From the NCBI RefSeq assembly GCF_018555685.1, contig NZ_JAFLWW010000003.1, positions 496,001 to 560,000 of the forward strand: 64,000 bases of DNA, in the 5' to 3' direction. Position 1 is the stretch's first letter. Each line of letters starts with the position of its first letter. Both the position numbers and the translations under genes were made by a program. The notes under the pieces were generated by a model. The model saw only the letters and a list, made by a program, of their open reading frames with translations. It did no database searches and was not told where the DNA came from. This document shows, one piece after another, positions 1 through 64,000 of the stretch. The DNA is from Aminobacter anthyllidis. Its GTDB lineage: Bacteria > Pseudomonadota > Alphaproteobacteria > Rhizobiales > Rhizobiaceae.

Positions 1-567
1 GTCGGCGCCCGCCAGCGCCTTTTCGACCCTGTAGCTGGTCGTCGTCGTCTGCACCGCCTGGTGATGGATCGCCAGCGACGTGCCGGTAAGGATCGCCTGG
101 CTGCTCCAGGGACCAACTGTCGCGGTCGCGCCGAGGTCCATTCGCCGCTCGGTCTCGCCTATCGGCAGGTAGGCGTTGGCGCGCAGGTCGAAGACCTCGC
201 TCAGCGCTTCAGCGCCGAGCGTCAACTGATGGAACGTGTTGCCATAGGGCGAACGGCGGACGTCGTAATAGCCGTAGGCTCCCAGGTTCCAGCCGGAGGG
301 CAGCATGTGCCTGATCCCGAGGCCGAAATTGCCTTCGACGGAGTCGTTGTTGTCGAACTTGCCGCGCAGATCGGTGAAGACAAGCGTGTCGCCGTTCTGG
401 AACAGCGGCACGAACAGGTTCAGCTCGCCGAGCGAACGGCCCTTGCCGAGCTGCCCGCCGGTTTCGACCCATGGCCCCCATCGCTTGGCCAGGGCATCTT
501 CCGCATGGGCCGATGAAACGGAACAGATCGCCAATAGGGACGCGGAAAGAGCCCATCTCGAATGCAT
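1..567 (-). CDS. Inverse autotransporter (intimin/invasin-like) beta-barrel protein, partial
   Basis: The open frame begins at an ATG at 567 and runs off the left edge, so only the N-terminal 189 codons are present. Residues 1-22 form a signal peptide ending in SSAHA. The next stretch reads as a barrel: LNLFVPLFQNGDTLVFTDLR, then a GNFGLGIRHML strand, GWNLGAYGYYDVRRSPYGN, and LGAEALSEVFDLRANAYLP. This order of aromatic strands is the hallmark of the inverse autotransporter beta domain (intimin/invasin, type Ve), where an N-terminal barrel exports a C-terminal passenger. The passenger would lie outside the window. It could instead be a stand-alone barrel of the same fold. The family call rests on motif recognition only. 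Confidence 0.72.
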   Translation of the reverse strand, partial: MHSRWALSASLLAICSVSSAHAEDALAKRWGPWVETGGQLGKGRSLGELNLFVPLFQNGDTLVFTDLRGKFDNNDSVEGNFGLGIRHMLPSGWNLGAYGYYDVRRSPYGNTFHQLTLGAEALSEVFDLRANAYLPIGETERRMDLGATATVGPWSSQAILTGTSLAIHHQAVQTTTTSYRVEKALAGAD

Positions 568-721
568 GAATACATGTCCAGCAGATACAAGGGACTGCTG
601 GTTGCCACGAGCCGCAGAGCGCGGCTAGCCGGCTAGAACGATGATACCAAAGTTGGTTCTGGAGCATTGCCAGCCAGCTGAGTTGGCAAAGTCACAGAAC
701 AGGCAATGCCAAAGCCTGCCC

Positions 722-1894
722 TTATAGCTTCGTCCACGCCGCGTTCTTTTTCGACGAGCGCACGCAAGCTTCGACGAAGGCAACGCCCTCGACGCCGTCC
801 TGAACGGTCGGGTAGATCACGTCCTTGCCCGGCTTGCCGCCCTTCTTGCGTGCAGCTCGGATGGCGCGGGCGGCTTCCTGGTAGATGTTGGCGAAACCTT
901 CGAGATAGCCTTCGGGGTGGCCGGACGGCACGCGGGTGACGCGCGCCGCGGCCGGACCGGCGCCGACGCCACCACGGGTGATCAGCTGTTTGGGCTGGCC
1001 GAAGGGCGTGTACCAGAGGTAGTTCGGGTCGGCCTGCACCCATTCGATGCCGCCCTTGGAACCATAGACGCGCAGCTTGAGGCCGTTCTCGTGGCCCGGC
1101 GCCACCTGGCTCGCCCAGATCATGCCCTTGGCCCCGCCCTTGAAGCGCAGCATGACGTTGACGTTGTCGTCGAGCAGCCGGCCCGGCACGAAGGCGTCGA
1201 GATCGGCCGACAGGCTGTCGAGCTCGAGTCCGGTAACGAAGCGGGCGAGATTGTAGGCGTGCGTGCCGATGTCGCCGGTGGCGCCGCCGACGCCAGACTG
1301 CTTGGGGTCGGCGCGCCACGACGCCTGCTTCTGGCCGGTGGCGGCGAGATCCTCGGTCAGCCAGTCCTGCGGGTATTCGGCCTGGACGACCCTGATGTCG
1401 CCGAGCTGGCCCTTGGCGACCATCTCGCGCGCCTGCCGGATCATCGGATAGCCGGTGTAGTTGTGGGTCAGCACGAAGACCTTGCCGGTTTTCTCGACGA
1501 GCGCGGCGAGCTTCTTCGCCTCGGCAAGCGTTGCCGTCAGCGGTTTGTCGCAGATGACGTGGATGCCGGCCTCGAGGAAGGCCTTGGCGGCGGGGAAGTG
1601 GACGTTGTTGGGCGTAACGATCGCCACCGCCTCGATGCCGTCGGGGCGTTTAGCCTCGGCCTTGGCCATCTCGGCATAGGAGGTATAGCTGCGCTCGGGA
1701 TCGAGGCCGATCTCGGCGGCGGAGGCTTTCGCCCGCTCCGGGTTGGACGACAGCGCGCCGGCGACCAGCTGGAAGTCGCCGTCCATGCGGGCGGCAATGC
1801 GATGCACGCCGCCGATGAAGGCGCCCTGCCCGCCGCCGACCATGCCGTAGCGGATCGGACCGCTGCCATTTCCGGATTTCGATGCGCCGACCAT
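722..1894 (-). CDS. Gfo/Idh/MocA family NAD(P)-dependent oxidoreductase
   Basis: A 390-residue protein with an N-terminal Rossmann fold (GMVGGGQGAF, residues 17-26) and the family's CDKP motif at 115-118, whose lysine belongs to the catalytic site. The C-terminal half is the mixed alpha/beta substrate domain. The family oxidises sugars, inositols or related polyols; the substrate here cannot be read from sequence. The ATG has GGGAGG nine bases upstream. It lies 80 bases downstream of a TIM-barrel isomerase on the same strand, the usual partner in inositol and rare-sugar catabolic operons. No transporter for the substrate is adjacent. Confidence 0.9.
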   Translation of the reverse strand: MVGASKSGNGSGPIRYGMVGGGQGAFIGGVHRIAARMDGDFQLVAGALSSNPERAKASAAEIGLDPERSYTSYAEMAKAEAKRPDGIEAVAIVTPNNVHFPAAKAFLEAGIHVICDKPLTATLAEAKKLAALVEKTGKVFVLTHNYTGYPMIRQAREMVAKGQLGDIRVVQAEYPQDWLTEDLAATGQKQASWRADPKQSGVGGATGDIGTHAYNLARFVTGLELDSLSADLDAFVPGRLLDDNVNVMLRFKGGAKGMIWASQVAPGHENGLKLRVYGSKGGIEWVQADPNYLWYTPFGQPKQLITRGGVGAGPAAARVTRVPSGHPEGYLEGFANIYQEAARAIRAARKKGGKPGKDVIYPTVQDGVEGVAFVEACVRSSKKNAAWTKL

Positions 1895-1974
1895 GCTTGT
1901 GTCCTCCCTTGATAATGTTCGTGCTGCCCCTCATCCCCTGCCGGGACTTTCTTCCCGTAAACGGGGAGAAGTGG

Positions 1975-3033
1975 CTACTCGATCCCCATCATCTTCCGCA
2001 GCATCGCCCGGTCGCTCGTCCCGCCAGCAAAATCGTCGAAGGCCTTGTCGGTGACACGGATGATGTGGCTTTCGATGAACGGCGCGCCTTCGGCGGCACC
2101 GTCCTCCGGATGCTTGAGGCAGCATTCCCATTCGAGCACCGCCCAGCTGTCGTAGCCATGCTGGGCGAGCCTGGAGAAGATGCCGGAAAAGTCGACCTGG
2201 CCGTCGCCGAGCGAGCGGAAGCGGCCGGCGCGGCCGAGCCAGCCCTGGTAGCCGGAGTAAACGCCCTGGCGTCCATCAGGATTGAACTCGGCATCCTTGA
2301 CGTGAAACGCCTTGATGCGCTCGTGGTAGATGTCGATGAAGGCGAGATAGTCGAGCTGCTGCAGCAGGAAATGTGACGGATCGTAGTTGATGTTGCAGCG
2401 CCTGTGGCCGCCGACAGCGTCGAGGAACATCTCGAAAGTGGCGCCATCGAAGGCGTCCTCGCCCGGGTGCAGCTCGAAGCAGAGGTCGACGCCGGCCTCG
2501 TCATAGGCATCGAGGATAGGCGTCCAGCGCTTGCCAAGCTCAGTGAAAGCCTCCTCGATCAGCCCGGCCGGCCGCTGCGGCCAGGGGTAGAGATAGGGGA
2601 ACGCCAGCGCCCCGGTGAACGACACGCAAGCCATGAGGCCGAGATTCTGCGATGCCTTGGCGCCGAGCTTCATCTGCTCGACCGCCCATTGCTGCCGCGC
2701 CTTGGGATTGCCGTGGACAGCGGCCGGCGCAAATCCATCGAACTGGGCGTCATAGGCGGGGTGCACCGCGACGAGTTGCCCCTGCAAATGGGTGGACAAT
2801 TCGGTGATCTCGACGCCCGCATCGGCGCAGATGCCCCTGACCTCGTCGCAATAGGTTTTCGACGTCGCCGCCTTTTGCAGATCAAACAGCCTGGCGTCCG
2901 GCGTCGGGATCTGCACGCCCTTGTACCCGAGATCCCCAGCCCACGATGTAATCGATTTCAGTGTATTGAACGGCGCGGCATCGCCGGCGAACTGGGCGAG
3001 GAAAATCGCGGGACCTTTCATTGTCGATGGCAT
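1975..3033 (-). CDS. Sugar phosphate isomerase/epimerase (xylose-isomerase-like TIM barrel)
   Basis: A 352-residue AP-endonuclease-2-type TIM barrel. The metal and substrate ligands of this family are visible as CFELHPGED, NINYDPSHF, FHVKDAEF and LEWECC on successive strands. Such proteins (IolE, IolI, MocC and sugar epimerases) isomerise or dehydrate keto sugars. The ATG at 3033 has GAGGAG at good spacing. The gene is the upstream member of a two-gene operon with the Gfo/Idh dehydrogenase at 722-1894, so an oxidation-isomerisation pair acting on a common sugar or polyol is the likely role. The substrate is unknown. Confidence 0.88.
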   Translation of the reverse strand: MPSTMKGPAIFLAQFAGDAAPFNTLKSITSWAGDLGYKGVQIPTPDARLFDLQKAATSKTYCDEVRGICADAGVEITELSTHLQGQLVAVHPAYDAQFDGFAPAAVHGNPKARQQWAVEQMKLGAKASQNLGLMACVSFTGALAFPYLYPWPQRPAGLIEEAFTELGKRWTPILDAYDEAGVDLCFELHPGEDAFDGATFEMFLDAVGGHRRCNINYDPSHFLLQQLDYLAFIDIYHERIKAFHVKDAEFNPDGRQGVYSGYQGWLGRAGRFRSLGDGQVDFSGIFSRLAQHGYDSWAVLEWECCLKHPEDGAAEGAPFIESHIIRVTDKAFDDFAGGTSDRAMLRKMMGIE

Positions 3034-3110
3034 GGCAAACTCCTCGTCCGATTCCGGCCTGCAACGTTGTAGGCCCAGATGACCACTATTTGAGCCGGCT
3101 CCGCAAGAGG

Positions 3111-3377
3111 CTAGAAGGCGTGCGAAACCGCCGGTGGCAGCCAGTAGAGGCCGGCAACGGCGTCACGCCGGAACCGGCCGGTTTCGACCAGTTCGCGCCG
3201 CAACAGCGCCCAGTCGCCGAAGCTGTGGTGGCGTTTCAGGATGTCGTTGACCTCACGCTCGGCATAGTCGAGGCCCCGTTCGAACCTGGCGGCGAGGAAA
3301 TCGAGCACCACAACGCGGTCAGCCGCCTTGGCCGGCCAGCGCGTGACGATGCCGTCATCGGTGATCAAGGCGGTCAT
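3111..3377 (-). CDS. DUF2087 domain protein
   Basis: A complete 88-residue protein. The core pattern, a basic WPAKAADRVVVLDFLAARF stretch, then YAEREVNDILKRHH, then LRRELVETGRF ending in GLYWLPP, is typical of DUF2087, a winged-helix-like domain that also occurs fused to ArsR/GntR-type regulators. Its start codon overlaps the stop of the upstream amidase (ATGA), so the two are translationally coupled. Molecular function is not established; nucleic-acid binding is plausible from the fold. The frame and composition match neighbouring genes. Confidence 0.8.
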   Translation of the reverse strand: MTALITDDGIVTRWPAKAADRVVVLDFLAARFERGLDYAEREVNDILKRHHSFGDWALLRRELVETGRFRRDAVAGLYWLPPAVSHAF

Positions 3378-4678
3378 CCACGCTCCTCGGCCAGCAGTGC
3401 CTCGACCGCGAGACCTGCCGCAAGCAGGCGCCGGTCGTGGCCATGGCGCGCCATCAGCATCAGGCCGGCCGGCCTGCCTGTGCGCGGCATCGGCAGCGTC
3501 AATGCGGTGAGGTCGAACTGGTTGGCAACCTGGGTGTTGCGCAATAGCAGCCCTTCGATGCGGTCGGCGTGCGCGCCATCGGCCAGCAACTCGGCGATCG
3601 GCTGGGCCGAAACGGGCGTTGTCGGCAAGACGACGAGATCATAGGCCGACAGCCGTGCATCCATGGCGGCAACGAGCTCAGCGCGCCGGTTGATGGTCCT
3701 GATGTAGCTGACCGCCGGAACCTGCATCGCCCGGCCAAGCGCGCCGCTGACATTGGCGTCGACCGGCGTCGACGCGCCATTGGCGAGCCAGTCGGCGTGG
3801 ATTGCCGCGCCCTCGATCGCCGCGATCGTCCCTGTACGGGTTGCGGCGCGGAGATCGGCCAGCAGGTTGTCGACGAGGCATTCGGTGATTGTCGCTCCGG
3901 CCCGCGCCAGCTGATGCAGCGCGCGCTCGAAGCTTGCCGCGACGCCCGCTTCGATTCCCTCGAACAGCCGGCCGCGCGGCACGGCGATACGCAGGCCCGA
4001 CAGCGGCAGCGGCGAAAGCGCAACATGCTCCTTGCCGGCCATGACGACATCGGTGGCGATACATTGCGCCACTGACTTGGCCAGCGGGCCGATGGAATCG
4101 AGCGTTGGCGACAAGGGAAACGCGCCGTCGAGCGGGATGCGGCGTGCCGTCGGCTTGAAGCCGACGACGCCATTGAGCGCGGCGGGCACGCGCACCGACC
4201 CGCCGGTATCTGAGCCGATCGATATGTCCGAGGTGCCTTCGGCGGCCGAGACGCCGGCACCCGACGACGAGCCGCCGGGAATCAGTGCCGGGTCGACGGC
4301 ATTGGGTGGCGTGCCGTAATGCGGATTGAGGCCGAGCGCGGTAAAGGCGAATTCGGTCATGTGGGTCTTGCCGATGATGACGGCACCGGCGCGGCGCAGC
4401 CGCGTGACCACCAGCGCGTCGTCCTGGGCCGGCTCAGCGGCGCGGCGCATCAGCGAACCGGCCAGCGTCGGCTCGCCAGCGACGTCGAACAGGTCCTTGA
4501 TCGAGACGATGCTGCCATCGAGCGGCCCGAGCGACAGCCCTGCCCTGCGGCGCGCATCGGCGGCATCGGCCGCGGCGCGGGCAGCGTCGACATAGATTTT
4601 TGCGAACACCCGTTCGTCGCCGGCGCGCGCCGCAAGCCGCGAAAGGATCGCCTCCAGCCTGTCTCTTGCCGCCGTCAT
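3374..4678 (-). CDS. Amidase signature family hydrolase
   Basis: A 434-residue amidase counted from the ATG at 4678; an upstream in-frame start near 4750 would add a basic extension untypical of the family. The Ser-cisSer-Lys triad is visible: Lys61 in SIKDLFD, the serine run GGSSSGAG at 135-142, and the nucleophile Ser161 in DTGGSVRVPA. The family hydrolyses amides from small aliphatic amides to GatA-type substrates. No gatB or gatC is nearby, so a catabolic amidase is more likely than a tRNA amidotransferase subunit. It is coupled to the DUF2087 gene downstream and divergent from the flavin oxidoreductase at 4817. Confidence 0.9.
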   Translation of the reverse strand: MTAARDRLEAILSRLAARAGDERVFAKIYVDAARAAADAADARRRAGLSLGPLDGSIVSIKDLFDVAGEPTLAGSLMRRAAEPAQDDALVVTRLRRAGAVIIGKTHMTEFAFTALGLNPHYGTPPNAVDPALIPGGSSSGAGVSAAEGTSDISIGSDTGGSVRVPAALNGVVGFKPTARRIPLDGAFPLSPTLDSIGPLAKSVAQCIATDVVMAGKEHVALSPLPLSGLRIAVPRGRLFEGIEAGVAASFERALHQLARAGATITECLVDNLLADLRAATRTGTIAAIEGAAIHADWLANGASTPVDANVSGALGRAMQVPAVSYIRTINRRAELVAAMDARLSAYDLVVLPTTPVSAQPIAELLADGAHADRIEGLLLRNTQVANQFDLTALTLPMPRTGRPAGLMLMARHGHDRRLLAAGLAVEALLAEERG

Positions 4679-4816
4679 GCACGCTCCCGGATTCCGCCGC
4701 GCCACAAACCTGCGGCGCCCGTTGCGCCGACTGTTAACACGCCGTGGCACGATGCAACACGGTTGCCCGCCCCGACAAACATCTTACAGTCGCCTTTCCC
4801 AGCCCAGGAGCCGCTC

Positions 4817-5917
4817 ATGACCGCCCATCTGTTTTCGCCAATCACGCTCGGCAAGCTCGAGCTCCCCAACCGCATCGCCGTTGCCCCGATGTGCCAGTAC
4901 TCGGCCGATGATGGCTCGGCAACCGACTGGCACCTGCAGCACTGGATGAACCTGGCGATGTCCGGCGCCGGCATGGTCACCGTCGAGATGACCGACGTCG
5001 AGCGGCGCGGCAGAATCAGCCATGGCTGCATGGGGCTCTATTCCGACGCCAACGAGGCGGCGGCGAAACGGGCGCTCGACGCGGCAAGGCGTGTCGCGAC
5101 GCCGGGCGCGAAATTTGGCGTGCAGCTCGCCCATGCCGGCCGCAAGGCCTCCAATCACCGGCCCTGGGACGGCTCGGGCCCGCTCAAGCCGGAAGAGGAC
5201 GCATGGCCGGTGGTGTCGTGCTCCGCCATTGCCTATGCCGATGGCTGGCAGGTGCCGCATGCGCTGAGCGAGGACGAGATCGAGCAGACGATCGGCCATT
5301 TCGTCCAGGCGGCGAAGCGGGCCGAACGCGCCGGCTTCGACTTCATCGAGCTGCATTCGGCGCATGGCTACCTGCTGCATCAGTTCCTGTCGCCGCTGTC
5401 TAACCACCGCACCGACCGCTGGGGCGGATCGCTGGACAACCGCATGCGCTTTCCCCTGGAGATCGCCCGCCGCGTCGCTGAAGCAGTGCCAGGCCTGATG
5501 CTCGGCGCCCGCATGTCGCTGACCGACTGGGTCGACGGCGGCTTCAGCCTCGAAGAGGCAATCGAGGTCGCCAAGGCCTACAGCAAGGCGGGCGTCGTCT
5601 ATATCTGCTGCTCGAGCGGCGGCAACTCACCACACCAGAGCCTGCGCACCGGCCCGGGCTACCAGGTCCATCTGGCCGAGGCGGTGAAAAAGGCGACCGG
5701 CATTCCTGTCCGCGCCGTTGGCATGATCGACCAGCCGGAGCAGGCCGACGCCATCATCCGCGAGGGCCAGGCCGACATGGTGGCGCTCGGCCGCGCGCTG
5801 CTCGCGGATCCGCGCTGGCCGTGGCGGGCCGCAGCCAGGCTCGGCCACGAGTTCCACGCGACACCCCAGCTTGCCCGCTCGGCGGCGCTGATGAAGCAAT
5901 GGGGCGCGGCCAGCTGA
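4817..5917 (+). CDS. NADH:flavin oxidoreductase, old yellow enzyme family (YqjM-like)
   Basis: A 366-residue FMN TIM barrel. The open frame extends far upstream, but MTAHLFSPITLGKLELPNR from 4817 is the family's usual N-terminus. Cys26 in APMCQYS matches the redox-modulating cysteine of the thermophilic-like (YqjM) class, and HAGRKAS and IELHSAHGYLLHQFLSP carry FMN and substrate-binding residues. These enzymes reduce activated C=C bonds using NAD(P)H, often in detoxification of electrophiles. It is monocistronic, with 138 bases separating it from the divergent amidase. Confidence 0.92.
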   Translation: MTAHLFSPITLGKLELPNRIAVAPMCQYSADDGSATDWHLQHWMNLAMSGAGMVTVEMTDVERRGRISHGCMGLYSDANEAAAKRALDAARRVATPGAKFGVQLAHAGRKASNHRPWDGSGPLKPEEDAWPVVSCSAIAYADGWQVPHALSEDEIEQTIGHFVQAAKRAERAGFDFIELHSAHGYLLHQFLSPLSNHRTDRWGGSLDNRMRFPLEIARRVAEAVPGLMLGARMSLTDWVDGGFSLEEAIEVAKAYSKAGVVYICCSSGGNSPHQSLRTGPGYQVHLAEAVKKATGIPVRAVGMIDQPEQADAIIREGQADMVALGRALLADPRWPWRAAARLGHEFHATPQLARSAALMKQWGAAS

Positions 5918-6036
5918 GTTTCGCCTTAGGGCTGGCGCGCTTGCTTGATCGCGCTGGATCACGACACGGTGCTGCCACTCTGGTGAATCACCTGCCGAGC
6001 GGCTAGGTCTGTCGCGGAAGCATAAAGGGAAACCAG

Positions 6037-7095
6037 ATGAAGAAGACCGTCGAGACGATCCGGGGCGACAGCGAAGGCCTCGCCTACGAACTCCCGGTCT
6101 ACCATATCTCGGGCACCGCGCCCGATGCCCCTGCGGCCTACATCCAGGCCGCGCTGCATGGCGACGAGCTGCCCGGCGTCGTCGCCATCGACGCGCTGAT
6201 GCCGAAGCTGCGCAAGGCCGAAAACGAGGGACGCGTGCGCGGCAACCTGACAATCGTTCCGCGCGCCAATCCGATCGGCGCCAACCAGCTGCTGTTCGGC
6301 GCCTCGCAGGGCCGCTTCGATCTAGGTACGCGCGTCAACTACAACCGCGATTTTCCGCTGCTCGACAGGCCAGATGTTGCACTCCTGCCCGGGGAAGAGG
6401 TGCCGATGTCGTCCGACCGGCGGCTGAAGGCGCGCCTGCTCAAGCTGTCGCTCGGCCACGACATCGTACTCGACCTGCATTGCGACGACGAGGGTGTCGC
6501 CTATCTCTACGTGCCCGAGGAGCTGTGGCCGGCTATGGCCGACTGCGCCGCCAATATGGGCGTCGACGCCGTCATCCTGTGGGGCGGCAAGTCGGGTTCG
6601 TCCTTCGACGAAGCCTCGCTTCACCCTTATCTCAGGATGCCGCGCAAGGAGGCGAGGCTCGAAAGCCGCGTCATCACGACCGTGGAGTATCGCGGCGTCT
6701 CCGACGTCTACGCCACCGTTGCCGAAGCCGACGCCCAGGGCCTCTACCGCCTTCTGGTCGCGCGTGGCGTGATCGAGGACACCTGGATAGAAACCCAAGA
6801 GGCGTTCGCCGGTGTGGTGGCGCCGATCGACCATATCGAGATGGTGCCCGCGCCTTGCGCCGGCGCGATCCTCTATCACGTCAATCCGGGCGACACGGTC
6901 AAGGCCGGCGCCCATATCGCGACAATCCTGCGCGCGCCCGGCGAGGACGGCGGCAGGGTCGAGGTGCTGGCGCCGCAGGACGGTTTTATCCTGACCCGCC
7001 GCTCGCACCGCGCCACGCGCGCCGGCGACGACCTGGTCAAGCTGGTCGGCGTGGGGCCCAGCAGCGATGCACGGTCAGGCGCGCTGGAGGCGTAG
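6037..7095 (+). CDS. Succinylglutamate desuccinylase/aspartoacylase family zinc hydrolase
   Basis: A 352-residue M14-like metallohydrolase. Zinc ligands are His41 and Glu44 in ALHGDELPG and His148 in VLDLHCDDEG. The C-terminal part (DHIEMVPAPCAGAILYHVNPGDTV onward) looks like a lipoyl/biotinyl-type hairpin common in this AstE/AspA-like subgroup. The family removes acyl groups from N-acylated amino acids and related amides. The substrate is not predictable. It has its own leader region and is followed closely by the P-loop ATPase gene. Confidence 0.88.
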   Translation: MKKTVETIRGDSEGLAYELPVYHISGTAPDAPAAYIQAALHGDELPGVVAIDALMPKLRKAENEGRVRGNLTIVPRANPIGANQLLFGASQGRFDLGTRVNYNRDFPLLDRPDVALLPGEEVPMSSDRRLKARLLKLSLGHDIVLDLHCDDEGVAYLYVPEELWPAMADCAANMGVDAVILWGGKSGSSFDEASLHPYLRMPRKEARLESRVITTVEYRGVSDVYATVAEADAQGLYRLLVARGVIEDTWIETQEAFAGVVAPIDHIEMVPAPCAGAILYHVNPGDTVKAGAHIATILRAPGEDGGRVEVLAPQDGFILTRRSHRATRAGDDLVKLVGVGPSSDARSGALEA

Positions 7096-7129
7096 CGGCC
7101 AGGACGTTCTCACGGAGCTATCGGCACGC

Positions 7130-7669
7130 ATGTTCAATTGCGCAGGTGAAGTGCTGATCCTGACCGGGCCGCCGGGTTCCGGGAAGACAACGACGGCGCG
7201 GGCGCTCGCCAACGAGCCCGGATCCGCGAAGGTCCACCTGCATTCCGACGACTTCTGGCATTTCATCAAGCATGGCGCGATCGGACCCTATCGGCCCGAA
7301 GCCCATGAGCAGAACGCGGTCGTCGTGGACGTACTGGCAAATGCCGCCGAACGTTACGCCCGCGGCCGCTTTTTCGTCATCGTGGACGGCATTGTCGGGC
7401 CGTGGTTCCTGGAACCGTTCAGGAAGATCGCGGCACCGCTGCACTACGTCGTCCTGCGCCCTCCCGTCGATGTCGCCATCCAACGCTGCCAGGAACGCGG
7501 CGGCGACACGTTGACCGATGCCGACACGATCGCAGCGCTCCATCGGCAGCTGTCATCGCTGGGACCTCTCGAACGGAATGTCGTTACGACGGGGGCCCAG
7601 AGCCGCGAGGAAACGCTGGGCATGGTCAGCGAGGCGGTCCGGAGTGGAGCATTTCGCCTGGCGCCGTGA
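7130..7669 (+). CDS. P-loop ATPase / small-molecule kinase-like protein
   Basis: A 179-residue AAA_33-type protein counted from the ATG at 7130, placing the Walker A motif GPPGSGKT at residues 13-20. An alternative start at 7067 would overlap the previous gene and add a basic, uninformative tail. The HSDDFWHFIK segment after the P-loop and VDGIVGPW resemble shikimate/gluconate-kinase-like and zeta-toxin-like phosphotransferases that use a conserved aspartate after the P-loop. The substrate is unknown. No antitoxin candidate precedes it, so I do not call it a toxin. It converges on the DUF1801 gene, ending 13 bases from it. Confidence 0.78.
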   Translation: MFNCAGEVLILTGPPGSGKTTTARALANEPGSAKVHLHSDDFWHFIKHGAIGPYRPEAHEQNAVVVDVLANAAERYARGRFFVIVDGIVGPWFLEPFRKIAAPLHYVVLRPPVDVAIQRCQERGGDTLTDADTIAALHRQLSSLGPLERNVVTTGAQSREETLGMVSEAVRSGAFRLAP

Positions 7670-7682
7670 CCGACGCGAATGC

Positions 7683-8111
7683 TCAGGCGCGCTTCGGCCG
7701 CTTCTGCGCGCGCGCCGCGACAACCGACATGTTGAGCGCCACGGCGGCGCCGATGAGCGCTTTCAACGCGTCCTCGTTGATCTTTTCGCCCTCGTGAATG
7801 TCGATGGCGCGCCTGGTGTTGCCGTCGAGGCTGGAGTTGAACAGGCCTGACGGGTCGTCGAGCGAAGCACCCTTGGCGAAGGTCAGCTTGACCACGCTCT
7901 TGTAGGTCTCTCCAGTGCAGATGATGCCGGCGTGTTCCCAGACGGGAACGCCGCGCCACTTCCACTCCTCGACCACCTCGGGGGCGGCCTGCTTGATCAG
8001 GGCGCGGACCTGAGCGAGTGTCTCGCCGCGCCAGTCGCCCAGTTCCTTGATCCGCGCATCGATCAGTTGCGATGGCGTCGCGCCTTCGCCTGAGCTGCTC
8101 TTGCTGTCCAT
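7683..8111 (-). CDS. DUF1801 (YdhG/YjbR-like) protein
   Basis: A 142-residue protein. Two ATGs lie six bases apart; the second (8111) is preferred because GAGGAG then sits six bases upstream, whereas for 8117 it would be immediately adjacent. The pattern IKQAAPEVVEEWKWRGVPVWEH followed by VVKLTFAKGASL and SLDGNTRRAIDIHEGEKI is typical of DUF1801, a small iron-chaperone-like or general-purpose fold of unknown function. It lies about 100 bases downstream of the DRL-type oxidoreductase on the same strand. Confidence 0.85.
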   Translation of the reverse strand: MDSKSSSGEGATPSQLIDARIKELGDWRGETLAQVRALIKQAAPEVVEEWKWRGVPVWEHAGIICTGETYKSVVKLTFAKGASLDDPSGLFNSSLDGNTRRAIDIHEGEKINEDALKALIGAAVALNMSVVAARAQKRPKRA

Positions 8112-8213
8112 GGTCATCTCCTCATTTCCATGATCGTTTTGGGCGAGCCGAGCGTCCGCCAACGCCCGCGTCCCGCAACTCAGCTTCACTCGCCCGTCGG
8201 CGAGCTTGTTGTC

Positions 8214-9539
8214 CTATGCCTCCGCTCCATACACCAGCCGGTCCTGTCGTGCTCTCAGTTCTGCGATCTTGGAGCCCGCGGCGACGGCGGCATTGGCGGT
8301 GGTGATGAGTTCGCCCTTCCTGATCGGCGCGGTGACGACACCGCCTTGCAGCAGGCCACATGGGATGGCTTTCGCCGCACGTGCCTCGCCCACGGTCATG
8401 ATCCAGGCGCGGTAGCAATATTCGCCGATGGCATCGAGCGTCTCGCCCGGCTGCATGTCCTTCTTGGCCACCGCGCAGACGTCGGCCACAGGCTTGGCCA
8501 GCGGCACCATGTCGGCCTTGCCGTAGAGCACGACACGCGCGCAGGTCAGCGGCACCTCGAGCGAGGTCAGATGATAGGGCCGGTGGAAGGTGAAATACGG
8601 GCCATGGCCCATCTTCAGGTCTTCCATGCGCTCGCGGATGCGCGGATGCGACATGTCGGCGATGACGAAGACGCCCGGCGCCACCCCCTTGCCGATCGAA
8701 TAGTCGACGACGCCGACCTTGGTCAGCACGCCGCCGTCCTTTTCGGGAACGAGAACCTTGTTGAGCTCGGGCAAGGTCGCGGCCGGGCCGTGCATGCCGG
8801 CCTTGTCGGGCACGAGCCCGGTGGCGTTGGCGATCGCCGCCATCTCGACCATGGTCTTGGAGCCGTCGACGAACTCGACGAGCATGCGCACGTTCATGTT
8901 GCGGCGCTGAGCTTCCTCGGCATAGTCGTGCGGCACCGCATCGATGTTGAGCGGGTTGTTCTTGCCCTTGCCGGCGGCGACGATGGTGTGGCCCATCGCC
9001 GAGACGAACTCGATCAGCTCCATGCATGACGACGGCTCGTCGCCGGCGCCGAGCGAATAGGTGACGCCGAGCCGGTCGGCCTCGGACTTCAAGTAGGCAC
9101 CGATGGTGACGTCCGCCTCGACATTCATCATCACCAGGTGCTTGCCATGCTCCATGGCGCGCAGGCCGATCTCGGCACCGACAGCGGGCACGCCGGTCGC
9201 GTCGATGACGACGTCGATCAGGCCGCTGTTGAGGATCAGGTCGGCATCGTTGGTGACGGCGACCTTGCCGGCCTCGATGGCCTCGCTCAGCGCCGAACCG
9301 CTCGACACCTCACGGGCATGGCCCTTTTCCTGGTAGGCGATGTCGACGGCGCGATGGGCATTGGGCAGGTTGAGCTCGGAGATCGCGCCGACCTCGATGC
9401 CGGGCATGTGCGCCACCCGCGCCACGATATCGGTGCCCATCTCGCCCGAGCCGATCAGCCCGATGCGGATCGGCTTGCCCGACTTCTGCCGCTCCACGAG
9501 GTCCCGCGCCAAGCCGACTGGTGCGACGTTGATGGTCAT
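8214..9539 (-). CDS. DRL-type (DXR-II-like) NAD(P)-dependent oxidoreductase with SAF domain
   Basis: A 441-residue protein: Rossmann domain near the N-terminus (IRIGLIGSGEMGTDIV), a homoserine-dehydrogenase-like catalytic middle (GAGDEPSSCMELIEF, AGKGKNNPLN) and a C-terminal SAF-like segment (GGVVTAPIRKGELITTANA). From memory it resembles closely the Brucella DRL protein, a second class of 1-deoxy-D-xylulose-5-phosphate reductoisomerase. Brucella lacks canonical IspC, but many rhizobia keep it, so orthologues may have another substrate. This type is often annotated as SAF domain protein or homoserine-dehydrogenase-like. It is the upstream gene of a possible pair with the DUF1801 gene. Confidence 0.85.
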   Translation of the reverse strand: MTINVAPVGLARDLVERQKSGKPIRIGLIGSGEMGTDIVARVAHMPGIEVGAISELNLPNAHRAVDIAYQEKGHAREVSSGSALSEAIEAGKVAVTNDADLILNSGLIDVVIDATGVPAVGAEIGLRAMEHGKHLVMMNVEADVTIGAYLKSEADRLGVTYSLGAGDEPSSCMELIEFVSAMGHTIVAAGKGKNNPLNIDAVPHDYAEEAQRRNMNVRMLVEFVDGSKTMVEMAAIANATGLVPDKAGMHGPAATLPELNKVLVPEKDGGVLTKVGVVDYSIGKGVAPGVFVIADMSHPRIRERMEDLKMGHGPYFTFHRPYHLTSLEVPLTCARVVLYGKADMVPLAKPVADVCAVAKKDMQPGETLDAIGEYCYRAWIMTVGEARAAKAIPCGLLQGGVVTAPIRKGELITTANAAVAAGSKIAELRARQDRLVYGAEA

Positions 9540-9844
9540 CCGATGGTTCCTCCCGAATACGCGAACGTAACTAGCCTAGAGCGCGACGGGTATTGAATTA
9601 TGGCGCCCTGTCAACTCGAATGTCGGCCAGTGCCGCAGGCCGTTTTGTCAGTAGATCACGGACATTGGCTGTTCGGTATCTGGCTTTGCCGATAACATGC
9701 GCCGCAACAATGCCCGACAGTGCTGCACAGGCAGCCGAGACGCCAAAACAACGCGCGGCGGGCACGGGAACGCGAGCTGTTTGAAAAACTTGGCCGCCGA
9801 TCCAGATTTAGTTTCTGAAGATCGGGCAGCGTGGGAGGAACACC
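9540..9844. other. Intergenic region without a recognised gene
   Basis: About 305 bases between the divergent DRL-type gene and the BNR-repeat gene. It should hold both promoters. A short frame (9593-9784) has unconvincing composition and no homology I recognise. I see no terminator, RNA or clear operator. A GGGAGGA ribosome binding site at the right end serves the gene starting at 9845. Confidence 0.5.
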
Positions 9845-10924
9845 ATGGCTGAGAAAGTCCTTGTCCTGCTGGGCACCAAGAAAGGCGCCTTCATCGCCGA
9901 GAGCGACGCGGCACGAAAGAGCTGGAAGCTGCGCGGCCCATTCTGCGAGACATGGCCGATGAACCATGTCGTCGCCGACCCCAAGACAGGCACGATCTGG
10001 GGTGCCGGCGGCAACGAATGGTTCGGCCCGGCGGTGTGGAAATCGACAGACCTTGGCGAGACCTGGACCCATTCGTCGGAAGGGCTCGCTTATGCCGAGG
10101 GCGAGGAGCCTATCAAGGCGGTGTGGAGCCTGGCCAAGGGCAATGGCAGCCTTTATGCCGGCGTCCAGCCGGCGGGCCTGTTCCGCAGCGACGACGCCGG
10201 CCAGAGCTGGCAGCACATAAACGGGCTGCAGCAGCACCCGTCCCGGCCGCACTGGAATCCCGGCGGCGCCGGCCTGATCCTGCATTCGCTGGTGCTCGAT
10301 CCCGATGACCACGACCGCATCTGGATCGGCATTTCGGCGGCAGGGGTGTTCTACACCTCCGATGGCGGCGCGACCTGGGAGCCGCGCAATCTCGGCACCC
10401 GCGCCGATTTCATGCCCGAGGGCGAGAATTATCCCGAATTCGGCCAGTGCGTGCACAATCTGGTCATGGCGCCCGGCATGCCCGACCGGCTCTACCAGCA
10501 GAACCATTGCGGCATGTATCGTTCCGACGACGGCGGCAAGCGCTGGGTCAGCATTGAAAAGGGCCTGCCCTCCACGTTCGGCTTCCCGGCGGCGGCCCAT
10601 CCGCGCGATCCCGAGACGCTGTATCTGGTGCCGCTCAACGGCGACTCGGCCGGCCGCTACGTGCCCGACGCCAAGGCGGCTGTCTGGCGAACCCGCAGCG
10701 GCGGCCGCGAGTGGCAGGCGATGCGCAACGGCCTGCCGCAGGAGAACGCCTATATCGGCGTGCTGCGCCAGGCGATGGCGACCGATCGGCTGGACCCCGC
10801 CGGCGTCTACTTCGGCACCAGCTCCGGCGCCCTGTTCGCCAGTCCCGACGAGGGCGAAAGCTGGGTCAGCGTCGCCCAGCACCTGCCGACGATCCTGTCT
10901 GTCGAAACGCTCGTCGTCGACTGA
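9845..10924 (+). CDS. BNR/sortilin-like beta-propeller protein (exo-sialidase-like repeats)
   Basis: A 359-residue cytosolic-looking protein (no signal peptide). Asp-box-type repeats are visible: WKSTDLGETWTH, FRSDDAGQSWQH, FYTSDGGATWEP, YRSDDGGKRWVS, WRTRSGGREWQA and FASPDEGESWVS, six blades spaced roughly 50-60 residues apart. Such propellers are commonly annotated as glycosyl hydrolase or photosynthesis-assembly-like, but no catalytic residues can be assigned. The adjacent MoaD/ThiS-like gene starts 17 bases downstream, so the pair is probably an operon. Function unknown. Confidence 0.85.
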   Translation: MAEKVLVLLGTKKGAFIAESDAARKSWKLRGPFCETWPMNHVVADPKTGTIWGAGGNEWFGPAVWKSTDLGETWTHSSEGLAYAEGEEPIKAVWSLAKGNGSLYAGVQPAGLFRSDDAGQSWQHINGLQQHPSRPHWNPGGAGLILHSLVLDPDDHDRIWIGISAAGVFYTSDGGATWEPRNLGTRADFMPEGENYPEFGQCVHNLVMAPGMPDRLYQQNHCGMYRSDDGGKRWVSIEKGLPSTFGFPAAAHPRDPETLYLVPLNGDSAGRYVPDAKAAVWRTRSGGREWQAMRNGLPQENAYIGVLRQAMATDRLDPAGVYFGTSSGALFASPDEGESWVSVAQHLPTILSVETLVVD

Positions 10925-10941
10925 CGGCGCGGGTAGCGACA

Positions 10942-11253
10942 GTGGACAACACCCCTTCCCCCGGAGCCAGGCCAGCCTCGTCGCTAGCCACCATCGTGGT
11001 GCGACTACCCGGCGTGCTGGTCGACCTGTTTCCCGGCGCCGTCAGGCGCGTCGAGGTGCCGGCTGCGACTGTCCGCGACATGGTCGACGAACTCGACAGG
11101 CTTTGGCCGGGCATGCGCGACCGCATCTGTGACAGCCGCCCCGCAATCCGCAAGCATATGAATGTCTTCGTCGAAGGCGAGCGCGCCACGCTGAAGACGC
11201 GTCTCAGGCCCGGCGTCGAGGTCTTCGTGCTCACCGCCATCAGCGGCGGCTAG
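10942..11253 (+). CDS. MoaD/ThiS-like ubiquitin-fold protein
   Basis: A 103-residue protein starting most plausibly at the GTG at 10942, just after the propeller gene stop; the longer frame upstream is read-through of that gene. The sequence VVRLPGVLVDLFPGAVRRVEVPA, VRDMVDELDRLWPGM, HMNVFVEGERA and RPGVEVFVLTAISGG has the beta-grasp arrangement and the terminal Gly-Gly expected of MoaD/ThiS sulfur carriers. An E1-like activating enzyme is not encoded next to it. It may act as a sulfur carrier or simply be a structural partner of the propeller. Confidence 0.78.
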   Translation: MDNTPSPGARPASSLATIVVRLPGVLVDLFPGAVRRVEVPAATVRDMVDELDRLWPGMRDRICDSRPAIRKHMNVFVEGERATLKTRLRPGVEVFVLTAISGG

Positions 11254-11341
11254 TCCGGGTCGGGCGCCTTCCGAAAATCGATTCCGCAGCGCCAGGGCAT
11301 CGGCTAGTATCCCCCCGGGATTGACCACAAGGGGTTATCAG

Positions 11342-11992
11342 ATGCGGAAAATTGGCCTTCTTCTTGCAACGATGCTGGCATTTGCACCTGTTTTGCCCGA
11401 GGTGGCGGTGGCGCAGGAGCGCGTGGAGACGCTGCGCATGCGCCCCGGCGCGACGCAGACGACGGTGCGCGGCATCGTCATCGGCAGGATCAGCGCCTCC
11501 TACCGGCTCGAGGCGCGGGCCGGCCAGCGCATGAGCCTCGACCTCAATTCGCGCAACACCTTCCTCTACTTCAACGTACTCGACCCGCGCGGCCGCGCCA
11601 TCGCCCGCGAGGAAACGCAGTGGGACGGCCGCCTGCCCGCCTCCGGCGTCTACACCATCCAGATTTACCTGGTTCGCGCCGAGGCGCGCCGCAACCGGCC
11701 GGCACCGTTTTCGCTCGACGTCCGCATCGCCGGACGCGGCGAAGGCCCCGGCCCGGCACCAGGGCCGGACCCGGCACCCGGCCCACGTTCGTGGCGTGTC
11801 GTCGGCGTCGCTGCCAACGACGTGCTCAATCTCCGGGAAAGCCCGTCGCCGCGCGGCTTCGTCGTCGCCGAAATTCCGTTCGACGCCAACGGCCTGCGCA
11901 ATCTCGGCTGCCAGGACGGCCAGAGCTGGTGCAAGGTGCGCTATCGCGGCCAGGAAGGCTGGGTCAACGGCCGCTTCCTCAGGCCGGAATGA
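11342..11992 (+). CDS. Secreted SH3-domain protein
   Basis: A 216-residue envelope protein. Residues 1-24 are a signal peptide ending AVA. A beta-sandwich-like region (residues ~30-135: ISASYRLEARAGQRMSLDLN, SGVYTIQIYLVRAEA) resembles inhibitor-of-g-type-lysozyme or pre-peptidase folds. A Gly/Pro linker follows at about 140-156. A C-terminal bacterial SH3 domain (NDVLNLRESPSPRGFVVAEI, two cysteines, then EGWVNGRFL) probably binds peptidoglycan. It is monocistronic, converging on the nadE-like gene at 12015. Function in the cell wall is inferred from domain type only. Confidence 0.82.
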   Translation: MRKIGLLLATMLAFAPVLPEVAVAQERVETLRMRPGATQTTVRGIVIGRISASYRLEARAGQRMSLDLNSRNTFLYFNVLDPRGRAIAREETQWDGRLPASGVYTIQIYLVRAEARRNRPAPFSLDVRIAGRGEGPGPAPGPDPAPGPRSWRVVGVAANDVLNLRESPSPRGFVVAEIPFDANGLRNLGCQDGQSWCKVRYRGQEGWVNGRFLRPE

Positions 11993-12014
11993 TCCGCCCG
12001 AAGCCGGCGCCGGC

Positions 12015-13019
12015 TCAGATCTCGGAAACGGGATCGACCAGCAACGGCCCGCTGTGCAGGTAGCGCGTGGTCTTGCGCTTGGAGGCAATGTCGGTCCACA
12101 CGCGTCCGACCTGCTCGGCGGTCAGCCCCGAAGCACGGCCGACCTCTTCGGCCGCAATGCCGTTGTTGAGCCCGTAAAGGCACAGGTCCATGCGGTCGTA
12201 AGGCAAGGAGAAATAAAACTCCTCCTGCGTCTGCTGCAGCGAATAGGTATCGGTCGTCGGCGGCCGCCGGCGGATTTCCTCGGGCACGCCGAGATGGGCG
12301 GCGAGCTGGTAGACCTGCGACTTGTAGAGATGGGCGATCGGCTTGACGTCGGCGGCACCGTCGCCGTTCTTGACGAAGAAGCCCTGGTCGTATTCCAGCC
12401 GGTTCGGCGTGCCGATGACGGCATAGTTGAGCCGGTCGGCGTGGAAATACTCGACCTGCTTGCGGGTGCGCTGCTTCATGTTGGTGGAGGCGACGATGCC
12501 GAGATAGACATGCGGCGGCATGCGCAGCTTGGTCTGCTTGCCCTCGGGGTCCTGCACCACCAAGGACGAGATGTTGTAGCCGCCCTCGTTGGTCAGCGCG
12601 TTGGCAATCACGATCTTGCACGCCCAGCCGGCACCGTATTCAGGCACGAGCTCGCGGATGAAGGCGTCGCGGCGCTCATAGCAGCCCATCGCCTTGAGCG
12701 TCGGGCCGATGTTCTCGATGACCGCCGATATGCCGAAGGTTTCGGCGACGAGCCGCCCGAGCTGCAGGCTCTCCGGGTCGGAATCGTCCTCCGGCATGAA
12801 CAGGGCAAAGACATTCTTGGCGCCGACCGCGCGTACGGCAAGAGCAGCACTCACGCTCGAATCGACGCCACCCGACAGGCCGAGCACCAGCCCGCGCCGG
12901 CGCAGCGTGCCCGTCAGCTGGCTGCGCAAGGCGGCTGATATCCTCGCGGCCTCGGTTTCAGGATCGATCGTCAGCGTCGCCGCGCCGAAACTGCCGGTTT
13001 GCGCCAGTGGCATGTTCAT
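12015..13019 (-). CDS. Ammonia-dependent NAD+ synthase-like adenylating amide synthase
   Basis: A 334-residue protein of the N-type ATP pyrophosphatase superfamily. The PP-loop LGLSGGVDSS is at about residues 48-57, and GTPNRLEYDQGFFVKNGDGAADVKPIAHLYKSQVYQL matches the NadE core. It has no glutaminase (nitrilase) domain. Its ATG overlaps the stop of the acyl-AMP ligase, making it the last gene of a tightly coupled operon with an AsnB-like protein and an acyl carrier protein. This context suggests amidation of a pathway intermediate rather than, or as well as, housekeeping NAD synthesis. Family assignment is firm; substrate is inference. Confidence 0.85.
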   Translation of the reverse strand: MNMPLAQTGSFGAATLTIDPETEAARISAALRSQLTGTLRRRGLVLGLSGGVDSSVSAALAVRAVGAKNVFALFMPEDDSDPESLQLGRLVAETFGISAVIENIGPTLKAMGCYERRDAFIRELVPEYGAGWACKIVIANALTNEGGYNISSLVVQDPEGKQTKLRMPPHVYLGIVASTNMKQRTRKQVEYFHADRLNYAVIGTPNRLEYDQGFFVKNGDGAADVKPIAHLYKSQVYQLAAHLGVPEEIRRRPPTTDTYSLQQTQEEFYFSLPYDRMDLCLYGLNNGIAAEEVGRASGLTAEQVGRVWTDIASKRKTTRYLHSGPLLVDPVSEI

Positions 13020-14551
13020 TGCGTCGGCTCCATGGATTCGGCGGCGAGACGCCGGCTGACCTTGCCGGTGTCGGTCCTGGGCAATTCGGATCGGAACTCG
13101 ATGATCTTGGGCACCATGAAGTCCTCGAGATGGGCCTGGCAGTGGCGGAGGATTTCACGCTGGCTGAGGTTGGGATCGGACAGCACGATCAATGCGCCGA
13201 TGGCATGGCCGAGGATGGGATCGGGCACGCCGATCACCACCGCCTCGGCGACGCCGGGGCAGGCGTGCAGAACGGCCTCGACCTCCTTGGGCGCGACTTT
13301 TTCGCCGCGCGTCTTGATGATGTCGTCCTTGCGCCCGACGAAATAGAGGAAACCCTCGGCGTCGCGGCGGAACAGGTCGCCGGTGTAGAGCAGCTTTTCC
13401 CAGGGGTTGAAGCCCGGGCGCAGCATGCGGTTGGTGGCTTCCGAGTTCTCCCAGTAGCCCTGCATGACGTGGGGCCCGCGGATGACCAGCTCGCCCGGCG
13501 TGTCGGGCGGCACCGGCTGGCCGAAGTCGTCGACAACGAAGGCTTCGGTGTTGGGGATGGCGATGCCGACCGAGCCGGGGCGCCGGTCGAGTTCCGCCGG
13601 CGGCAAATAGGTGCAGCGCTTGCACTCGGTCAGGCCGTACATGGAATAGAGGCGGACCCCGGTGAACAGTTCGCGCAGCCTGGCGATATGCGCCGGCGGC
13701 AGCGCGGCCGCCGTGTTGGTGACGTAACGCAGGCTGGGCAGGAAGCCCGGCTTGATGTCGCGCATCTGCAGGATCAGCGCCGCCATTGTCGGTACCAGCG
13801 GGAAGCCGGTGACGTTCTCGGCGCGGATGACGTCGAAGATCGCCTGCGGGAAGGAAAACGACTTTTCGAGCACCAGCGTGGCGCCCATCTTGACCGACAT
13901 GATCAGCTGGTAGAGGCCGTAGTCGAAGGCCAGCGGCAGGACGTTGAGGATGATGTCGTCCGCTGTGTTTTCGAGATAGGTGGTGATCGAGCTGGCAGCC
14001 GCCTCGATGTTGCGGTGGGTCATCATCACGCCCTTGGGCCGGCCGGTCGAACCCGAGGTGTAGATCAGCATGGCAAGGTCGACATCGATGCCGCCATGAC
14101 GTGGCGGTTCCGCACTGCCCTGCAGGCATTCTTCGAACGAGACGGCACCTTCTGCTGACTTGCCGCCGGCCGAGGTCGACACGACGATCAGCTCGCCGCC
14201 GTCATTGGCCTCGGTGACGACGGGCAGCAGCCGCGCCTGGGTCAGCACGGCGCGCGCGCGGCAGTTGCCGATGATGAAATCGAGCTTGTCAGCCTTGGTC
14301 GACGGGTTGATCGGACTGAAGACGGCGCCGGCCTTGGCAATGGCAAACACCGACACCGCGGCTTCCCAGCAATTGTCCATGAAGACCAGCACGCGATCGC
14401 CACGGCCGACGCCGAGATCGCCGAGCCTAGCTGCCAGCCGGTCCGACATGCTGTCGAGCTCGGCATAGGTCAGGCGCACGTCGCGGGCAATCAGTGCGGT
14501 CTTGTCGCCCCGCAACCGTGCACTGTCGCGCAAGAATTGCTCCAGTCGCAT
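13016..14551 (-). CDS. Acyl-AMP ligase (acyl-CoA synthetase family), ACP-associated
   Basis: A 511-residue adenylate-forming enzyme. Core motifs are present in order: YTSGSTGRPKG (phosphate loop), YGLTECKR, YTGDLFRRDAEGF, GRKDDIIKTRGEKVAPKEVE and the C-terminal catalytic lysine in PRTDTGKVSRR. The family activates a carboxylic acid with ATP and loads it on CoA or a carrier protein. It starts 18 bases after the acyl carrier protein gene and overlaps the NadE-like gene by four bases. Loading of the adjacent carrier is the simplest role. Similar ligases occur in exopolysaccharide loci of exosortase-containing bacteria, but I see no exosortase here. Confidence 0.92.
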   Translation of the reverse strand: MRLEQFLRDSARLRGDKTALIARDVRLTYAELDSMSDRLAARLGDLGVGRGDRVLVFMDNCWEAAVSVFAIAKAGAVFSPINPSTKADKLDFIIGNCRARAVLTQARLLPVVTEANDGGELIVVSTSAGGKSAEGAVSFEECLQGSAEPPRHGGIDVDLAMLIYTSGSTGRPKGVMMTHRNIEAAASSITTYLENTADDIILNVLPLAFDYGLYQLIMSVKMGATLVLEKSFSFPQAIFDVIRAENVTGFPLVPTMAALILQMRDIKPGFLPSLRYVTNTAAALPPAHIARLRELFTGVRLYSMYGLTECKRCTYLPPAELDRRPGSVGIAIPNTEAFVVDDFGQPVPPDTPGELVIRGPHVMQGYWENSEATNRMLRPGFNPWEKLLYTGDLFRRDAEGFLYFVGRKDDIIKTRGEKVAPKEVEAVLHACPGVAEAVVIGVPDPILGHAIGALIVLSDPNLSQREILRHCQAHLEDFMVPKIIEFRSELPRTDTGKVSRRLAAESMEPTQ

Positions 14552-14569
14552 TGCCCCCTCCCAGGCGCC

Positions 14570-14857
14570 TCAGGCGGCGCCAGCTGCCTGCTTGATCGGC
14601 TGCGCCGCTGCCTGCTTGGCCTCGATGAAGGCGGCGATCCGCACCAGCGAGTCGAGATTGGCCGGAACGATGTCGGAATCCGCCATCTCAAGCCCGAACT
14701 GGTCCTCGATATAGGTCACCAGCTCGAGCACGCCGGTGGAGTCGATCACGCCGCTTTCGATCAGCGAAACGTCGTCGGCCAGTGCGTAGGACGTGTCCCC
14801 GAACAGGAAGTTGTCGATGATGAAGGCTTTGACCGTGTCCTTGATCTGCTGCGTCAT
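14570..14857 (-). CDS. Stand-alone acyl/aminoacyl carrier protein
   Basis: A 95-residue carrier protein. The phosphopantetheine attachment serine is Ser40 in the motif SGVIDSTGVLELV. The acidic helix LVTYIEDQFGLEMADSDI follows, and an Ala-rich tail replaces the usual short C-terminus. It is distinct from a fatty-acid AcpP, which would carry DSLDTVEL-type residues. It lies between the AsnB-like gene (22-base gap) and the acyl-AMP ligase (18-base gap), so it probably tethers the substrate of this pathway. Confidence 0.92.
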   Translation of the reverse strand: MTQQIKDTVKAFIIDNFLFGDTSYALADDVSLIESGVIDSTGVLELVTYIEDQFGLEMADSDIVPANLDSLVRIAAFIEAKQAAAQPIKQAAGAA

Positions 14858-14879
14858 GCTCTCTCCTTTTGGTCCATTG

Positions 14880-16823
14880 TCAGGCAGCCTCGGTAACGTC
14901 GGACCTCGATCCGGCGAATGACCGGTTCCACAGCTGCGTCGACAGGATGCCGACGAAGGCGGCGTTGTCCCGGAAGCCCGATACGGCTTGCTGCCGGCAC
15001 TTTTCGGTCAGCTTCCTTACCGTTGAAACGTCGAAGAATCCTGAATCGGCGATCGCCTCGGCGCTCATCGCCTCGCGCAGCCACACCGGCTCGCTGGCAC
15101 CGACGAAGGATTGCGAATCCGGGGCGCGGTAGGGCTGCTTGACGCGCTGGCCGATCGATGGTGGCAGCAGGTCCTTGGTCGCCTCGCGCAATATGTGCTT
15201 TTCGACCAGCCCCTTGAGCTTCATGCCGGGCGGCAGCCGGCTTGCAAACTCGACCAGCCGATGGTCGAGGAACGGGAAGCGCCCTTCGATGCCGTGCGCC
15301 ATGGCCATGCGGTCGCCCTGGCTCGACAGGATATAGCCGGGCAGCAAAAAGCGGCTTTCGAGATATTGCGCCTGATGCAGCGGGTGCCAGCGGGCGAAAC
15401 GCTCGGGTAGCCGCGAGGCGAGTTCCGCGGCGGCATCGTAGGATGCGAGCTTCGCGCGCAGGTCCCCTGAGAAGAACAGCTTTGCCGCGGCGGTGTTGCG
15501 CATGCGCGGACGGTGCGAATAGAGCGGATCGTCGAGGCTGTCCTTGCCGGCACCGAAGAAGGCGGCGAGATAGGCGGCCGACTGTTTCTGCAGCCCAGGC
15601 AGGTAGGGATAGAGCTTGCGGAACAGGTGCGGCCGGCTGGTCGAGCCGGGCTGGCGGTCGCAGAAGCGCCGCACCAGCGTTTCCTTGAAGATGTCGTAGC
15701 CGGCGAAGACCTCGTCGGCGCCCTCGCCGGTCAGCACCACCTTGATGCCCTTGGCGCGGACAAGCCCGGAAAGCTGGTAGAGCGGCGCTGGTGCGGTGCG
15801 AATGACCGGGCGCTCGGTGGCGTTGATCACCTCGGGGAAGATCGAAGCGATGTCGCCGGGGCCGACATTCACCGCGCTGTGGTGCGAGCCGATGGCAAGG
15901 GCCATCTCTTCCTGGAATTCGCTTTCGTCATGCTCGGCACTGTCGAAGGTCACCGAGAAGGTGCGCAGCCCGCCAGCGGCCATCGGCGCTGCCAGCGCCG
16001 AGACGATCGATGAATCGAGGCCGCCCGAGAGATAGGAGCCGACGGTCACGTCGGCGCGCATGCGGATGCGCGTTGCATCGGTGAGCAGCGCCCTGAGTTC
16101 TTCCGCCGCCGCCTTTTCGTCGCGCGGAGCGCGGTGCGTTTCGGCGTCGGGGAAATCGAGCTGCCAGTAGGGACGCGTGACGAGCCCGCCTTTGTCGGCG
16201 ATCATGATGTGTGCGGGTTCGAGCTCGTAGACGTTCTTGAAAGCGGTGCGCGGCGCGATCGGCGCCCACAGCGTGAATATCTGGTCGAGCGCGATTTCGT
16301 CGAGTTCGGCGGTGAAGCCCGGCACCTTGGCAAACGCCTTGACCTCGGAAGCAAAAAACAAGGTACCGCGCACCTCGGTGTAGAACAGCGGCCGCACCCC
16401 CATCCGGTCGCGAGCCAGGAACATGCGCTGCCGCGGCGCGTCCCAGATGGCAAAGGCGAAGTCGCCATTCATCACGTCGACGCAGTCCGGGCCCATCTCC
16501 TCGTAGAGATGCAGGATCACCTCGGTATCACTGCCGGTGCGGAACCGGCGGCCCCGCGCCTTCAATTCGTCGCGCAACTCGACATAGTTGAATATCTCGC
16601 CGTTGAAGGCGATGTGGAGATCGCCCGAGGCGCTGGCCATCGGCTGCTGTCCATCGCCAAGCCCAACGACCGACAGGCGCGCATGGCCAAGGCCCGCCGA
16701 TGGCGCGACGAAGATGCCTTGCTCGTCGGGGCCTCTGTGGGCGATGCTGCCGGTCATCCGCCGCAGCAGCATTTCAGCTGCCGCCGGCTCGACACCTCCG
16801 AGATACCCGACAAAACCACACAT
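14880..16823 (-). CDS. asnB: Asparagine synthase (glutamine-hydrolysing)-like amidotransferase
   Basis: A 647-residue class II glutamine amidotransferase. Cys2 (MCGFVGYLGG) is the glutaminase nucleophile, RLSVVGLGDGQQPM and FNGEIFNYVELR belong to the glutaminase domain, and SYLSGGLDSSIVSAL is the synthetase PP-loop. It is the first gene of the operon asnB-acp-ligase-nadE-like. In such contexts AsnB homologues often form amides or lactams on small molecules or sugars rather than asparagine. The start codon has only a weak upstream purine tract. The promoter region shared with the methyltransferase is described at 16824-17008. Confidence 0.92.
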   Translation of the reverse strand: MCGFVGYLGGVEPAAAEMLLRRMTGSIAHRGPDEQGIFVAPSAGLGHARLSVVGLGDGQQPMASASGDLHIAFNGEIFNYVELRDELKARGRRFRTGSDTEVILHLYEEMGPDCVDVMNGDFAFAIWDAPRQRMFLARDRMGVRPLFYTEVRGTLFFASEVKAFAKVPGFTAELDEIALDQIFTLWAPIAPRTAFKNVYELEPAHIMIADKGGLVTRPYWQLDFPDAETHRAPRDEKAAAEELRALLTDATRIRMRADVTVGSYLSGGLDSSIVSALAAPMAAGGLRTFSVTFDSAEHDESEFQEEMALAIGSHHSAVNVGPGDIASIFPEVINATERPVIRTAPAPLYQLSGLVRAKGIKVVLTGEGADEVFAGYDIFKETLVRRFCDRQPGSTSRPHLFRKLYPYLPGLQKQSAAYLAAFFGAGKDSLDDPLYSHRPRMRNTAAAKLFFSGDLRAKLASYDAAAELASRLPERFARWHPLHQAQYLESRFLLPGYILSSQGDRMAMAHGIEGRFPFLDHRLVEFASRLPPGMKLKGLVEKHILREATKDLLPPSIGQRVKQPYRAPDSQSFVGASEPVWLREAMSAEAIADSGFFDVSTVRKLTEKCRQQAVSGFRDNAAFVGILSTQLWNRSFAGSRSDVTEAA

Positions 16824-17008
16824 ACGCTGGACTCTGTTCCGCTAGTGCGACGAGCGCACGTGTTTAGCGCAGGTTAACCAATGGCAGGAAAGCACACTTC
16901 CGATATCAAAACACATCACAAAGCCGATAGTCTTCGGTTTCGCGGCCAGAGATACGATAGTAGATATCGATATGAGGTTCTTTGCGTAATGACTTGTATG
17001 AACAAGTC
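16824..17008. promoter_or_regulatory. Divergent promoter region between biosynthetic operon and methyltransferase
   Basis: About 185 bases, clearly more AT-rich than its flanks toward the right end, separating asnB (minus strand) from the methyltransferase (plus strand). It contains a 10-bp palindrome ATATCGATAT (16964-16973), a short GTGCG-N5-CGCAC repeat (16845-16859) and, at the right edge, a long inverted repeat reported separately. The arrangement suggests co-regulation of both directions, which is inference. Confidence 0.55.
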
Positions 17009-17010
17009 AT
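16989..17010. repeat. 22-bp inverted repeat (9-bp arms) at the methyltransferase start
   Basis: Perfect arms ATGACTTGT (16989-16997) and ACAAGTCAT (17002-17010) flank the spacer ATGA. The right arm includes the first two bases of the ATG at 17009. It could be a dimeric-regulator operator or, in RNA, a hairpin hiding the start codon. Its length and symmetry are similar to lux-type boxes, but I recognise no specific regulator consensus. Confidence 0.75.
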
Positions 17011-17797
17011 GTTGATGACAATCGTGCCTGACAGAAGCATTGCCCGGTTGACGATCCAAGGCACTAGGGTTGTCATGGGCAGGGCAAGGGACTTGGCGAG
17101 GGCAACAATGCATATCGTTGAGAACAGCGGCGGCAAATCGGGAATAGCGCTGCACAGGTTCATGGACATCGAGCTCGAACTGGGGCCCGACGTGCTTGTC
17201 CCGCGCGAGGAAACAGAAATTCTCGGCCGTGCCGCGATCGGCATCCTCAACGGCCGCGAGCCTGATATCAGGGTGATCGACATGTGTTGCGGTTCCGGCA
17301 ATCTCGGACTGGCGATCGCCAGCAAGGTGCCGGGCGCGCGGGTGTGGAGCGCCGACCTGACCGACAGCACCGTCGCCACCGCCCGCCGAAATGCCGACCG
17401 TCTCGGCGTTGCCGACCGGGTGACGATCGCCCAGGGCGATCTGTTCGGCGCGTTCGACGGGCTCGATCTCGCCGGATCCATGGACCTCGTGGTCTGCAAT
17501 CCGCCCTACATATCGTCGGCCCGCCTGGAAGGCGACCGCAGCGAGTTGCTTGCATCCGAACCCAGGGAGGCATTCGACGGCGGACCCTATGGCCTGTCCA
17601 TCCACCAGCGGCTCATCCGCGATGCGGCGGCATTTCTGAAGCCGGGCGGGTGGCTGGCCTTCGAATTCGGCGAAGGCCAGGACCGCCAGGTGGCGGCGCT
17701 GCTTGCCAGGGCACGCGCCTACGCGCCGGCGGAATTCGTCGCCGACGGCGCCAAGACACCGCGCGTGGCCATCGTCCGCAAACTCGACCCCGCGTGA
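17009..17797 (+). CDS. PrmC/HemK-like SAM-dependent methyltransferase
   Basis: A 262-residue class I methyltransferase counted from the ATG at 17009; a TTG at 16982 and an ATG at 17015 are alternatives and no start has a good ribosome binding site. Visible motifs are VLVPREETEIL (the PrmC-type pre-motif), DMCCGSGNLGLAI (SAM-binding motif I) and NPPYI (catalytic motif of N/Q methyltransferases). Housekeeping PrmC normally sits beside prfA, which is absent here. Context next to the carrier-protein operon suggests a secondary-metabolite or protein-modifying role. Substrate unknown. Confidence 0.85.
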   Translation: MLMTIVPDRSIARLTIQGTRVVMGRARDLARATMHIVENSGGKSGIALHRFMDIELELGPDVLVPREETEILGRAAIGILNGREPDIRVIDMCCGSGNLGLAIASKVPGARVWSADLTDSTVATARRNADRLGVADRVTIAQGDLFGAFDGLDLAGSMDLVVCNPPYISSARLEGDRSELLASEPREAFDGGPYGLSIHQRLIRDAAAFLKPGGWLAFEFGEGQDRQVAALLARARAYAPAEFVADGAKTPRVAIVRKLDPA

Positions 17798-17876
17798 CCG
17801 GGAGTTCGAACTTCACCCTTCCTAGATGTTTCCCACCTAATCCATTGCTGCCGTGACATGACCGAGGCTTCGCCCG

Positions 17877-18995
17877 ATGCCTGAAATTCGTCCATTGCAG
17901 GCCGCCGATCTCGCGGTCGTCGCAGACATGTTCCAGCGTGTGCTGCGCAAGCGCCGCACGCCCACGCCCGCCTCCCTTCCCGGCTACCTCCAGCGGCTCT
18001 ATCTCGACTCCACGGATGGCACGGCTGGATCGCCGTCGCTTGTCCATGTCGCCGACGACGGCCAGATATCGGGCTTCATCGGCGTCACCTCGCTGCCCAT
18101 GCGCTTCAACGACAAGAAGCTGAATGCCTCGATCTGTGGCTCGCTGATGGTCGACGAGGACCAGCGCAACGACCTGTCAGGCGCAAGGCTGCTCAAGGCG
18201 TTTCTCGCCGGCCCGCAGGATCTTTCGTTCAGCGAGACGGCGAGCGACGTCACCGCCAGCATGTGGACGACGCTGCGCGGTTCGATCCTGCCGCAATACA
18301 GCCTCGACTGGATCAAGGTGTTCAAGCCGGCTGCCTTTGCGGTTGCCGGCGCCAGGCAACGGCTGCCCGTTGCGCGCTTTGGTGCCCCGTTGGCCCGCGC
18401 CGTCGATGCCTGCCTCGGCCTTCGCCGCAGCGGCGGCGAATTTTCACGCTGGTTCGGCGCCGGCGATGCGACGGCATCGCAAGGCCGCTATACGGTTTCG
18501 GACATCGATGCCGACGGCTTCGCCGGATTGCTCGGCAAATTCACCTCGCGCTTCGCCATTCATCCGGATTGGGACGAGCAGGTGCTGTCCCGCGTCATGT
18601 CGGATGCCTCGACCAAAAAGGACTATGGCGAAATTTTCCGCTGCACGGTGGCTGCGCGCACCGGGGCCGTCATCGGGGCCTTTGTCTATTTTGGCCGGCC
18701 CGGCGACATCGGCCACGTCCTGCAGGTCCTGGCGTTGCCCGGCCAGGCAGGTGCCGTGATCGACTGCCTGATCAACCATGCCGCCGCTGCAGGCCTCGCC
18801 GGGATCAGGGGCAGAACCCAGCCGGCATTGCTGGAAGCAATGCTCGGTAGGCGGATCATCTTCATCAACGTCAACTCGACGGTCGTGCATTCCCGCGATC
18901 CCGAACTCGTGCGGCAATTCCAGGCCGGCAACGGCTTTTTCAACGGGCTGGTTGGGGAGCATTGGAGCCGGATCTTCGGCGACCACTTCGACTGA
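17877..18995 (+). CDS. Double-GNAT-fold acyltransferase-like protein
   Basis: A 372-residue protein. The N-terminal part (MPEIRPLQAADLAVVADMFQRVLRK, then SLVHVADDGQISGFIGVTSLPM) is a GNAT fold. The C-terminal half (IFRCTVAARTGAVIGAFVYFGRPGDIGHVLQVLALPGQAGAVIDCLINHAAAAGLAGIRGR) looks like a second, divergent GNAT-like domain. It is about 80 bases downstream of the methyltransferase on the same strand and may share its promoter. It could acylate the product of the divergent carrier-protein operon. No close family is recognised. Confidence 0.7.
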   Translation: MPEIRPLQAADLAVVADMFQRVLRKRRTPTPASLPGYLQRLYLDSTDGTAGSPSLVHVADDGQISGFIGVTSLPMRFNDKKLNASICGSLMVDEDQRNDLSGARLLKAFLAGPQDLSFSETASDVTASMWTTLRGSILPQYSLDWIKVFKPAAFAVAGARQRLPVARFGAPLARAVDACLGLRRSGGEFSRWFGAGDATASQGRYTVSDIDADGFAGLLGKFTSRFAIHPDWDEQVLSRVMSDASTKKDYGEIFRCTVAARTGAVIGAFVYFGRPGDIGHVLQVLALPGQAGAVIDCLINHAAAAGLAGIRGRTQPALLEAMLGRRIIFINVNSTVVHSRDPELVRQFQAGNGFFNGLVGEHWSRIFGDHFD

Positions 18996-19016
18996 CGGCT
19001 GGGTGGTCGGCCTGAA

Positions 19017-21365
19017 CTAGAATGCGTAGGACAGGACGTCGCCGGCCTGGCTGCTCATTGGCCCGAAGCGGCAGGCATTCGGCACCGACTTTTCCGCGCA
19101 GTAGCGATTGACGGCACGCGTGGTCGTGCCGCTGAGGACGCCGGTGACGGGTCCTTTGTAGAAGCCGGCCTGCTTGAGCTGCTGCTGTGCCAGGTAGATG
19201 TAGCCGTTCGGATGGGTGGTTCGCATCATGCGGATCAGCGACTGGCGCTGTTCCGCAGAGAGTTCGTGCATGCGCGCGGCGATCGACTGGTAGTTCTGGC
19301 GGCCGGAGCCTGCGGCAGCAAACAGCATTTCCTCGACAAGGCGGTCGCCACGCGACAGCCACGGCGACACGCCCGCGATCAGTTGCTCGGCGCGTTTCGG
19401 ATCGGCCTTGATGAAGGTCGTTCGGCCATAGCGGCGGCCGTCGCGATAGTAGCTGATCAGGTGCCGGGCCGCCGCGACGTTGCCGCTGCCCGCGGCCTGT
19501 TCGAGCAGCGCCACCGCTGCCTTGGCGTCGCGCTTGGTGCCCATGCCGTAGAGCATGGCATCGGCCAGCGGGATGACGGCATCGTCCAGCCCGGTCGCTT
19601 CGGCCTGGCGCAAGGCTGCGACCCCATCGGCCGGCTTGCCGGCATTGCGCAGCAGGCTCTCCGACAGAGCAGACCCCAGGATGAGCAGGCCGTAGGGATC
19701 GCCCGCCTCCGCCGCCTGGCGATAGTAGCCGGCGGCTCTCTTGCCGTTGCTCTGCAACAGCTTGCCTTCCCGAAAGAGGTCGCCGAGCCTGATCAGCCCT
19801 TGCGTCCGTCCGAGCGAGGCAGCCTCCGCATATTCGCGCATTGCGGCCTGGACGTCGGGTGGGCCGCCATCACCCCGGCTCAGCAGGTCGCCCATCACGA
19901 CATGCGCCTCGGCTTCGCCGCTCTCGGTCGCAGCCTTGACCATGGCCCGGCCTGTGGCAATGTCTTGCGCTGTGCCCTGCCCGCGCGCCACCATTGCGCC
20001 GGCACGGACGGCCCCGATGACGTCGCCGAGCCCTGCGGCCTGGCGGTAGTAGCCGAGCGCCTTGGGCAGGTCCACGGCGACCGTCATGCCGTCGCTATAG
20101 AAGTCGCCGAGCCGCACCAGCGCCTCGACCTCATTGAGGCTCACAGCGCGCTCGTAGGCCGCGACAGCCGCATCGCCATCGACGTCGCCCGACTCCGGTT
20201 CACGCAAAAGGTCGCCAAGGCTGATCAGCGCCTGCGGGTTGCCGGCATCGGCGAACCGCCGGACGATGTCGCGCCCGCCCGAAACGTCGCGCAAGGTGCC
20301 CAACCCATGCGCCGTCATCTCGCCTGCCCGCAAGGCGGCGCGCGTGTTGCCCGCCTCGGCGGCGCGCTTGTAGTAGTCAAGGCCAGCGCCGGCATCGGTC
20401 GCCACCGGCGACTGCACCACGCCGCTGTAGACATCGCCAAGGAACGTCAACGCTTCGGCGTCGCCCGCATCGGCGAGGCTCTTGATCGAGGCCAGCCCGC
20501 CTTCGACGTCCTGGCGGGTGCCCTGGCCACGGAACGTCAGTTCGGCGACGCGCAGCTTGCCGAATTGTTGTCCAGCCTGCGCAGCCTTGTCGTAGAACTC
20601 GAAAGCCTTGACGTAATCGGGCTTGCCGGCGCGTCCACTGCCGTAGAGATCGGCAAGCCGCAGCAAGGCGTCGGCATGTCCGAGAGCCGCCGCCTTGGCA
20701 TAAGCTGTTTCCGCCTGCTCCGCGTCCAACGCACCGGCATCGGCGTCGTTCATCAGGTCGCCGAGCGAAACGAGCGCGTGCATGTTGCCGCGATCGGCAA
20801 GCGAGCGCACCAGCGCTAGCCCGGCCTCCCGGTCCCTGGCGATGCCCTGCCCGCGCGCCAGCATCTCGCCGCTGCGCAGGATGCCTGTTTCGTTGCCCGC
20901 CGCGGCAGCGCGGCGGTAATAATCGTAGGCCCGCGGCAGGTCGAGCGGGATCGCCTGGCTGTCGGCGTGACTATAGAGACCGCCAAGCGAGGCGAGCGCT
21001 GCACCATCGCCGGCCGATGCCACCTCCTCGATGGCCGACAGGCCGGCGGTGATATCCCGTTCGGTGCCTTCGCCCAGCACGCGCATTTCGCCGACCCGCA
21101 ACCGTGCTATGGCGCTGCCGGCCTCCGCCGCCTGGCGGTAGTAGTCGAACGCCTTCGCCGGATCGCGGTTGGCGTTGCCGGCATTGCTGTAGAGATCGCC
21201 GAGCCGCAGCAACGCATCGGCGTTGACGGCGCGCTCCGAGGTGGCTCCGCCCGATGTCGACGACGCGCCTGCCTCGGGCGCAGTTTCCGCCGACATGGCG
21301 GTGCCCGCCGAGAGTGCGACGAACACCGTCATCAGCGCCACATGGCAGATACGCGACAATGCCAA
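19017..21365 (-). CDS. Periplasmic Sel1/TPR-repeat scaffold protein with C-terminal peptidoglycan-binding-like region
   Basis: A 782-residue protein with a signal peptide (cleavage after TAMSA, about residue 26). Residues ~48-640 are about 16 Sel1-like repeats arranged as a higher-order unit: GDLYS...AFDYYRQAAEAG, then RVGEM..GQGT..D..AGLA.I..LADAG, then GDLL..AY.KAA.LG. The C-terminal 130 residues end with LKQAGFYKGPVTGVLSGTTTRAVNRYC, a peptidoglycan-binding-like motif. AlgK- and PelB-type repeat scaffolds serve exopolysaccharide export. It is the downstream paralogue of the gene at 21398, separated by 32 bases. Confidence 0.85.
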   Translation of the reverse strand: MALSRICHVALMTVFVALSAGTAMSAETAPEAGASSTSGGATSERAVNADALLRLGDLYSNAGNANRDPAKAFDYYRQAAEAGSAIARLRVGEMRVLGEGTERDITAGLSAIEEVASAGDGAALASLGGLYSHADSQAIPLDLPRAYDYYRRAAAAGNETGILRSGEMLARGQGIARDREAGLALVRSLADRGNMHALVSLGDLMNDADAGALDAEQAETAYAKAAALGHADALLRLADLYGSGRAGKPDYVKAFEFYDKAAQAGQQFGKLRVAELTFRGQGTRQDVEGGLASIKSLADAGDAEALTFLGDVYSGVVQSPVATDAGAGLDYYKRAAEAGNTRAALRAGEMTAHGLGTLRDVSGGRDIVRRFADAGNPQALISLGDLLREPESGDVDGDAAVAAYERAVSLNEVEALVRLGDFYSDGMTVAVDLPKALGYYRQAAGLGDVIGAVRAGAMVARGQGTAQDIATGRAMVKAATESGEAEAHVVMGDLLSRGDGGPPDVQAAMREYAEAASLGRTQGLIRLGDLFREGKLLQSNGKRAAGYYRQAAEAGDPYGLLILGSALSESLLRNAGKPADGVAALRQAEATGLDDAVIPLADAMLYGMGTKRDAKAAVALLEQAAGSGNVAAARHLISYYRDGRRYGRTTFIKADPKRAEQLIAGVSPWLSRGDRLVEEMLFAAAGSGRQNYQSIAARMHELSAEQRQSLIRMMRTTHPNGYIYLAQQQLKQAGFYKGPVTGVLSGTTTRAVNRYCAEKSVPNACRFGPMSSQAGDVLSYAF

Positions 21366-21397
21366 CTCCTTAACAGCCGTCGGCCAAGCGACGCCGT

Positions 21398-23578
21398 TCA
21401 GTTCTGTACATTTTCTCCTGCTGCCGGGTTCTCCGCGTCGACCGCCTTCAGGTAATATTCCGCCGCCTTGCCGCCGTCGGCCGGAACGCCCTTGCCGTCG
21501 CGATAGACGTCGCCGAGCCTGAGCAGGGCATCGGCGCGACCCTGCCGGGCTGCATTTTCGTAGGCAGCGACGGCGGCATCACCGTCGACCGGTCCCACCG
21601 CACCGGACAGATGGAGGTCGCCAAGCACGACATAGGCATAGGGGTCGCCTGATATGCCGACCTGCCTGACAAGCTCGAGACCCGCCGGAATGTCCTGGCG
21701 CGTGCCTTCGCCCCGTGCGGTCATCTCGCCCTGGCGCAGCCTGCCGGTCTCGTCGCCGGCCATGCTGGCCCGGCGGTAATAATCGAACGCCTTGGCAGGG
21801 TCGGCCGGTATCGTGCCGCCAAGCCGATAGATGTCGCCGATGCGCACAAGCGCGTCCGGGCGTCCCAGTGCTGCTGCCTTCTCATAAGCCAGCACTGCCC
21901 CCGACGCGTCGACCTTGCCCGTCGAGCCATCGCCGATCAGCGCCGCGAACGACATCAGCGCATCGCTGTTGCCGGCGTCGGCTACGGCCTTGACCAGCCG
22001 CAGGCCGCCCGCGACGTCCCTGGCAGTGCCCTGGCCACGCACCATCATCTCGCCGGCGTGCACCGCTCCCATGACGCTGCCGGCATCGGCGGATTTGCTG
22101 TAATAGCCGAACGCCGTTGCCGGATTGGCCGGCAGCAGCCCGCCGATACCGCGCTGATAGAGCCCGCCGAGCAGGTTCATCGCGTCCGCGTCGCCGTCGT
22201 CGGCGAGCGAATTCATCTGGGCAAGGCCGGCGGCGACGTTGCGATCGGTGCCCTGCCCGAGAACCGTCATTTCGCCGACGCGCAGCTTGCCGGCCAGATT
22301 GCCGGCCTGCGACGCCCTGACGTAGTAGGCGAAGGCCTTGGGTGGATCGGAAGCAATCGCGCCGTTGCGGCTGTAAAGGTCGCCGAGCCTGACCAGCGCA
22401 TCGCTGTGACCGAGCGACGCGGCCTTTTCGTAGGATGTGACGGCAGCGGGAAGGTCGACGGGGGCGACCGCCGCATCGCTGAGCAGGTCGCCGAGCGCGA
22501 TCAGCGCGAAGGTGTCGCCGTGGTCGGCAAGACCGGTCAGCATCGCCCGCCCGGCCTGGTAGGATTGGCTGGTGCCGCGACCCCGCGCCAGCATTTCGCC
22601 GGTGCGCAGGATGCCGGTCTCGTCACCGCTGTCGGCGGCACGGCGGAAATAGCCGAAGGCCTTGCCGAGATCGATCGCGATGACGCCGCCATCGGCGCGG
22701 CTGTAGAGCGAACCGAGCAGGACGAGCCCGGCGGGGTTGCGCGTGCGCGCCACCACCTCCTCGATCATCGCCAGCCCGGCTTGGACGTCCTGCGTCGCCC
22801 CTTGCCCGATGGCGATCATCTCGCCGACACGCAGCTTGGCCATGTCATAGCCGAGATCGGCTGCCTTGCGGTAATAGTCGAGCGCCTTTTCCGGCTCCAT
22901 CGCGACCATGCCCTGGCCGCCGGGCCGGTACAGGTCGCCAAGCAGCACCAGCGCCTCGGGGTTGCCGGCATCGGCGAGCGCGCCGATCATCGCCAGGCCC
23001 TTGCCGGTGTCGCGGGCGACGCCTTGCCCACGCGCCAGCATCTCGCCGACACGCAGCTTGCCGTCGGCGTTGCCGGCCTTGGCGGCCTGGTCGTAGAACA
23101 GGTAGGCCCGCTTCGGGTCGGCGGCAACGACCCTGCCCTCGCGGTACAGGTCGCCAAGCCGCATCAAGGCTTCCGAGCTGCCCATGCTCGCCGCCTGCAG
23201 GTAAAGCTCGGATGCCGCGAAGGGGTCGGCCGGCGCGTCCTTGACGACGCCGATCAGGTCCGACGGCGAGATGACCGCGTAGATCGCGGCGGGTCGGCCG
23301 GGATTGTCCAGGCCGCGATAATAGGCGAGCGCCGCTTCGGCCGCGGCAGCCGTCGTCTTGCCGTCGCGGTAGAGGTCGCCCAGGGCGATGTACGACGCCG
23401 CAAGCGCCTGCGTGAAACCATCGCGGGCATCCGCCTTGGATTTGGTAGCCTGGATGGCGTGGGGTTCGGCCGGGGACGCAAGGCCCAGCGCCGGCGACGT
23501 TGGAGCCTGTCCGGCGGGACTGGCTTCAGCTATTCCCGACACAACAGCGCTGGCAACCAACAACCAGCCGATACGCAT
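21398..23578 (-). CDS. Periplasmic Sel1/TPR-repeat scaffold protein (paralogue)
   Basis: A 726-residue protein with a short signal peptide (MRIGWLLVASAVVSGIAEA). Nearly all of the rest is the same composite Sel1 repeat as in the neighbour at 19017, with motifs such as KLRVGEMLARGQGVARD and ALVLLGDLYR recurring. It lacks the C-terminal peptidoglycan-binding-like part. The pair is a tandem duplication that has diverged. Position next to polymerase-like and flippase genes supports a role in assembly or export of a polysaccharide; direct function is not known. Confidence 0.85.
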   Translation of the reverse strand: MRIGWLLVASAVVSGIAEASPAGQAPTSPALGLASPAEPHAIQATKSKADARDGFTQALAASYIALGDLYRDGKTTAAAAEAALAYYRGLDNPGRPAAIYAVISPSDLIGVVKDAPADPFAASELYLQAASMGSSEALMRLGDLYREGRVVAADPKRAYLFYDQAAKAGNADGKLRVGEMLARGQGVARDTGKGLAMIGALADAGNPEALVLLGDLYRPGGQGMVAMEPEKALDYYRKAADLGYDMAKLRVGEMIAIGQGATQDVQAGLAMIEEVVARTRNPAGLVLLGSLYSRADGGVIAIDLGKAFGYFRRAADSGDETGILRTGEMLARGRGTSQSYQAGRAMLTGLADHGDTFALIALGDLLSDAAVAPVDLPAAVTSYEKAASLGHSDALVRLGDLYSRNGAIASDPPKAFAYYVRASQAGNLAGKLRVGEMTVLGQGTDRNVAAGLAQMNSLADDGDADAMNLLGGLYQRGIGGLLPANPATAFGYYSKSADAGSVMGAVHAGEMMVRGQGTARDVAGGLRLVKAVADAGNSDALMSFAALIGDGSTGKVDASGAVLAYEKAAALGRPDALVRIGDIYRLGGTIPADPAKAFDYYRRASMAGDETGRLRQGEMTARGEGTRQDIPAGLELVRQVGISGDPYAYVVLGDLHLSGAVGPVDGDAAVAAYENAARQGRADALLRLGDVYRDGKGVPADGGKAAEYYLKAVDAENPAAGENVQN

Positions 23579-23739
23579 GGGCCCAAGCTCCCAACAGCGC
23601 GGCGCATCCAGGATGCGCCGCTGCTAATATGAAACAGTTATTGCATTTTTCCGGCAAGAGTATTCTTCAACGGCGCCGTTCACGAAGCCGTATCCTCCGA
23701 CGTGTCCGTCCGTTTCATCCCTATGGTTCGGCGCGCGCA

Positions 23740-25635
23740 TCACTCGATCCACTCGCCCATGCCGATCCCCTGGTCGTTGGGTGCGAAAACGCTGGCATCG
23801 GCTGTTGCGCGCACCAGCCGGAACCGCGCCGAGTCGCGCAAGGCCTTCTCGATTGCGTCGAGCGAGCCCTTCGGCATCACCCCGAGATCGTCGATATAGG
23901 CCTTCTGGCTGCGCGTGATGATGATGAAGGCCGAGCCTGCCGGCACGGCCCGCAACCAGTCCCCGAGCTCGGCAGCAGGATCGGCGAGAACCGCCGCTAT
24001 GGATTGCCTGCTCTCGTTGGAGATCGGCACATAGGTGAAGTTTTCGTAGTTCATGAACTGCTCGGGATAGTTGGGCGCGCCCTCGACAAGGACCGAACCG
24101 GCCGGTGCGTTGCGGTAGAGCCATTCGGACGCCTGCACTTCCGCTTGTGAGAAGGTGTACTGGCGGTCCTTGCCATTGTTGGCGAGAACGAAGGCGACGG
24201 AGAGTGCTGCGCCGAACAGGCCGATCGCAAAGCGCGCGATGGCGTCGCGTTGCGTACCCGACCACGGGAAGAACAATGCGGCGGCAAAGAAGGCCAGGAA
24301 CGGCAGCGCGAACAGATAGACGCGGAACACGATCTCGCCGCCATAGGATGTGGCAACGACCATGAACGCAGGCGCCAGCGTCAGCACGATGGCCGGCCCG
24401 TCGCGATATCCCGCAACAAGCCTGCGCAGGCCACCCAAGACGGCTGCCAAAGCGACCGCACCGGTCAGCGCCCGCGACGCCCAGGACACCACCACCTGCC
24501 CCTCACTGACGATCGAGGTGTCCACCAGGCGCTCGCTGATTTCGTTTGAGGTGTCGCCAAAGCGCTGGACCAGTTCAGGCAGGATCGACGCCATGTAGCC
24601 GTCAGCGTAAAATAGAAGCCACGCAACTTCGACGAGGCCGGCAAAGACGAGGTAGCCGAGGCTCAGCTGGCCGATAACCCAAAGACCGCCAAGGGCCATG
24701 AGCACGACGATCGGCGTCAGCGGGTGTGTCGCGGTGATCATCACGATCAGCGCCATGGCCGCCACCGAGGCGGCGACACGGACATATGACTGGATAGCCA
24801 GCGTGGCCGGCGGCTGGCCGCGCGAGACGAAGGCGAAGTAGCGGCCGCAAAGCCTGGAAAGGCCACGCCCACAGGGATCGGCCCAGGCGGGCGAGATCCT
24901 GAGAGGGCCGACGCAAAGCGCGATCAGCATGAGGTAGAACAGGAACGCGACGCCCTGCGGCGAAAAGTAATCCTGGCCGATCCAGTTGCCGATGACGAAC
25001 ACCCACACCCCGCCCCAGACCAGCCGCGGGTCGGCGGTGAAGCGGCGATAGATCTGTGGCAGCACCAGCACATAGAGCAGGTTGAGCGCGGGCGGCGAAA
25101 AGCGTGCGATTTCGGCAAGCTGGATCGGCTTGATGTCGAACAGGTTGGCGATCGCGGCGCTGACGACGAACAGGCCGGGCCAATTGGCGTAGGCGGCGAG
25201 GAAGGGTGCCTTCGGGTCGATCTGGCCGTGCCGCTGGACGTAGTCGACGACACCGACATGCTTCCAGGCCCAGGCGTAACGCAATTCGTCGTAGACGATG
25301 GCCGACGTGCCATGAAGTAACAGCACCAGCATGACGATCATCAGGAGCGGCATGCGGGTCTCGCAGACGCCGCGCTTCAGGCTGAAGGCGAAACCCAGGC
25401 CAACGGCCGCATAGGCCGCCCAGATGATGCCGGGCAGGACCGAGATCAGGCCATAGTCGTCGACACCGGCGGGATCGGTGATGAAAAGGACGACCAGCCA
25501 CAAGGCAAAAGCCAGGCAAAGGCAGGTCAACGACAGGGCGAACGACACTGTCGAGGCGCGGCTATCCCTGGCCAAAGGCGGCAACCGCAACGCCGGCGAC
25601 AATGCGAGGCTGGCTTCCCTCGTCATCACATTCAT
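23740..25635 (-). CDS. Polytopic membrane protein, GT-C/O-antigen-polymerase-like
   Basis: A 631-residue protein with roughly 11-13 hydrophobic segments (first about 28-55, last about 465-485) and a soluble C-terminal domain of about 130 residues. A long loop after the third helix (SAIVYDELRYAWAWKHVGVVDY) carries acidic residues, as in GT-C glycosyltransferases. The soluble tail (QASEWLYRNAPAGSVLVEGAPNYPEQF) resembles that of dolichyl-phosphate-mannose-type and Wzy-like enzymes. Its start overlaps the stop of the flippase-fusion gene (ATGA). Likely the polymerase or a lipid-linked-sugar glycosyltransferase of the locus; the exact type is undetermined. Confidence 0.72.
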   Translation of the reverse strand: MNVMTREASLALSPALRLPPLARDSRASTVSFALSLTCLCLAFALWLVVLFITDPAGVDDYGLISVLPGIIWAAYAAVGLGFAFSLKRGVCETRMPLLMIVMLVLLLHGTSAIVYDELRYAWAWKHVGVVDYVQRHGQIDPKAPFLAAYANWPGLFVVSAAIANLFDIKPIQLAEIARFSPPALNLLYVLVLPQIYRRFTADPRLVWGGVWVFVIGNWIGQDYFSPQGVAFLFYLMLIALCVGPLRISPAWADPCGRGLSRLCGRYFAFVSRGQPPATLAIQSYVRVAASVAAMALIVMITATHPLTPIVVLMALGGLWVIGQLSLGYLVFAGLVEVAWLLFYADGYMASILPELVQRFGDTSNEISERLVDTSIVSEGQVVVSWASRALTGAVALAAVLGGLRRLVAGYRDGPAIVLTLAPAFMVVATSYGGEIVFRVYLFALPFLAFFAAALFFPWSGTQRDAIARFAIGLFGAALSVAFVLANNGKDRQYTFSQAEVQASEWLYRNAPAGSVLVEGAPNYPEQFMNYENFTYVPISNESRQSIAAVLADPAAELGDWLRAVPAGSAFIIITRSQKAYIDDLGVMPKGSLDAIEKALRDSARFRLVRATADASVFAPNDQGIGMGEWIE

Positions 25636-28130
25636 ATCGCGCCTCCATCGGTGGAGACGATCCTGAGAACACGATCGACGTTCGACGCAATCCAGAGCCG
25701 GCCGACACCTGCCTGCGCAGGGCTCCTTGCCCGCCCGCTGACCTGATGCAGCCAGACGAGGCCGACCATGGCACGGACCGCCGCGCCATTGCCGCTCCAG
25801 TCATCCGTCCCGTCAGGCCCGATGCCCAGCCATTGCCGTTCGTCGTCGCGCCATTGCGACGTCCACAGCAGGTCGGCAACGACCGCGCCGAGCGGCTCGG
25901 CGCCAACCATCATGCGCATGGCAATCGCCAGGACGCAGCCGTCGAAGCCCGATGGCGCGTTGGAGCGCGCGTTGCCCCATTCCAGCAGGCAGGTTAGCCG
26001 GACCCCGTCGCCATCCCCTGCCGCATCTGTGGCAGCGAAGTTCAGGCTCTGCGGCAGCAGGTCGCCGTGGCACCAGCCGAGGCGCACCTTCCGGCCAAGC
26101 CAGTAGCGGCGCTGCTGGGCAACGAAACTGTCAATTGCCCGCCGTCTTGTCGTGGCCGACATCGTCGATCCGCCGAGATGCGCGAGCTTTGCCGCCGGGC
26201 GCTCGACCCATTGCTGAAACCAGACTTCATCGATGGTGCGCATGGCCGAGGTCTGGCCGTGCAACGTGGCGGCGGCGTTGGCTGCGGCTTCGAGGCCCGC
26301 CTGCCGCTCGGAGGCGCTGCGCAACAGCACGCGACCGTCCGTCCCCGGCGCTATGGTCTCGATGCAGTCGACCGCGCCGTCGACGCGGGTAACGGCCAGC
26401 CTTGTCGGCAGCATCGGCCACAGTGCCTTGAGACGCGTATCTGCCCGTAGCAGGTCGAGATTGTCGATCAGGCGCTCGAGATAGGCGGCTGCGACCGGAT
26501 CGCGCGAACTGCGGAGAACGGCATAGGTGCCTTGCGACCGGACCGGCTCATGCCTCGCCGCATCGTCCAGCACCAGGTCACCGAGATAGACGATTTCTGT
26601 TCCTTCGGGTCCGTGTTCGGATTTCAGCGCATGCCAGCCCGAGGCGGCGGAACTTCCCGTCATCGCCAGAAGCGGCCGAAGCTCGGCGTCATCCGGAACA
26701 GCAATCCCCTGCTTGCGGCCGAATGGCATGAACTGGGCCGAGAGCGTCTTCAGCGAAGCGGCAACCGCAAGACCCCAGTCATGCATGCTGTGACGCCGGC
26801 TGGTGACAAGCGCGAGCGCACCGACACCAAAGGTCACCACCAGCATCGCCAGCAGCCAGGCATGCGCCATGCCGATCGGCCCTTCGCTGCGCACCAAAAG
26901 GGCACCGGCGCCGAGCGCGATGACGAGCGTGGCGAATTCGGCAGCCGCCACCGAACGCATCCAGCCCTTGGTACGGGCGATCGACAGGTAGATGGACAGG
27001 ACCGCTGAAACGACGCTGGCAAGCGTGAATACCCTGAGGATCGATGCGCCTTCGGTGGCATAGGCGGCGCCGAACACCGACATGACCGGATGGGCGAACA
27101 CCAGCATCAGCACGACGAGGCCGAGCAACGGCAGGACGGACATAACAGCCGCATCCGCCGCCAGCGAGCGCAGCCGGCCGGCGTCGCTTGCGCCTTCGGC
27201 CAGCAGCGAAAGGCCCATCGAACTGCCGACGTAATACAGCGACGTGAAAATCGTCCAGGCCACGAAGAAGCTGGCGCTTTCGGCGGCACCGACGAGATTG
27301 AGCACGACCAGCGGTGTCGCCGTCCAGGCCACCATCATCGACACCGAGCCGATGTAATCCCAGCCGAAGAAGCGCGCCATGGCGCGGCGGTCGATCAGCT
27401 GAGCATGCCCGGTTCCAGCCTGCGCGATCGGAACGAGACGCTTGAAAATCAACAGGTTGACGGCGACGACGAAGACCAGCACAGGCGCTGTCCAGGACAG
27501 CGCAATGGCTTCCCATCCGAGCCCGGCGAGTGCCAGCGGGATCAGCATGGCGATCTTGACCAGCTGGTAGATGGTCTTCGAGACCGGCACCCAGATGGAC
27601 TGCCGCAAGCCCGAAAGCGCACTGTCCTGCAGCGCGAACACCGACCAGACCGCGACTGTCGCCACGAACCACAATATGACGCCCGCACTCTCGGTCAGCA
27701 CGTCGAGCTTGGGCATGAAGGCGCCGACGACCAGCAGGAAGACGGCGGCGACGACCACCGAGGCGATGAAGGACGTGGCATAGGCAAACAGGATCAGCCG
27801 CCCTGCGCGTCCGCCAGCCGTCGGCACGAAGCGGACGAGCAGATTGCCGAAATTGAGCTGCGCTGCATTGGAAAGGTTGACGATGGTGGCCGTGATCGCG
27901 CCGCCAAGGCCGATCGCCTCCTGCGAACAGTAGCGCGCGGCCAGGAACCAGAACGCCAGCCCCAGCACCGCACTCAGGCCGCTGTTGGCGATCAGCGCGT
28001 AGCCGTTGCGCATCAGCGACGACCCAATCAGCGCCGAGGGAATGAGCGACCGCCAGCCGCTGCCGCGCCCTGCCCCCGCTTTTGCCGCCGCGGGCTCACG
28101 GTGCCGCAGGGTGGGCGGGTGCGCGGTCAT
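25632..28130 (-). CDS. Wzx-type polysaccharide flippase fused to a degenerate kinase-like (APH/choline kinase fold) domain
   Basis: An 832-residue fusion. Residues ~35-465 are a MATE/Wzx-like flippase with about 14 hydrophobic segments, including GLGGAITATIVNLSNAAQLN. Residues ~500-832 are soluble and resemble aminoglycoside-phosphotransferase folds: WCHGDLLPQSLNF at 687-698 matches the HGD catalytic loop and LLEWGNARSNAPSGFD the metal-binding strand. The loop Asn expected seven residues after the His is Ser695 and the DFG-like Asp is Glu717, so activity is doubtful. It overlaps genes on both sides by four bases: GH16 upstream and the polymerase-like gene downstream. Confidence 0.85.
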   Translation of the reverse strand: MTAHPPTLRHREPAAAKAGAGRGSGWRSLIPSALIGSSLMRNGYALIANSGLSAVLGLAFWFLAARYCSQEAIGLGGAITATIVNLSNAAQLNFGNLLVRFVPTAGGRAGRLILFAYATSFIASVVVAAVFLLVVGAFMPKLDVLTESAGVILWFVATVAVWSVFALQDSALSGLRQSIWVPVSKTIYQLVKIAMLIPLALAGLGWEAIALSWTAPVLVFVVAVNLLIFKRLVPIAQAGTGHAQLIDRRAMARFFGWDYIGSVSMMVAWTATPLVVLNLVGAAESASFFVAWTIFTSLYYVGSSMGLSLLAEGASDAGRLRSLAADAAVMSVLPLLGLVVLMLVFAHPVMSVFGAAYATEGASILRVFTLASVVSAVLSIYLSIARTKGWMRSVAAAEFATLVIALGAGALLVRSEGPIGMAHAWLLAMLVVTFGVGALALVTSRRHSMHDWGLAVAASLKTLSAQFMPFGRKQGIAVPDDAELRPLLAMTGSSAASGWHALKSEHGPEGTEIVYLGDLVLDDAARHEPVRSQGTYAVLRSSRDPVAAAYLERLIDNLDLLRADTRLKALWPMLPTRLAVTRVDGAVDCIETIAPGTDGRVLLRSASERQAGLEAAANAAATLHGQTSAMRTIDEVWFQQWVERPAAKLAHLGGSTMSATTRRRAIDSFVAQQRRYWLGRKVRLGWCHGDLLPQSLNFAATDAAGDGDGVRLTCLLEWGNARSNAPSGFDGCVLAIAMRMMVGAEPLGAVVADLLWTSQWRDDERQWLGIGPDGTDDWSGNGAAVRAMVGLVWLHQVSGRARSPAQAGVGRLWIASNVDRVLRIVSTDGGAI

Positions 28131-28963
28131 GGCCCGGCACGCCGCCAGACGCGAACATAGTCGATCAGGAAATCGGCCGGAAACTTGGTCTTGGCGTCAG
28201 GCGAACCGGGCCAGTTGCCGCCGACGGCGAGGTTGATGAGCAGGTACATCGGCTCCTGCGAGATGCCCTCGGGCTTGGTGTAGCGCCACATCTCCTTGCC
28301 ATCGAGGTACCAGACGACGGCATCCTTGCTCCATTCCAGGCCATAGGCATGCCAGTCGGCGGAAAGGTCGACGGTCTTGGCGTTCTTGCCCTCGCTCTTC
28401 CAATCCTTCTTCTTGTCGAGATAGTGCAGGTGCATCTCGTAGACATTGGTCGCGTGGCCCAGGACTTCGAGGATGTCGATTTCCGGGCGCGGCTCCTGCG
28501 TCGACGGCAGCAGCCAGATCGCCGGCCACAGCCCCTTGCCCTTGGGGATCTTGGCGCGGATTTCGAAGTAGCCGTATTTGGTGGCGAACCGGTCGGGTTT
28601 TGCGCGCTCGAGATAGTCGCGACCCGTGGTCACCATGCCAGACGTGAAGTCGAAAGCTCGCCCTTCGTGGCCGGTCACCGTCTCCGGCCTGGCCGTCAGG
28701 CGCAAAACGCCATCGGCAACGCTGACGTTGTCGGGCATGTACCACTGCAGTTCCTTGTTGGCGAGATTGGTACAGCCGTCCTTGTCCCACCAGTAGCAGC
28801 GGGTCCACTTGTTGCGGTCGAGCTTGGGCTGGTCGAACTCCTCGGTGAAGATCCGTTCCCATTGACCCTTGATCAGTGGTGGCTCCATGCCTTGAGCCAA
28901 GGCGCTCGCATGCCCGAACCACCAGACGCCCGCCAGCGCCGCACCCCACAACCCCTTACCCAT
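28127..28963 (-). CDS. Secreted glycoside hydrolase family 16 (ExoK-like endo-beta-glycanase)
   Basis: A 278-residue protein with an N-terminal signal sequence (about residues 1-24, ending LAQG). The GH16 signature EIDILEVLGH holds the nucleophile Glu161 and acid/base Glu166. GYFEIRAKIPKGKGLWPAIWLLP before it is typical of the family. ExoK-type enzymes trim or set the length of acidic exopolysaccharides in rhizobia. It is the first gene of the overlapping set GH16-flippase-polymerase-like, implying processing of the polymer made by this locus. Confidence 0.92.
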   Translation of the reverse strand: MGKGLWGAALAGVWWFGHASALAQGMEPPLIKGQWERIFTEEFDQPKLDRNKWTRCYWWDKDGCTNLANKELQWYMPDNVSVADGVLRLTARPETVTGHEGRAFDFTSGMVTTGRDYLERAKPDRFATKYGYFEIRAKIPKGKGLWPAIWLLPSTQEPRPEIDILEVLGHATNVYEMHLHYLDKKKDWKSEGKNAKTVDLSADWHAYGLEWSKDAVVWYLDGKEMWRYTKPEGISQEPMYLLINLAVGGNWPGSPDAKTKFPADFLIDYVRVWRRAGP

Positions 28964-29431
28964 GCACCAACCCGATAGGCCTGATTACTCTGGCTCGTCG
29001 CTACAGAGGGTTGCCGGCCGTTGCCTGCGTGGTTCCGCAAAGTGGCGGCTCGCGCGCATTTGCCGGTTACCCGGAAGTCTGTCGCTTACGATCTGTTAAC
29101 TAGGACGGTTGATCGACGTCCCGTCAAGCTGTTTTGCCTACCTCGGTAAATGACACGGCCCACTCTGGTTCAAATCCAAGATCATGTCTCCGGATTCTGG
29201 ACACGTCGACTTGCTTGTTGAAATAGCGGCTATCTGTCCGGAATGCTTTATTTAAGTGGCTGAGACTTTGAATTGCCTAGTTGAGATAATTTTCCATCAC
29301 GCATCAATAACAAAATTGTGATACACAATATCTTTACGGCAGTGCGGTAACCATTTCTGAACAAACGCAGATTCGAAAAGCAACGCCGCGACACCAAAGG
29401 TAGTGATACCTCACAAAATCTGCGACATTAG
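28964..29431. promoter_or_regulatory. AT-rich divergent intergenic region
   Basis: About 470 bases between GH16 (minus) and the FemAB-like gene (plus), distinctly lower in GC than the surroundings. It contains an inverted repeat ATTGTG-ATA-CACAAT at 29315-29329. No gene, RNA or terminator is recognised. It probably holds the promoters of both transcription units. Confidence 0.55.
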
Positions 29432-30559
29432 GTGGAAAGCGGGAGGTTTCGGACGGACACCGATCCGACAGATTTCGGGACCATACAGGACGCGCAAGCC
29501 ACGGGGCGCGCGCCAGCGGGCTTCAACGTCCAAAGCCCGGCGCCGCGCGACCTCTGGCACCGCCTCATGCTCGCCGATCCCGAAGCCCTGCCCTACCAGT
29601 CGCCGGCATGGCTCGACAGCCTTTGCGCCCTCGGCAAGTACCAAGACGCGAGCCGCGCCTACCGTTTCCCGGGCGGACACCACTACGTGCTGCCGATGGT
29701 GCGCAACAGGCGTCTGCCAGCCCGGCTGTCGGTCGCCGAGTCGATGCCTTATGCCTGGGGACGCGGCGGCGTGATCTCGTCGCTCGCGCCGAAGGTCGAA
29801 CATCTGCGCGCCATTTTCGATGACCTGGCTGGCCTTCCCTTTCTCCGGATCTCGGTCAGGCCGAACCCGCGCCATGCCCATCTGTGGGCTGCCGCCGCAC
29901 CCGCCCATGTCACGGCGGTGCCCGGCTTGGCCCATATCCTCGACCTCGACGGCGGCTTCGACGCGGTCTGGTCGACGCGCTTCAAGAAGACGACGCGAAC
30001 TAGGGTGCGCAAGGCAGAACGCAGCGGCATCGTCGTCGAGCGCGACACCACCGGCAAGCTGGTGCCGGTCTTCTATCAGCTGCTGCGCACATCCTTCGAC
30101 CGCTGGGCCGACAAGCAGCACGAACCCAGGTTGCTCGCGCACCTGCGCGGCAGGCGCCGCGATCCGATGGCCAAGTTCAGCTCGATCGCCAGTCACTTCG
30201 GCGACGCCTGCCGCATCTGGGTTGCCTGGGTCGACGGCAAGCCGGCGGCCGCCGCCTTCGTGCTGCAATATGGCAATGTCAACGACGCACGCGGTGCGAT
30301 CGACCGCCATGCGCTTGGCAGCTCAGGCGCCAACGACCTGATCCAGAAACTCGCCATAGAAGAGGCCTGCCACAGCGGCTGCCGTTACTATCACTTCGGC
30401 GAAACCGGGGCCTCGGCCTCGCTCGCGCACTACAAGCAGCGATTTGGCGCAACCCCGCACGCACATGCTGAATATTTCCTGGAGAAACTGCCGATCACGG
30501 CCGTCGATGCCCGCGTGCGGCACGCCGCGAAATGGACGATCGGCTTCAAGGATACTTAG
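29432..30559 (+). CDS. FemAB/BioF2-like GNAT acyltransferase
   Basis: A 375-residue protein with a GTG start at 29432. The central segment FKKTTRTRVRKAERSGIVVER followed by FYQLLRTSFDRWADKQHEPRL and the C-terminal GDACRIWVAWVDGKPAAAAFVLQYGNVNDARGAIDRHALGSSGANDLIQKLAIEEA are characteristic of FemAB-type double-GNAT transferases (lipid II:amino-acid transferase-like). Such proteins accompany exopolysaccharide clusters in many proteobacteria, possibly acylating a sugar or lipid carrier. It converges on the POTRA gene, with stops only four bases apart. Confidence 0.82.
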   Translation: MESGRFRTDTDPTDFGTIQDAQATGRAPAGFNVQSPAPRDLWHRLMLADPEALPYQSPAWLDSLCALGKYQDASRAYRFPGGHHYVLPMVRNRRLPARLSVAESMPYAWGRGGVISSLAPKVEHLRAIFDDLAGLPFLRISVRPNPRHAHLWAAAAPAHVTAVPGLAHILDLDGGFDAVWSTRFKKTTRTRVRKAERSGIVVERDTTGKLVPVFYQLLRTSFDRWADKQHEPRLLAHLRGRRRDPMAKFSSIASHFGDACRIWVAWVDGKPAAAAFVLQYGNVNDARGAIDRHALGSSGANDLIQKLAIEEACHSGCRYYHFGETGASASLAHYKQRFGATPHAHAEYFLEKLPITAVDARVRHAAKWTIGFKDT

Positions 30560-30563
30560 GCCG

Positions 30564-31640
30564 TCAACCGGGGAACGCCAGAAGCATCAGCCTTTGCGCG
30601 ATCAGGTAGAATGCGGCGGCGAGCAGCAGCACCGGCACCACTTCGAGCCAGAGCGGCCAGCGCGACCGCCCCGGACGCAGGCTGGCGACCGAGACCTGCC
30701 TGATCGCCAGTGCTGCGATCGCCGACATGGCTGCAACGAGCCCGGTGCGATAGTTGCCGGTCGCGTCATCGGAGCGGAGTTGTTCTTCCTCGACCTCGGC
30801 GCGCAGCTGCAGCTGCCCGCCAGCGTCCACGTCTTCCGGGAGTCGCACCCTGACCGTCTTGACCGACGGATGAGCGAGCAGAGCCTCGCGGAAACGATCG
30901 AGCTGCTCAGGGTCATAGGGATCGCCCTGCCTGAAAGGCTGCAGGCGGCTCAGATCCTCCACCTTCAGTCCGGTCAAACCGGCATAGGTGACGGTGCCAA
31001 ATGTTGCCGATGATCCCGGCGCGACGACGATGCGGACCGTCGCCAGCGCCTGCCCCGGGATCGGCAGCAGCCCGCGATCGGTGACACGGACAAACGGATA
31101 GGATGCCGTGCGCAGTCGCCACAAGACTTCGTCTTCGAGAGTTGCCAGCAGGTCGCCGCGCGCGGGCTTGCCGGCGGCCTCCATCATCTGCCGTGAAACG
31201 TCGTCGCGAGCCGCATCGGTGGCAACGCCGTCGAGACCGTCGACTTCGACCATGCCGACACGGAAAAGCGGTCCGGCCAGCGGCTTGAGGATAACCTTTT
31301 CAGGGGAACCGGCCTCGGCGGTGGTAGCCGACATGTCGACCCGCGCCTCAAGATAGCCCTGGCCGCGCATGAGTTCTTCCAGCCGGTGGCGTTCGGCTTC
31401 GACGGCAGGCTGCCAAGCTTTCGCTTCGCCTCCTTTGGCGGCACGCTCAAGCTCGGGGGTGTTCAGCGCTGCGCGCAACACGCCGTCGAGTTTGGTGTTT
31501 GAAGTCGTCTCGAGTTCGATCACGGGAAAGTCGGCGGCAAAGCCGGAACCGACAAACAGCGACAGCATCGCCGCGCAAGCCAGTGTCGCCACAATGGCCG
31601 GCAAGAAACATGCGCTTCGCTGGGCGTCTCGCGTTCTCAC
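30564..31640 (-). CDS. Membrane-anchored POTRA-domain protein without a barrel
   Basis: About 358 residues if translation starts at the GTG at 31640, which gives a normal signal sequence (RTRDAQR, hydrophobic stretch, GSGFAA); a TTG at 31706 would add 22 residues. After it, VILKPLAGPLFRVGMVEVDGLDG and IVVAPGSSATFGTVTYAGLTGLKVEDLSRLQPFRQGDPYD look like POTRA domains of TamA/BamA type. The region where a barrel would start instead ends with two hydrophobic segments (about 295-315 and 330-350) and stops. It is not a simple truncation of TamA, since TM helices replace the barrel. Confidence 0.75.
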   Translation of the reverse strand: MRTRDAQRSACFLPAIVATLACAAMLSLFVGSGFAADFPVIELETTSNTKLDGVLRAALNTPELERAAKGGEAKAWQPAVEAERHRLEELMRGQGYLEARVDMSATTAEAGSPEKVILKPLAGPLFRVGMVEVDGLDGVATDAARDDVSRQMMEAAGKPARGDLLATLEDEVLWRLRTASYPFVRVTDRGLLPIPGQALATVRIVVAPGSSATFGTVTYAGLTGLKVEDLSRLQPFRQGDPYDPEQLDRFREALLAHPSVKTVRVRLPEDVDAGGQLQLRAEVEEEQLRSDDATGNYRTGLVAAMSAIAALAIRQVSVASLRPGRSRWPLWLEVVPVLLLAAAFYLIAQRLMLLAFPG

Positions 31641-31754
31641 CGGTATTTCATACACCGCAACAGCGGGAGCTGGAAATAGCCCTGCCGACAGAGGCTGCGT
31701 GCGCAACGATGGCGATGCCGAAAACGCATCACCTGGCTGCAGCGCGGTTCGCGG

Positions 31755-32135
31755 CTACTTCTTGGCGGGGTCGTCCTCGGAGTTGGACGGGGCTTCGGCC
31801 TCACCACGCTCGATCGTACCCATTACGAGCGAACCGCCGATGGGCCGGCGCCGTTGCCGCGTCTCCGCCACGACCTTATCCATTTCGGCCTTGATCTCGG
31901 CCAATGCGGCCAGTGCCTCGTCCTCGCTACGCTTCAACTCCGGATCCAGCGTGCCGGACGCGGCTTCAACGGCGGCCCGCGCATCACGCACGGCCAGGTA
32001 GTCCTTGTAAGCCGCATCCCACCTGCTCGTCAGGACAACCCAGTCGTCGAAAGCATCGGGGGCAGGAGGAGTTTCGGGTCGCTGTGGGCTAGGCAAATCA
32101 AATCCTCGAACAATCGGGCGCACAGAACATGTCAC
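31755..32135 (-). CDS. Hypothetical protein with charged helical region
   Basis: Up to 126 residues from a GTG at 32135; the true start is uncertain. The middle (ELKRSEDEALAALAEIKAEMDKVVAETRQRRR) is a charged helix, possibly coiled coil, and the C-terminus is acidic and low complexity (GEAEAPSNSEDDPAKK). No signal peptide or known domain is visible. It lies upstream of the POTRA gene on the same strand with a gap of just over 100 bases. Codon usage is like the neighbours. Function unknown. Confidence 0.55.
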   Translation of the reverse strand: MTCSVRPIVRGFDLPSPQRPETPPAPDAFDDWVVLTSRWDAAYKDYLAVRDARAAVEAASGTLDPELKRSEDEALAALAEIKAEMDKVVAETRQRRRPIGGSLVMGTIERGEAEAPSNSEDDPAKK

Positions 32136-32840
32136 AGGCGCTGTGTCCGAACGCCGCTGATCGTGCTGGTGGCCCCCGCCTCCTGATTTGGGTCAACCTA
32201 ACATGAACACCCCCAGCCGTCATTCATGCTGAGGCCTTATCTGCACACTTGCTAACAAACATCTGCATCCATGTTGCCCTTGAGCCTCACCTTGCGAACC
32301 CACCTCCGTGGCGACAAAACTCCGCGTTTTCAACCTGATCACAATGTTGCGACTGACCAGTGCGAGACGTGGCAGGTTACAACCAACACGGGTTTTGATC
32401 AGGTTTCGTCCCTGGCGAGCCGGAGTTAGCCGAGGTTTCGGGTCAAAAGAATTAATATTAAAGCTCAACCTAATATGGCGAGCATGAATTGATGTATGCC
32501 CGCTACCGGGCGATGCCCAAGGCTGCTTGACTAGTTTAATTTAGATAAACATCTATTTATCTAGTAGAAGCCATCAATCCAACAGGTTCATACAAATCCA
32601 CATCTACGAATCAGCACTAATAGCGCATCAATTACATGCGGATACTACATATGGTTTACAATAAGTAAATGCATGGTATAGTTCTGATCGGCGAGTGGGG
32701 CTAACAAGACACTTGCGTCCAGATTTTATTCGGAAACAACCTTCCTGCGAAGTTGTGTTCGACAGGCTGCTGTTTTGCGTCCGGTGCGTTTGGTTCGCGT
32801 GGTCATTGGGTGCCGCCACCTTTGGGTTGGAGTAACCATA
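32136..32840. promoter_or_regulatory. Long AT-rich intergenic region with inverted repeats
   Basis: Roughly 700 bases without a convincing gene upstream of the glycosyltransferase operon; the AT content is markedly higher than in the rest of the window. Two inverted repeats stand out: AACCTGATCA (32332-32341) with TGATCAGGTT (32396-32405), and TAGATAAA (32542-32549) with TTTATCTA (32556-32563). A TATAGT-like -10 element occurs near 32677-32682. The 82-codon minus-strand frame at 32220-32468 looks spurious. It probably contains the main promoter and control region of the glycosyltransferase genes. Confidence 0.6.
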
Positions 32841-33644
32841 ATGACGGCGGCAGCATTCCCGCATCGGCCTGCTATGGAAATTTTCAAACTGGCAGGAATG
32901 CCCGTTGGTGGCACACCTCGCATCAGCGTCGTGGTTCCCGCCAAGAACGAGGCCAAGAACCTTCCTCACGTTCTTCCCCATATTCCTGCGTGGGTGGATG
33001 AAGTCATCCTCGTCGACGGCAATTCGACCGATGACACCATCGCCGTCGCCAGGTCGCTGTTGCCCGACATCGTCGTGCTGCAGCAGGACAGGCGCGGCAA
33101 GGGCGCGGCACTGCGCACCGGCTTCAATGCCGCCAAGGGCGACATCATCATCACGCTCGACGCCGACGGCTCGGCCGATCCCGGCGAGATCCCTGCCTTC
33201 GTCGGTGCGCTTCTGGCCGGCGCCGATTTCGTCAAGGGCTCGCGCTTCATGCAGGGCGGCAACACCACCGACATGGAATGGTATCGCAGGCTCGGCAACT
33301 GGGGGCTGCTCACGCTCGTTCGCATTCGCTTCGGCGGCAAGTTCACCGACCTTTGCTATGGCTACAACGCCTTCTGGCGCGACGTGCTGCCTTATCTCAA
33401 CATCGAGGACGCGACAGGTTTCGAAATCGAGACCGAAATGAACGTCCAGGCGCTGCGCGCCAACCTCAACGTCTTCGAGGTGGCAAGCAAGGAGTTCCCG
33501 CGCATCCACGGCGTCAGCAACCTGCGCACCATCCCCGATGGCTGGCGGGTGCTGAAGACGATCGTTCGCCTCGGCGTTTCCCGCCCGGCACGGCCGGCGG
33601 TACCCGAGCGCAATCCAACCGGACAACACCAACCCAGCATCTAG
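32841..33644 (+). CDS. Family 2 glycosyltransferase (DPM/DPG-synthase-like)
   Basis: A 267-residue GT2 protein from the ATG at 32841, which has GGAG eight bases upstream. ISVVVPAKNEAKNLPHVLPHI starts the nucleotide-binding fold, DGNSTDDT follows, and LDADGSADPGEI holds the DxD metal-binding motif. Length and pattern resemble polyprenyl-phosphate-sugar synthases, although no membrane-anchoring C-terminus is present. It is the first of three genes (two GT2 and a GT2-deacetylase fusion) read together. It probably adds or activates a sugar for the exopolysaccharide. Confidence 0.9.
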   Translation: MTAAAFPHRPAMEIFKLAGMPVGGTPRISVVVPAKNEAKNLPHVLPHIPAWVDEVILVDGNSTDDTIAVARSLLPDIVVLQQDRRGKGAALRTGFNAAKGDIIITLDADGSADPGEIPAFVGALLAGADFVKGSRFMQGGNTTDMEWYRRLGNWGLLTLVRIRFGGKFTDLCYGYNAFWRDVLPYLNIEDATGFEIETEMNVQALRANLNVFEVASKEFPRIHGVSNLRTIPDGWRVLKTIVRLGVSRPARPAVPERNPTGQHQPSI

Positions 33645-33653
33645 CGAGCGATC

Positions 33654-34598
33654 ATGACGGCGTCGGCGACTTCGGTATCAGTCATCATCTGCGCCTACGC
33701 CGACAATCGTCGCGAGCAGCTTCAGCGCGCCATCGCCTCTGTCGTCGCCCAACGAAGCAAAGCGACCGAGATCATCGTGGTCATCGACCACAACATGCCG
33801 CTGTGGGCGTATTTCTTTGCCACCTATCCGGCCGTGACCGTCATCGCGAACGAAGGCGCACGCGGTCTTTCGGGTGCCCGCAACACCGGGGTCAGGCGGG
33901 CTAGCGGCGACATTCTGGCCTTCCTCGACGACGACGCTGTCGCGGCCCCCGACTGGCTGGAAAAGATGCTGCCGCACTATCGCAATCCGTCGGTCATCGG
34001 CTTGGGTGGGCGCGTGCTGCCGATGTGGCAGGTCGATCGCCCGCGCTGGTTTCCCGAGGAGTTCCAGTGGGTCGTCGGCTGCAGCTATCGCGGCCAACCC
34101 GAAAAAGTCGAGCCGGTGCGCAATCCCATCGGCTGCAATATGTCGTTCCGCCGCAACATATTCGATCTGACCGGTGGATTCCGCGAAGGCATCGGCCGCA
34201 CAGCGGCCGATGCTGCCGGCTGCGAGGAGACGGAGCTTTGCATCCGCGCCCTGCAGGCCATTCCCGGCTCGCTCATCCTGTACGATCCTGACATGAGCGT
34301 GCACCATCAGGTGACGGCCGAGCGTGCGGGCTGGCGCTATTTCCGCAGGCGTTGCCTCGCCGAAGGCCGCTCCAAGACCCAGGTCGTCAACGCGGTGGGT
34401 GCGCTGGATGGACTGTCCAGCGAACAGCGCTACGTCATGCGCGTCCTGCCTGCGGGTGTCCTGCGCGGAGTTGGCGATGCCGTGCTGAAGTTCGACATAT
34501 GGGGCCTGGCCCGCGCCGCCGGCATCTGCTTCGGGCTCGGCTACACGACGATGGGCTATGTCGGCGCCCGGCTGAGCCTTGCCAGGAGGCAAGTATGA
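33654..34598 (+). CDS. Family 2 glycosyltransferase
   Basis: A 314-residue GT2 enzyme. VSVIICAYADNRREQLQRAIASV begins the GT-A fold, VIANEGARGLSGARNTGVRRA and ILAFLDDDAVAAPDW carry the sugar-nucleotide and DDD metal-binding residues, and EETELCIRALQ resembles the catalytic ED motif. The hydrophobic C-terminus could associate with the membrane. It starts nine bases after the previous GT2 gene and overlaps the next by four bases (ATGA), so the three are translationally coupled. Confidence 0.9.
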   Translation: MTASATSVSVIICAYADNRREQLQRAIASVVAQRSKATEIIVVIDHNMPLWAYFFATYPAVTVIANEGARGLSGARNTGVRRASGDILAFLDDDAVAAPDWLEKMLPHYRNPSVIGLGGRVLPMWQVDRPRWFPEEFQWVVGCSYRGQPEKVEPVRNPIGCNMSFRRNIFDLTGGFREGIGRTAADAAGCEETELCIRALQAIPGSLILYDPDMSVHHQVTAERAGWRYFRRRCLAEGRSKTQVVNAVGALDGLSSEQRYVMRVLPAGVLRGVGDAVLKFDIWGLARAAGICFGLGYTTMGYVGARLSLARRQV

Positions 34599-36682
34599 GC
34601 GTGCCCGAGTTTCATCCGATCAAGATCCTCGACGTCGATGTCTGCCGGCCGATGAACGATGTGGCGATGCTCGACGCGGCGAGCGGCCAGCGCTATGGCG
34701 GCGTCTTTTGCCTCGTCCGCCGCCAGGGCCGTCCGGTGACGATCATGGAGTTCGACTTCAACGAAGACGTGCTCACGACATTCGAATTGCGCCGCCGCAT
34801 CTCGGAGAACCAGGCCGTCCAGGACAGCACTTTCCAACATGACGCGCCGCTGCCGAAGAAGGACGGTCCGTTCGCCAGCGTCGTCATAGCCACGCGCGAC
34901 CGCGCCGAAAGCCTGGGGCGATGCCTCGATTCATTGCTGCTCCAGACTTACCAGCCGTTCGACATCGTCGTCGTCGACAATGCGCCGTCCTCGTCGCAGA
35001 CCGCTGATCTCATCGCCCGGCGCTACGGCGGCGCGCGCGCGGTGCGTTATGTCAGGGAAAACGTGCCGGGCTTGGGCCGTGCCCACAATGCAGGCCTAGC
35101 CAACCTGTCGTCCGAACTCGTGCTGTTCACCGACGACGACGTGGTGGTCGATCCCAACTGGGTGGCGGCAATGGCGGCCAACTTCGACCGCGACGGCCGG
35201 GTCGGCTGCGTCACCGGCCTGATCCTGCCGGCCGAACTCGACACGCGCGCGCAGTTCTGGACCGAGCGCCATGGCGGCTTCGGCAAGGGTTTTGCGCGCA
35301 AGGTTTTCGATCTCGCCGGCAACAGGCCGGCGGGGTCGCTTTTTCCTTTCACCGCCGGACAGTTCGGCTCGGGCGCCAACATGGCATTCAGGACCGAGGC
35401 GCTACACCAGATCGGCGGCTTCGATTCAGCGCTGGGTGCCGGCACGCTGGCGCGCGGCGGCGACGACCTCGCCTCGTTCTATGCCGTGGTCCAGGCCGGC
35501 TTCCAGCTCGTCTACGAGCCGCGCGCGCTGCTCTGGCACCATCACCGCCGAGGCGAAGACGGCATGCGCCGCCAGGCCTTCGGCTACGGCATGGGCCTCG
35601 GCGCCTATCTCACCAAGGTCGTCGTCGACGAACCGGCCGCCGCCTTGCGCCTGGCGCGCGCCATGCCGGCCGGCATCGCCCATATGGCTGGGCCTACGTC
35701 GCCCAAGAACCAGCGCCTGCCGGGCGACTATCCCAGCAACCTGATCTGGCGCGAGAGGCTGGGCATCGCCGCTGGCGTGCCGGGCTACCTGCGCAGCCGC
35801 TATGCCGCAGCACGCAGCCCGTCATCCGGCATCGCCCCTTCGGCAAACGGGCACGAGGTCGCCTTCAAGGGAGGATCGACAGCCATGCGCCCATCCGTGC
35901 CTATCCTTGTTTACCACAGCATCGACACCAGCTGCGCTGCGCCCTACCGGCGCTGGATGATGCTGCCCGACGAGTTCGAACGGCACATGCAGGTGCTGGC
36001 CGAAGGCGGCTTCCGCCCGGTGACGATCTCGGCGCTGGCGACGATCTTCCGCGAAAAGCGGCCCCTGCCCCCACGCACGGTCTGCATCACCTTCGACGAC
36101 GGGTTGCAGGACTTCCTCACCGGCGCGATGCCGGTGCTGGAACGCCACGGCTTTGCCGCGACGCTCTATGTCGTCTCGGGTCTGGTCGGCAAGACGAGCC
36201 AGTGGCTCGCTTCATCTGGCGAAGGCGACCGCCCCATGCTCGGCTGGGGCGACCTGCGGGCGCTGGCCTGCGAAGGCATCGAAATCGGGGCCCATACCGT
36301 CAGCCATCCACAGCTGGATATCCTGTCGGCCAGCGACGCTGCACGCGAGATCCATGACAGCAAGCTCGCCCTCGAACACGGCCTGAAGCGGCCGGTGCAC
36401 AGTTTCGCTTACCCGCATGGCTATTCGAGCCGCACCACGCGCGCGCTGGTTCGCGGCGCCGGCTTCACCTCGGCGTGCCGGGTCAGGCATGCCATGACCT
36501 CGACGACGGAGGATCCGTACACCTTGTCGCGCATCGTCATGACCAGCGAGGTCGGGCCAGCCGAATTGCGCCGCATGCTGACCCAGCCGGTGCTGCCTGT
36601 GGCACCGCCGGCCGACAGGCTGGTCGCCTCGGGCTGGCGCATGGTCCGCCGCTTCCAGCATCTCGCCCACCCCGGCGGCTAG
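34595..36682 (+). CDS. GT2 glycosyltransferase fused to NodB-type polysaccharide deacetylase
   Basis: A 695-residue fusion starting at 34595, where ATGA overlaps the preceding stop. Residues ~92-345 are a GT2 domain (FASVVIATRDRAES, FTDDD at 178-182, GGDDLASFYAVVQAG). Residues ~431-650 are a NodB-type deacetylase: PILVYHSID, TFDDG at 499-503, HTVSH at 567-571 and FAYPHGYSS, the metal and catalytic motifs. The enzyme could add an N-acetylated sugar and deacetylate the polymer. An internal ATG at 35885 with a strong AAGGGAGG ten bases upstream may allow separate deacetylase translation. Confidence 0.88.
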   Translation: MSVPEFHPIKILDVDVCRPMNDVAMLDAASGQRYGGVFCLVRRQGRPVTIMEFDFNEDVLTTFELRRRISENQAVQDSTFQHDAPLPKKDGPFASVVIATRDRAESLGRCLDSLLLQTYQPFDIVVVDNAPSSSQTADLIARRYGGARAVRYVRENVPGLGRAHNAGLANLSSELVLFTDDDVVVDPNWVAAMAANFDRDGRVGCVTGLILPAELDTRAQFWTERHGGFGKGFARKVFDLAGNRPAGSLFPFTAGQFGSGANMAFRTEALHQIGGFDSALGAGTLARGGDDLASFYAVVQAGFQLVYEPRALLWHHHRRGEDGMRRQAFGYGMGLGAYLTKVVVDEPAAALRLARAMPAGIAHMAGPTSPKNQRLPGDYPSNLIWRERLGIAAGVPGYLRSRYAAARSPSSGIAPSANGHEVAFKGGSTAMRPSVPILVYHSIDTSCAAPYRRWMMLPDEFERHMQVLAEGGFRPVTISALATIFREKRPLPPRTVCITFDDGLQDFLTGAMPVLERHGFAATLYVVSGLVGKTSQWLASSGEGDRPMLGWGDLRALACEGIEIGAHTVSHPQLDILSASDAAREIHDSKLALEHGLKRPVHSFAYPHGYSSRTTRALVRGAGFTSACRVRHAMTSTTEDPYTLSRIVMTSEVGPAELRRMLTQPVLPVAPPADRLVASGWRMVRRFQHLAHPGG
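35867..35884 (+). promoter_or_regulatory. Internal ribosome binding site for the deacetylase half
   Basis: AAGGGAGG at 35867-35874, ten bases before the ATG at 35885, inside the fusion gene. It matches the anti-Shine-Dalgarno sequence much better than most real starts in this window. The ATG begins MRPSVPILVYHS, exactly the first strand of the deacetylase domain. Confidence 0.6.
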
Positions 36683-36709
36683 CCACGAGCAAGTGCAACG
36701 ACGCTCAGT

Positions 36710-37474
36710 TCAGGCGGCAGCCAGTTTGCCGTCGGTGTTGACAATGCGGTCGCGGCCATTTGCCTTGGCGAGGTAGAGGTTCCTGTCGGCAGCCAGCAGC
36801 AGTGCGTCGAGGCTCTGGCCCGGCTGATGTTTCGACACGCCGATGCTGACTGTGACCTCGCGGCCGCTCATGCCGACAATTGCTGATATCGCCTTCACCT
36901 TCCGCCGCAGGCGTTCGCAAACCTGCGCTGCCTTTTCCGGACTGGCACCGCGCAGCAGGACGACGAATTCCTCGCCGCCCAGCCGCCCGGCAAGCTCCTG
37001 TTCGCCAATGGTTGCGGTCAACGCAGCCCCGATTTCCTGCAGCACCGCATCGCCCATGGCGTGACCATGGCGGTCGTTGATCGCCTTGAAATGATCGGCA
37101 TCGATGAAGAGCAGCATCCCAGCGCCCGCGCCTTCTTCGTGGTCGCTGAGGATCTGTCGGGATTGAAGCAGGAAGGTTTTTCTGTTCAGCAGCCCGGTCA
37201 GGTCGTCGAGGCGATTGGCGCGGTCTAGCTCGGCGGCGAGCTCGACGAGCTTGGCGCTGCGGCCCATGAAGAAGTAGGACAGCGGAAACGCCACCGCGAC
37301 GACGATCAGGCTCGTCAGCACGAGATCGAGCAGCAGCCGATCCGAAAAGAAGATCGCGTAGAAGATCAGGGTCAGCAGGTCGGCACCGATCGTCGCGGCG
37401 GCCACGATCGCACAAGCCTGTCCCAGCACCGACAGGCGGTTGAATCGTGCAGCGATGCGACTTGCCCCAACCAT
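36710..37474 (-). CDS. Membrane diguanylate cyclase (GGDEF domain)
   Basis: A 254-residue protein from the ATG at 37474, preceded by GGGAGG; the TTG at 37576 is less likely. Two transmembrane helices (about 17-43 and 50-70) precede the GGDEF domain. The active-site signature is RLGGEEFVVLL (GGEEF variant, normally active), with DDLTGLLNRK and FIDADHFKAINDRHGHAMGD before it. The canonical RxxD inhibitory site is absent. It makes c-di-GMP from GTP. Placement next to the glycosyltransferase genes fits c-di-GMP control of polysaccharide output, though a link is unproven. Confidence 0.92.
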   Translation of the reverse strand: MVGASRIAARFNRLSVLGQACAIVAAATIGADLLTLIFYAIFFSDRLLLDLVLTSLIVVAVAFPLSYFFMGRSAKLVELAAELDRANRLDDLTGLLNRKTFLLQSRQILSDHEEGAGAGMLLFIDADHFKAINDRHGHAMGDAVLQEIGAALTATIGEQELAGRLGGEEFVVLLRGASPEKAAQVCERLRRKVKAISAIVGMSGREVTVSIGVSKHQPGQSLDALLLAADRNLYLAKANGRDRIVNTDGKLAAA

Positions 37475-37564
37475 CCCTGACCGTCCTCCCGATTTGCGGC
37501 TTGGGATTAGCAGCAATTGGTAAAGGCCAAGCTGACCGGCTTTGTTAATTGTTTGTTTCGATTG

Positions 37565-37587
37565 GCCTCGGAGCAAGACACCGAGGC
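37565..37587 (-). terminator. Stem-loop downstream of the DadA-like gene
   Basis: Arms GCCTCGG (37565-37571) and CCGAGGC (37581-37587) with a nine-base loop, 12 bases after the stop of the gene ending at 37599. There is no long T-run on the minus strand, so it may be a weak terminator or an RNA end-stabilising hairpin. Confidence 0.4.
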
Positions 37588-37598
37588 TTCGATAAATC

Positions 37599-38882
37599 TC
37601 AGCCGAAGCGCTCCATGGCGTAGGGGGCAGGATCGGTAAATGCCGGCTCGCCCGTCATCATTTCGGCCAGCAGGCGTCCGGTGATCGGGCCGAGCGTCAG
37701 GCCATGATGGTTGTGGCCGAAGGCAAACCACAGCCCCTTGTGCCTGTAGCCCCGGCCGATCACCGGGCGCATGTCGGGCAGGCACGGGCGCGATCCCATC
37801 CAGGGCTTTGCCTCGATGCGCTGCCTGAGCGGGAATATCTGGCGCGCGAGCGGCTCCGTCCTGTCGAGTTGGACCGGGTTAGGCCGGCTGCCGCGCGAGG
37901 CGAACTCGACGCCAGTGGTCAGCCTGATACCCTTGGCCATCGATGCCAGCACGAAGCCACCTTCGACGTCGACAATGGGATGATTGAGCTGGGCATCGCC
38001 GTCGGTTTCGAAATGGACGTGGTAGCCGCGCTTCATCGCCAGCGGGATCTTGTAACCGAGCGAACGCGAGATCGTGTCCGACCAGGGCCCCAGCGCCACA
38101 ACCGCCTCCGGCGCCTCGACGCGCCCGCTGTCGGTGACGATGCTCCAGCCTGTTTCCTCTTGCCGCAGCAACTGGGCATCGCCTTGCAGGAACAGCCCGC
38201 CGCGATCGACAAAATGGCTGGCATAGGCTTTCACCAGCGCGCCCGGATCGGCGACAGTGGCCGGATCGAGCCAATGCACAGCACCTACCAGCGCGTCGGA
38301 GATGTGCGGTTCGCGCTGCTGCAGTGCCTTTCGGTCCAGCACTTCGTATTTCAGGCCGAATTGGTGAAGGGCTACGGCGGCGCCCCGCGCATGCTCGAAC
38401 GTCTTCTCGCTGCGGTAGGCTTCGAGCCAGCCGGCCCGGCGCAGCTGCGGCAGCACACCTGCCTCCGACATCAGCGCCTCATGCTCGCTCACCGAACGCT
38501 CGATGAGCGGCTGCATGTCGGCTGCGGCGCGCGCCAGCGGCTTGGGTGCCGACTCGCGCCAGAACCGCCACAGCCAAGGCGCGATGCGCGGCATCTGCAG
38601 CCAGTCGAAACGCACGTCAGCCGAGAGGTTGAACGCATAGCGCATCAGCTTCGAAAGCTCGCGCGGCGCACCGTAAGGCACGACGCTCGAGCGTTCGATC
38701 AGGCCGGCATTGCCGTAGCTCGTTTCTTCTCCCGCACCACGGCGGTCGACGAGGATGACGGAGCGGCCGCGCCGCTGCAGCTGCAGCGCGACCGAAACGC
38801 CTATGATCCCGGCACCAAGAACGATGACGTCGGCCTGCTGGATGTGTGGCTGCGCCATCGGCTTCCTTGCTGTCATCGCCAT
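37599..38882 (-). CDS. DadA-like FAD-dependent D-amino acid dehydrogenase/oxidase
   Basis: A 427-residue DAO-superfamily flavoprotein. Residues ~18-30 (VIVLGAGIIGVSVAL) bind FAD, followed by VDRRGAGEETSYGNAGLI, the DadA-type signature. The C-terminal GLWFAFGHNHHGLTLGPITGRLLAEMM closes the FAD site. It oxidises amines, most often D-amino acids, to 2-oxo acids in the inner membrane. It is the last gene of the operon ABC transporter-serine hydrolase-M81 peptidase, where released D-residues are the plausible substrate. Confidence 0.88.
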   Translation of the reverse strand: MAMTARKPMAQPHIQQADVIVLGAGIIGVSVALQLQRRGRSVILVDRRGAGEETSYGNAGLIERSSVVPYGAPRELSKLMRYAFNLSADVRFDWLQMPRIAPWLWRFWRESAPKPLARAAADMQPLIERSVSEHEALMSEAGVLPQLRRAGWLEAYRSEKTFEHARGAAVALHQFGLKYEVLDRKALQQREPHISDALVGAVHWLDPATVADPGALVKAYASHFVDRGGLFLQGDAQLLRQEETGWSIVTDSGRVEAPEAVVALGPWSDTISRSLGYKIPLAMKRGYHVHFETDGDAQLNHPIVDVEGGFVLASMAKGIRLTTGVEFASRGSRPNPVQLDRTEPLARQIFPLRQRIEAKPWMGSRPCLPDMRPVIGRGYRHKGLWFAFGHNHHGLTLGPITGRLLAEMMTGEPAFTDPAPYAMERFG

Positions 38883-38886
38883 GCGC

Positions 38887-40377
38887 TTACAGTGTCATGT
38901 CGCGGTCGAGCGGGAAGATCGGCCGCGCGACGTTGCGATACGGCATCCTGGAATAATCCATGGTGCACAGCGCGCCGCTGTCGCAGACGATCACCTTGCC
39001 GGCGATGGGTTCGAAGGCCGCGCGGAAATGCTGCATCGACTTGAGCCCGACCACGCGATGGCGCGCCGGATCGATGCCGAACGCCCGGAACTGCTGGAGA
39101 TCTCGCATCTGCGACGGCTCGGTGACGACGAGCACGGCGATGCCATCGATCTGCACGACGGCCGTCGGGCCAAACGAGAACTCCAGCCCGCCCAGTTGCT
39201 CGCCGTCGCCGATCAGCTTGCCATCGCTGATGACCAGCAGCTTGCCGGTCACCTCGAGCGGATCGCCGCCGAAGCGCGGATCGGTCTTGCCGCCAAGCTT
39301 CAGCTGGACGGTATCGCCTACGCTGGCGCGGTGGAGCTGGTTGGCCGTCTCCGGATCGACGATCGGGCCGAAGCAGGCATCGCCAATGCCCACTTCAAGC
39401 ATGGCACCAAGCAAGGCCGTCGCGTCGCCATAGCCGCCGGCACCGGGATTGTCGGCATAGTCGGCAATGATCAGCGGGCGGTCGCCGCGGTAGTCATGCG
39501 CGATCTCGGCGGCCTGCATCACCGTGTAGAAAGTGTTCAGCACGTTGAAGCGATTGTCCCAGATCTCGTCGGCGATGCTTTCGGCAAAAGCCTGATGCCG
39601 CGCCGCATCCCCGTCATAGGTGACGAGCACCGTCGGGCCGACCTCGGGAATGTCGGCGTTGGGAAAGGCGCCATTGATGCTGACTGCCAGCGCGCCTGCT
39701 GTTTCTTCGTAGGCGCGCGCTCTGGCGATCCACTCGACCATCGGTCCGATGTCGGTGCGCCCGGCATTGGCCTCCTCCAGCATCGGCCGTCGCGCCAGAA
39801 GCGTCTTGGGCCGGATCTCGCCGGCCATCGTCTTCTGCAACAGCTCGCCGGCGTGATGGGCGATCTCGCGCATGTCGATATGCGGATAGGTCTTGAACGA
39901 GATCAGGATGTCGCCGAGCTCGCACATCTTCGCCGTGACGTTGGCATGCGGGTCGAGCGTGACGGCGATCGGCAGGTCCGGCCCGACCACTGCGCGCAGC
40001 CGCTCCAGCAGCTCGCCCTCGCCGTCGGGCGAGAAGTCGGTGACCATCGCGCCGTGGAGGCCAAGCAGGATGCCATCGAGCTCGCCCTTGCGTTCGGCCG
40101 CCGCCTTGACGATCGCGCCGCCGATGCGGTCGAAGGCATCGCGCGTCACCGGCCCCGCCGGTTCGGCGCCGGTGCTCAGCACATGCTCGATGGCCCAGCC
40201 ATGTTTGCGGCCGATGTCGAGGAAACCGGCGATCTCGGTATTGGCTTCACCACGGGCGCGGATCGCGTCGTCGCCGAACAGCACGCCTTCGACGGTGAAG
40301 GCATCATAGCCGGTCTTGCGGACGCTGAACGTGTTGGTTTCATGCGAGAATTCTGCGGTTAGAACACGAAAGCTCAT
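38887..40377 (-). CDS. M81 family metallopeptidase (MlrC-like)
   Basis: A 496-residue M81 protein starting FRVLTAEFSHETNTFS, the family's conserved N-terminus. GILLGLHGAMVTD, VTLDPHANVT and KTYPHIDMRE hold candidate metal ligands. The family is named for MlrC, which degrades linearised microcystin and releases Adda; most members act on unknown peptides with non-standard residues. It starts 163 bases after the serine hydrolase and is followed after four bases by the DadA-like gene. Confidence 0.9.
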   Translation of the reverse strand: MSFRVLTAEFSHETNTFSVRKTGYDAFTVEGVLFGDDAIRARGEANTEIAGFLDIGRKHGWAIEHVLSTGAEPAGPVTRDAFDRIGGAIVKAAAERKGELDGILLGLHGAMVTDFSPDGEGELLERLRAVVGPDLPIAVTLDPHANVTAKMCELGDILISFKTYPHIDMREIAHHAGELLQKTMAGEIRPKTLLARRPMLEEANAGRTDIGPMVEWIARARAYEETAGALAVSINGAFPNADIPEVGPTVLVTYDGDAARHQAFAESIADEIWDNRFNVLNTFYTVMQAAEIAHDYRGDRPLIIADYADNPGAGGYGDATALLGAMLEVGIGDACFGPIVDPETANQLHRASVGDTVQLKLGGKTDPRFGGDPLEVTGKLLVISDGKLIGDGEQLGGLEFSFGPTAVVQIDGIAVLVVTEPSQMRDLQQFRAFGIDPARHRVVGLKSMQHFRAAFEPIAGKVIVCDSGALCTMDYSRMPYRNVARPIFPLDRDMTL

Positions 40378-40540
40378 TGTCGGTCTCCAGATGTTCGTTC
40401 GGGCGTTTCGGATCGATCAGGCGCGCGCCACCGTTGCGTTCCTCGCCGAGGGACGCGCGTGCCTGACCAGGCTCAGCAGTTGGTTTGGTTTGGAACGGCG
40501 GCCGCGCCGGCAGGGCAGCGGCCAACCCGGATCAGGTCGG

Positions 40541-41893
40541 CTACTCCATGTGGAAGCGCATTTCGCTCACCCGGCCTTCAGCGTCGCGCCTGATCGCCCA
40601 ATGCAGGTGGTAGCCGCCCATCTCCAGCCGATAGCGCCTGCCGCCGTCGTCTTCCTGGGTAAGTTCGAGCGGCACTCCCTCCACCGCAACGCCGCTTGCG
40701 GCGATCTGCTCGAACCAGCCATTGCTCCACAGGCGCCAGGCCTCATCGGCAAAGCTTTCGCGCGGCGCGCGGCGATCGACGATGGCCTGCAGCAGCTCAA
40801 GGTCGCGTTTCGTCAGAGCTTCGTTGCCGTCAGCAATCGGCTCGTAGGGCGCCAGCGCCGGATCGACGATCCCGGCGATCTTCTGGCCGATCCGGGCGAC
40901 CTGGGCCTCATCCGTGTTGCCGAGCACGCAGACCGACAGCTTGCGCGCCGGAAACCGCGCGATCTCGGCGCGGAAACCGTCCCATGTGCCGCCATGCCGG
41001 ATCTTGCGATGGCCGCGGATCGTGGAATTCTGCCAGCCCAGGGCATAGTTGTTGAACGACGGCTGGCCGTTTTGCATCAGCACCGGCTCGGACATCAGCG
41101 CGATGGTTTCGGGGCGCAGCACCGTCGGATTGTCCAGCTCGAGCAGCCAATGCGCGATGTCGCGCGGCGAGAAGTAGAGCCCGCCGTCGCCGGTACGCTG
41201 CAGCGTGGGCGCCGCCCAGTAGCGATTCTCCAGCTTGCCGTCGCGGATGCAGTGGCCGGCAGCGCGGTTCGGCACGATGTCGAACCATGAGGCCTCGCGC
41301 GCCGTCGCCATGCCGATCGGCTCGAACAGCCGCTCGCGCAGCAGCTCGTAATAAGGCTTGCCCGAGACGCGCGCGACGACAAGCCCGGCGAGGATGTAGC
41401 CGGTGTTGCTGTACTGATAGCCCTGGCCCGGCTGGTACATGAAGGGCGAGCGGCGTGCCAGGTCGATCAGCTGCTCGTCGCTGTGGTCCTGCCACAGGTT
41501 GAGCGGCACGGCCCCGCCCTCCCCGCCTTCCGTCGCTGCGAAGACGATATCGAAATTGCCGAAGCCGGCCATCATCGACAGCAGGTTGCGGATGGTGATG
41601 CCGGCCCAGTTTTCGGGGCCCTCGGGAATGTAGCGGCTCAGCGGGTCATCAAGCTTGATGCGGCCGTCCTGCAAAAGGAACATCACGGATGCCGAGGTGA
41701 ACATCTTGCCGGTCGAACCGGAGTGGAAAACCGTATCCGGCGTGACCGGGGTCAGGTTCTCGACATTGGCAAGGCCATAGCCCTTGAGGTGAACGATCTC
41801 GCCATCGTGGACGATGGCGACGCCAAGGCCGGGAACCTGGCTGTTTTCGACTTCCGACTGCAGGTAGCGGTCGAGTTGTTCGGTAAAGTTCAT
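40541..41893 (-). CDS. Class C beta-lactamase-related serine hydrolase
   Basis: A 450-residue beta-lactamase/transpeptidase-fold hydrolase counted from the ATG at 41893 (AGGAAA upstream); an ATG at 41923, overlapping the ABC ATPase stop, is an alternative. The catalytic SxxK is Ser60-Lys63 (HSGSTGKMF), and GQGYQYSNTGY contains the Tyr-x-Asn motif. There is no signal peptide, so it likely acts in the cytoplasm on imported peptides. Class C relatives include D-aminopeptidases and DD-peptidases. A much longer open frame upstream is an artefact reading through the transporter genes. Confidence 0.88.
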   Translation of the reverse strand: MNFTEQLDRYLQSEVENSQVPGLGVAIVHDGEIVHLKGYGLANVENLTPVTPDTVFHSGSTGKMFTSASVMFLLQDGRIKLDDPLSRYIPEGPENWAGITIRNLLSMMAGFGNFDIVFAATEGGEGGAVPLNLWQDHSDEQLIDLARRSPFMYQPGQGYQYSNTGYILAGLVVARVSGKPYYELLRERLFEPIGMATAREASWFDIVPNRAAGHCIRDGKLENRYWAAPTLQRTGDGGLYFSPRDIAHWLLELDNPTVLRPETIALMSEPVLMQNGQPSFNNYALGWQNSTIRGHRKIRHGGTWDGFRAEIARFPARKLSVCVLGNTDEAQVARIGQKIAGIVDPALAPYEPIADGNEALTKRDLELLQAIVDRRAPRESFADEAWRLWSNGWFEQIAASGVAVEGVPLELTQEDDGGRRYRLEMGGYHLHWAIRRDAEGRVSEMRFHME

Positions 41894-41919
41894 GCTGGTT
41901 TCCTGAATGGCGTGGGCGT

Positions 41920-42906
41920 TCATGCGACCGACCTCTGCTCGACGACCTCGGGCACGGCAGCGAGCGGATGATGACAGGCCGCCTGATGCCCGCTGCCTTG
42001 CGTCGTCAATGTCGGAAGCACCCGGCGGCAGAGATCGGTGACGCGCGGACAGCGGTTGGCGAAGGCGCAGCCGGGCGGCAGGTCGTAGCCGCTCGGGATT
42101 TCGCCACCGAGCCGTGTGATCGAGCGGCGCCGTTTCGGATCGGGTTCGAAGGTGCTGTCGAGCAGCGCCCGGGTGTAGGGATGCGCGGGCGCCGCATCGC
42201 TCGGCAGCACCTCGACGATGCGGCCGAGATACATGACAAGGATCTGGTCGCAGAAATAGCGCACCAGTCCGAGGTCGTGCGAGATGAACAGATATGTCAG
42301 CCCGAGCTCCTGGCGCAGCCGCTCCAAGAGCGAAACGATCTGAGCCTGCACCGAGACGTCGAGCGAGGCCGTCGGCTCGTCGAGCACCACCAGCGACGGG
42401 TTGAGCGCAAGCGCCCGCGCAATGCCGACGCGCTGCTTCTGGCCGCCCGACAGCTGGTGCGGGTAGCTTGCCGCCAGCGAGCCGTTCAGCCCGACCATGT
42501 CGAGCAACGACGAAACAGTGTCGTCGGTGGATTTCGGCTTCACGCCTTGCACGCGATACGGCTCGAGCAGCGCATCCCTGATCGAGTAGCGCGGATCGAT
42601 CGCCGAATAGGGATCCTGAAAGACCAGCTGCATGCGCTGGCGCAGGCGCCTCATGTCTGTCCGCGACAGCGACGCCATGTCGACGCCGTCGAACTGCACC
42701 TGCCCTGCGCTCGGGTTGATCAGGCGCAGCACCAGCCGCGCCAGGGTGGACTTGCCGCATCCGGATTCGCCGACGACGCCGAGGATCTGGCCCCGCTTCA
42801 AGGTGAACGAGACGTCGCTGACGGCGTGGAACACCTTGCGCTTGCGGAACAGCCCGCCATCGCTGAAACGGCGGCTGAGCCCATTGACGGTAAGAAGGTC
42901 GCTCAT
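41920..42906 (-). CDS. Peptide ABC transporter ATP-binding protein (DppF/OppF type)
   Basis: A 328-residue ATPase. Walker A is GESGCGKST, the signature is LSGGQKQRVGIARAL, and Walker B is LVVLDEPTASLD. The C-terminal oligopeptide-family extension (PPGCAFANRCPRVTDLC) includes the cysteines typical of DppD/F proteins. It overlaps the upstream ATPase by four bases. With its partner it powers import of peptides or nickel-type ligands captured by the binding protein at 45652. Confidence 0.95.
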   Translation of the reverse strand: MSDLLTVNGLSRRFSDGGLFRKRKVFHAVSDVSFTLKRGQILGVVGESGCGKSTLARLVLRLINPSAGQVQFDGVDMASLSRTDMRRLRQRMQLVFQDPYSAIDPRYSIRDALLEPYRVQGVKPKSTDDTVSSLLDMVGLNGSLAASYPHQLSGGQKQRVGIARALALNPSLVVLDEPTASLDVSVQAQIVSLLERLRQELGLTYLFISHDLGLVRYFCDQILVMYLGRIVEVLPSDAAPAHPYTRALLDSTFEPDPKRRRSITRLGGEIPSGYDLPPGCAFANRCPRVTDLCRRVLPTLTTQGSGHQAACHHPLAAVPEVVEQRSVA

Positions 42907-43856
42907 GCTGCCTCCGCCACGTGGCAGGCAACGCCATTGCCGCTGGTGCCGACGCGCAGTTCAGGGGTTTCCACTCGGCAGCGATCCGCGACAAGGGCGC
43001 AGCGGGGGTTGAACCTGCAGCCCGGCGGCTGCGCCGCAGCACTCGGAACCACGCCGGGAATGGCGCTCATAGTGCCCTTCGCCATGTCGTGGCGGGGGAT
43101 GCAGCGGATCAGCGCCTGCGTATAGGGATGACGGGGGTGCTCGAAGAGCGCATCAACCTGCGCCAGTTCGACCACACGCCCGCAATACATCACCGCCACG
43201 CGGTCGCAGGCCTGGGCAACGACGCCCATGTCGTGGGTGATCAGGATCAAACCCAGCCCGCGCTGGCGCACAAGGTCGACAAGAATCTGCACGATCTGTG
43301 CCTGGACCGTGACGTCGAGCGCGGTGGTCGGCTCGTCGGCGATCAAAAGCTCGGGGTCGCCGGCAAGCGCCATGGCAATGACAATGCGCTGCTTCATGCC
43401 GCCGGAGAGCTGGTGCGGGAACAGGTCGTAGACCGAGGCAGGATCGGGGATGCGCAAGTCGGCCATCAGCTCCAGGCTTCTTGCCCGCGCCGCACTTCGG
43501 CTGAGGCCGAGATGCAGGCGCGCGGCCTGGTCGATCTGCGGCCCGATCCGCATCATGGAATCGAGCGAGGTCATCGGGTTTTGCGTGATCAGTGCGATGC
43601 GCCCGCCGCGCAGTCGGCGCAGCTGCCGCTCCGGCATCCCGACGAGGTCGGTGCCGTCGAAGCGGATGTTGCCGGCAGCTATCTGGCCGCCGATGCGCGG
43701 CAAAAGCCCCATGATCGCGGTTGCGGTCAGCGACTTGCCCGAACCGGATTCGCCGACGATGCCGAGGATCTCGCCACGATCGACGCTCAGCGTGACCTGG
43801 TCGACCGGCGAGAACGCGCCGAACCTGATCCGCAGCATTTCCAAATCCAGCAGCAT
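42903..43856 (-). CDS. Peptide ABC transporter ATP-binding protein (DppD/OppD type)
   Basis: A 317-residue ATPase; the open frame continues upstream but the start at 43856 ([13 protein letters not shown]) is two bases after the permease stop and gives the normal length. Walker A is GESGSGKS, the signature [15 protein letters not shown] and Walker [13 protein letters not shown]. The C-terminus [17 protein letters not shown] is the oligopeptide-type cysteine motif. It pairs with the DppF-type ATPase at 41920. Confidence 0.95.
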
Positions 43857-43858
43857 CT

Positions 43859-44710
43859 TTACGCCTCCCTGAACTTGGCGCGGACATCGAGCGCTGCGAT
43901 CACCGCGTCGCCGAACAGATTGAGGAAGACGACGGTCAGTGCCACTGCGAGGCCGGGCAACAAGATCACCCACGGCGCGATGAACAGCTGGGCCGTGCCG
44001 GAACTCATCATCGCACCCCAGCTTGGCGTCGGCGGCTGCGCGCCCAGTCCGAAGAAGCCGAGCGTCGCCTCGAGGATGATGGCATCTCCCGTTGCCAGCA
44101 TCGCCGCGACCAGAACCGGAGCGAGCGCATTCGGCAGCAGGTGCGAAAACAGGACGTGGGCATGGCCGGCGCCAAGGCTGATTGTCGCCTCGACATAGGT
44201 CTCGCTCTTCAGCGACATGATCTGGGTTCGCGTCAGCCGGGTGAACTGCGCGAGATAGGCGATGGCAATGGCGATCACCACGCCCTCCAGCCCCGGGCCG
44301 ATGATGGCGACCAGCATCAGCGCGATCAGGATTTCGGGAAACGACCAGGTCAGGTCGATGACGGTCATCACGATGCGATCGAACGTACCGCCGAAATAGC
44401 CGCAGGTGGCGCCCAGGACCAGGCCGAGCAGAACGGAGATGCCGATCGCCGTGACGCTGACCGAGAGCGAGGTGCGCGCCCCGGTGATCATCCGCGACAG
44501 CACATCGCGGCCGAACTCGTCGGTGCCGAACAGATGCGTCAGCGACGGGGCCTGGTTCATGATGCCCAGGTCCTGCTGGTCGTAGGGATATGGCGACAGC
44601 CACGGCGCAAACAGCGCGCCGATGACCAGAAGCAGCAGAAACGCCCCCGATATGCCGCCCTTGAAGGTCGAGACTGCCTTGAGCAGTGCCAATGCGCGAT
44701 GCTTGATCAT
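43859..44710 (-). CDS. Peptide ABC transporter permease (DppC type)
   Basis: A 283-residue permease from the ATG at 44710, which overlaps the upstream permease stop. One N-terminal helix is followed by five more; LFGTDEFGRDVLSRMITGARTSL precedes the membrane domain and the EAA loop is near EATISLGAGHAHVLFSHLLPNALAPV. This is the DppC/OppC half of the pore of a family-5 importer. Confidence 0.94.
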   Translation of the reverse strand: MIKHRALALLKAVSTFKGGISGAFLLLLVIGALFAPWLSPYPYDQQDLGIMNQAPSLTHLFGTDEFGRDVLSRMITGARTSLSVSVTAIGISVLLGLVLGATCGYFGGTFDRIVMTVIDLTWSFPEILIALMLVAIIGPGLEGVVIAIAIAYLAQFTRLTRTQIMSLKSETYVEATISLGAGHAHVLFSHLLPNALAPVLVAAMLATGDAIILEATLGFFGLGAQPPTPSWGAMMSSGTAQLFIAPWVILLPGLAVALTVVFLNLFGDAVIAALDVRAKFREA

Positions 44711-45633
44711 GCCCGTGCCTCGCGCTGGCGTGGATCCATCGCCGCCTGGACGATATCGCCGATCAGGGCGCCGATTATGACGGCCATGGCCAGCATGAGA
44801 AGGCAGCCCTGCACCAGCGGATAGTCGCGCTGGTTCAGCGCCCGGATCAGCAGCGAGCCGAGGCCCGGACGGGCGAAGACATATTCGATCGTCACGGCAC
44901 CACCCAAAACCCAGCCGATGCGCAGGCTGAGGATGGTGACGACCGGAACCATGGCGTGGCGCAGCACATGGCGCAGCTGGATGATGAAGGGCGGCAGGCC
45001 CTTGGCGTGCAGCAGCATCACGAAATCCTGCCTGGAGGTCTCGATCATGGCGATCCGCGTGACCCGCGCCACCAGCGCGATACCGCCGAGACCGGCAGCA
45101 ATTACGGGCAGGATGAGCGAACTCCAGCCGCGGGCGCCCGACACCGGAACCCAGCCGAGCCACACCGCGAAAACCAGGATCAGCATCAAGCCGAGCCAGA
45201 AGCTTGGCACCGTCGAGCCGAGCAGGATGAAGCCGGTGATCGTGTCGTCGACGCGGGTGCCCTGGTAGCTCGCCGCGATGACGCCGGCAGCGATGCCGGT
45301 CAGCGTCGAAAACAGCAGTGCCGCAACACCCAGCTCGAGGCTGTAGGGCAGGTTTCGGGCGATCAATGCGCTTACCGGCCGCCCCTGGATGATGGAGGTG
45401 CCGAGATCGCCGGTCAGAAGCCGCCCCATCCAGGTGACGTATTGTTCGATCAGGCTGCGGTCGAGACCATACTTCGCCGCGATCTGCAGCCGCTGCTCCG
45501 GCGTCGAGCCTGCCCGCAGGAGATTGTCGATGGGGTCGCCCGGTACCAGGTGGATGATGAAGAACACCACCAGCGAGACGACAAGGAATACGGGCAGCAG
45601 CAAAACAAGCCGCCTCAAGGTGAAGCCGATCAT
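44707..45633 (-). CDS. Peptide ABC transporter permease (DppB type)
   Basis: A 308-residue permease with six predicted helices. The N-terminus LRRLVLLLPVFLVVSLVVFFIIHLVPGDP is the DppB/OppB signature. The EAA loop is around FVMLLHAKGLPPFIIQLRHVLRHAMVPV. It lies 18 bases downstream of the binding protein gene and overlaps dppC-like by four bases. Confidence 0.94.
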   Translation of the reverse strand: MIGFTLRRLVLLLPVFLVVSLVVFFIIHLVPGDPIDNLLRAGSTPEQRLQIAAKYGLDRSLIEQYVTWMGRLLTGDLGTSIIQGRPVSALIARNLPYSLELGVAALLFSTLTGIAAGVIAASYQGTRVDDTITGFILLGSTVPSFWLGLMLILVFAVWLGWVPVSGARGWSSLILPVIAAGLGGIALVARVTRIAMIETSRQDFVMLLHAKGLPPFIIQLRHVLRHAMVPVVTILSLRIGWVLGGAVTIEYVFARPGLGSLLIRALNQRDYPLVQGCLLMLAMAVIIGALIGDIVQAAMDPRQREARA

Positions 45634-45651
45634 TATCGTCCCGCCGACCGC

Positions 45652-47241
45652 TTAGCCAACGACCTTGATGTCGACGGTCGTTGCCTGCACCAGCTGCGTG
45701 CCGCGCAGCTTTTCCGGCACTTCGAGCAAGGTCTTGTTGAATGCGTAGTTCTGCACCGGCTCATGAATCGGAACGAACAGGAAATTGCCGATCAGGTTCT
45801 CCTGATACTTCCTGAAGTTGGCCACGCGCTCATCCAGCGTCTTCGACTGCTGCATGGCGACGTTGCGAAGCTCCTGCGATTTCTCGTCCTGCCAGCCGGA
45901 CGAGTTCGGATAGGGAATGTTGGTGGTGCTGAAGAACCAGTCGAGAATATCGGCGTTGTTCCAGCCATACTGACGCACCGCGAGCTGATGCTGGCCCTTC
46001 TTGAGCTGATCGACGACCGTCGTGCTGTCGAAGATGTCGATCTCGACAACCATGCCGATTGCCTTGAGCTGCGCCTGGACGATCTCGGCAGTACGTTTGA
46101 TCGCCGTCTCCGACTGCGCCGTCAGCTTGATCTTCAGCGGCTTGCCGTCCTTGACCCGGATGCCGTCATCACCGCGCTGCCACCCGGCCTTGTCCAGAAG
46201 CTCGTTGGCCTTGGCCAGGTCGTGGTGGATTTCCAGCTTGGGATCGATCTTCGATTCCACCAGCGTGCTGATCAGGAACTGGTGCGCTTCGAGGCCAACG
46301 CCGTTGAAGACGCTCTTCAGGATCGCGCCCTGGTCGACCGCCAATGCGGTTGCCTGGCGCACGGCGGCATCGCCGAAAGGCTCGGCTCGGGTGTTGAACG
46401 CAAGATACGTGATCCCGAAGCCAGGCAGGCTCCGGAAGTCCAACGTCTCTTCTGCCTGAAGTTGCGGCAGGAACTGGTCCGGCACGCCGAGCAACAAGCC
46501 GACGCCGCCTGTCTTCAGTTCGAGGAAAGCCGTCGAGGCGTCGGGAATCTCGCGCAGGGTCAGCCGCTTGATATGCGGTGCTCCCTTGTTGTCCGAAAGG
46601 TCGCTGCCCCAGCTGTAATCCTCATTGGCGACCAGCACCGTTTCCTGGCCGACGGCAAAGCTCTCGAGCTTGTAGGGCCCGGTTCCGACGGCCTCGGTCA
46701 CGCCAAAATTGTCGCCGGCTGCGTCATAGGCCTTCGGCGACGGGATGCCCATGAAGGACGACGCCAGATTGTAGATCAGATTTGGCTCCGCCCGTTTCAT
46801 GATGAAGCGAACGGTGTAGTCGTCGACAAGCTCGACACGATCGACGGCATCGACGAGGTACTCGTTGGGGCTGCCTTTGAACTTGGGGATCCACCACGCT
46901 ATGGTCGCGGCATTGAACGGTTCACCATCATGAAAGCGAACGCCTTGCCGCAACTTGAAGGTCCAGTTCATGCCGTCCGGGCTGTTCTCCCAGGATTCGG
47001 CGAGATGGGGATGGTAGGACTGATCGACATCCTGCTCGATCAGCCGGTCGTAGATCAGGGTCGCGACGGTGCTGAGCAAGGTGGCGCGGATTGGATCGTG
47101 ATGAGGGGCGCCGATTTCGGCACTGCCGAGAGCGAACACGGCCTCCGGTTCTGATGCCCGCGCTGAATATCCTCCAGCCAGTCCGAGGCCCGCGGCCAGC
47201 GTGACCACCGATACCGAAGCAAGAAACCCACGTCGATTCAT
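45652..47241 (-). CDS. Peptide ABC transporter substrate-binding protein (SBP family 5)
   Basis: A 529-residue periplasmic binding protein from the ATG at 47241 with GGGGAGG seven bases upstream; the longer frame to 47307 is untypical. The N-terminus NRRGFLASVSVVTLAAGLG has a twin-arginine-like motif and ends at SARA, so Tat export is possible. LYDRL-like and HPHLAESWENSPDGMNWTFKLRQGVRFHDG blocks mark the SBP_bac_5 family. It is the first gene of the operon and sets ligand specificity, probably for peptides or modified peptides. The ligand is unknown. Confidence 0.93.
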   Translation of the reverse strand: MNRRGFLASVSVVTLAAGLGLAGGYSARASEPEAVFALGSAEIGAPHHDPIRATLLSTVATLIYDRLIEQDVDQSYHPHLAESWENSPDGMNWTFKLRQGVRFHDGEPFNAATIAWWIPKFKGSPNEYLVDAVDRVELVDDYTVRFIMKRAEPNLIYNLASSFMGIPSPKAYDAAGDNFGVTEAVGTGPYKLESFAVGQETVLVANEDYSWGSDLSDNKGAPHIKRLTLREIPDASTAFLELKTGGVGLLLGVPDQFLPQLQAEETLDFRSLPGFGITYLAFNTRAEPFGDAAVRQATALAVDQGAILKSVFNGVGLEAHQFLISTLVESKIDPKLEIHHDLAKANELLDKAGWQRGDDGIRVKDGKPLKIKLTAQSETAIKRTAEIVQAQLKAIGMVVEIDIFDSTTVVDQLKKGQHQLAVRQYGWNNADILDWFFSTTNIPYPNSSGWQDEKSQELRNVAMQQSKTLDERVANFRKYQENLIGNFLFVPIHEPVQNYAFNKTLLEVPEKLRGTQLVQATTVDIKVVG

Positions 47242-47530
47242 GTTCAACCTCCCCTTGGAAAATTGGCAAAAGCCCGCCATGCCGCGGAAGCAGCATTTTT
47301 TCGACAACAGACAAGAATTCGCGAGCTGGCACGGTCAGATAACCTGCCCCAGCTATGCGCCGTTTCCTCCCGGTTGCTGTTTTGTGCTGGCGTAAGCCCG
47401 CAACCCAGCAACGATTTTCTTCCCCGCTCCTCAACGAGGTGTGGCCAAGCTATTTTGAAAAAAAACAAACGTCAATCGATTCTGTGATAGAATTCTTACA
47501 AGAAATCCCGCCCCAGACAGGGAGAGCAAA
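47242..47530. promoter_or_regulatory. Divergent promoter region of transporter operon and RpiR regulator
   Basis: About 290 bases. Overlapping palindromes AGAATTCT (47489-47496) and TTCTT-AC-AAGAA (47493-47504) lie just before the regulator's ribosome binding site (GGGAGAG). A possible -35 TTGAAA at 47455-47460 with a weak -10 (47478-47483) could drive the regulator, so the palindromes would sit at its start site. RpiR proteins often bind inverted repeats and control divergent operons; no direct evidence here. Confidence 0.5.
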
Positions 47531-48388
47531 ATGACGGAATCGGTCCGCCGGCGGCTTGTCGAAAGCCTCGCCACCGCCACCAACGCCGAAAAGGCGCTGG
47601 CCAACTACATGTTGGCAAATTTGAACGGCGTGCCGTTCGAGACCTCGGCGACGCTTGCCGGCAAGGTCGGCGTCAGCGAACCGACCGTCGGGCGATTCTG
47701 CCGGACGTTGGGTTATGCGCGTTTCAAGGATCTCAAGGAGGATCTCCGCGACAACATCGGCACGCAGCCCTGGCTGGCTGGAGACCGGCTGAAGGAGTTC
47801 CGCGACCGCAGCCAGAACGGCGATGCGCTGGCGCGCAGCCTGGAGCTGGAGATCGCGGCACTGCTCAGGATCTACGAAATCGCCGCCACCAAGGAGTGGG
47901 CCCGCGCCGTCAAGCGCCTGGCGAACACGCCCCAGCTGTTCGTCGCCGGCTTCCAGACCGAGCGCGGCATCGCCCAGTACTTCGCCAACCAGCTCCAGTA
48001 CCTTCGCCCCGGCGTTCAGCTCGCCGACATCGCCGGCGGCAACTTCAGTGAAATCCTGCTGAACCCGCCCAAATCCACATGCCTGGTGATCTTCGAGGCC
48101 CGCCGCTATTCGCGCCTGAACCTGCTTCTGGCGCAAGAGGCCAGGAAGGCGAAGATCCCGATCACGCTGGTCACCGACGCCTTCTGCGACTGGGGGCGCG
48201 ACCTTGCCGACGAAATGTTCGTCGTGCCGACCGAATTCGGCATGTTCTGGGAATCGACGGCGCAGATGGCCAGCCTCGGCAATCTGCTGATCAACGGCAT
48301 CTTCAACGAGCTCGGCGTCACGATCGAAGGACGCATGAACAAGGTCTCGGAACTGCACGGCAAGATCACCGGCTACGTCGGCGACTAG
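47531..48388 (+). CDS. MurR/RpiR family transcriptional regulator
   Basis: A 285-residue regulator. Residues ~1-75 are the HTH_6 domain (NAEKALANYMLANL, VSEPTVGRFCRTLGYARFKDLKEDL). Residues ~125-270 are a SIS sugar-isomerase-like domain (LFVAGFQTERGIAQYFANQLQYL). Members sense phosphosugars and related ligands. It is divergent from the peptide transporter operon, which it probably controls together with the hydrolase genes. A peptide transporter under a SIS regulator would fit a sugar-containing ligand such as a muropeptide, which is speculation. Confidence 0.92.
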   Translation: MTESVRRRLVESLATATNAEKALANYMLANLNGVPFETSATLAGKVGVSEPTVGRFCRTLGYARFKDLKEDLRDNIGTQPWLAGDRLKEFRDRSQNGDALARSLELEIAALLRIYEIAATKEWARAVKRLANTPQLFVAGFQTERGIAQYFANQLQYLRPGVQLADIAGGNFSEILLNPPKSTCLVIFEARRYSRLNLLLAQEARKAKIPITLVTDAFCDWGRDLADEMFVVPTEFGMFWESTAQMASLGNLLINGIFNELGVTIEGRMNKVSELHGKITGYVGD

Positions 48389-48466
48389 CCGAAAAGGATC
48401 CGGTGTTCGGCCAGCCAAGATCCGTGGGAAGGCGTTGGCCGGGTGGCGGCCCCGCGCGATCCGGTT

Positions 48467-49366
48467 TCAGGCTGGTGGTGTCACCTGCCCGACCATCCAG
48501 TCGAACAGCTGGTTGGTCAACAGCCCCGCCGCCTTTCGCTCGGGAACGACGAAATAGTAGCTCTTTTCGGTCTGGAGCGGCATGTCGAGCACGACCTGCA
48601 GCTTGCCGTCGCGCAGTTCGCTTTCCACCAGATAGAGCGGCAGCAGCGCGACGCCCAATCCGGCCACGGCAGCCTCGATCAGCATGGTGAACTGGTCGAA
48701 ACGATGTCCCTGATACGCACCTTGCGCATCAACGCCGGCAGCCTGGAACCAGTTCGCCCACGCCTTGGGGCGGGTCGCCATGTTGAGCAGCGGCGCATGC
48801 GCCAGTGCCTCGGGCGTTGCGATGTCGCGGCCGGCGAGAAAGCCAGGGCTGGCAGCCGGCACGATGACCTCGCGGCAGATGTAGCGGCACACCGCATTGG
48901 CCCATACCGGCTGGCCATAGTGGATCGCCGCGTCAAACCCCTGCTCCTCGAGGTCGAACTGCTCCGAACGCGACACCACGTTGAGCGCGATGCCGGGATA
49001 GGTCTTGAGGAAGGCCGGCAGCCGCGGCACCAGCCAGCGGCTGCCGAAGGTCGGCAATGTGGCGAGGCTGAGCAGCGACACACCTGAGCTGGCCATCGCC
49101 CTAAGCATCGCCGCCTCGCCCTGTTCGAGCAGCTTGCGGGCGTCGGGCAGGAACTTCTGGCCGGCGGCCGAGAGCACCACGCGCTGGCGCACCCGCTCGA
49201 ACAGCAGCAGGCCAAGCTGGGCCTCGAGGTCGCGGATCTGACGGCTGACGGCACTTTGCGAGAGATTGAGCTCGCGGCCGGCCAGCGTGATGTTGCCATG
49301 ACGGGCGGCGGCCTCGAAGGCCTGCAGCTTGCCCAGGTCAGGAAGGAGCGTGCGCGCAGCGGTCAT
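48467..49366 (-). CDS. LysR family transcriptional regulator
   Basis: A 299-residue LTTR. The N-terminal winged helix (LQAFEAAARHGNITLAGRELNLSQSAVSRQIRDLEAQLG) and the periplasmic-binding-like effector domain (LATLPTFGSRWLVPRLPAF) are complete, of the GcvA-like subtype. It is divergent from hglS. In Pseudomonas putida a LysR gene also sits between amaB and hglS, so regulation of lysine or pipecolate catabolism is a sound inference. Confidence 0.92.
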   Translation of the reverse strand: MTAARTLLPDLGKLQAFEAAARHGNITLAGRELNLSQSAVSRQIRDLEAQLGLLLFERVRQRVVLSAAGQKFLPDARKLLEQGEAAMLRAMASSGVSLLSLATLPTFGSRWLVPRLPAFLKTYPGIALNVVSRSEQFDLEEQGFDAAIHYGQPVWANAVCRYICREVIVPAASPGFLAGRDIATPEALAHAPLLNMATRPKAWANWFQAAGVDAQGAYQGHRFDQFTMLIEAAVAGLGVALLPLYLVESELRDGKLQVVLDMPLQTEKSYYFVVPERKAAGLLTNQLFDWMVGQVTPPA

Positions 49367-49388
49367 TCGGTTTTCGCATCAACTTAGA

Positions 49389-49410
49389 TGAATTCAGCGC
49401 AATTCAGTGC
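49389..49410. promoter_or_regulatory. Candidate LysR operator upstream of the lysR/hglS pair
   Basis: TGAATT-CAGCGC-AATTCA (49389-49406) forms an imperfectly spaced dyad, overlapping a 10-bp direct repeat AATTCAGCGC / AATTCAGTGC at 49391-49410. It lies 23 bases upstream of the regulator's start codon, where LysR proteins usually bind. Confidence 0.45.
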
Positions 49411-49480
49411 CGATGGAACCGGATATAGCACTGTCGAAGCATGAAGTCGCCCATGCCGAATGCGAAAACAGAGGGTTCGA

Positions 49481-50872
49481 ATGTCGCCGTCTCCTTTCAT
49501 GTCGCCCGATGCCATCCGCGCCGCCTTCTCCGCGGCTATGTCGGCCATGTACCGCGATGAAGTGCCCGCCTATGGCACGCTGATGGCCTTGGTCGCCGAC
49601 GTCAACGAAGCAACACTCAACGATCAGCCGGTGCTGCGCGCCAGCCTGGAAGCGACCGAGACGCTCGACCGCATCAGTGAGGAGCGCCACGGCGCCATCC
49701 GTCTCGGCACCGAAGCCGAGCTTGCCATGATGCGGCGTGTGTTCGCCGTGATGGGCATGTTCCCGGTCGGCTATTACGACCTCAGCGAGGCCGGCGTGCC
49801 GGTGCACTCGACCGCCTTCCGGCCGGTCGGCGAAGCCGCGCTCAAGATCAACCCGTTCCGGGTGTTCACCTCGCTGCTGCGGCTCGACCTGATCGCCGAC
49901 GAAGGCCTGCGCGCCACCGCCGAAAAGACGCTTGCCCGCAGGCAGATCTTTTCCGACGCGGCGGTAGCACTTGTCGGCAAGGCCGAACGCGAAGGCGGGC
50001 TGTCGCATGAGGACGCCGGCCTGTTCGTCGCCGAGGTGCTCGACACATTCCGCTGGCACAGTGAGGCAAGCGTCGACCAGGCGCTCTACGCCAGGCTGCA
50101 TGACGCGCACCGCCTCATCGCCGACGTCGTCTCGTTCAAGGGCCCGCACATCAACCATCTGACGCCGCGCACGCTCGATATCGACGCCGTGCAGGCCCAG
50201 ATGCCGTCGCGCGGCATCGTGCCCAAGGCGGTCGTCGAGGGTCCGCCCAGCCGCGATTGCCCCATCCTTTTGCGCCAGACTTCGTTCAAGGCGGTCGAGG
50301 AGCGCGTTTCGTTTCCTGATGAAAACGGCAAGCTACAGACGGGTTCGCACACGGCGCGGTTCGGCGAGATCGAGCAGCGTGGCATTGCACTTACACCGAA
50401 GGGCCGCGCGCTCTACGACAGGCTGCTGAACCAGGCCCGTGCCACGGTGCGCCCCTCCCCCGATGGCTCGAATGCGGGCGGCTACCACGCGGCGCTCGCT
50501 GAGAGCTTCGCCGAATTCCCGGATGACTGGAATTCGATACGCAAGGCCGGGCTCGGCTATTTCCTCTACACCGTCGACGACGCAGTGGCCGGTGCGCGCG
50601 GCAGCGACATCGAAACTCTGATTACCGCCGGCGCGGTGCGTTTCGACGCAATCGTCTACGAGGACTTCCTGCCGGTCTCGGCCGCCGGCATCTTCCAGTC
50701 CAATCTGGGCGACGACGCCGTGCAGGACTTCACCGCCAGCCCCAACCAGCGCCTGTTCGAAAAAGCGCTCGGTGCAGCGGTGCTCAACGAGTTCGAACAT
50801 TATGCCGGCATCGAACGGGCATCGATCGAGCGCTGCCTCGCCACGCTGAAGGCGTTTTCGGACGCGGCCTGA
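49481..50872 (+). CDS. hglS: 2-Oxoadipate dioxygenase/decarboxylase (HglS, DUF1338)
   Basis: A 463-residue protein from the ATG at 49481 (GAGGG upstream); with this start His70, Arg74 and His226 fall at the numbers I recall for P. putida HglS metal- and substrate-binding residues (ERHGAIRLG, GPHINHLTPR), with Glu296 the likely third ligand. The enzyme converts 2-oxoadipate with O2 to D-2-hydroxyglutarate and CO2, in lysine catabolism. It is followed, six bases after its stop, by the dehydrogenase that would consume the product. Confidence 0.92.
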   Translation: MSPSPFMSPDAIRAAFSAAMSAMYRDEVPAYGTLMALVADVNEATLNDQPVLRASLEATETLDRISEERHGAIRLGTEAELAMMRRVFAVMGMFPVGYYDLSEAGVPVHSTAFRPVGEAALKINPFRVFTSLLRLDLIADEGLRATAEKTLARRQIFSDAAVALVGKAEREGGLSHEDAGLFVAEVLDTFRWHSEASVDQALYARLHDAHRLIADVVSFKGPHINHLTPRTLDIDAVQAQMPSRGIVPKAVVEGPPSRDCPILLRQTSFKAVEERVSFPDENGKLQTGSHTARFGEIEQRGIALTPKGRALYDRLLNQARATVRPSPDGSNAGGYHAALAESFAEFPDDWNSIRKAGLGYFLYTVDDAVAGARGSDIETLITAGAVRFDAIVYEDFLPVSAAGIFQSNLGDDAVQDFTASPNQRLFEKALGAAVLNEFEHYAGIERASIERCLATLKAFSDAA

Positions 50873-50878
50873 CCAAGC

Positions 50879-52300
50879 ATGCTGGCGCGCGAACACATCG
50901 ACAACCTCAGTGCCCTGCTCGGCGCGGGCGGGCTGTTGACCGATCGAGCCGACATGGCCGGCTACGAAAAGGGCGCGCGCTATGATAGCGGGCGCGCCGC
51001 CTTCGTCGCGCGGCCGGCGTCCGTCGAGGCCGTCTCTGACGTCGTCGGCTATTGCGCGCGCCATGCCATCCCGCTTGTGCCGCAGTCCGGCAATACCGGG
51101 CTTGTCGCCGGCTCGACGCCCGACGACAGCGGCACCGAAGGCGTGCTGAGCCTCGAGCGGCTGCGCTCCACCTTCGATCTCGATGTCGACAACCGCAGCT
51201 TGCGCGTCGACGCCGGTTTCCGCCTCTCGGAGATCAACGCCCGGCTCGAGCCGCACGGCCTGTTCTTTCCGATCGACCTCGGCGCCGACCCGATGGCCGG
51301 CGGCATGGTCGCGACCAACACCGGCGGCGCGCGCTTCCTGCGCTTCGGCGACGTGCGCCGCAACACGCTCGGGCTCAAGGTGGTGCTCGGCGACGAGACA
51401 GGCACCATCGTCGATCTCGGAGCCGGCTTGCGCAAGGACAACACCGGCGTCGACTGGAAGCAGCATTTCATCGGCACTTCAGGCGCCTTCGGCGTCGTCA
51501 CCGAATGCACGTTCAACCTGGAAAGGTTGCCGCAGCAGACCGCGACTGCCTATCTCGTGCCGCGCGCGCCCGAGCACGTGACTGCCCTGCTCAACGCGAT
51601 GGAAGAACAGCTCGGCACCTACCTCAGCGCCTTCGAAGGCATGTCGGGGGCTGCCATCACGCGCACGCTCGCCCATGTCGAAGCACTGCGCAATCCGTTC
51701 CCCGGCGGTGCGGTGCCCGACTACGTCATCCTCGCTGAGGTATCGCGCTCCTGGCCGCGCCGCGAGAGCGAGCAGCCTTTGGAGGCCGTGCTCGAGGAGG
51801 TGCTATCAGAGGTCTGGAGCCATTCGGACGAGCCCTTGGCCGATGCCTTCATGGGTCCGCCGCAGGAGATGTGGGCGCTCCGGCACGCGCTCTCCGAAGG
51901 CGTGAAATCGGCAGGCTATGTCGTCGGCCTCGACCTCTCCTTCGCCCGTGGCGGCGTGATGCCATTCCGCGCCCGGATGAGCGAAATGCTGGCCAAGGAA
52001 TTTCCTGATGTCGAGGTCTGCGACTTCGGCCATGTCGGCGATGGCGGCGTGCACTTCAATCTCGTCGTTCAGCGCGAAGCCGACGGCTCGGTGGATACCG
52101 CACGGATCGACGCGCTGCGCGAACGGGTGATCTCGATGTCAGTCGAGCAGCATGGCGCAAGCTTCAGCGCCGAACACGGCCTTGGCCGCCGCAACCAGCA
52201 TTTCTACGACCGCTACACGCCACATAAGCTGAAATCGATGGCCGCCCAACTCAAGCAGGCGATTGCGCCGGGCCCGCTCGGCTCGACGCGGCTGGGTTGA
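50879..52300 (+). CDS. FAD-binding D-2-hydroxyglutarate dehydrogenase
   Basis: A 473-residue VAO-family flavoprotein. The PP-loop region (SGNTGLVAGSTPDDSGTEGVLSLERL) binds FAD, and the C-terminal cap includes CDFGHVGDGGVHFNLVV and SFSAEHGLGRRNQ. Homologues oxidise D-2-hydroxyacids, transferring electrons to the respiratory chain. Position immediately after hglS, which makes D-2-hydroxyglutarate, makes this the natural substrate; the product 2-oxoglutarate enters the TCA cycle. Confidence 0.9.
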   Translation: MLAREHIDNLSALLGAGGLLTDRADMAGYEKGARYDSGRAAFVARPASVEAVSDVVGYCARHAIPLVPQSGNTGLVAGSTPDDSGTEGVLSLERLRSTFDLDVDNRSLRVDAGFRLSEINARLEPHGLFFPIDLGADPMAGGMVATNTGGARFLRFGDVRRNTLGLKVVLGDETGTIVDLGAGLRKDNTGVDWKQHFIGTSGAFGVVTECTFNLERLPQQTATAYLVPRAPEHVTALLNAMEEQLGTYLSAFEGMSGAAITRTLAHVEALRNPFPGGAVPDYVILAEVSRSWPRRESEQPLEAVLEEVLSEVWSHSDEPLADAFMGPPQEMWALRHALSEGVKSAGYVVGLDLSFARGGVMPFRARMSEMLAKEFPDVEVCDFGHVGDGGVHFNLVVQREADGSVDTARIDALRERVISMSVEQHGASFSAEHGLGRRNQHFYDRYTPHKLKSMAAQLKQAIAPGPLGSTRLG

Positions 52301-52342
52301 TCAGGGCGCCTGAACGAACACGACAACCGGAAGGACAAAACG

Positions 52343-53857
52343 ATGACGATAGCGAAGGAAACAGCCGAGTTGCTCGGCAAGCTCGGCGTTGCCACAACCG
52401 CCTTCAGCGGCGGCGACCTGATCGTGCGCAGCCCGGTGACGGGCGAACAGATCGGCGCGCTGAAGTCGATTTCATCAGATGAAGCCGGTGCCGTCATCGA
52501 ACGGGCCGATGCTGCCTTCAAGGCCTGGCGCAACGTGCCGGCGCCCAAGCGCGGCGAACTCGTGCGCCTGCTCGGCGAGGAACTGCGCACTTCCAAGACC
52601 GATCTCGGCCGCCTGGTCTCGATCGAAGTGGGAAAAATCCCGTCCGAGGGTCTCGGCGAAGTCCAGGAAATGATCGACATCTGCGACTTCGCCGTCGGCC
52701 TGTCGCGCCAGCTTTATGGCCTGACCATCGCCACCGAGCGTCCCGGCCACCGCATGATGGAAACCTGGCACCCGCTCGGCGTCGTCGGCGTCATCTCGGC
52801 CTTCAACTTCCCCGTCGCGGTGTGGTCGTGGAACGCGGCCCTTGCCTTTGTCTGCGGCAACTCGGTGGTCTGGAAGCCATCGGAAAAGACGCCGCTGACC
52901 GCCCTTGCCTGCCAGGCGATCTTCGAGCGCGCGGCAAAACGCTTCGGTGCTGACGCGCCGGAAGGCCTGTCGCAGCTGCTGATCGGCGACCGCGCCATCG
53001 GCGAAGTGCTTGTCGACCACCCCAAGGTGCCGCTGGTCTCGGCCACCGGCTCGACCCGCATGGGCCGCGACGTCGGTCCGCGCCTGGCAAAACGTTTTGC
53101 CCGCGCCATCCTCGAGCTCGGCGGCAACAATGCCGGCATCGTCTGCCCCTCGGCCAATCTCGACATGGCGCTGCGCGCCATCGCCTTCGGTGCCATGGGC
53201 ACCGCCGGCCAGCGCTGCACCACCATGCGCCGCCTGTTCGTCCATGACAGCGTCTATGACCAGCTCGTGCCGCGCCTGAAGAAGGCTTATCAGAGCGTCT
53301 CGGTCGGCAGCCCGCTGGAGACGGCGTCGCTCGTCGGCCCGCTGATCGACAAGGCGGCCTTCGACGGCATGCAGAAGGCGCTCAAGCACGCGGCAGAAAG
53401 CGGTGGCAGCATCACCGGCGGCGCCCGCGTCGAGCAGGGTCATGACGGCGCCTATTACGTCAAGCCGGCACTGGTCGAGATGCCCGGCCAGGTCGGTCCG
53501 GTGCTCGAAGAGACCTTCGCGCCGATCCTCTATGTCATGAAATATTCCGACTTCGACCAGGTGCTCGAACTGCACAACGCCGTCGGTGCCGGCCTGTCGT
53601 CGTCGATCTTCACGCTCGACCTGCAGGAAGCCGAGCGCTTCCTGTCGGTCGAAGGCTCCGACTGCGGCATCGCCAACGTCAATATCGGCACCTCTGGCGC
53701 CGAGATCGGCGGCGCGTTCGGCGGCGAAAAGGAGACCGGCGGCGGCCGCGAGAGCGGCTCCGACGCCTGGCGCGCCTACATGCGCCGCGCCACCAACACG
53801 GTGAACTACTCCAAGGCGCTGCCGCTGGCACAGGGCGTGTCCTTCGACATCGACTGA
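52343..53857 (+). CDS. amaB: L-Delta1-piperideine-6-carboxylate/aminoadipate-semialdehyde dehydrogenase (AmaB)
   Basis: A 504-residue aldehyde dehydrogenase of the ALDH7 class. FNFPVAVWSWNAALAFVCGNSVVWKPSEKT binds NAD; ELGGNNAGI holds the catalytic-domain glutamate and GQRCTTMRRLF the nucleophilic Cys, both in the ALDH7-type arrangement. It oxidises piperideine-6-carboxylate to L-2-aminoadipate. The ATG at 52343 has AAGGAC upstream. Neighbours are D-2-hydroxyglutarate dehydrogenase upstream and AmaA downstream, though a terminator lies between it and amaA. Confidence 0.93.
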   Translation: MTIAKETAELLGKLGVATTAFSGGDLIVRSPVTGEQIGALKSISSDEAGAVIERADAAFKAWRNVPAPKRGELVRLLGEELRTSKTDLGRLVSIEVGKIPSEGLGEVQEMIDICDFAVGLSRQLYGLTIATERPGHRMMETWHPLGVVGVISAFNFPVAVWSWNAALAFVCGNSVVWKPSEKTPLTALACQAIFERAAKRFGADAPEGLSQLLIGDRAIGEVLVDHPKVPLVSATGSTRMGRDVGPRLAKRFARAILELGGNNAGIVCPSANLDMALRAIAFGAMGTAGQRCTTMRRLFVHDSVYDQLVPRLKKAYQSVSVGSPLETASLVGPLIDKAAFDGMQKALKHAAESGGSITGGARVEQGHDGAYYVKPALVEMPGQVGPVLEETFAPILYVMKYSDFDQVLELHNAVGAGLSSSIFTLDLQEAERFLSVEGSDCGIANVNIGTSGAEIGGAFGGEKETGGGRESGSDAWRAYMRRATNTVNYSKALPLAQGVSFDID

Positions 53858-53869
53858 CCATGACGACAC

Positions 53870-53901
53870 CGGCTGCGGCGGCATCAGCGCCGCCGCAGCC
53901 G
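53870..53901 (+). repeat. GC-rich hairpin after amaB
   Basis: A 13-bp perfect stem (arm GGCTGCGGCGGC at 53871-53882, partner at 53889-53900, plus one flanking pair) with a six-base loop, 13 bases after the amaB stop. No T-run follows. A second stem at 53912-53940 follows 10 bases later, then the terminator. Confidence 0.7.
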
Positions 53902-53911
53902 CACGATATCA

Positions 53912-53940
53912 AGCGCCGTCCGCAAGATGCGGGCGGCGCT
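53912..53940 (+). repeat. Second GC-rich hairpin after amaB
   Basis: AGCGCCGTCCGC (53912-53923) pairs with GCGGGCGGCGCT (53929-53940) over 12 bp with one G-T mismatch and a five-base loop. Part of a run of three hairpins between amaB and amaA. Confidence 0.6.
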
Positions 53941-53951
53941 GCCTGAAACAG

Positions 53952-53991
53952 ACCCGGCTCGGGCTTCACATCCCGAGCCGGGTGGATTTTT
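53952..53991 (+). terminator. Rho-independent terminator after amaB
   Basis: Arms ACCCGGCTCGGG (53952-53963) and CCCGAGCCGGGT (53972-53983) with an eight-base loop, followed by GGA and five Ts (53987-53991). It is the clearest terminator in the window and separates amaB from amaA, so amaA probably has its own promoter or is expressed by partial read-through. Confidence 0.75.
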
Positions 53992-54022
53992 CCCGACAAC
54001 CTGAAGCCACGGACGCCTGGCG

Positions 54023-55318
54023 ATGCTCAGCACCTCGCAAACACCGCATTCACACGGGGCGCGTTCGCATGGCCTTTGGGAAGCCACGGCGCCAGTGGCA
54101 CCGGCAACCTCGGCGCTCCAGGGACACGTATCGACCGACATCGTCATTGTCGGCGGCGGCTACACCGGCATGTCCTGCGCGCTGCATCTTGCCGAGGCAG
54201 GCCGGCGGGTGGTGCTGCTCGAAGGCAAGGAGATCGGCTTTGGCGGCGCCGGTCGCAATGTCGGCCTGATCAATGCCGGACTGTGGCTGGCGCCGGACGA
54301 TGTGTCGGCAGCACTCGGGCCCGATCATGGCGAGCGGCTGCTCAAGCTGCTCGGCGAAGGACCGGCCGAGGTAATGGCGCTCATCGACAGGCACGGCATC
54401 GATTGCGAACTGGAGCGCAACGGCACGCTGCACTGCGCGGTCGGCTCCGCCGGCCTCGCCGAGATCAAGGAGCGCGAAGCGCAGTGGCAACGGCGTGGCG
54501 CGCCGGTCAGGGTGCTCGACGCCACGGAAACGGCGGCAAGGCTCGGCACCTCGGCCTATCTCGGCGCACTGCATGATGCGCGGGCGGGAACGCTGCAGCC
54601 GCTGGCCTATGCGCGCGGGCTGGCGACAGCTGTCATCAACGCCGGCGCAACGCTCCACACCGCGAGCCCCGTCACCACAGCTGCGCGGAAGGGAGACCGC
54701 TGGCACCTGACGACGCCAGGTGGCACCATCGACGCCGACTGGGTGGTCGTCGCGACCGATGCCTACAGCACCGGGCCATGGCAAATGGTGCGTACCGAAC
54801 AGGTCCACCTGCCCTACTTCAACCTGGCGACACAGCCGCTCGGGTCCGACCTGTTGCGAAAGATCCTGCCCGGGCGCGAAGGCGTGTGGGACACAAAGAC
54901 CATCCTCTCCTCCTTCAGGCTGGATCGCGCCGGCCGGCTGGTGTTCGGCAGCGTCGGTGCGCTGCGCAATTCCGGCACCGCAATCCACAAGGCATGGGCC
55001 CGTCGTGCCCTGTCCAGGCTCTACCCCGAGCTTGGCGACATCACTTTCGAACACGAATGGCATGGACAGATCGGCATGACCAGCGATGCCTTGCCCAGGT
55101 TCCACACATTCGGCCCCAACGCCGTCGGCTTCTCCGGCTACAACGGTCGCGGCATCGCGCCTGGCACGGTGTTCGGCCGCGAGCTCGCGCTGCTGATATC
55201 GGGCGAGAAGAGCTACGCCGACCTGCCCCTGCCGGTCTCCGATGTGACGCCTGCACCATTTCGCCGAAGCCGCGAAGCCTGGTACGAAGCCGGGGCGCAA
55301 ATCGCCCATCTCATCTGA
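54023..55318 (+). CDS. amaA: L-pipecolate oxidase-like FAD oxidoreductase (AmaA)
   Basis: A 431-residue DAO-family flavoprotein. DIVIVGGGYTGMSCALHLAEAG at residues ~38-60 is the FAD-binding motif, GFGGAGRNVGLINAGLW resembles the PuuB/AmaA-type signature, and NAVGFSGYNGRGIAPGTVFGRELA closes the site. The AmaA enzyme oxidises L-pipecolate to piperideine-6-carboxylate, the substrate of the AmaB encoded just upstream. Identity with a gamma-glutamylputrescine oxidase cannot be excluded from sequence alone, but the gene pair strongly favours AmaA. Confidence 0.85.
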   Translation: MLSTSQTPHSHGARSHGLWEATAPVAPATSALQGHVSTDIVIVGGGYTGMSCALHLAEAGRRVVLLEGKEIGFGGAGRNVGLINAGLWLAPDDVSAALGPDHGERLLKLLGEGPAEVMALIDRHGIDCELERNGTLHCAVGSAGLAEIKEREAQWQRRGAPVRVLDATETAARLGTSAYLGALHDARAGTLQPLAYARGLATAVINAGATLHTASPVTTAARKGDRWHLTTPGGTIDADWVVVATDAYSTGPWQMVRTEQVHLPYFNLATQPLGSDLLRKILPGREGVWDTKTILSSFRLDRAGRLVFGSVGALRNSGTAIHKAWARRALSRLYPELGDITFEHEWHGQIGMTSDALPRFHTFGPNAVGFSGYNGRGIAPGTVFGRELALLISGEKSYADLPLPVSDVTPAPFRRSREAWYEAGAQIAHLI

Positions 55319-55336
55319 GCGCAGCAAGCGAGGCGG

Positions 55337-55721
55337 ATGTCTCCGAGCGATCGCATCTCCAGACAGGAGACGCCCGTCGATGCCTATGCCATCCATCTCG
55401 TCCACAACCTGATCCGCGGCTGCGACCCCGGCGCCTGGCGCCTGGACCTCGGTCAGCGGCACCAAGGTCAGGCTGTTCGAAGCGCGCAAGCACCTGGTGC
55501 GCCGCTTCGAGGACGTCGTCGGCAAGCCCAGTGAGATTACCTCGATCGGCAAGCGCAGCATCAGCATTGCGGTGCAGGGTGGCGTGGTGGAAATCTTCAA
55601 GGTTCGCACGGAAGCCGGCCAGAAGCTGTCGGGTGCGGGCCTTGCCGAAGCCTTTGGCCTGAAGCCGGGCATGAAGATCGAGGCACCGGGCGTGGCGAAG
55701 GCGGCCGAGCCCGTCGCCTGA
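55337..55721 (+). pseudogene. Remnant of a formyltransferase C-terminal domain, frameshifted
   Basis: Two overlapping frames together give a protein tail. The first (from 55337) reads DAYAIHLVHNLIRGCDP; the second reads APGAWTSVSGTKVRLFEARKH and continues to a stop at 55721 with FGLKPGMKIEAPG. Joined near 55428-55435 they match the C-terminal domain of methionyl-tRNA formyltransferase or 10-formyl-THF dehydrogenase-type proteins (compare the IHN.IRG.D..PGAWT pattern). The N-terminal catalytic part is missing and one frame shift is required, so the gene is dead. Confidence 0.8.
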
Positions 55722-55762
55722 CGATACTCGTCTGTCAGCCGCTGAGCTGACCATCCTGCCGC

Positions 55763-55795
55763 AAAAGCCGCCGAGCCATCGGCGGCTTTTGTCGT
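55763..55795 (+). terminator. Rho-independent terminator
   Basis: Arms AAAAGCCGCCGA (55763-55774) and TCGGCGGCTTTT (55779-55790) with loop GCCA, then GTCGTT. A perfect 12-bp stem with A/T tracts on both sides, so it can act in either direction. It ends the catabolic cluster and its dead remnant. Confidence 0.75.
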
Positions 55796-55945
55796 TCCGT
55801 TGAACCGCCCATCTCGACTTCGCCAACCACATCAAATGCCAAGGCCGATCGGAATAACCGCATTCAAGCAAAGCGACAGCCACGTAATGCTGCCGCAATG
55901 CGCCACCTCTATTCCGTCACACGGAAGATTTGCCAAGGAGAACTC

Positions 55946-56893
55946 ATGCAGGTTTCCGTGATCATTTTGACGTTTGCTGCCGCGAGTATGGTGTACGTCT
56001 ATCGTTTCCGAGGTGAAGCCCGCTACAAAACCCTGACTGAGTACATTCGCAAGGGCTGGCCGATCTTCACGCCGTTCAATTGCGTGCTCTTCATGACCAC
56101 GCACCGACGTGGATCAAAGGCCGTTCTCGACCCGGTCGAGTTCCCGGAGGTTGGCCTGCTACGTCAGAACTGGCAGACCATCCGGGATGAAGGGCTGGAG
56201 CTCGTGCGCCAGGGCTACTTTGACGCTACCAAACGTCCGGGCACGGCAGGCTCCTACGATGTCGGCTTCCGGACGTTCTTCAAGTATGGCTGGAGCCGCT
56301 TCTACCTCAATTGGTACGGCTACACGCACCACTCCGCGATGCGGCTCTGCCCCAGGACGGTGGAAATATTGCACAAGGTGCCTGCGGTGCATGGCGCCAT
56401 GTTCGCCTTCCTGCCGGCGGGCGCGCAACTCACCCGGCATGCCGATCCCATCGCCGTATCCCTGCGCTACCACCTTGGCCTCGCGACACCCAACTCGGAC
56501 GCCTGCTTCATCAACGTGGATGGCCACAACCAGAGCTGGCGCGACGGCGAGGTGCTGATGTTCGACGAGACCTACCTGCACTACGTCCGTAACGACACCG
56601 CCTCCGATCGCCTCATCCTCATGTGCGACGTCAAGCGCCCGCTCAATCCAATCGGGGCGCTGTTCAACTTCTTCTACCAGGGGATAACGCGCGCCTCGGT
56701 CGTACCCAACACGCCGGAAGACCGTCGGGGCTTGGCCAACAGGATCTTTGCCTGGCTTGCTCCCCTGCTGGCACGCAACAAGGCGCTGAAGTCGACCAAC
56801 CGACGGCTGTACTATGCCATCAAGTGGTCGGTGAATATCCTGCTGCTGGGGTTGGCCGTGGGCGCAGTTCAACTGGTTGGGCAACTGGTCTGA
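55946..56893 (+). CDS. lpxO: LpxO-like aspartyl/asparaginyl beta-hydroxylase family lipid A hydroxylase
   Basis: A 315-residue protein from the ATG at 55946, with AAGGAG five bases upstream; the earlier start at 55898 adds nothing typical. Hydrophobic segments lie at both ends. The Fe(II)/2-oxoglutarate-dependent core has TRHADPIAVSLRYHLGL (His-x-Asp ligands) and a distal His in YLHYVRNDTASDRLILMCDVKRP. LpxO hydroxylates the 2-position of a lipid A fatty acid in the inner membrane. It is isolated from neighbours by the terminator at 55763. Confidence 0.88.
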   Translation: MQVSVIILTFAAASMVYVYRFRGEARYKTLTEYIRKGWPIFTPFNCVLFMTTHRRGSKAVLDPVEFPEVGLLRQNWQTIRDEGLELVRQGYFDATKRPGTAGSYDVGFRTFFKYGWSRFYLNWYGYTHHSAMRLCPRTVEILHKVPAVHGAMFAFLPAGAQLTRHADPIAVSLRYHLGLATPNSDACFINVDGHNQSWRDGEVLMFDETYLHYVRNDTASDRLILMCDVKRPLNPIGALFNFFYQGITRASVVPNTPEDRRGLANRIFAWLAPLLARNKALKSTNRRLYYAIKWSVNILLLGLAVGAVQLVGQLV

Positions 56894-57007
56894 AGGCGGG
56901 CTGCCGCTCTAATTCAGCCATTCGTCAATCCGGAATAGCCTCAGGCATCGCCATTTTTCATATGCCTGTCTGCTGCGTCGGACGGCGCGGGCACGCCTGC
57001 CGCCGCA

Positions 57008-57784
57008 TCAAACAACGTTCAAAGCGCCGATGAAGCGCACACCGACCGCATGCACGACATGCAGCGGCAAGTCCGCACCGGCGGCGCGTGCCTTCATCCG
57101 CAGGCGCCGAAGCGCTGCGTCGAGGCGGCGGCTTTCAGGGTCGGAGCTGCTGTTGCCGAACAATGTGTCCAGCACGTTGCGCGGGACCGTGGCACCGGCG
57201 GCCCGCGCAAGCTGCTCCACCAGCATCGCCTCGCGACCGGACAGCAGGATCGGCACCCCCTCTGGCGAGATCAGCCGGTGTCGTTGCAGGTCCAGCAGCC
57301 AAGGACGTTCCTGGGCGTGTTCCGGGATGCGATCCTTACGGTCGGCCATTGCCTTGGCCGACAGAGCGGCCGACCTGACCCGTCGCGCCAAATTGGCGAT
57401 AGCAAGTGCCAGTTCCTCGCCGTCGACCGGCTTGGTCAGATAGAGGTCGGCGCCCTGTTCGTATCCCTTGATCCTGTCCTCACGGCCGGTGCGCGCCGTC
57501 AGCATGATGACGCCCATCGGCTTGCTGGAGGAAATGACCCGGGCAAGCTCGAAACCGCTGACGTCGGGCAGATTGACGTCGAGGATCGCGATGTCGAAAT
57601 CGCCATCCATCAACGTCGTGTAGAAACCGGCCCCCGAGGCAACGTCGGTCACCTCGATCGCCTGCAGGCGCAGATAGTCGGCAATGCCCTGCCGCAGATC
57701 ATGGTCGTCCTCGACGAGAATGACGCGGACGGCGCGATCGCTGCTGGACTTTGCGGCTTGTAGAGAAAGGACAGTTGTCGTCAT
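57008..57784 (-). CDS. OmpR/PhoB family response regulator
   Basis: A 258-residue response regulator from the ATG at 57784; the longer frame upstream is unlikely. The receiver domain has VEDDHDL, the phosphoacceptor Asp69 (AILDVNLPDVSG), TART and LTKPVD. The C-terminal winged-helix DNA-binding domain is in the 150-255 part (RHRLISPEGVPILLSGREAMLVEQLARAAG). It is divergent from the histidine kinase gene across only 57 bases, forming a two-component pair. Confidence 0.9.
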   Translation of the reverse strand: MTTTVLSLQAAKSSSDRAVRVILVEDDHDLRQGIADYLRLQAIEVTDVASGAGFYTTLMDGDFDIAILDVNLPDVSGFELARVISSSKPMGVIMLTARTGREDRIKGYEQGADLYLTKPVDGEELALAIANLARRVRSAALSAKAMADRKDRIPEHAQERPWLLDLQRHRLISPEGVPILLSGREAMLVEQLARAAGATVPRNVLDTLFGNSSSDPESRRLDAALRRLRMKARAAGADLPLHVVHAVGVRFIGALNVV

Positions 57785-57841
57785 AAGGCACAGAGCATTC
57801 GAATCAATAATGAGCCTGATCACGGCTGCGACCACACTGTC

Positions 57842-59971
57842 ATGCAAGATGAAACTGTCGTGAGGCGTGCCGCGTTTCGTTGGGCGGCACGGCTGGGGAA
57901 ATACCTTCCGCTTGCTTTGTTCGCCATGTTGTTGGCCCTGATGGCATGGCCTGCCGCGGCAATTGGGCCTTCGCCGGCGCAAGCCACGACAAACGACATT
58001 ATTCCGCCGGAGGGCCGCAAGCTCTCAGTTCTCGCCGATCCATCGTGGGCACTGTCGCTAGCCGACGTGCTCGCGCCAGAAGGCCAGGCGGCATTCAAGC
58101 CGGTCGCCGGACCAAACGTGAACTTCGGCTACACCCGCAACGCCAACTGGCTCAGGCTCGAGCTGAACGCCGCCGCATCCGGCACCGCGTTGTTGTCGCT
58201 GGCGCCGAATTTCCTCGATTCCATCGACGTCTACATTGCCCGTCAGCGCCCCGGACTGACCAGCGCCGACTTCACGCCCTACCATCATGGCGACCATCGC
58301 CCGCTTCCAGGCGATGGGCTTTCAGGCCTGCAGAATGTTGTGCCGTTGTCCCTGTCCGCCGGCGAGACGACGCTGATCTACATCCGCATCGCCAATGCCA
58401 ACTCGTCGACACATCTGAACATCGGGCTCTACCCGATGGCGGAACTGACGACGCGGGCCACCGAAGCCAGCCTTTTGTCCGGCCTGTGGTTCGGCGGCAT
58501 GGGTGTGCTGCTGGTCATCCAGCTGGTCTTCTTCCATTTCGACCGCAAGCCGCAATATCCCCTGCTGGCTTTGAGCACACTCGGCATCATGCTCGTCTAT
58601 GGCGGCAATCTCGGGCTGAGCCGGATGCTCTTGTTTCCAGACAATGGTCCCGGCAACGACCTGTTCATGGGCGCGTCAGCGTGGTTTGGCCTGTTCGCCA
58701 GCGCGCTCGCCTATTCCAGCATCCTCGAACTGCCGCGGCTCGCCCCCAGGCTGCACCGGGTCTACCAGGCCAGTGCCGTGGTCGGCCTCGTCGGCATCGG
58801 CTTCGCCATCTGCAAATCCAACATCGTGTTCGGGCCGATCGGCAACAATTTCGCGCTGCTGATGGGCGTGGTCAACGTGGCGCAAGGACTGCGCACGGCA
58901 AACGAAAGCGGCGCGGCAAGCCGATTGCGCGCCGCCGCATTCTGTGTCCTGTGGATCGGCTCGGTGCTGTCCTTGATGCAGAGGCAGGGTTATCTCGGGC
59001 TGCCCAACGTCTTCTGGCACGCCTACGCGATCAGCGGTCTTGTCCAGGCGATCCTGCTGACCGGCGCCCTGGGCGTCAGGCTGCGCGCCGCCGAGGCGCT
59101 GACCCGCCAGATGCGCGAGCAGGCGCTTGTCGCGGCACAGGATGCCGAAAGGTCGGCGAACGCGCTGGTCGTCGAAAAGACGCGCGAACTCGTGGTCGCA
59201 CGACAGATCGCCGAGGACGCACTCCAGGCCGAACTGCGCTCGCAGCAGCAGCAGGTGCGCTTCATGGAGGTGATTTCGCACCAGTACCGCACGCCGCTTG
59301 CCGCCATCCGCTCCAATGTCGACAGCATCGACATCAGCCTGCCCAAGGCGGATGACAGCAACCGCGCCAGGGTGAAACGCATCCAGCGCGCCATCGTGCG
59401 GCTGGTCGAAATGCTCGAGGTCAACCTGGCGCGCAGCCGCCTGCAAGGGCCGTCGTTCAAGCCTGAAATGTCCGACGCGGTCGCCAGCGACATCGTTGCC
59501 GCCGCTGCGGCGCGTGCACTGGACCTGATGCCTGGAGCCGAGATCGAAGTCGTGATTGAACCTTCGGCCCGGAGCCTGCGCGTCAACGCCGACGCAGCCA
59601 TGATCGAGCTTGCCTTGGTCAATCTGCTGGAGAACGCGGTAAAATTCTCCGCCGCTGCGACGCCGTCGCAGGTTGTCCTGTCGCTCGGCGCCATATCAGG
59701 CGCCGTCCGAGTTTCCGTGGCCGACAGCGGCATCGGCATTCCGGACCGCGAGTTGGAGCGCGTCTTGGGCCACGGCGTGCGCGGCTCGAATGTCGGCAAC
59801 ATCGAGGGCTCGGGCACCGGCCTGTCGCTGGTGTCGCGTATCGCCATAGCCCATGGTGGGTCGGTCGGAATTGTCAGCACCGCCGGCAAGGGTACGACCG
59901 TCCAGATGACCCTGCCCTTGGCATCGGACTGCGGCGACACCATGCAGATTGCCAGCGCGGCCACCGCCTAG
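57842..59971 (+). CDS. 7TM-DISM sensor histidine kinase
   Basis: A 709-residue kinase. After a signal-like helix (about 17-40), the extracytoplasmic 7TMR-DISMED2-like region (~60-195) is followed by seven transmembrane helices (~205-415, including SGLWFGGMGVLLVIQLVFFHF). HisKA has the phosphoacceptor His480 in VISHQYRTPLAAI, and the HATPase has NLLENAVKFS, DSGIGIPDREL and GTGLSLVSRIAIAHGG. DISM sensors often respond to carbohydrates or membrane cues. It is divergent from its response regulator at 57008. Regulated genes are not known. Confidence 0.93.
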   Translation: MQDETVVRRAAFRWAARLGKYLPLALFAMLLALMAWPAAAIGPSPAQATTNDIIPPEGRKLSVLADPSWALSLADVLAPEGQAAFKPVAGPNVNFGYTRNANWLRLELNAAASGTALLSLAPNFLDSIDVYIARQRPGLTSADFTPYHHGDHRPLPGDGLSGLQNVVPLSLSAGETTLIYIRIANANSSTHLNIGLYPMAELTTRATEASLLSGLWFGGMGVLLVIQLVFFHFDRKPQYPLLALSTLGIMLVYGGNLGLSRMLLFPDNGPGNDLFMGASAWFGLFASALAYSSILELPRLAPRLHRVYQASAVVGLVGIGFAICKSNIVFGPIGNNFALLMGVVNVAQGLRTANESGAASRLRAAAFCVLWIGSVLSLMQRQGYLGLPNVFWHAYAISGLVQAILLTGALGVRLRAAEALTRQMREQALVAAQDAERSANALVVEKTRELVVARQIAEDALQAELRSQQQQVRFMEVISHQYRTPLAAIRSNVDSIDISLPKADDSNRARVKRIQRAIVRLVEMLEVNLARSRLQGPSFKPEMSDAVASDIVAAAAARALDLMPGAEIEVVIEPSARSLRVNADAAMIELALVNLLENAVKFSAAATPSQVVLSLGAISGAVRVSVADSGIGIPDRELERVLGHGVRGSNVGNIEGSGTGLSLVSRIAIAHGGSVGIVSTAGKGTTVQMTLPLASDCGDTMQIASAATA

Positions 59972-60030
59972 TTTTCCTGAAACGTCGCGTCCAGACGAAT
60001 CCGGCGCGCTGATGCAGGCGCGCCACGATT

Positions 60031-60070
60031 TTCGTTCCAATTCGTTACAACTCGTTCCATCTCGTTGCTG
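60031..60070. repeat. Four tandem 10-bp direct repeats upstream of the autotransporter
   Basis: Copies TTCGTTCCAA, TTCGTTACAA, CTCGTTCCAT and CTCGTTGCTG follow each other without spacing, consensus YTCGTTNCWW, the last one degenerate. Ten-base spacing places each copy on the same DNA face, as in OmpR/PhoB-type binding sites. They lie about 100 bases before the autotransporter start. Confidence 0.8.
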
Positions 60071-60167
60071 TCGCTGCCTTGCCTTGCCTCATAAATAGAC
60101 GCCCTTGAGGGTGGAATGATCGACTGACGGCCGTCTGCCCCGAAATCGGAATATGGGGCATCGGGCT

Positions 60168-63100
60168 ATGACGAAAACGGCAACACTGGACATGCGCGAC
60201 CTGCGCGGTCCGACCAGGCGCAGCGCGCTGAACCTTTCATTGCGCGCGCGGCTGCGGATCGGCACTACGCTTGCGGGAATCGCGCTGCCGCTGGGCCTCC
60301 CGGGCCTTGCCATGGCCGCCGACGAATGCGGCGCGCCGATCGGCGGTGTCGTCAACTGTACGGCAGCGGGCAATCCCTACGCCGGCGGGATCACATACAA
60401 TGCCGGTGGTCAAGATTTCACGCTGAACCTGTCCGCCGATGCGGAAGTACGCTCGTCCACAAGCGCCACCGGCGTCAGCGTGTCGAGCTACGGCGGCGAC
60501 CTGAAACTCAATCTGGACGGGGGAATCGTAACGAATGGCGCCGGCGTTTATGCCGATTCCAGTGGCGACAGCGTTACCGTGAACGTAAACAGCATCAACT
60601 CGACAGGTGACGGACTTTCGACCTATGGCCGCGATGGTTCGACAACGATCAATGCCGGTTCGATCGAGAGCGGGAGGGTCGGAATAACCGCGTTGAGCAA
60701 TGACGGGTCGATCGCGATCGACGTTCATTCGCTTTCGACGACCGGCGGTGTCGGAATAGACGCCTTCAGCAATGGTCGCGGAATGATCGAGATCAACAGT
60801 GACGGGCAGCTGTCTACAACTGCAGACTTGAGTTCAGGCATCGTTGCCCAGACGAACGGGAACGTCGTGATTGACGTCAACAAGGTGACGACCTTGGGCC
60901 GGCACAGCCAAGGCATCCTGGTCGTCACCGACGACTTCGGCCTGATCGACATCTCAGCCGCATCCGTTTCCACCGCCGGTATCGAAAGCCACGCTATCAA
61001 CGCTCGGGCGCTTGCCGCAGGCGGCGCGATCGTCATTGATGCAGGTTCCGTGACCACGCTGGGCGATGGAAGCATCGGCATCAATGCCAAGAGCGTTGAT
61101 GGCAGCATCAACATCACGAGCGGTGGCGCGTCCACTGCGGGCCAGGACGCCATCGCGATCAGGACCGAAACGTCCACAGGCGCGATCACGATCGAAAACA
61201 CGGGCCCCATCTCGACGCGTGGAGATGCAAGCCATGGCATTCTGGCCTTGTCCACCGGCGGCGCCATATCGGTGACGAACAAGGGTTCGATCACGACCAC
61301 GGGCATCGGCGCCGACGCGGTGCAGGCCGTCTCCACCACCGGTGCCGTTACGGTCGCCAACACCGGCACCATCTCCACCACAGGCGTTCTCAGCCGAGGC
61401 ATGTTGGCATCCTCCACCCATGGCGCCGCGTCCGTCACGAACAGCGGCACGATAACGACCGTCGGTGACAATTCGGCAGGCATCATCGCTGAAAGCATCA
61501 CAAACAACGCCACCGTCACCAACAGCGGCAGCATCACCACGACGGGCGCGCGTTCAGACGCGATCTGGGCGACGAGCGACCGGGGCGACGTCACCGTAGT
61601 CAACAGCGGCACGGCCGCAGCGACAGGCAACGGCTCATCCGGCGTGTACGCCAGTTCGAACCTCGGCGACGTCACCGTGATCAGCACCGGAAGCGCAAGT
61701 GCATCGGGTGATATGAGCGCCGGCGTCCTCGCGCAAAGTGGCTCGGGAAATGTCTTGATCGACGTCGTCTCTGCGTCTGGAGCTGGTATTCGCGGCAACG
61801 CCGTCTCCGGTTTCTCGGCGACAGGCAACGTTGTCGCAAAGGTCGGCACGGCCTCGACGAACGGTGAAGCTTATGTGGTCAGCCTGGCGAGCCAGACAGG
61901 TGACCTGAGCCTGGTCGCAGGTGACCTGACCTCCCGTGGCGACGTCGCGATCGGCGTAAGCACCGCGACCGACACCGGTCGCACCGACCTGAAGGTCAAA
62001 TCGGTCACGACGATGGGCATGGAAAGCACCGCCATTGCCGCCGAGTCGGATACTGGGGCGATCGCAATTGATGTCAGCGGGCCGATCACGACTTCCGGCA
62101 ACCTCTCGGACGGTATTGCCGTCACTTCCACGACCGGCGCTGTGACGATCAACGCGCTTGGTCCAATCGTGACGACCGGACGCGATGGCGATGGCATCAA
62201 TGTCGAGACGGATAACGACGTCACGATCAGCACGTCCGAGATCAGCACCGCTGGCAGGTCGGCCGACGGCATCCTCGCAAGTTCGGGCAGCGGCAAGCTG
62301 ACCGTCGTCAGCAATGGCATGGTGACCACGACAGGCGACCGCAGCGAGGGCATCGATCTCTCCAGCACCAGCGGCGACATCGACGTGGTGGCCGGCTCTG
62401 TCACTGCCAGCGGCGAAGACAGCGGGGCCATCGAAGCCAATAGCGGTTCGGGCTCGGTTCGTGTGGTCAGCACCGGAACGGTGTCGACTCTGGGCGTGGA
62501 GAGCACCGGCATCCACGCCTCGGGCGGAGCCGGCAGCACCGTCAATGCTGCCACCGTGTCAACGCTCGGCGAGGACTCGATCGCAATCCAGGCGATGGCG
62601 GATACGGGCGATGTCAGGGTCAGCGCGCTTGATGTTCTCGCCTCGGGTGACGGCAGCGACGGCATCGTGGCCTACAGCGCCGGCGGCTCGGCCACGGTAA
62701 CGGCGCGCAACAGCATCGCGCACGCCAACGCCATCAGTGCCATCAGCCGCGCCAAGGACGTCAATGTCACTGTTTCGGGCACCGCCGCCTCGACAGCATC
62801 CGACGCGATCGTCGTCGACAGTGCGACAAGTTCGACTGTGACCATCCGGTCGACGGCCCGGGTTCACGGCGCCGCCAGCGCCATCGTCGCCAACGGCCCC
62901 GTCGTCACGATCGACAATGCCGGCTTCATCAGCGCCGGCACCGGCCCGACCTTGATCGCGACCGGCGGCACAGCCAGCCTCACCAACTCCGGCACTTTCG
63001 TCGGCAGCGTCCGTTTCGACGCCGGCAACGACGTCATCGGTAACAGCGGCACCTTCGCACTTTCCGGCCTGAGCGAGTTCGGCGGCGGTTCCGACCGCTT

Positions 63101-64000
63101 CTCCAACGCCGGTATCGTCAACCTGCTCGCCAGCGCAACGCTCCAGGACCTCGAGCGCTTCGACAATGCGGGCCTTATCACCTTGGCCAACAACCGTGCC
63201 GGCGAGGTGCTGGCGATTTCGGGCGACTATGTCGGCAGCAACGGACAGCTGGTGCTCGACGTCGATGCGGCTTCCGGCACGGTGACCCATGACCAGCTGG
63301 TGCTTGGAGGCACCGCGTCCGGCTCGACCACCATCGTCCTCAACTCGCTGCGTGGCGGCGCCTTGCTGCCCGGACGCACGCTGACGCTCGTCGATGCCGC
63401 TGGCGGCTCGGCTGCCGGCGCCTTCACGCTTTCGCCGGAATCGGTGAACACAGGCTTCTCGCACTATGGCCTGCGTTACGACGCGACAGGCGACGACTTC
63501 GTCATCACCGCCGCCGAAGGCCTTGGCCTGTTCCAGACGCTGAAGATCAACGAAGGCGCACAAGCGCTTTGGCGCCAGTCCGCCGACGCATGGTCGGCCC
63601 GCACCGCTTCCCTGCGCGATCCGGCAAAGAATGCCGAGCAACAAGGGCGCCTGTGGGCCCAGTTCTACAGTTCGGCCGACGAACGTGACCAGACCTATGC
63701 CGCCAGCGCCGGCGATTTCGACATCTCCTATCGCCAAAAACATGTCGGCGGCCAGTTCGGCGTCGATCTCGGCCAGATCGGTGGCCTCACCTACGGCCTG
63801 ACCGGCGGCTATCTCGCTTCGGGGTTGAGGTTTACAGGCACGGAAGATCGTACCGACTACGACGCCTTCAACCTCGGCGCTTATGCCCAGGGACAGTGGG
63901 GCAACTATTTCGTCAACGCGCTCGCCAAGTACGACATGTTCGGGGCCAGGATCGACAGCGTGACCGGCGGCTTCACCGAAAAGCTCGACGGCAAGGCCTA
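60168..64000 (+). CDS. Large autotransporter (type Va) with beta-helix passenger, partial
   Basis: At least 1277 residues, truncated by the window end with no stop. Start at 60168, or at an in-frame ATG at 60153. A long signal peptide (residues ~1-52, ending LAMAA) is followed by a repetitive passenger of about 1,080 residues in which short units such as NSGTITTTG..S.GI.A.S recur many times, as in a parallel beta-helix. A hydrophobic region with NxGxI repeats and VLAISGDYVGSNGQLVLDV then leads to the autotransporter barrel from about 1150 (GRLWAQFYSSADERDQTYAA, VGGQFGVDLGQIGGLTYGLTGGYL). A surface adhesin or biofilm protein is likely. Confidence 0.9.
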   Translation, partial: MTKTATLDMRDLRGPTRRSALNLSLRARLRIGTTLAGIALPLGLPGLAMAADECGAPIGGVVNCTAAGNPYAGGITYNAGGQDFTLNLSADAEVRSSTSATGVSVSSYGGDLKLNLDGGIVTNGAGVYADSSGDSVTVNVNSINSTGDGLSTYGRDGSTTINAGSIESGRVGITALSNDGSIAIDVHSLSTTGGVGIDAFSNGRGMIEINSDGQLSTTADLSSGIVAQTNGNVVIDVNKVTTLGRHSQGILVVTDDFGLIDISAASVSTAGIESHAINARALAAGGAIVIDAGSVTTLGDGSIGINAKSVDGSINITSGGASTAGQDAIAIRTETSTGAITIENTGPISTRGDASHGILALSTGGAISVTNKGSITTTGIGADAVQAVSTTGAVTVANTGTISTTGVLSRGMLASSTHGAASVTNSGTITTVGDNSAGIIAESITNNATVTNSGSITTTGARSDAIWATSDRGDVTVVNSGTAAATGNGSSGVYASSNLGDVTVISTGSASASGDMSAGVLAQSGSGNVLIDVVSASGAGIRGNAVSGFSATGNVVAKVGTASTNGEAYVVSLASQTGDLSLVAGDLTSRGDVAIGVSTATDTGRTDLKVKSVTTMGMESTAIAAESDTGAIAIDVSGPITTSGNLSDGIAVTSTTGAVTINALGPIVTTGRDGDGINVETDNDVTISTSEISTAGRSADGILASSGSGKLTVVSNGMVTTTGDRSEGIDLSSTSGDIDVVAGSVTASGEDSGAIEANSGSGSVRVVSTGTVSTLGVESTGIHASGGAGSTVNAATVSTLGEDSIAIQAMADTGDVRVSALDVLASGDGSDGIVAYSAGGSATVTARNSIAHANAISAISRAKDVNVTVSGTAASTASDAIVVDSATSSTVTIRSTARVHGAASAIVANGPVVTIDNAGFISAGTGPTLIATGGTASLTNSGTFVGSVRFDAGNDVIGNSGTFALSGLSEFGGGSDRFSNAGIVNLLASATLQDLERFDNAGLITLANNRAGEVLAISGDYVGSNGQLVLDVDAASGTVTHDQLVLGGTASGSTTIVLNSLRGGALLPGRTLTLVDAAGGSAAGAFTLSPESVNTGFSHYGLRYDATGDDFVITAAEGLGLFQTLKINEGAQALWRQSADAWSARTASLRDPAKNAEQQGRLWAQFYSSADERDQTYAASAGDFDISYRQKHVGGQFGVDLGQIGGLTYGLTGGYLASGLRFTGTEDRTDYDAFNLGAYAQGQWGNYFVNALAKYDMFGARIDSVTGGFTEKLDGKA

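Follow-up and report, generated by a model that had tools for sequence, protein, structure and literature searches.

Genes for an AsnB-like protein, a stand-alone carrier protein, an AMP-forming ligase and a NadE-like protein form a conserved cassette whose co-occurrence goes beyond chance. We lean slightly toward the view that this cassette is portable and serves to amidate a carrier-bound acid, which is then off-loaded by an enzyme of either the GNAT or the thioesterase type, the acceptor in some lineages likely being a sugar. If this is true, it points to what is probably an amide-bearing decoration or metabolite of plant- and soil-associated bacteria.

A conserved four-gene cassette

In the Aminobacter genome, the four open reading frames are genuine and intact and constitute a single operon on the minus strand of the window, i.e., the whole stretch of 64,000 nucleotides that was analyzed. 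They encode an AsnB-like glutamine amidotransferase/synthetase (647 amino acids, 14880..16823, TIGR01536 and motifs), an acyl or peptidyl carrier protein (95 amino acids, 14570..14857, PF00550), an AMP-forming acyl or aminoacyl ligase that presumably loads the carrier (511 amino acids, 13016..14551, PF00501) and a NadE-like ATP pyrophosphatase (334 amino acids, 12015..13019, NF002048/PRK00876). Third-position G+C amounts to 0.83-0.87 in each of them. The initial annotation had described one strand with gaps of 22 bases between the first and second gene and 18 bases between the second and third, followed by a four-base overlap of the ligase and NadE-like genes, and these coordinates and spacings were confirmed. 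Its interpretation is largely supported as well; what it had overlooked are two divergently oriented neighbors that recur with the operon elsewhere, namely genes for a PrmC/HemK-like methyltransferase with a CNPPY motif (16982..17797, plus strand, TIGR00536) and for a predicted double-GNAT-fold protein, a candidate acyltransferase according to AlphaFold2 and Foldseek (17877..18995, plus strand). A search for sigma-70-type promoters between 11900 and 19100 gave no match, and neither Rfam families nor tRNAs were matched in the window.

Conserved co-occurrence of the four families, which had been named at the outset as the check to perform, was indeed found. Among 297 genomes of the order (Rhizobiales), 20 encode the NadE-like protein and the same 20 encode the ligase (E ≤ 1e-110, a threshold too strict for distant ligases, those of L078-L080 at 34-37% among them). 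AsnB proteins scoring at least 600 bits are confined to these 20 genomes, the best score in a non-carrying genome being 442 bits. Chance clustering of the four genes is rejected by this co-occurrence. Related loci were fetched via the NadE-like protein, so that its presence there is by construction and that of the other genes is independent: carrier, ligase and NadE-like genes were encountered in 51 of 51 loci and asnB in 50 within the fetched stretch, the exception being G295, where it resides on another contig (70% identity). These counts include short fetched stretches (L016, L055, L063, L067), a locus with broken AsnB and GNAT frames (L013), one with a cut AsnB (L016) and plasmid records with incomplete gene tables. 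The order of the cassette genes is reshuffled between loci but their content is retained, and inter-locus distances correlate among the four families with r values of 0.84-0.96 (49 rows; L013, L016 and L070 left out). The gene set is also found on Sinorhizobium meliloti megaplasmids, and our proposal, if true, would provide it with a function in a genetically tractable species. Text searches of open-licence papers found no literature on the four-gene combination, in line with the earlier suggestion that it may be undescribed.

The carrier protein, its ligase and the AsnB-like protein

The carrier protein matches PF00550 with 22.9 bits (cut-off 20.8), has its presumed phosphopantetheine attachment site, Ser40, in the sequence IDSTG, and is closest to peptidyl carrier proteins among solved sequences (E 1.9e-9); the DST motif is kept in at least 94% of the rows of a 52-row alignment. 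The ligase scores 326 bits with PF00501, 472 bits with TIGR03098 (below the cut-off of 592) and 294 bits with TIGR01733 (below the cut-off of 317), and among solved sequences it comes closest to NRPS adenylation domains, followed by oxalate-, fatty-acid- and malonate-CoA ligases. Both elements of a carrier-dependent pathway, a phosphopantetheine serine in the carrier and an adenylating ligase, are thus present. The catalytic motifs, which are kept in at least 94% of the aligned rows, would agree with an acid being activated on the carrier and with amide formation.

The A4-like position of the ligase, which we take to be the equivalent of the alpha-amino-binding aspartate in GrsA numbering, is occupied by Asp in 42 of 52 proteins compared and by Gly, Ser or Ala in the other ten. 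Arg312 is invariant in all 52 and could hold a carboxylate. Because the aspartate varies, the substrates of the ligase may differ between loci, and they may or may not be amino acids. A specific version of the pathway would have aspartate or glutamate loaded onto the carrier, the side-chain amide made by AsnB, an N-methylation performed by the PrmC-like enzyme and an amino sugar aminoacylated by the GNAT-like protein. The proximity of the ligase to amino acid adenylation domains, its sub-cut-off match to TIGR01733, the proximity of the carrier to peptidyl carriers and the conservation of the A4-like Asp and of Arg312 all point in this direction, as does the homology of the methyltransferase to PrmC, an enzyme that N-methylates glutamine. 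Nevertheless, we regard this version as improbable, since the aspartate is replaced in ten of the 52 ligases, the NadE-like protein would be left without a role, and 19 of 51 stretches are devoid of a PrmC-like gene.

With asparagine synthase AsnB, the AsnB-like protein shares the N-terminal Cys2 and the SGGLDSS motif, and it exceeds the TIGR01536 cut-off (501 vs. 267 bits). The glutaminase Cys2 and the synthetase motif SGG.DSS are kept in at least 94% of the rows of a 51-row alignment. The closest solved sequence is that of a hydroxyamidotransferase (7ylz), followed by AsnB itself (1ct9). A single origin of the cassette AsnB proteins is possible, appearing in 18% of the bootstrap trees. Some AsnB-type amide synthetases act on CoA- or carrier-bound acids, as exemplified by OxyD of oxytetracycline, and WbpS/WbtH are AsnB-type sugar uronamide synthetases. 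The cassette resembles these cases in that the AsnB fold would be employed outside of asparagine synthesis; their pathways are not known to contain this set of ligase, carrier and NadE-like protein.

A similar AMP-forming ligase and an AsnB-type amidotransferase also occur in the XrtA/PEP-CTERM exopolysaccharide locus, and TIGR03098 and TIGR03108 are the top-scoring model for the ligase and the second for AsnB, respectively. Furthermore, a neighbor in locus L076 resembles the XrtA-associated ATPase TIGR03015 (275 bits against a cut-off of 324.5), and an exosortase is present in the same genome (G513). That the cassette constitutes the amidotransferase/ligase/carrier part of this system is nonetheless hardly credible: the scores do not reach the curated cut-offs (472 of 592 for the ligase, 433 of 817 for AsnB), the NadE-like protein sets the cassette apart, and exosortase PF09721 was found in only three of 27 cassette-carrying genomes, with no match at 1e-5 in that of Aminobacter (G000) and none in 23 others. 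Membership in the XrtA/PEP-CTERM system was rejected on the basis of the sub-cut-off scores and the lack of exosortase in 24 of the 27 genomes.

The NadE-like protein

NCBIfam labels the family to which the NadE-like protein belongs "NAD(+) synthase" (NF002048/PRK00876, 524 bits, cut-off 313). A protein from Methanosarcina acetivorans, which served as a control, matches NF002048 as well; among 50,697 phage records, no match to the NadE-like protein was obtained at 1e-20. In common with the NAD synthase NadE (PF02540, TIGR00552), the protein has the SGGxDS loop, the GDGAAD region, the PP-loop ATP pyrophosphatase motif and the fold, as seen in a structure model with a pLDDT of 80 (below 50 at residues 207-220, which presumably contribute to the active site) whose best Foldseek match is 2e18 (TM 0.81 by target length). 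It differs from NadE by its tight linkage to the cassette and by a conserved additional stretch spanning roughly residues 112-170 that is missing from two NH3-dependent NadE proteins in the comparison (row L086 of this alignment is a wrong-frame translation and was disregarded).

The initial annotation had considered that this protein might be the only NAD synthase in the genome. This was rejected: another PF02540 protein is encoded in all 27 cassette-carrying genomes, including Aminobacter (G000:C1:935309-936070). In 24 of them it matches nearly the whole model, and in G211, G218 and G545 the match spans positions 5/6-166 of 242 with 80-83 bits in frames of 695-826 amino acids. It could still be argued that the NadE-like protein is no more than an additional NAD synthase whose linkage is incidental, given its conserved NadE fold and ATP motifs and the name of its family. 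This idea is already disfavored and appears very unlikely to us, because all carrying genomes possess another NAD synthase, the linkage to the ligase and AsnB genes persists through changes in gene order, and the extra stretch is not shared by the two NH3-dependent NadE proteins. We infer that the NadE-like protein may perform nitrogen transfer. A broader proposal, which we advance tentatively and with some doubt, is that NF002048 comprises amide- or amidine-forming enzymes and not NAD synthases, acting in series with AsnB on a carrier-bound acid in a mobile pathway whose final step is an exchangeable slot for a double-GNAT protein or a thioesterase. Such a pathway, in its usual form free of PKS or NRPS assembly lines, would constitute a separate class of small biosynthetic route and add a surface-glycan substituent or metabolite of a new type. 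A family annotated as NAD synthase would then be reassigned to a different pathway.

Divergent neighbors and candidate off-loading enzymes

The PrmC-like protein matches TIGR00536 with 144 bits (above the cut-off of 115.5). It differs from the release-factor methyltransferase PrmC in that it falls short of the TIGR03534 cut-off (180 vs. 199 bits) and is not matched over the full length, the match beginning at model position 53. A better, full-length PrmC match lies elsewhere in the genome (G000:C26:14056-14814). Judged by these matches, the gene in our locus is not the housekeeping prmC. Homologues were detected in 32 of 51 related loci and are absent from the other 19 fetched stretches. The GNAT-like protein has no Pfam match at 0.001, only a weak one to PF13527 (E 0.013), and no solved relative by sequence. 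Its AlphaFold2 model (pLDDT 84.6) retrieved tandem GNATs and N-myristoyltransferases in Foldseek (E around 2e-12, TM 0.43-0.57), which renders it a candidate acyltransferase for unloading the carrier.

Neither a GNAT-like nor a thioesterase gene was present in 20 control stretches, in contrast to 50 of 56 cassette loci. Of these 56, 23 stem from one close-relative search, and many are kin and not independent. GNAT-like genes occur in 40 of the 56 loci, thioesterase genes in ten, both in none and neither in six; the Aminobacter window contains the GNAT-like candidate. The absence of a thioesterase stated in the initial annotation therefore does not hold for related loci, and all ten that have one lack the GNAT-like gene. 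The GNAT model was built from a 37-row alignment, the thioesterase model from seven of the ten thioesterase loci after the GNAT-like gene had been seen to be missing there. Pfam PF00975 confirmed six thioesterases (L063, L064, L071, L074, L075, L077), that of L058 matches thioesterase-bearing NCBIfam models, and those of L065, L069 and L073 were recognized by our own model alone. In L063, L071 and L074, the thioesterase is placed behind an AMP-binding domain, with a carrier-like GGDSL stretch discernible by eye between the two. In Shinella L054, a GNAT-like gene is accompanied, a few kb away, by one for an alpha/beta-hydrolase of another family (Hydrolase_4). The thioesterase loci occupy three places in the AsnB tree. 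GNAT-like proteins and thioesterases look like interchangeable off-loading enzymes, so that the product probably stays on the carrier up to the final step. The cassette would then be a compact module whose off-loading step was swapped in evolution. In butirosin formation, a stand-alone carrier, a ligase and an acyltransferase (BtrI/BtrJ/BtrH) decorate a sugar amine; this system shares these three elements with the cassette but has a ligase of another family and a decarboxylase, and is not known to include the AsnB/NadE pair.

Proposed pathway and genetic setting

In the pathway that we favor, the ligase would adenylate a small carboxylic acid and load it onto the phosphopantetheine of the carrier, AsnB and the NadE-like protein would use glutamine and ammonia, respectively, to amidate carboxylate groups on the acid itself or on a partner molecule, and the PrmC-like enzyme, where present, might methylate the amide thus formed or some related nitrogen. 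In the last step, the double-GNAT protein or, elsewhere, the thioesterase would move the carrier-bound acyl group onto an amine or hydroxyl. In Rhizobium, Sinorhizobium, Azospirillum, Devosia and Shinella, the likely acceptor would be a sugar in a surface polysaccharide encoded nearby. We infer these chemical steps, their order and the acceptor as the best explanation for the observed gene content, motifs, co-occurrence, off-loader candidates and additional NAD synthase. The scheme gives no reason for two amide-forming enzymes; the stretches without a PrmC-like gene (19 of 51) and the loci without either off-loader (six of 56) also count against it.

The link to polysaccharides is partial. A simple and insensitive phmmer search with 18 queries, which misses some genes, detected polysaccharide genes at ten of 26 genome loci versus two of 20 controls (Fisher p 0.043). 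A general role in polysaccharide formation is weakened by these numbers, and since such genes were detected at only ten of the loci, the acceptor may be something other than a glycan. Instead, the cassette could yield a small molecule in free form, either an acyl amide or an amide of an amino acid, with the GNAT-like protein acylating a small amine or the thioesterase freeing the acid. This is consistent with the 16 of 26 loci in which the search detected no polysaccharide gene, with the thioesterases behind AMP-binding domains and the carrier-like stretch between them in L063, L071 and L074, and with a Nitratireductor plasmid, where the bare five-gene set sits beside transposition genes. We nevertheless consider it unlikely, though worth bearing in mind, as polysaccharide clusters adjoin the cassette in Rhizobium, Sinorhizobium and Azospirillum, and, among 41 loci, glycosyltransferase-like (nine loci) and initiating-sugar-transferase-like (eight loci) families recur as neighbors beyond the GNAT/PrmC pair. 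Other recurrent neighbors in the 41 loci belong to an ABC-transporter family (11 loci) and a dehydrogenase family (six loci).

Conservation of the cassette

The window corresponds to positions 496001-560000 of contig C23 in the A. anthyllidis genome (G000:C23:496001-560000; assembly 6.7 Mb). Family searches identified genes for an AsnB-type amidotransferase, a carrier protein, an AMP-forming ligase and a PRK00876/NF002048 "NAD(+) synthase", here termed NadE-like, on its minus strand (12015-16823), and the ORF coordinates, with gaps of 22, 18 and −4 bases, bear out the compact arrangement described in the initial annotation. The composition of all four ORFs is of the coding type, and the nearest relatives of the NadE-like protein in the genome collection are from Aminobacter (93-98%). 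A gene for a PrmC/HemK-like methyltransferase (16982-17797) is divergent from asnB, starts 158 bases from it and is followed after 79 bases by a gene for a GNAT-like protein of 372 aa (17877-18995). The latter has no Pfam match at 0.001; its structure was predicted with good confidence (pLDDT 84.6), and the model resembles tandem GNAT acetyltransferases and N-myristoyltransferases in Foldseek (E about 2e-12, TM 0.43-0.57).

The cassette is a conserved gene set. One search of the genome collection yielded 23 loci, all with asnB, carrier, ligase and nadE-like genes in that order plus a GNAT-like gene, and 22 with a PrmC-like gene; in one case (L016) a contig end cuts asnB. In the locus from Rhizobium sp. 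RCAM05350 (L013), the AsnB and GNAT-like frames are broken (11048-12146 and 6187-8010), through either decay or sequencing error. When 26 more loci from genomes and two from plasmids were added, carrier, ligase and NadE-like protein were present in 51 of 51 loci and AsnB, within the fetched stretch, in 50; the genome with the remaining locus (L070, genome G295) encodes AsnB (70% identity) on another contig. The four genes are also adjacent on four more plasmid records, from Nitratireductor, Azospirillum, Mesorhizobium and Rhizobium, according to the records' own annotation. Four gene orders were seen: AsnB-carrier-ligase-NadE, NadE-AsnB-ligase-carrier, AsnB-ligase-carrier-NadE and carrier-ligase-AsnB-NadE.

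Members of NF002048 are encoded in 20 of 297 genomes sampled from the order and in 15 of 398 sampled from the phylum, the two samples overlapping. Co-occurrence across genomes, the check proposed at the outset, proved strict: among the 297 order genomes, the ligase (E ≤ 1e-110) and AsnB (at least 600 bits) are each found in exactly the 20 carriers of the NadE-like protein, and 20 other genomes have AsnB homologues that score no higher than 442 bits. This agreement covers 13 genera; by chance, two sets of 20 in 297 would coincide with a probability of 1.6e-31 if genomes were independent, which they are not. At three loci of non-carrier genomes (L113, L114, L120), AsnB homologues with 37-41% identity adjoin another small carrier protein, with neither a ligase nor a separate NadE-like gene of the cassette type beside them; in L113 and L114 neighbouring ORFs resemble, by eye, parts of polyketide synthases.

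The NadE-like protein and NAD synthase

The NadE-like protein is probably not the housekeeping NAD synthase, as another PF02540 protein is encoded in all 27 carriers tested. The A. anthyllidis genome has its second one at C1:935309-936070, so that the NadE-like protein is not the only candidate NAD synthase, a possibility the initial annotation had raised against its own proposal. Nearly the whole PF02540 model is matched by the other protein in 24 of the 27 carriers; in G211, G218 and G545 the match is partial (80-83 bits) and lies in an ORF 695-826 aa long, a pattern that would fit long glutamine-dependent NAD synthases. Alignment, in which one row in a wrong frame (L086) was disregarded, showed that NadE-like proteins retain both ATP loop and GDGAAD region and have an extra conserved stretch (about residues 112-170) compared with two NH3-dependent NadE proteins of carrier genomes. 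The model has a predicted NadE fold, with a pLDDT of 80 but below 50 at residues 207-220.

Proposed chemistry and release of the product

Catalytic motifs (the carrier serine, the ligase ATP motif, Cys2 and SGG.DSS of AsnB, and SGG.DSS of NadE) are kept in at least 94% of the aligned rows in all four families, and ligase Lys497 is invariant. The solved sequences nearest to the ligase are amino-acid adenylation domains, followed by oxalate-, fatty-acid- and malonate-activating ligases. At the position equivalent to the alpha-amino-binding site, 42 of 52 ligases have Asp and the other ten Gly, Ser or Ala, while Arg312 does not vary, with positions assigned after GrsA. From these nearest ligases, the variable Asp position and the invariant Arg312, we infer that the substrate may be a small acid, which perhaps bears another acidic group and could vary from locus to locus. 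Amidation would be carried out by AsnB and the NadE-like protein, and the PrmC-like enzyme, present in 32 of 51 loci, could methylate an amide nitrogen as PrmC does.

The distribution of GNAT-like and thioesterase genes is the most informative result on the mechanism. Among 56 cassette loci, 40 have a GNAT-like gene, ten a thioesterase, none both and six neither, and neither was found in any of the 20 control stretches, each taken from a different one of the 27 carrier genomes. The exclusivity gives a Fisher p of 2e-7, uncorrected for kinship of loci and with the thioesterase sought after the GNAT was found missing. An exchange of acyltransferase and thioesterase is expected if the product remains carrier-bound up to the final step. 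Six of the ten thioesterases were identified by Pfam (PF00975), that of L058 by NCBIfam and three by our own model only; in the AsnB tree the sampled thioesterase loci occupy three separate positions, those of the L058 group, of L073, which pairs with the GNAT locus L025, and of L075. In L063, L071 and L074 an AMP-binding domain is followed by a thioesterase, with a carrier-like GGDSL stretch, recognized by eye, between them. Four of the six loci with neither (L076, L078-L080) are from outside the order, and in a fifth (L089) a GNAT missed by our model lies directly behind NadE. Against the exchange, the Shinella locus L054 has a GNAT-like gene and an alpha/beta hydrolase of other families a few kb off.

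Relation to known systems

A ligase and an amidotransferase related to those of the cassette also belong to the XrtA/PEP-CTERM exopolysaccharide system, but the cassette proteins score below its cut-off, and no exosortase match was obtained for 24 of 27 carriers. An exosortase-type amidotransferase is among the transposon hits in a Sphingomonas cell-associated polysaccharide cluster (PMC11340318), and in floc-forming bacteria a conserved exopolysaccharide cluster contains two genes for asparagine synthetase (PMC9012009); the passages on these clusters mention no NadE-like protein. Text searches of the open-licence literature found no paper on the cassette gene set, which we class as a variant of carrier-protein-based acyl activation combined with AsnB-type amide formation.

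Genetic environment and acceptor

The window contains genes for GH16, a FemAB/GNAT-like protein, two GT2 proteins and two membrane proteins at about 7-20 kb from the cassette. Elsewhere, polysaccharide genes lie next to the cassette, or to its GNAT/PrmC pair, in Rhizobium, Chelativorans, Sinorhizobium meliloti, Azospirillum, Shinella and Devosia, as judged in Rhizobium, Chelativorans and Devosia partly from similarity to annotated loci and partly by eye. A simple search found polysaccharide genes at ten of 26 genome loci and two of 20 controls. Beyond GNAT and PrmC, recurrent neighbours at 41 loci include glycosyltransferase-like families in nine and sugar-transferase-like ones in eight, but also an ABC-transporter family in 11 and a dehydrogenase family in six. 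On a Nitratireductor plasmid the bare five genes lie beside transposition genes, which speaks against a general glycan acceptor. Given the ten of 26 loci, the bare Nitratireductor set and the mixed neighbours, a glycan is likely to be the acceptor in some lineages only.

The Nitratireductor set (L088:6328-16011) comprises a GNAT-like protein recognized by our own model and annotated as hypothetical, AsnB, carrier, ligase and NadE, and its Mu-type transposase, TniB and TniQ neighbours suggest mobility of the cassette. In the window, two long Sel1-repeat proteins (782 and 726 aa) are encoded side by side at 19017-23578, and such proteins also adjoin the cassette in four Aminobacter loci (L003-L006). 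Sel1-repeat genes and the GH16 gene flank two large proteins (23740-25635 and 25632-28130) that contain 11 and 12 hydrophobic stretches, match no Pfam family at 0.001 and might serve in polysaccharide export or as polymerases. A single ORF of 776 aa (34352-36682) joins a glycosyltransferase 2 domain and a polysaccharide deacetylase domain. On plasmids of Sinorhizobium meliloti and Rhizobium sp. ACO-34A (L053, L091), minCDE lies within about 3 kb of the cassette.
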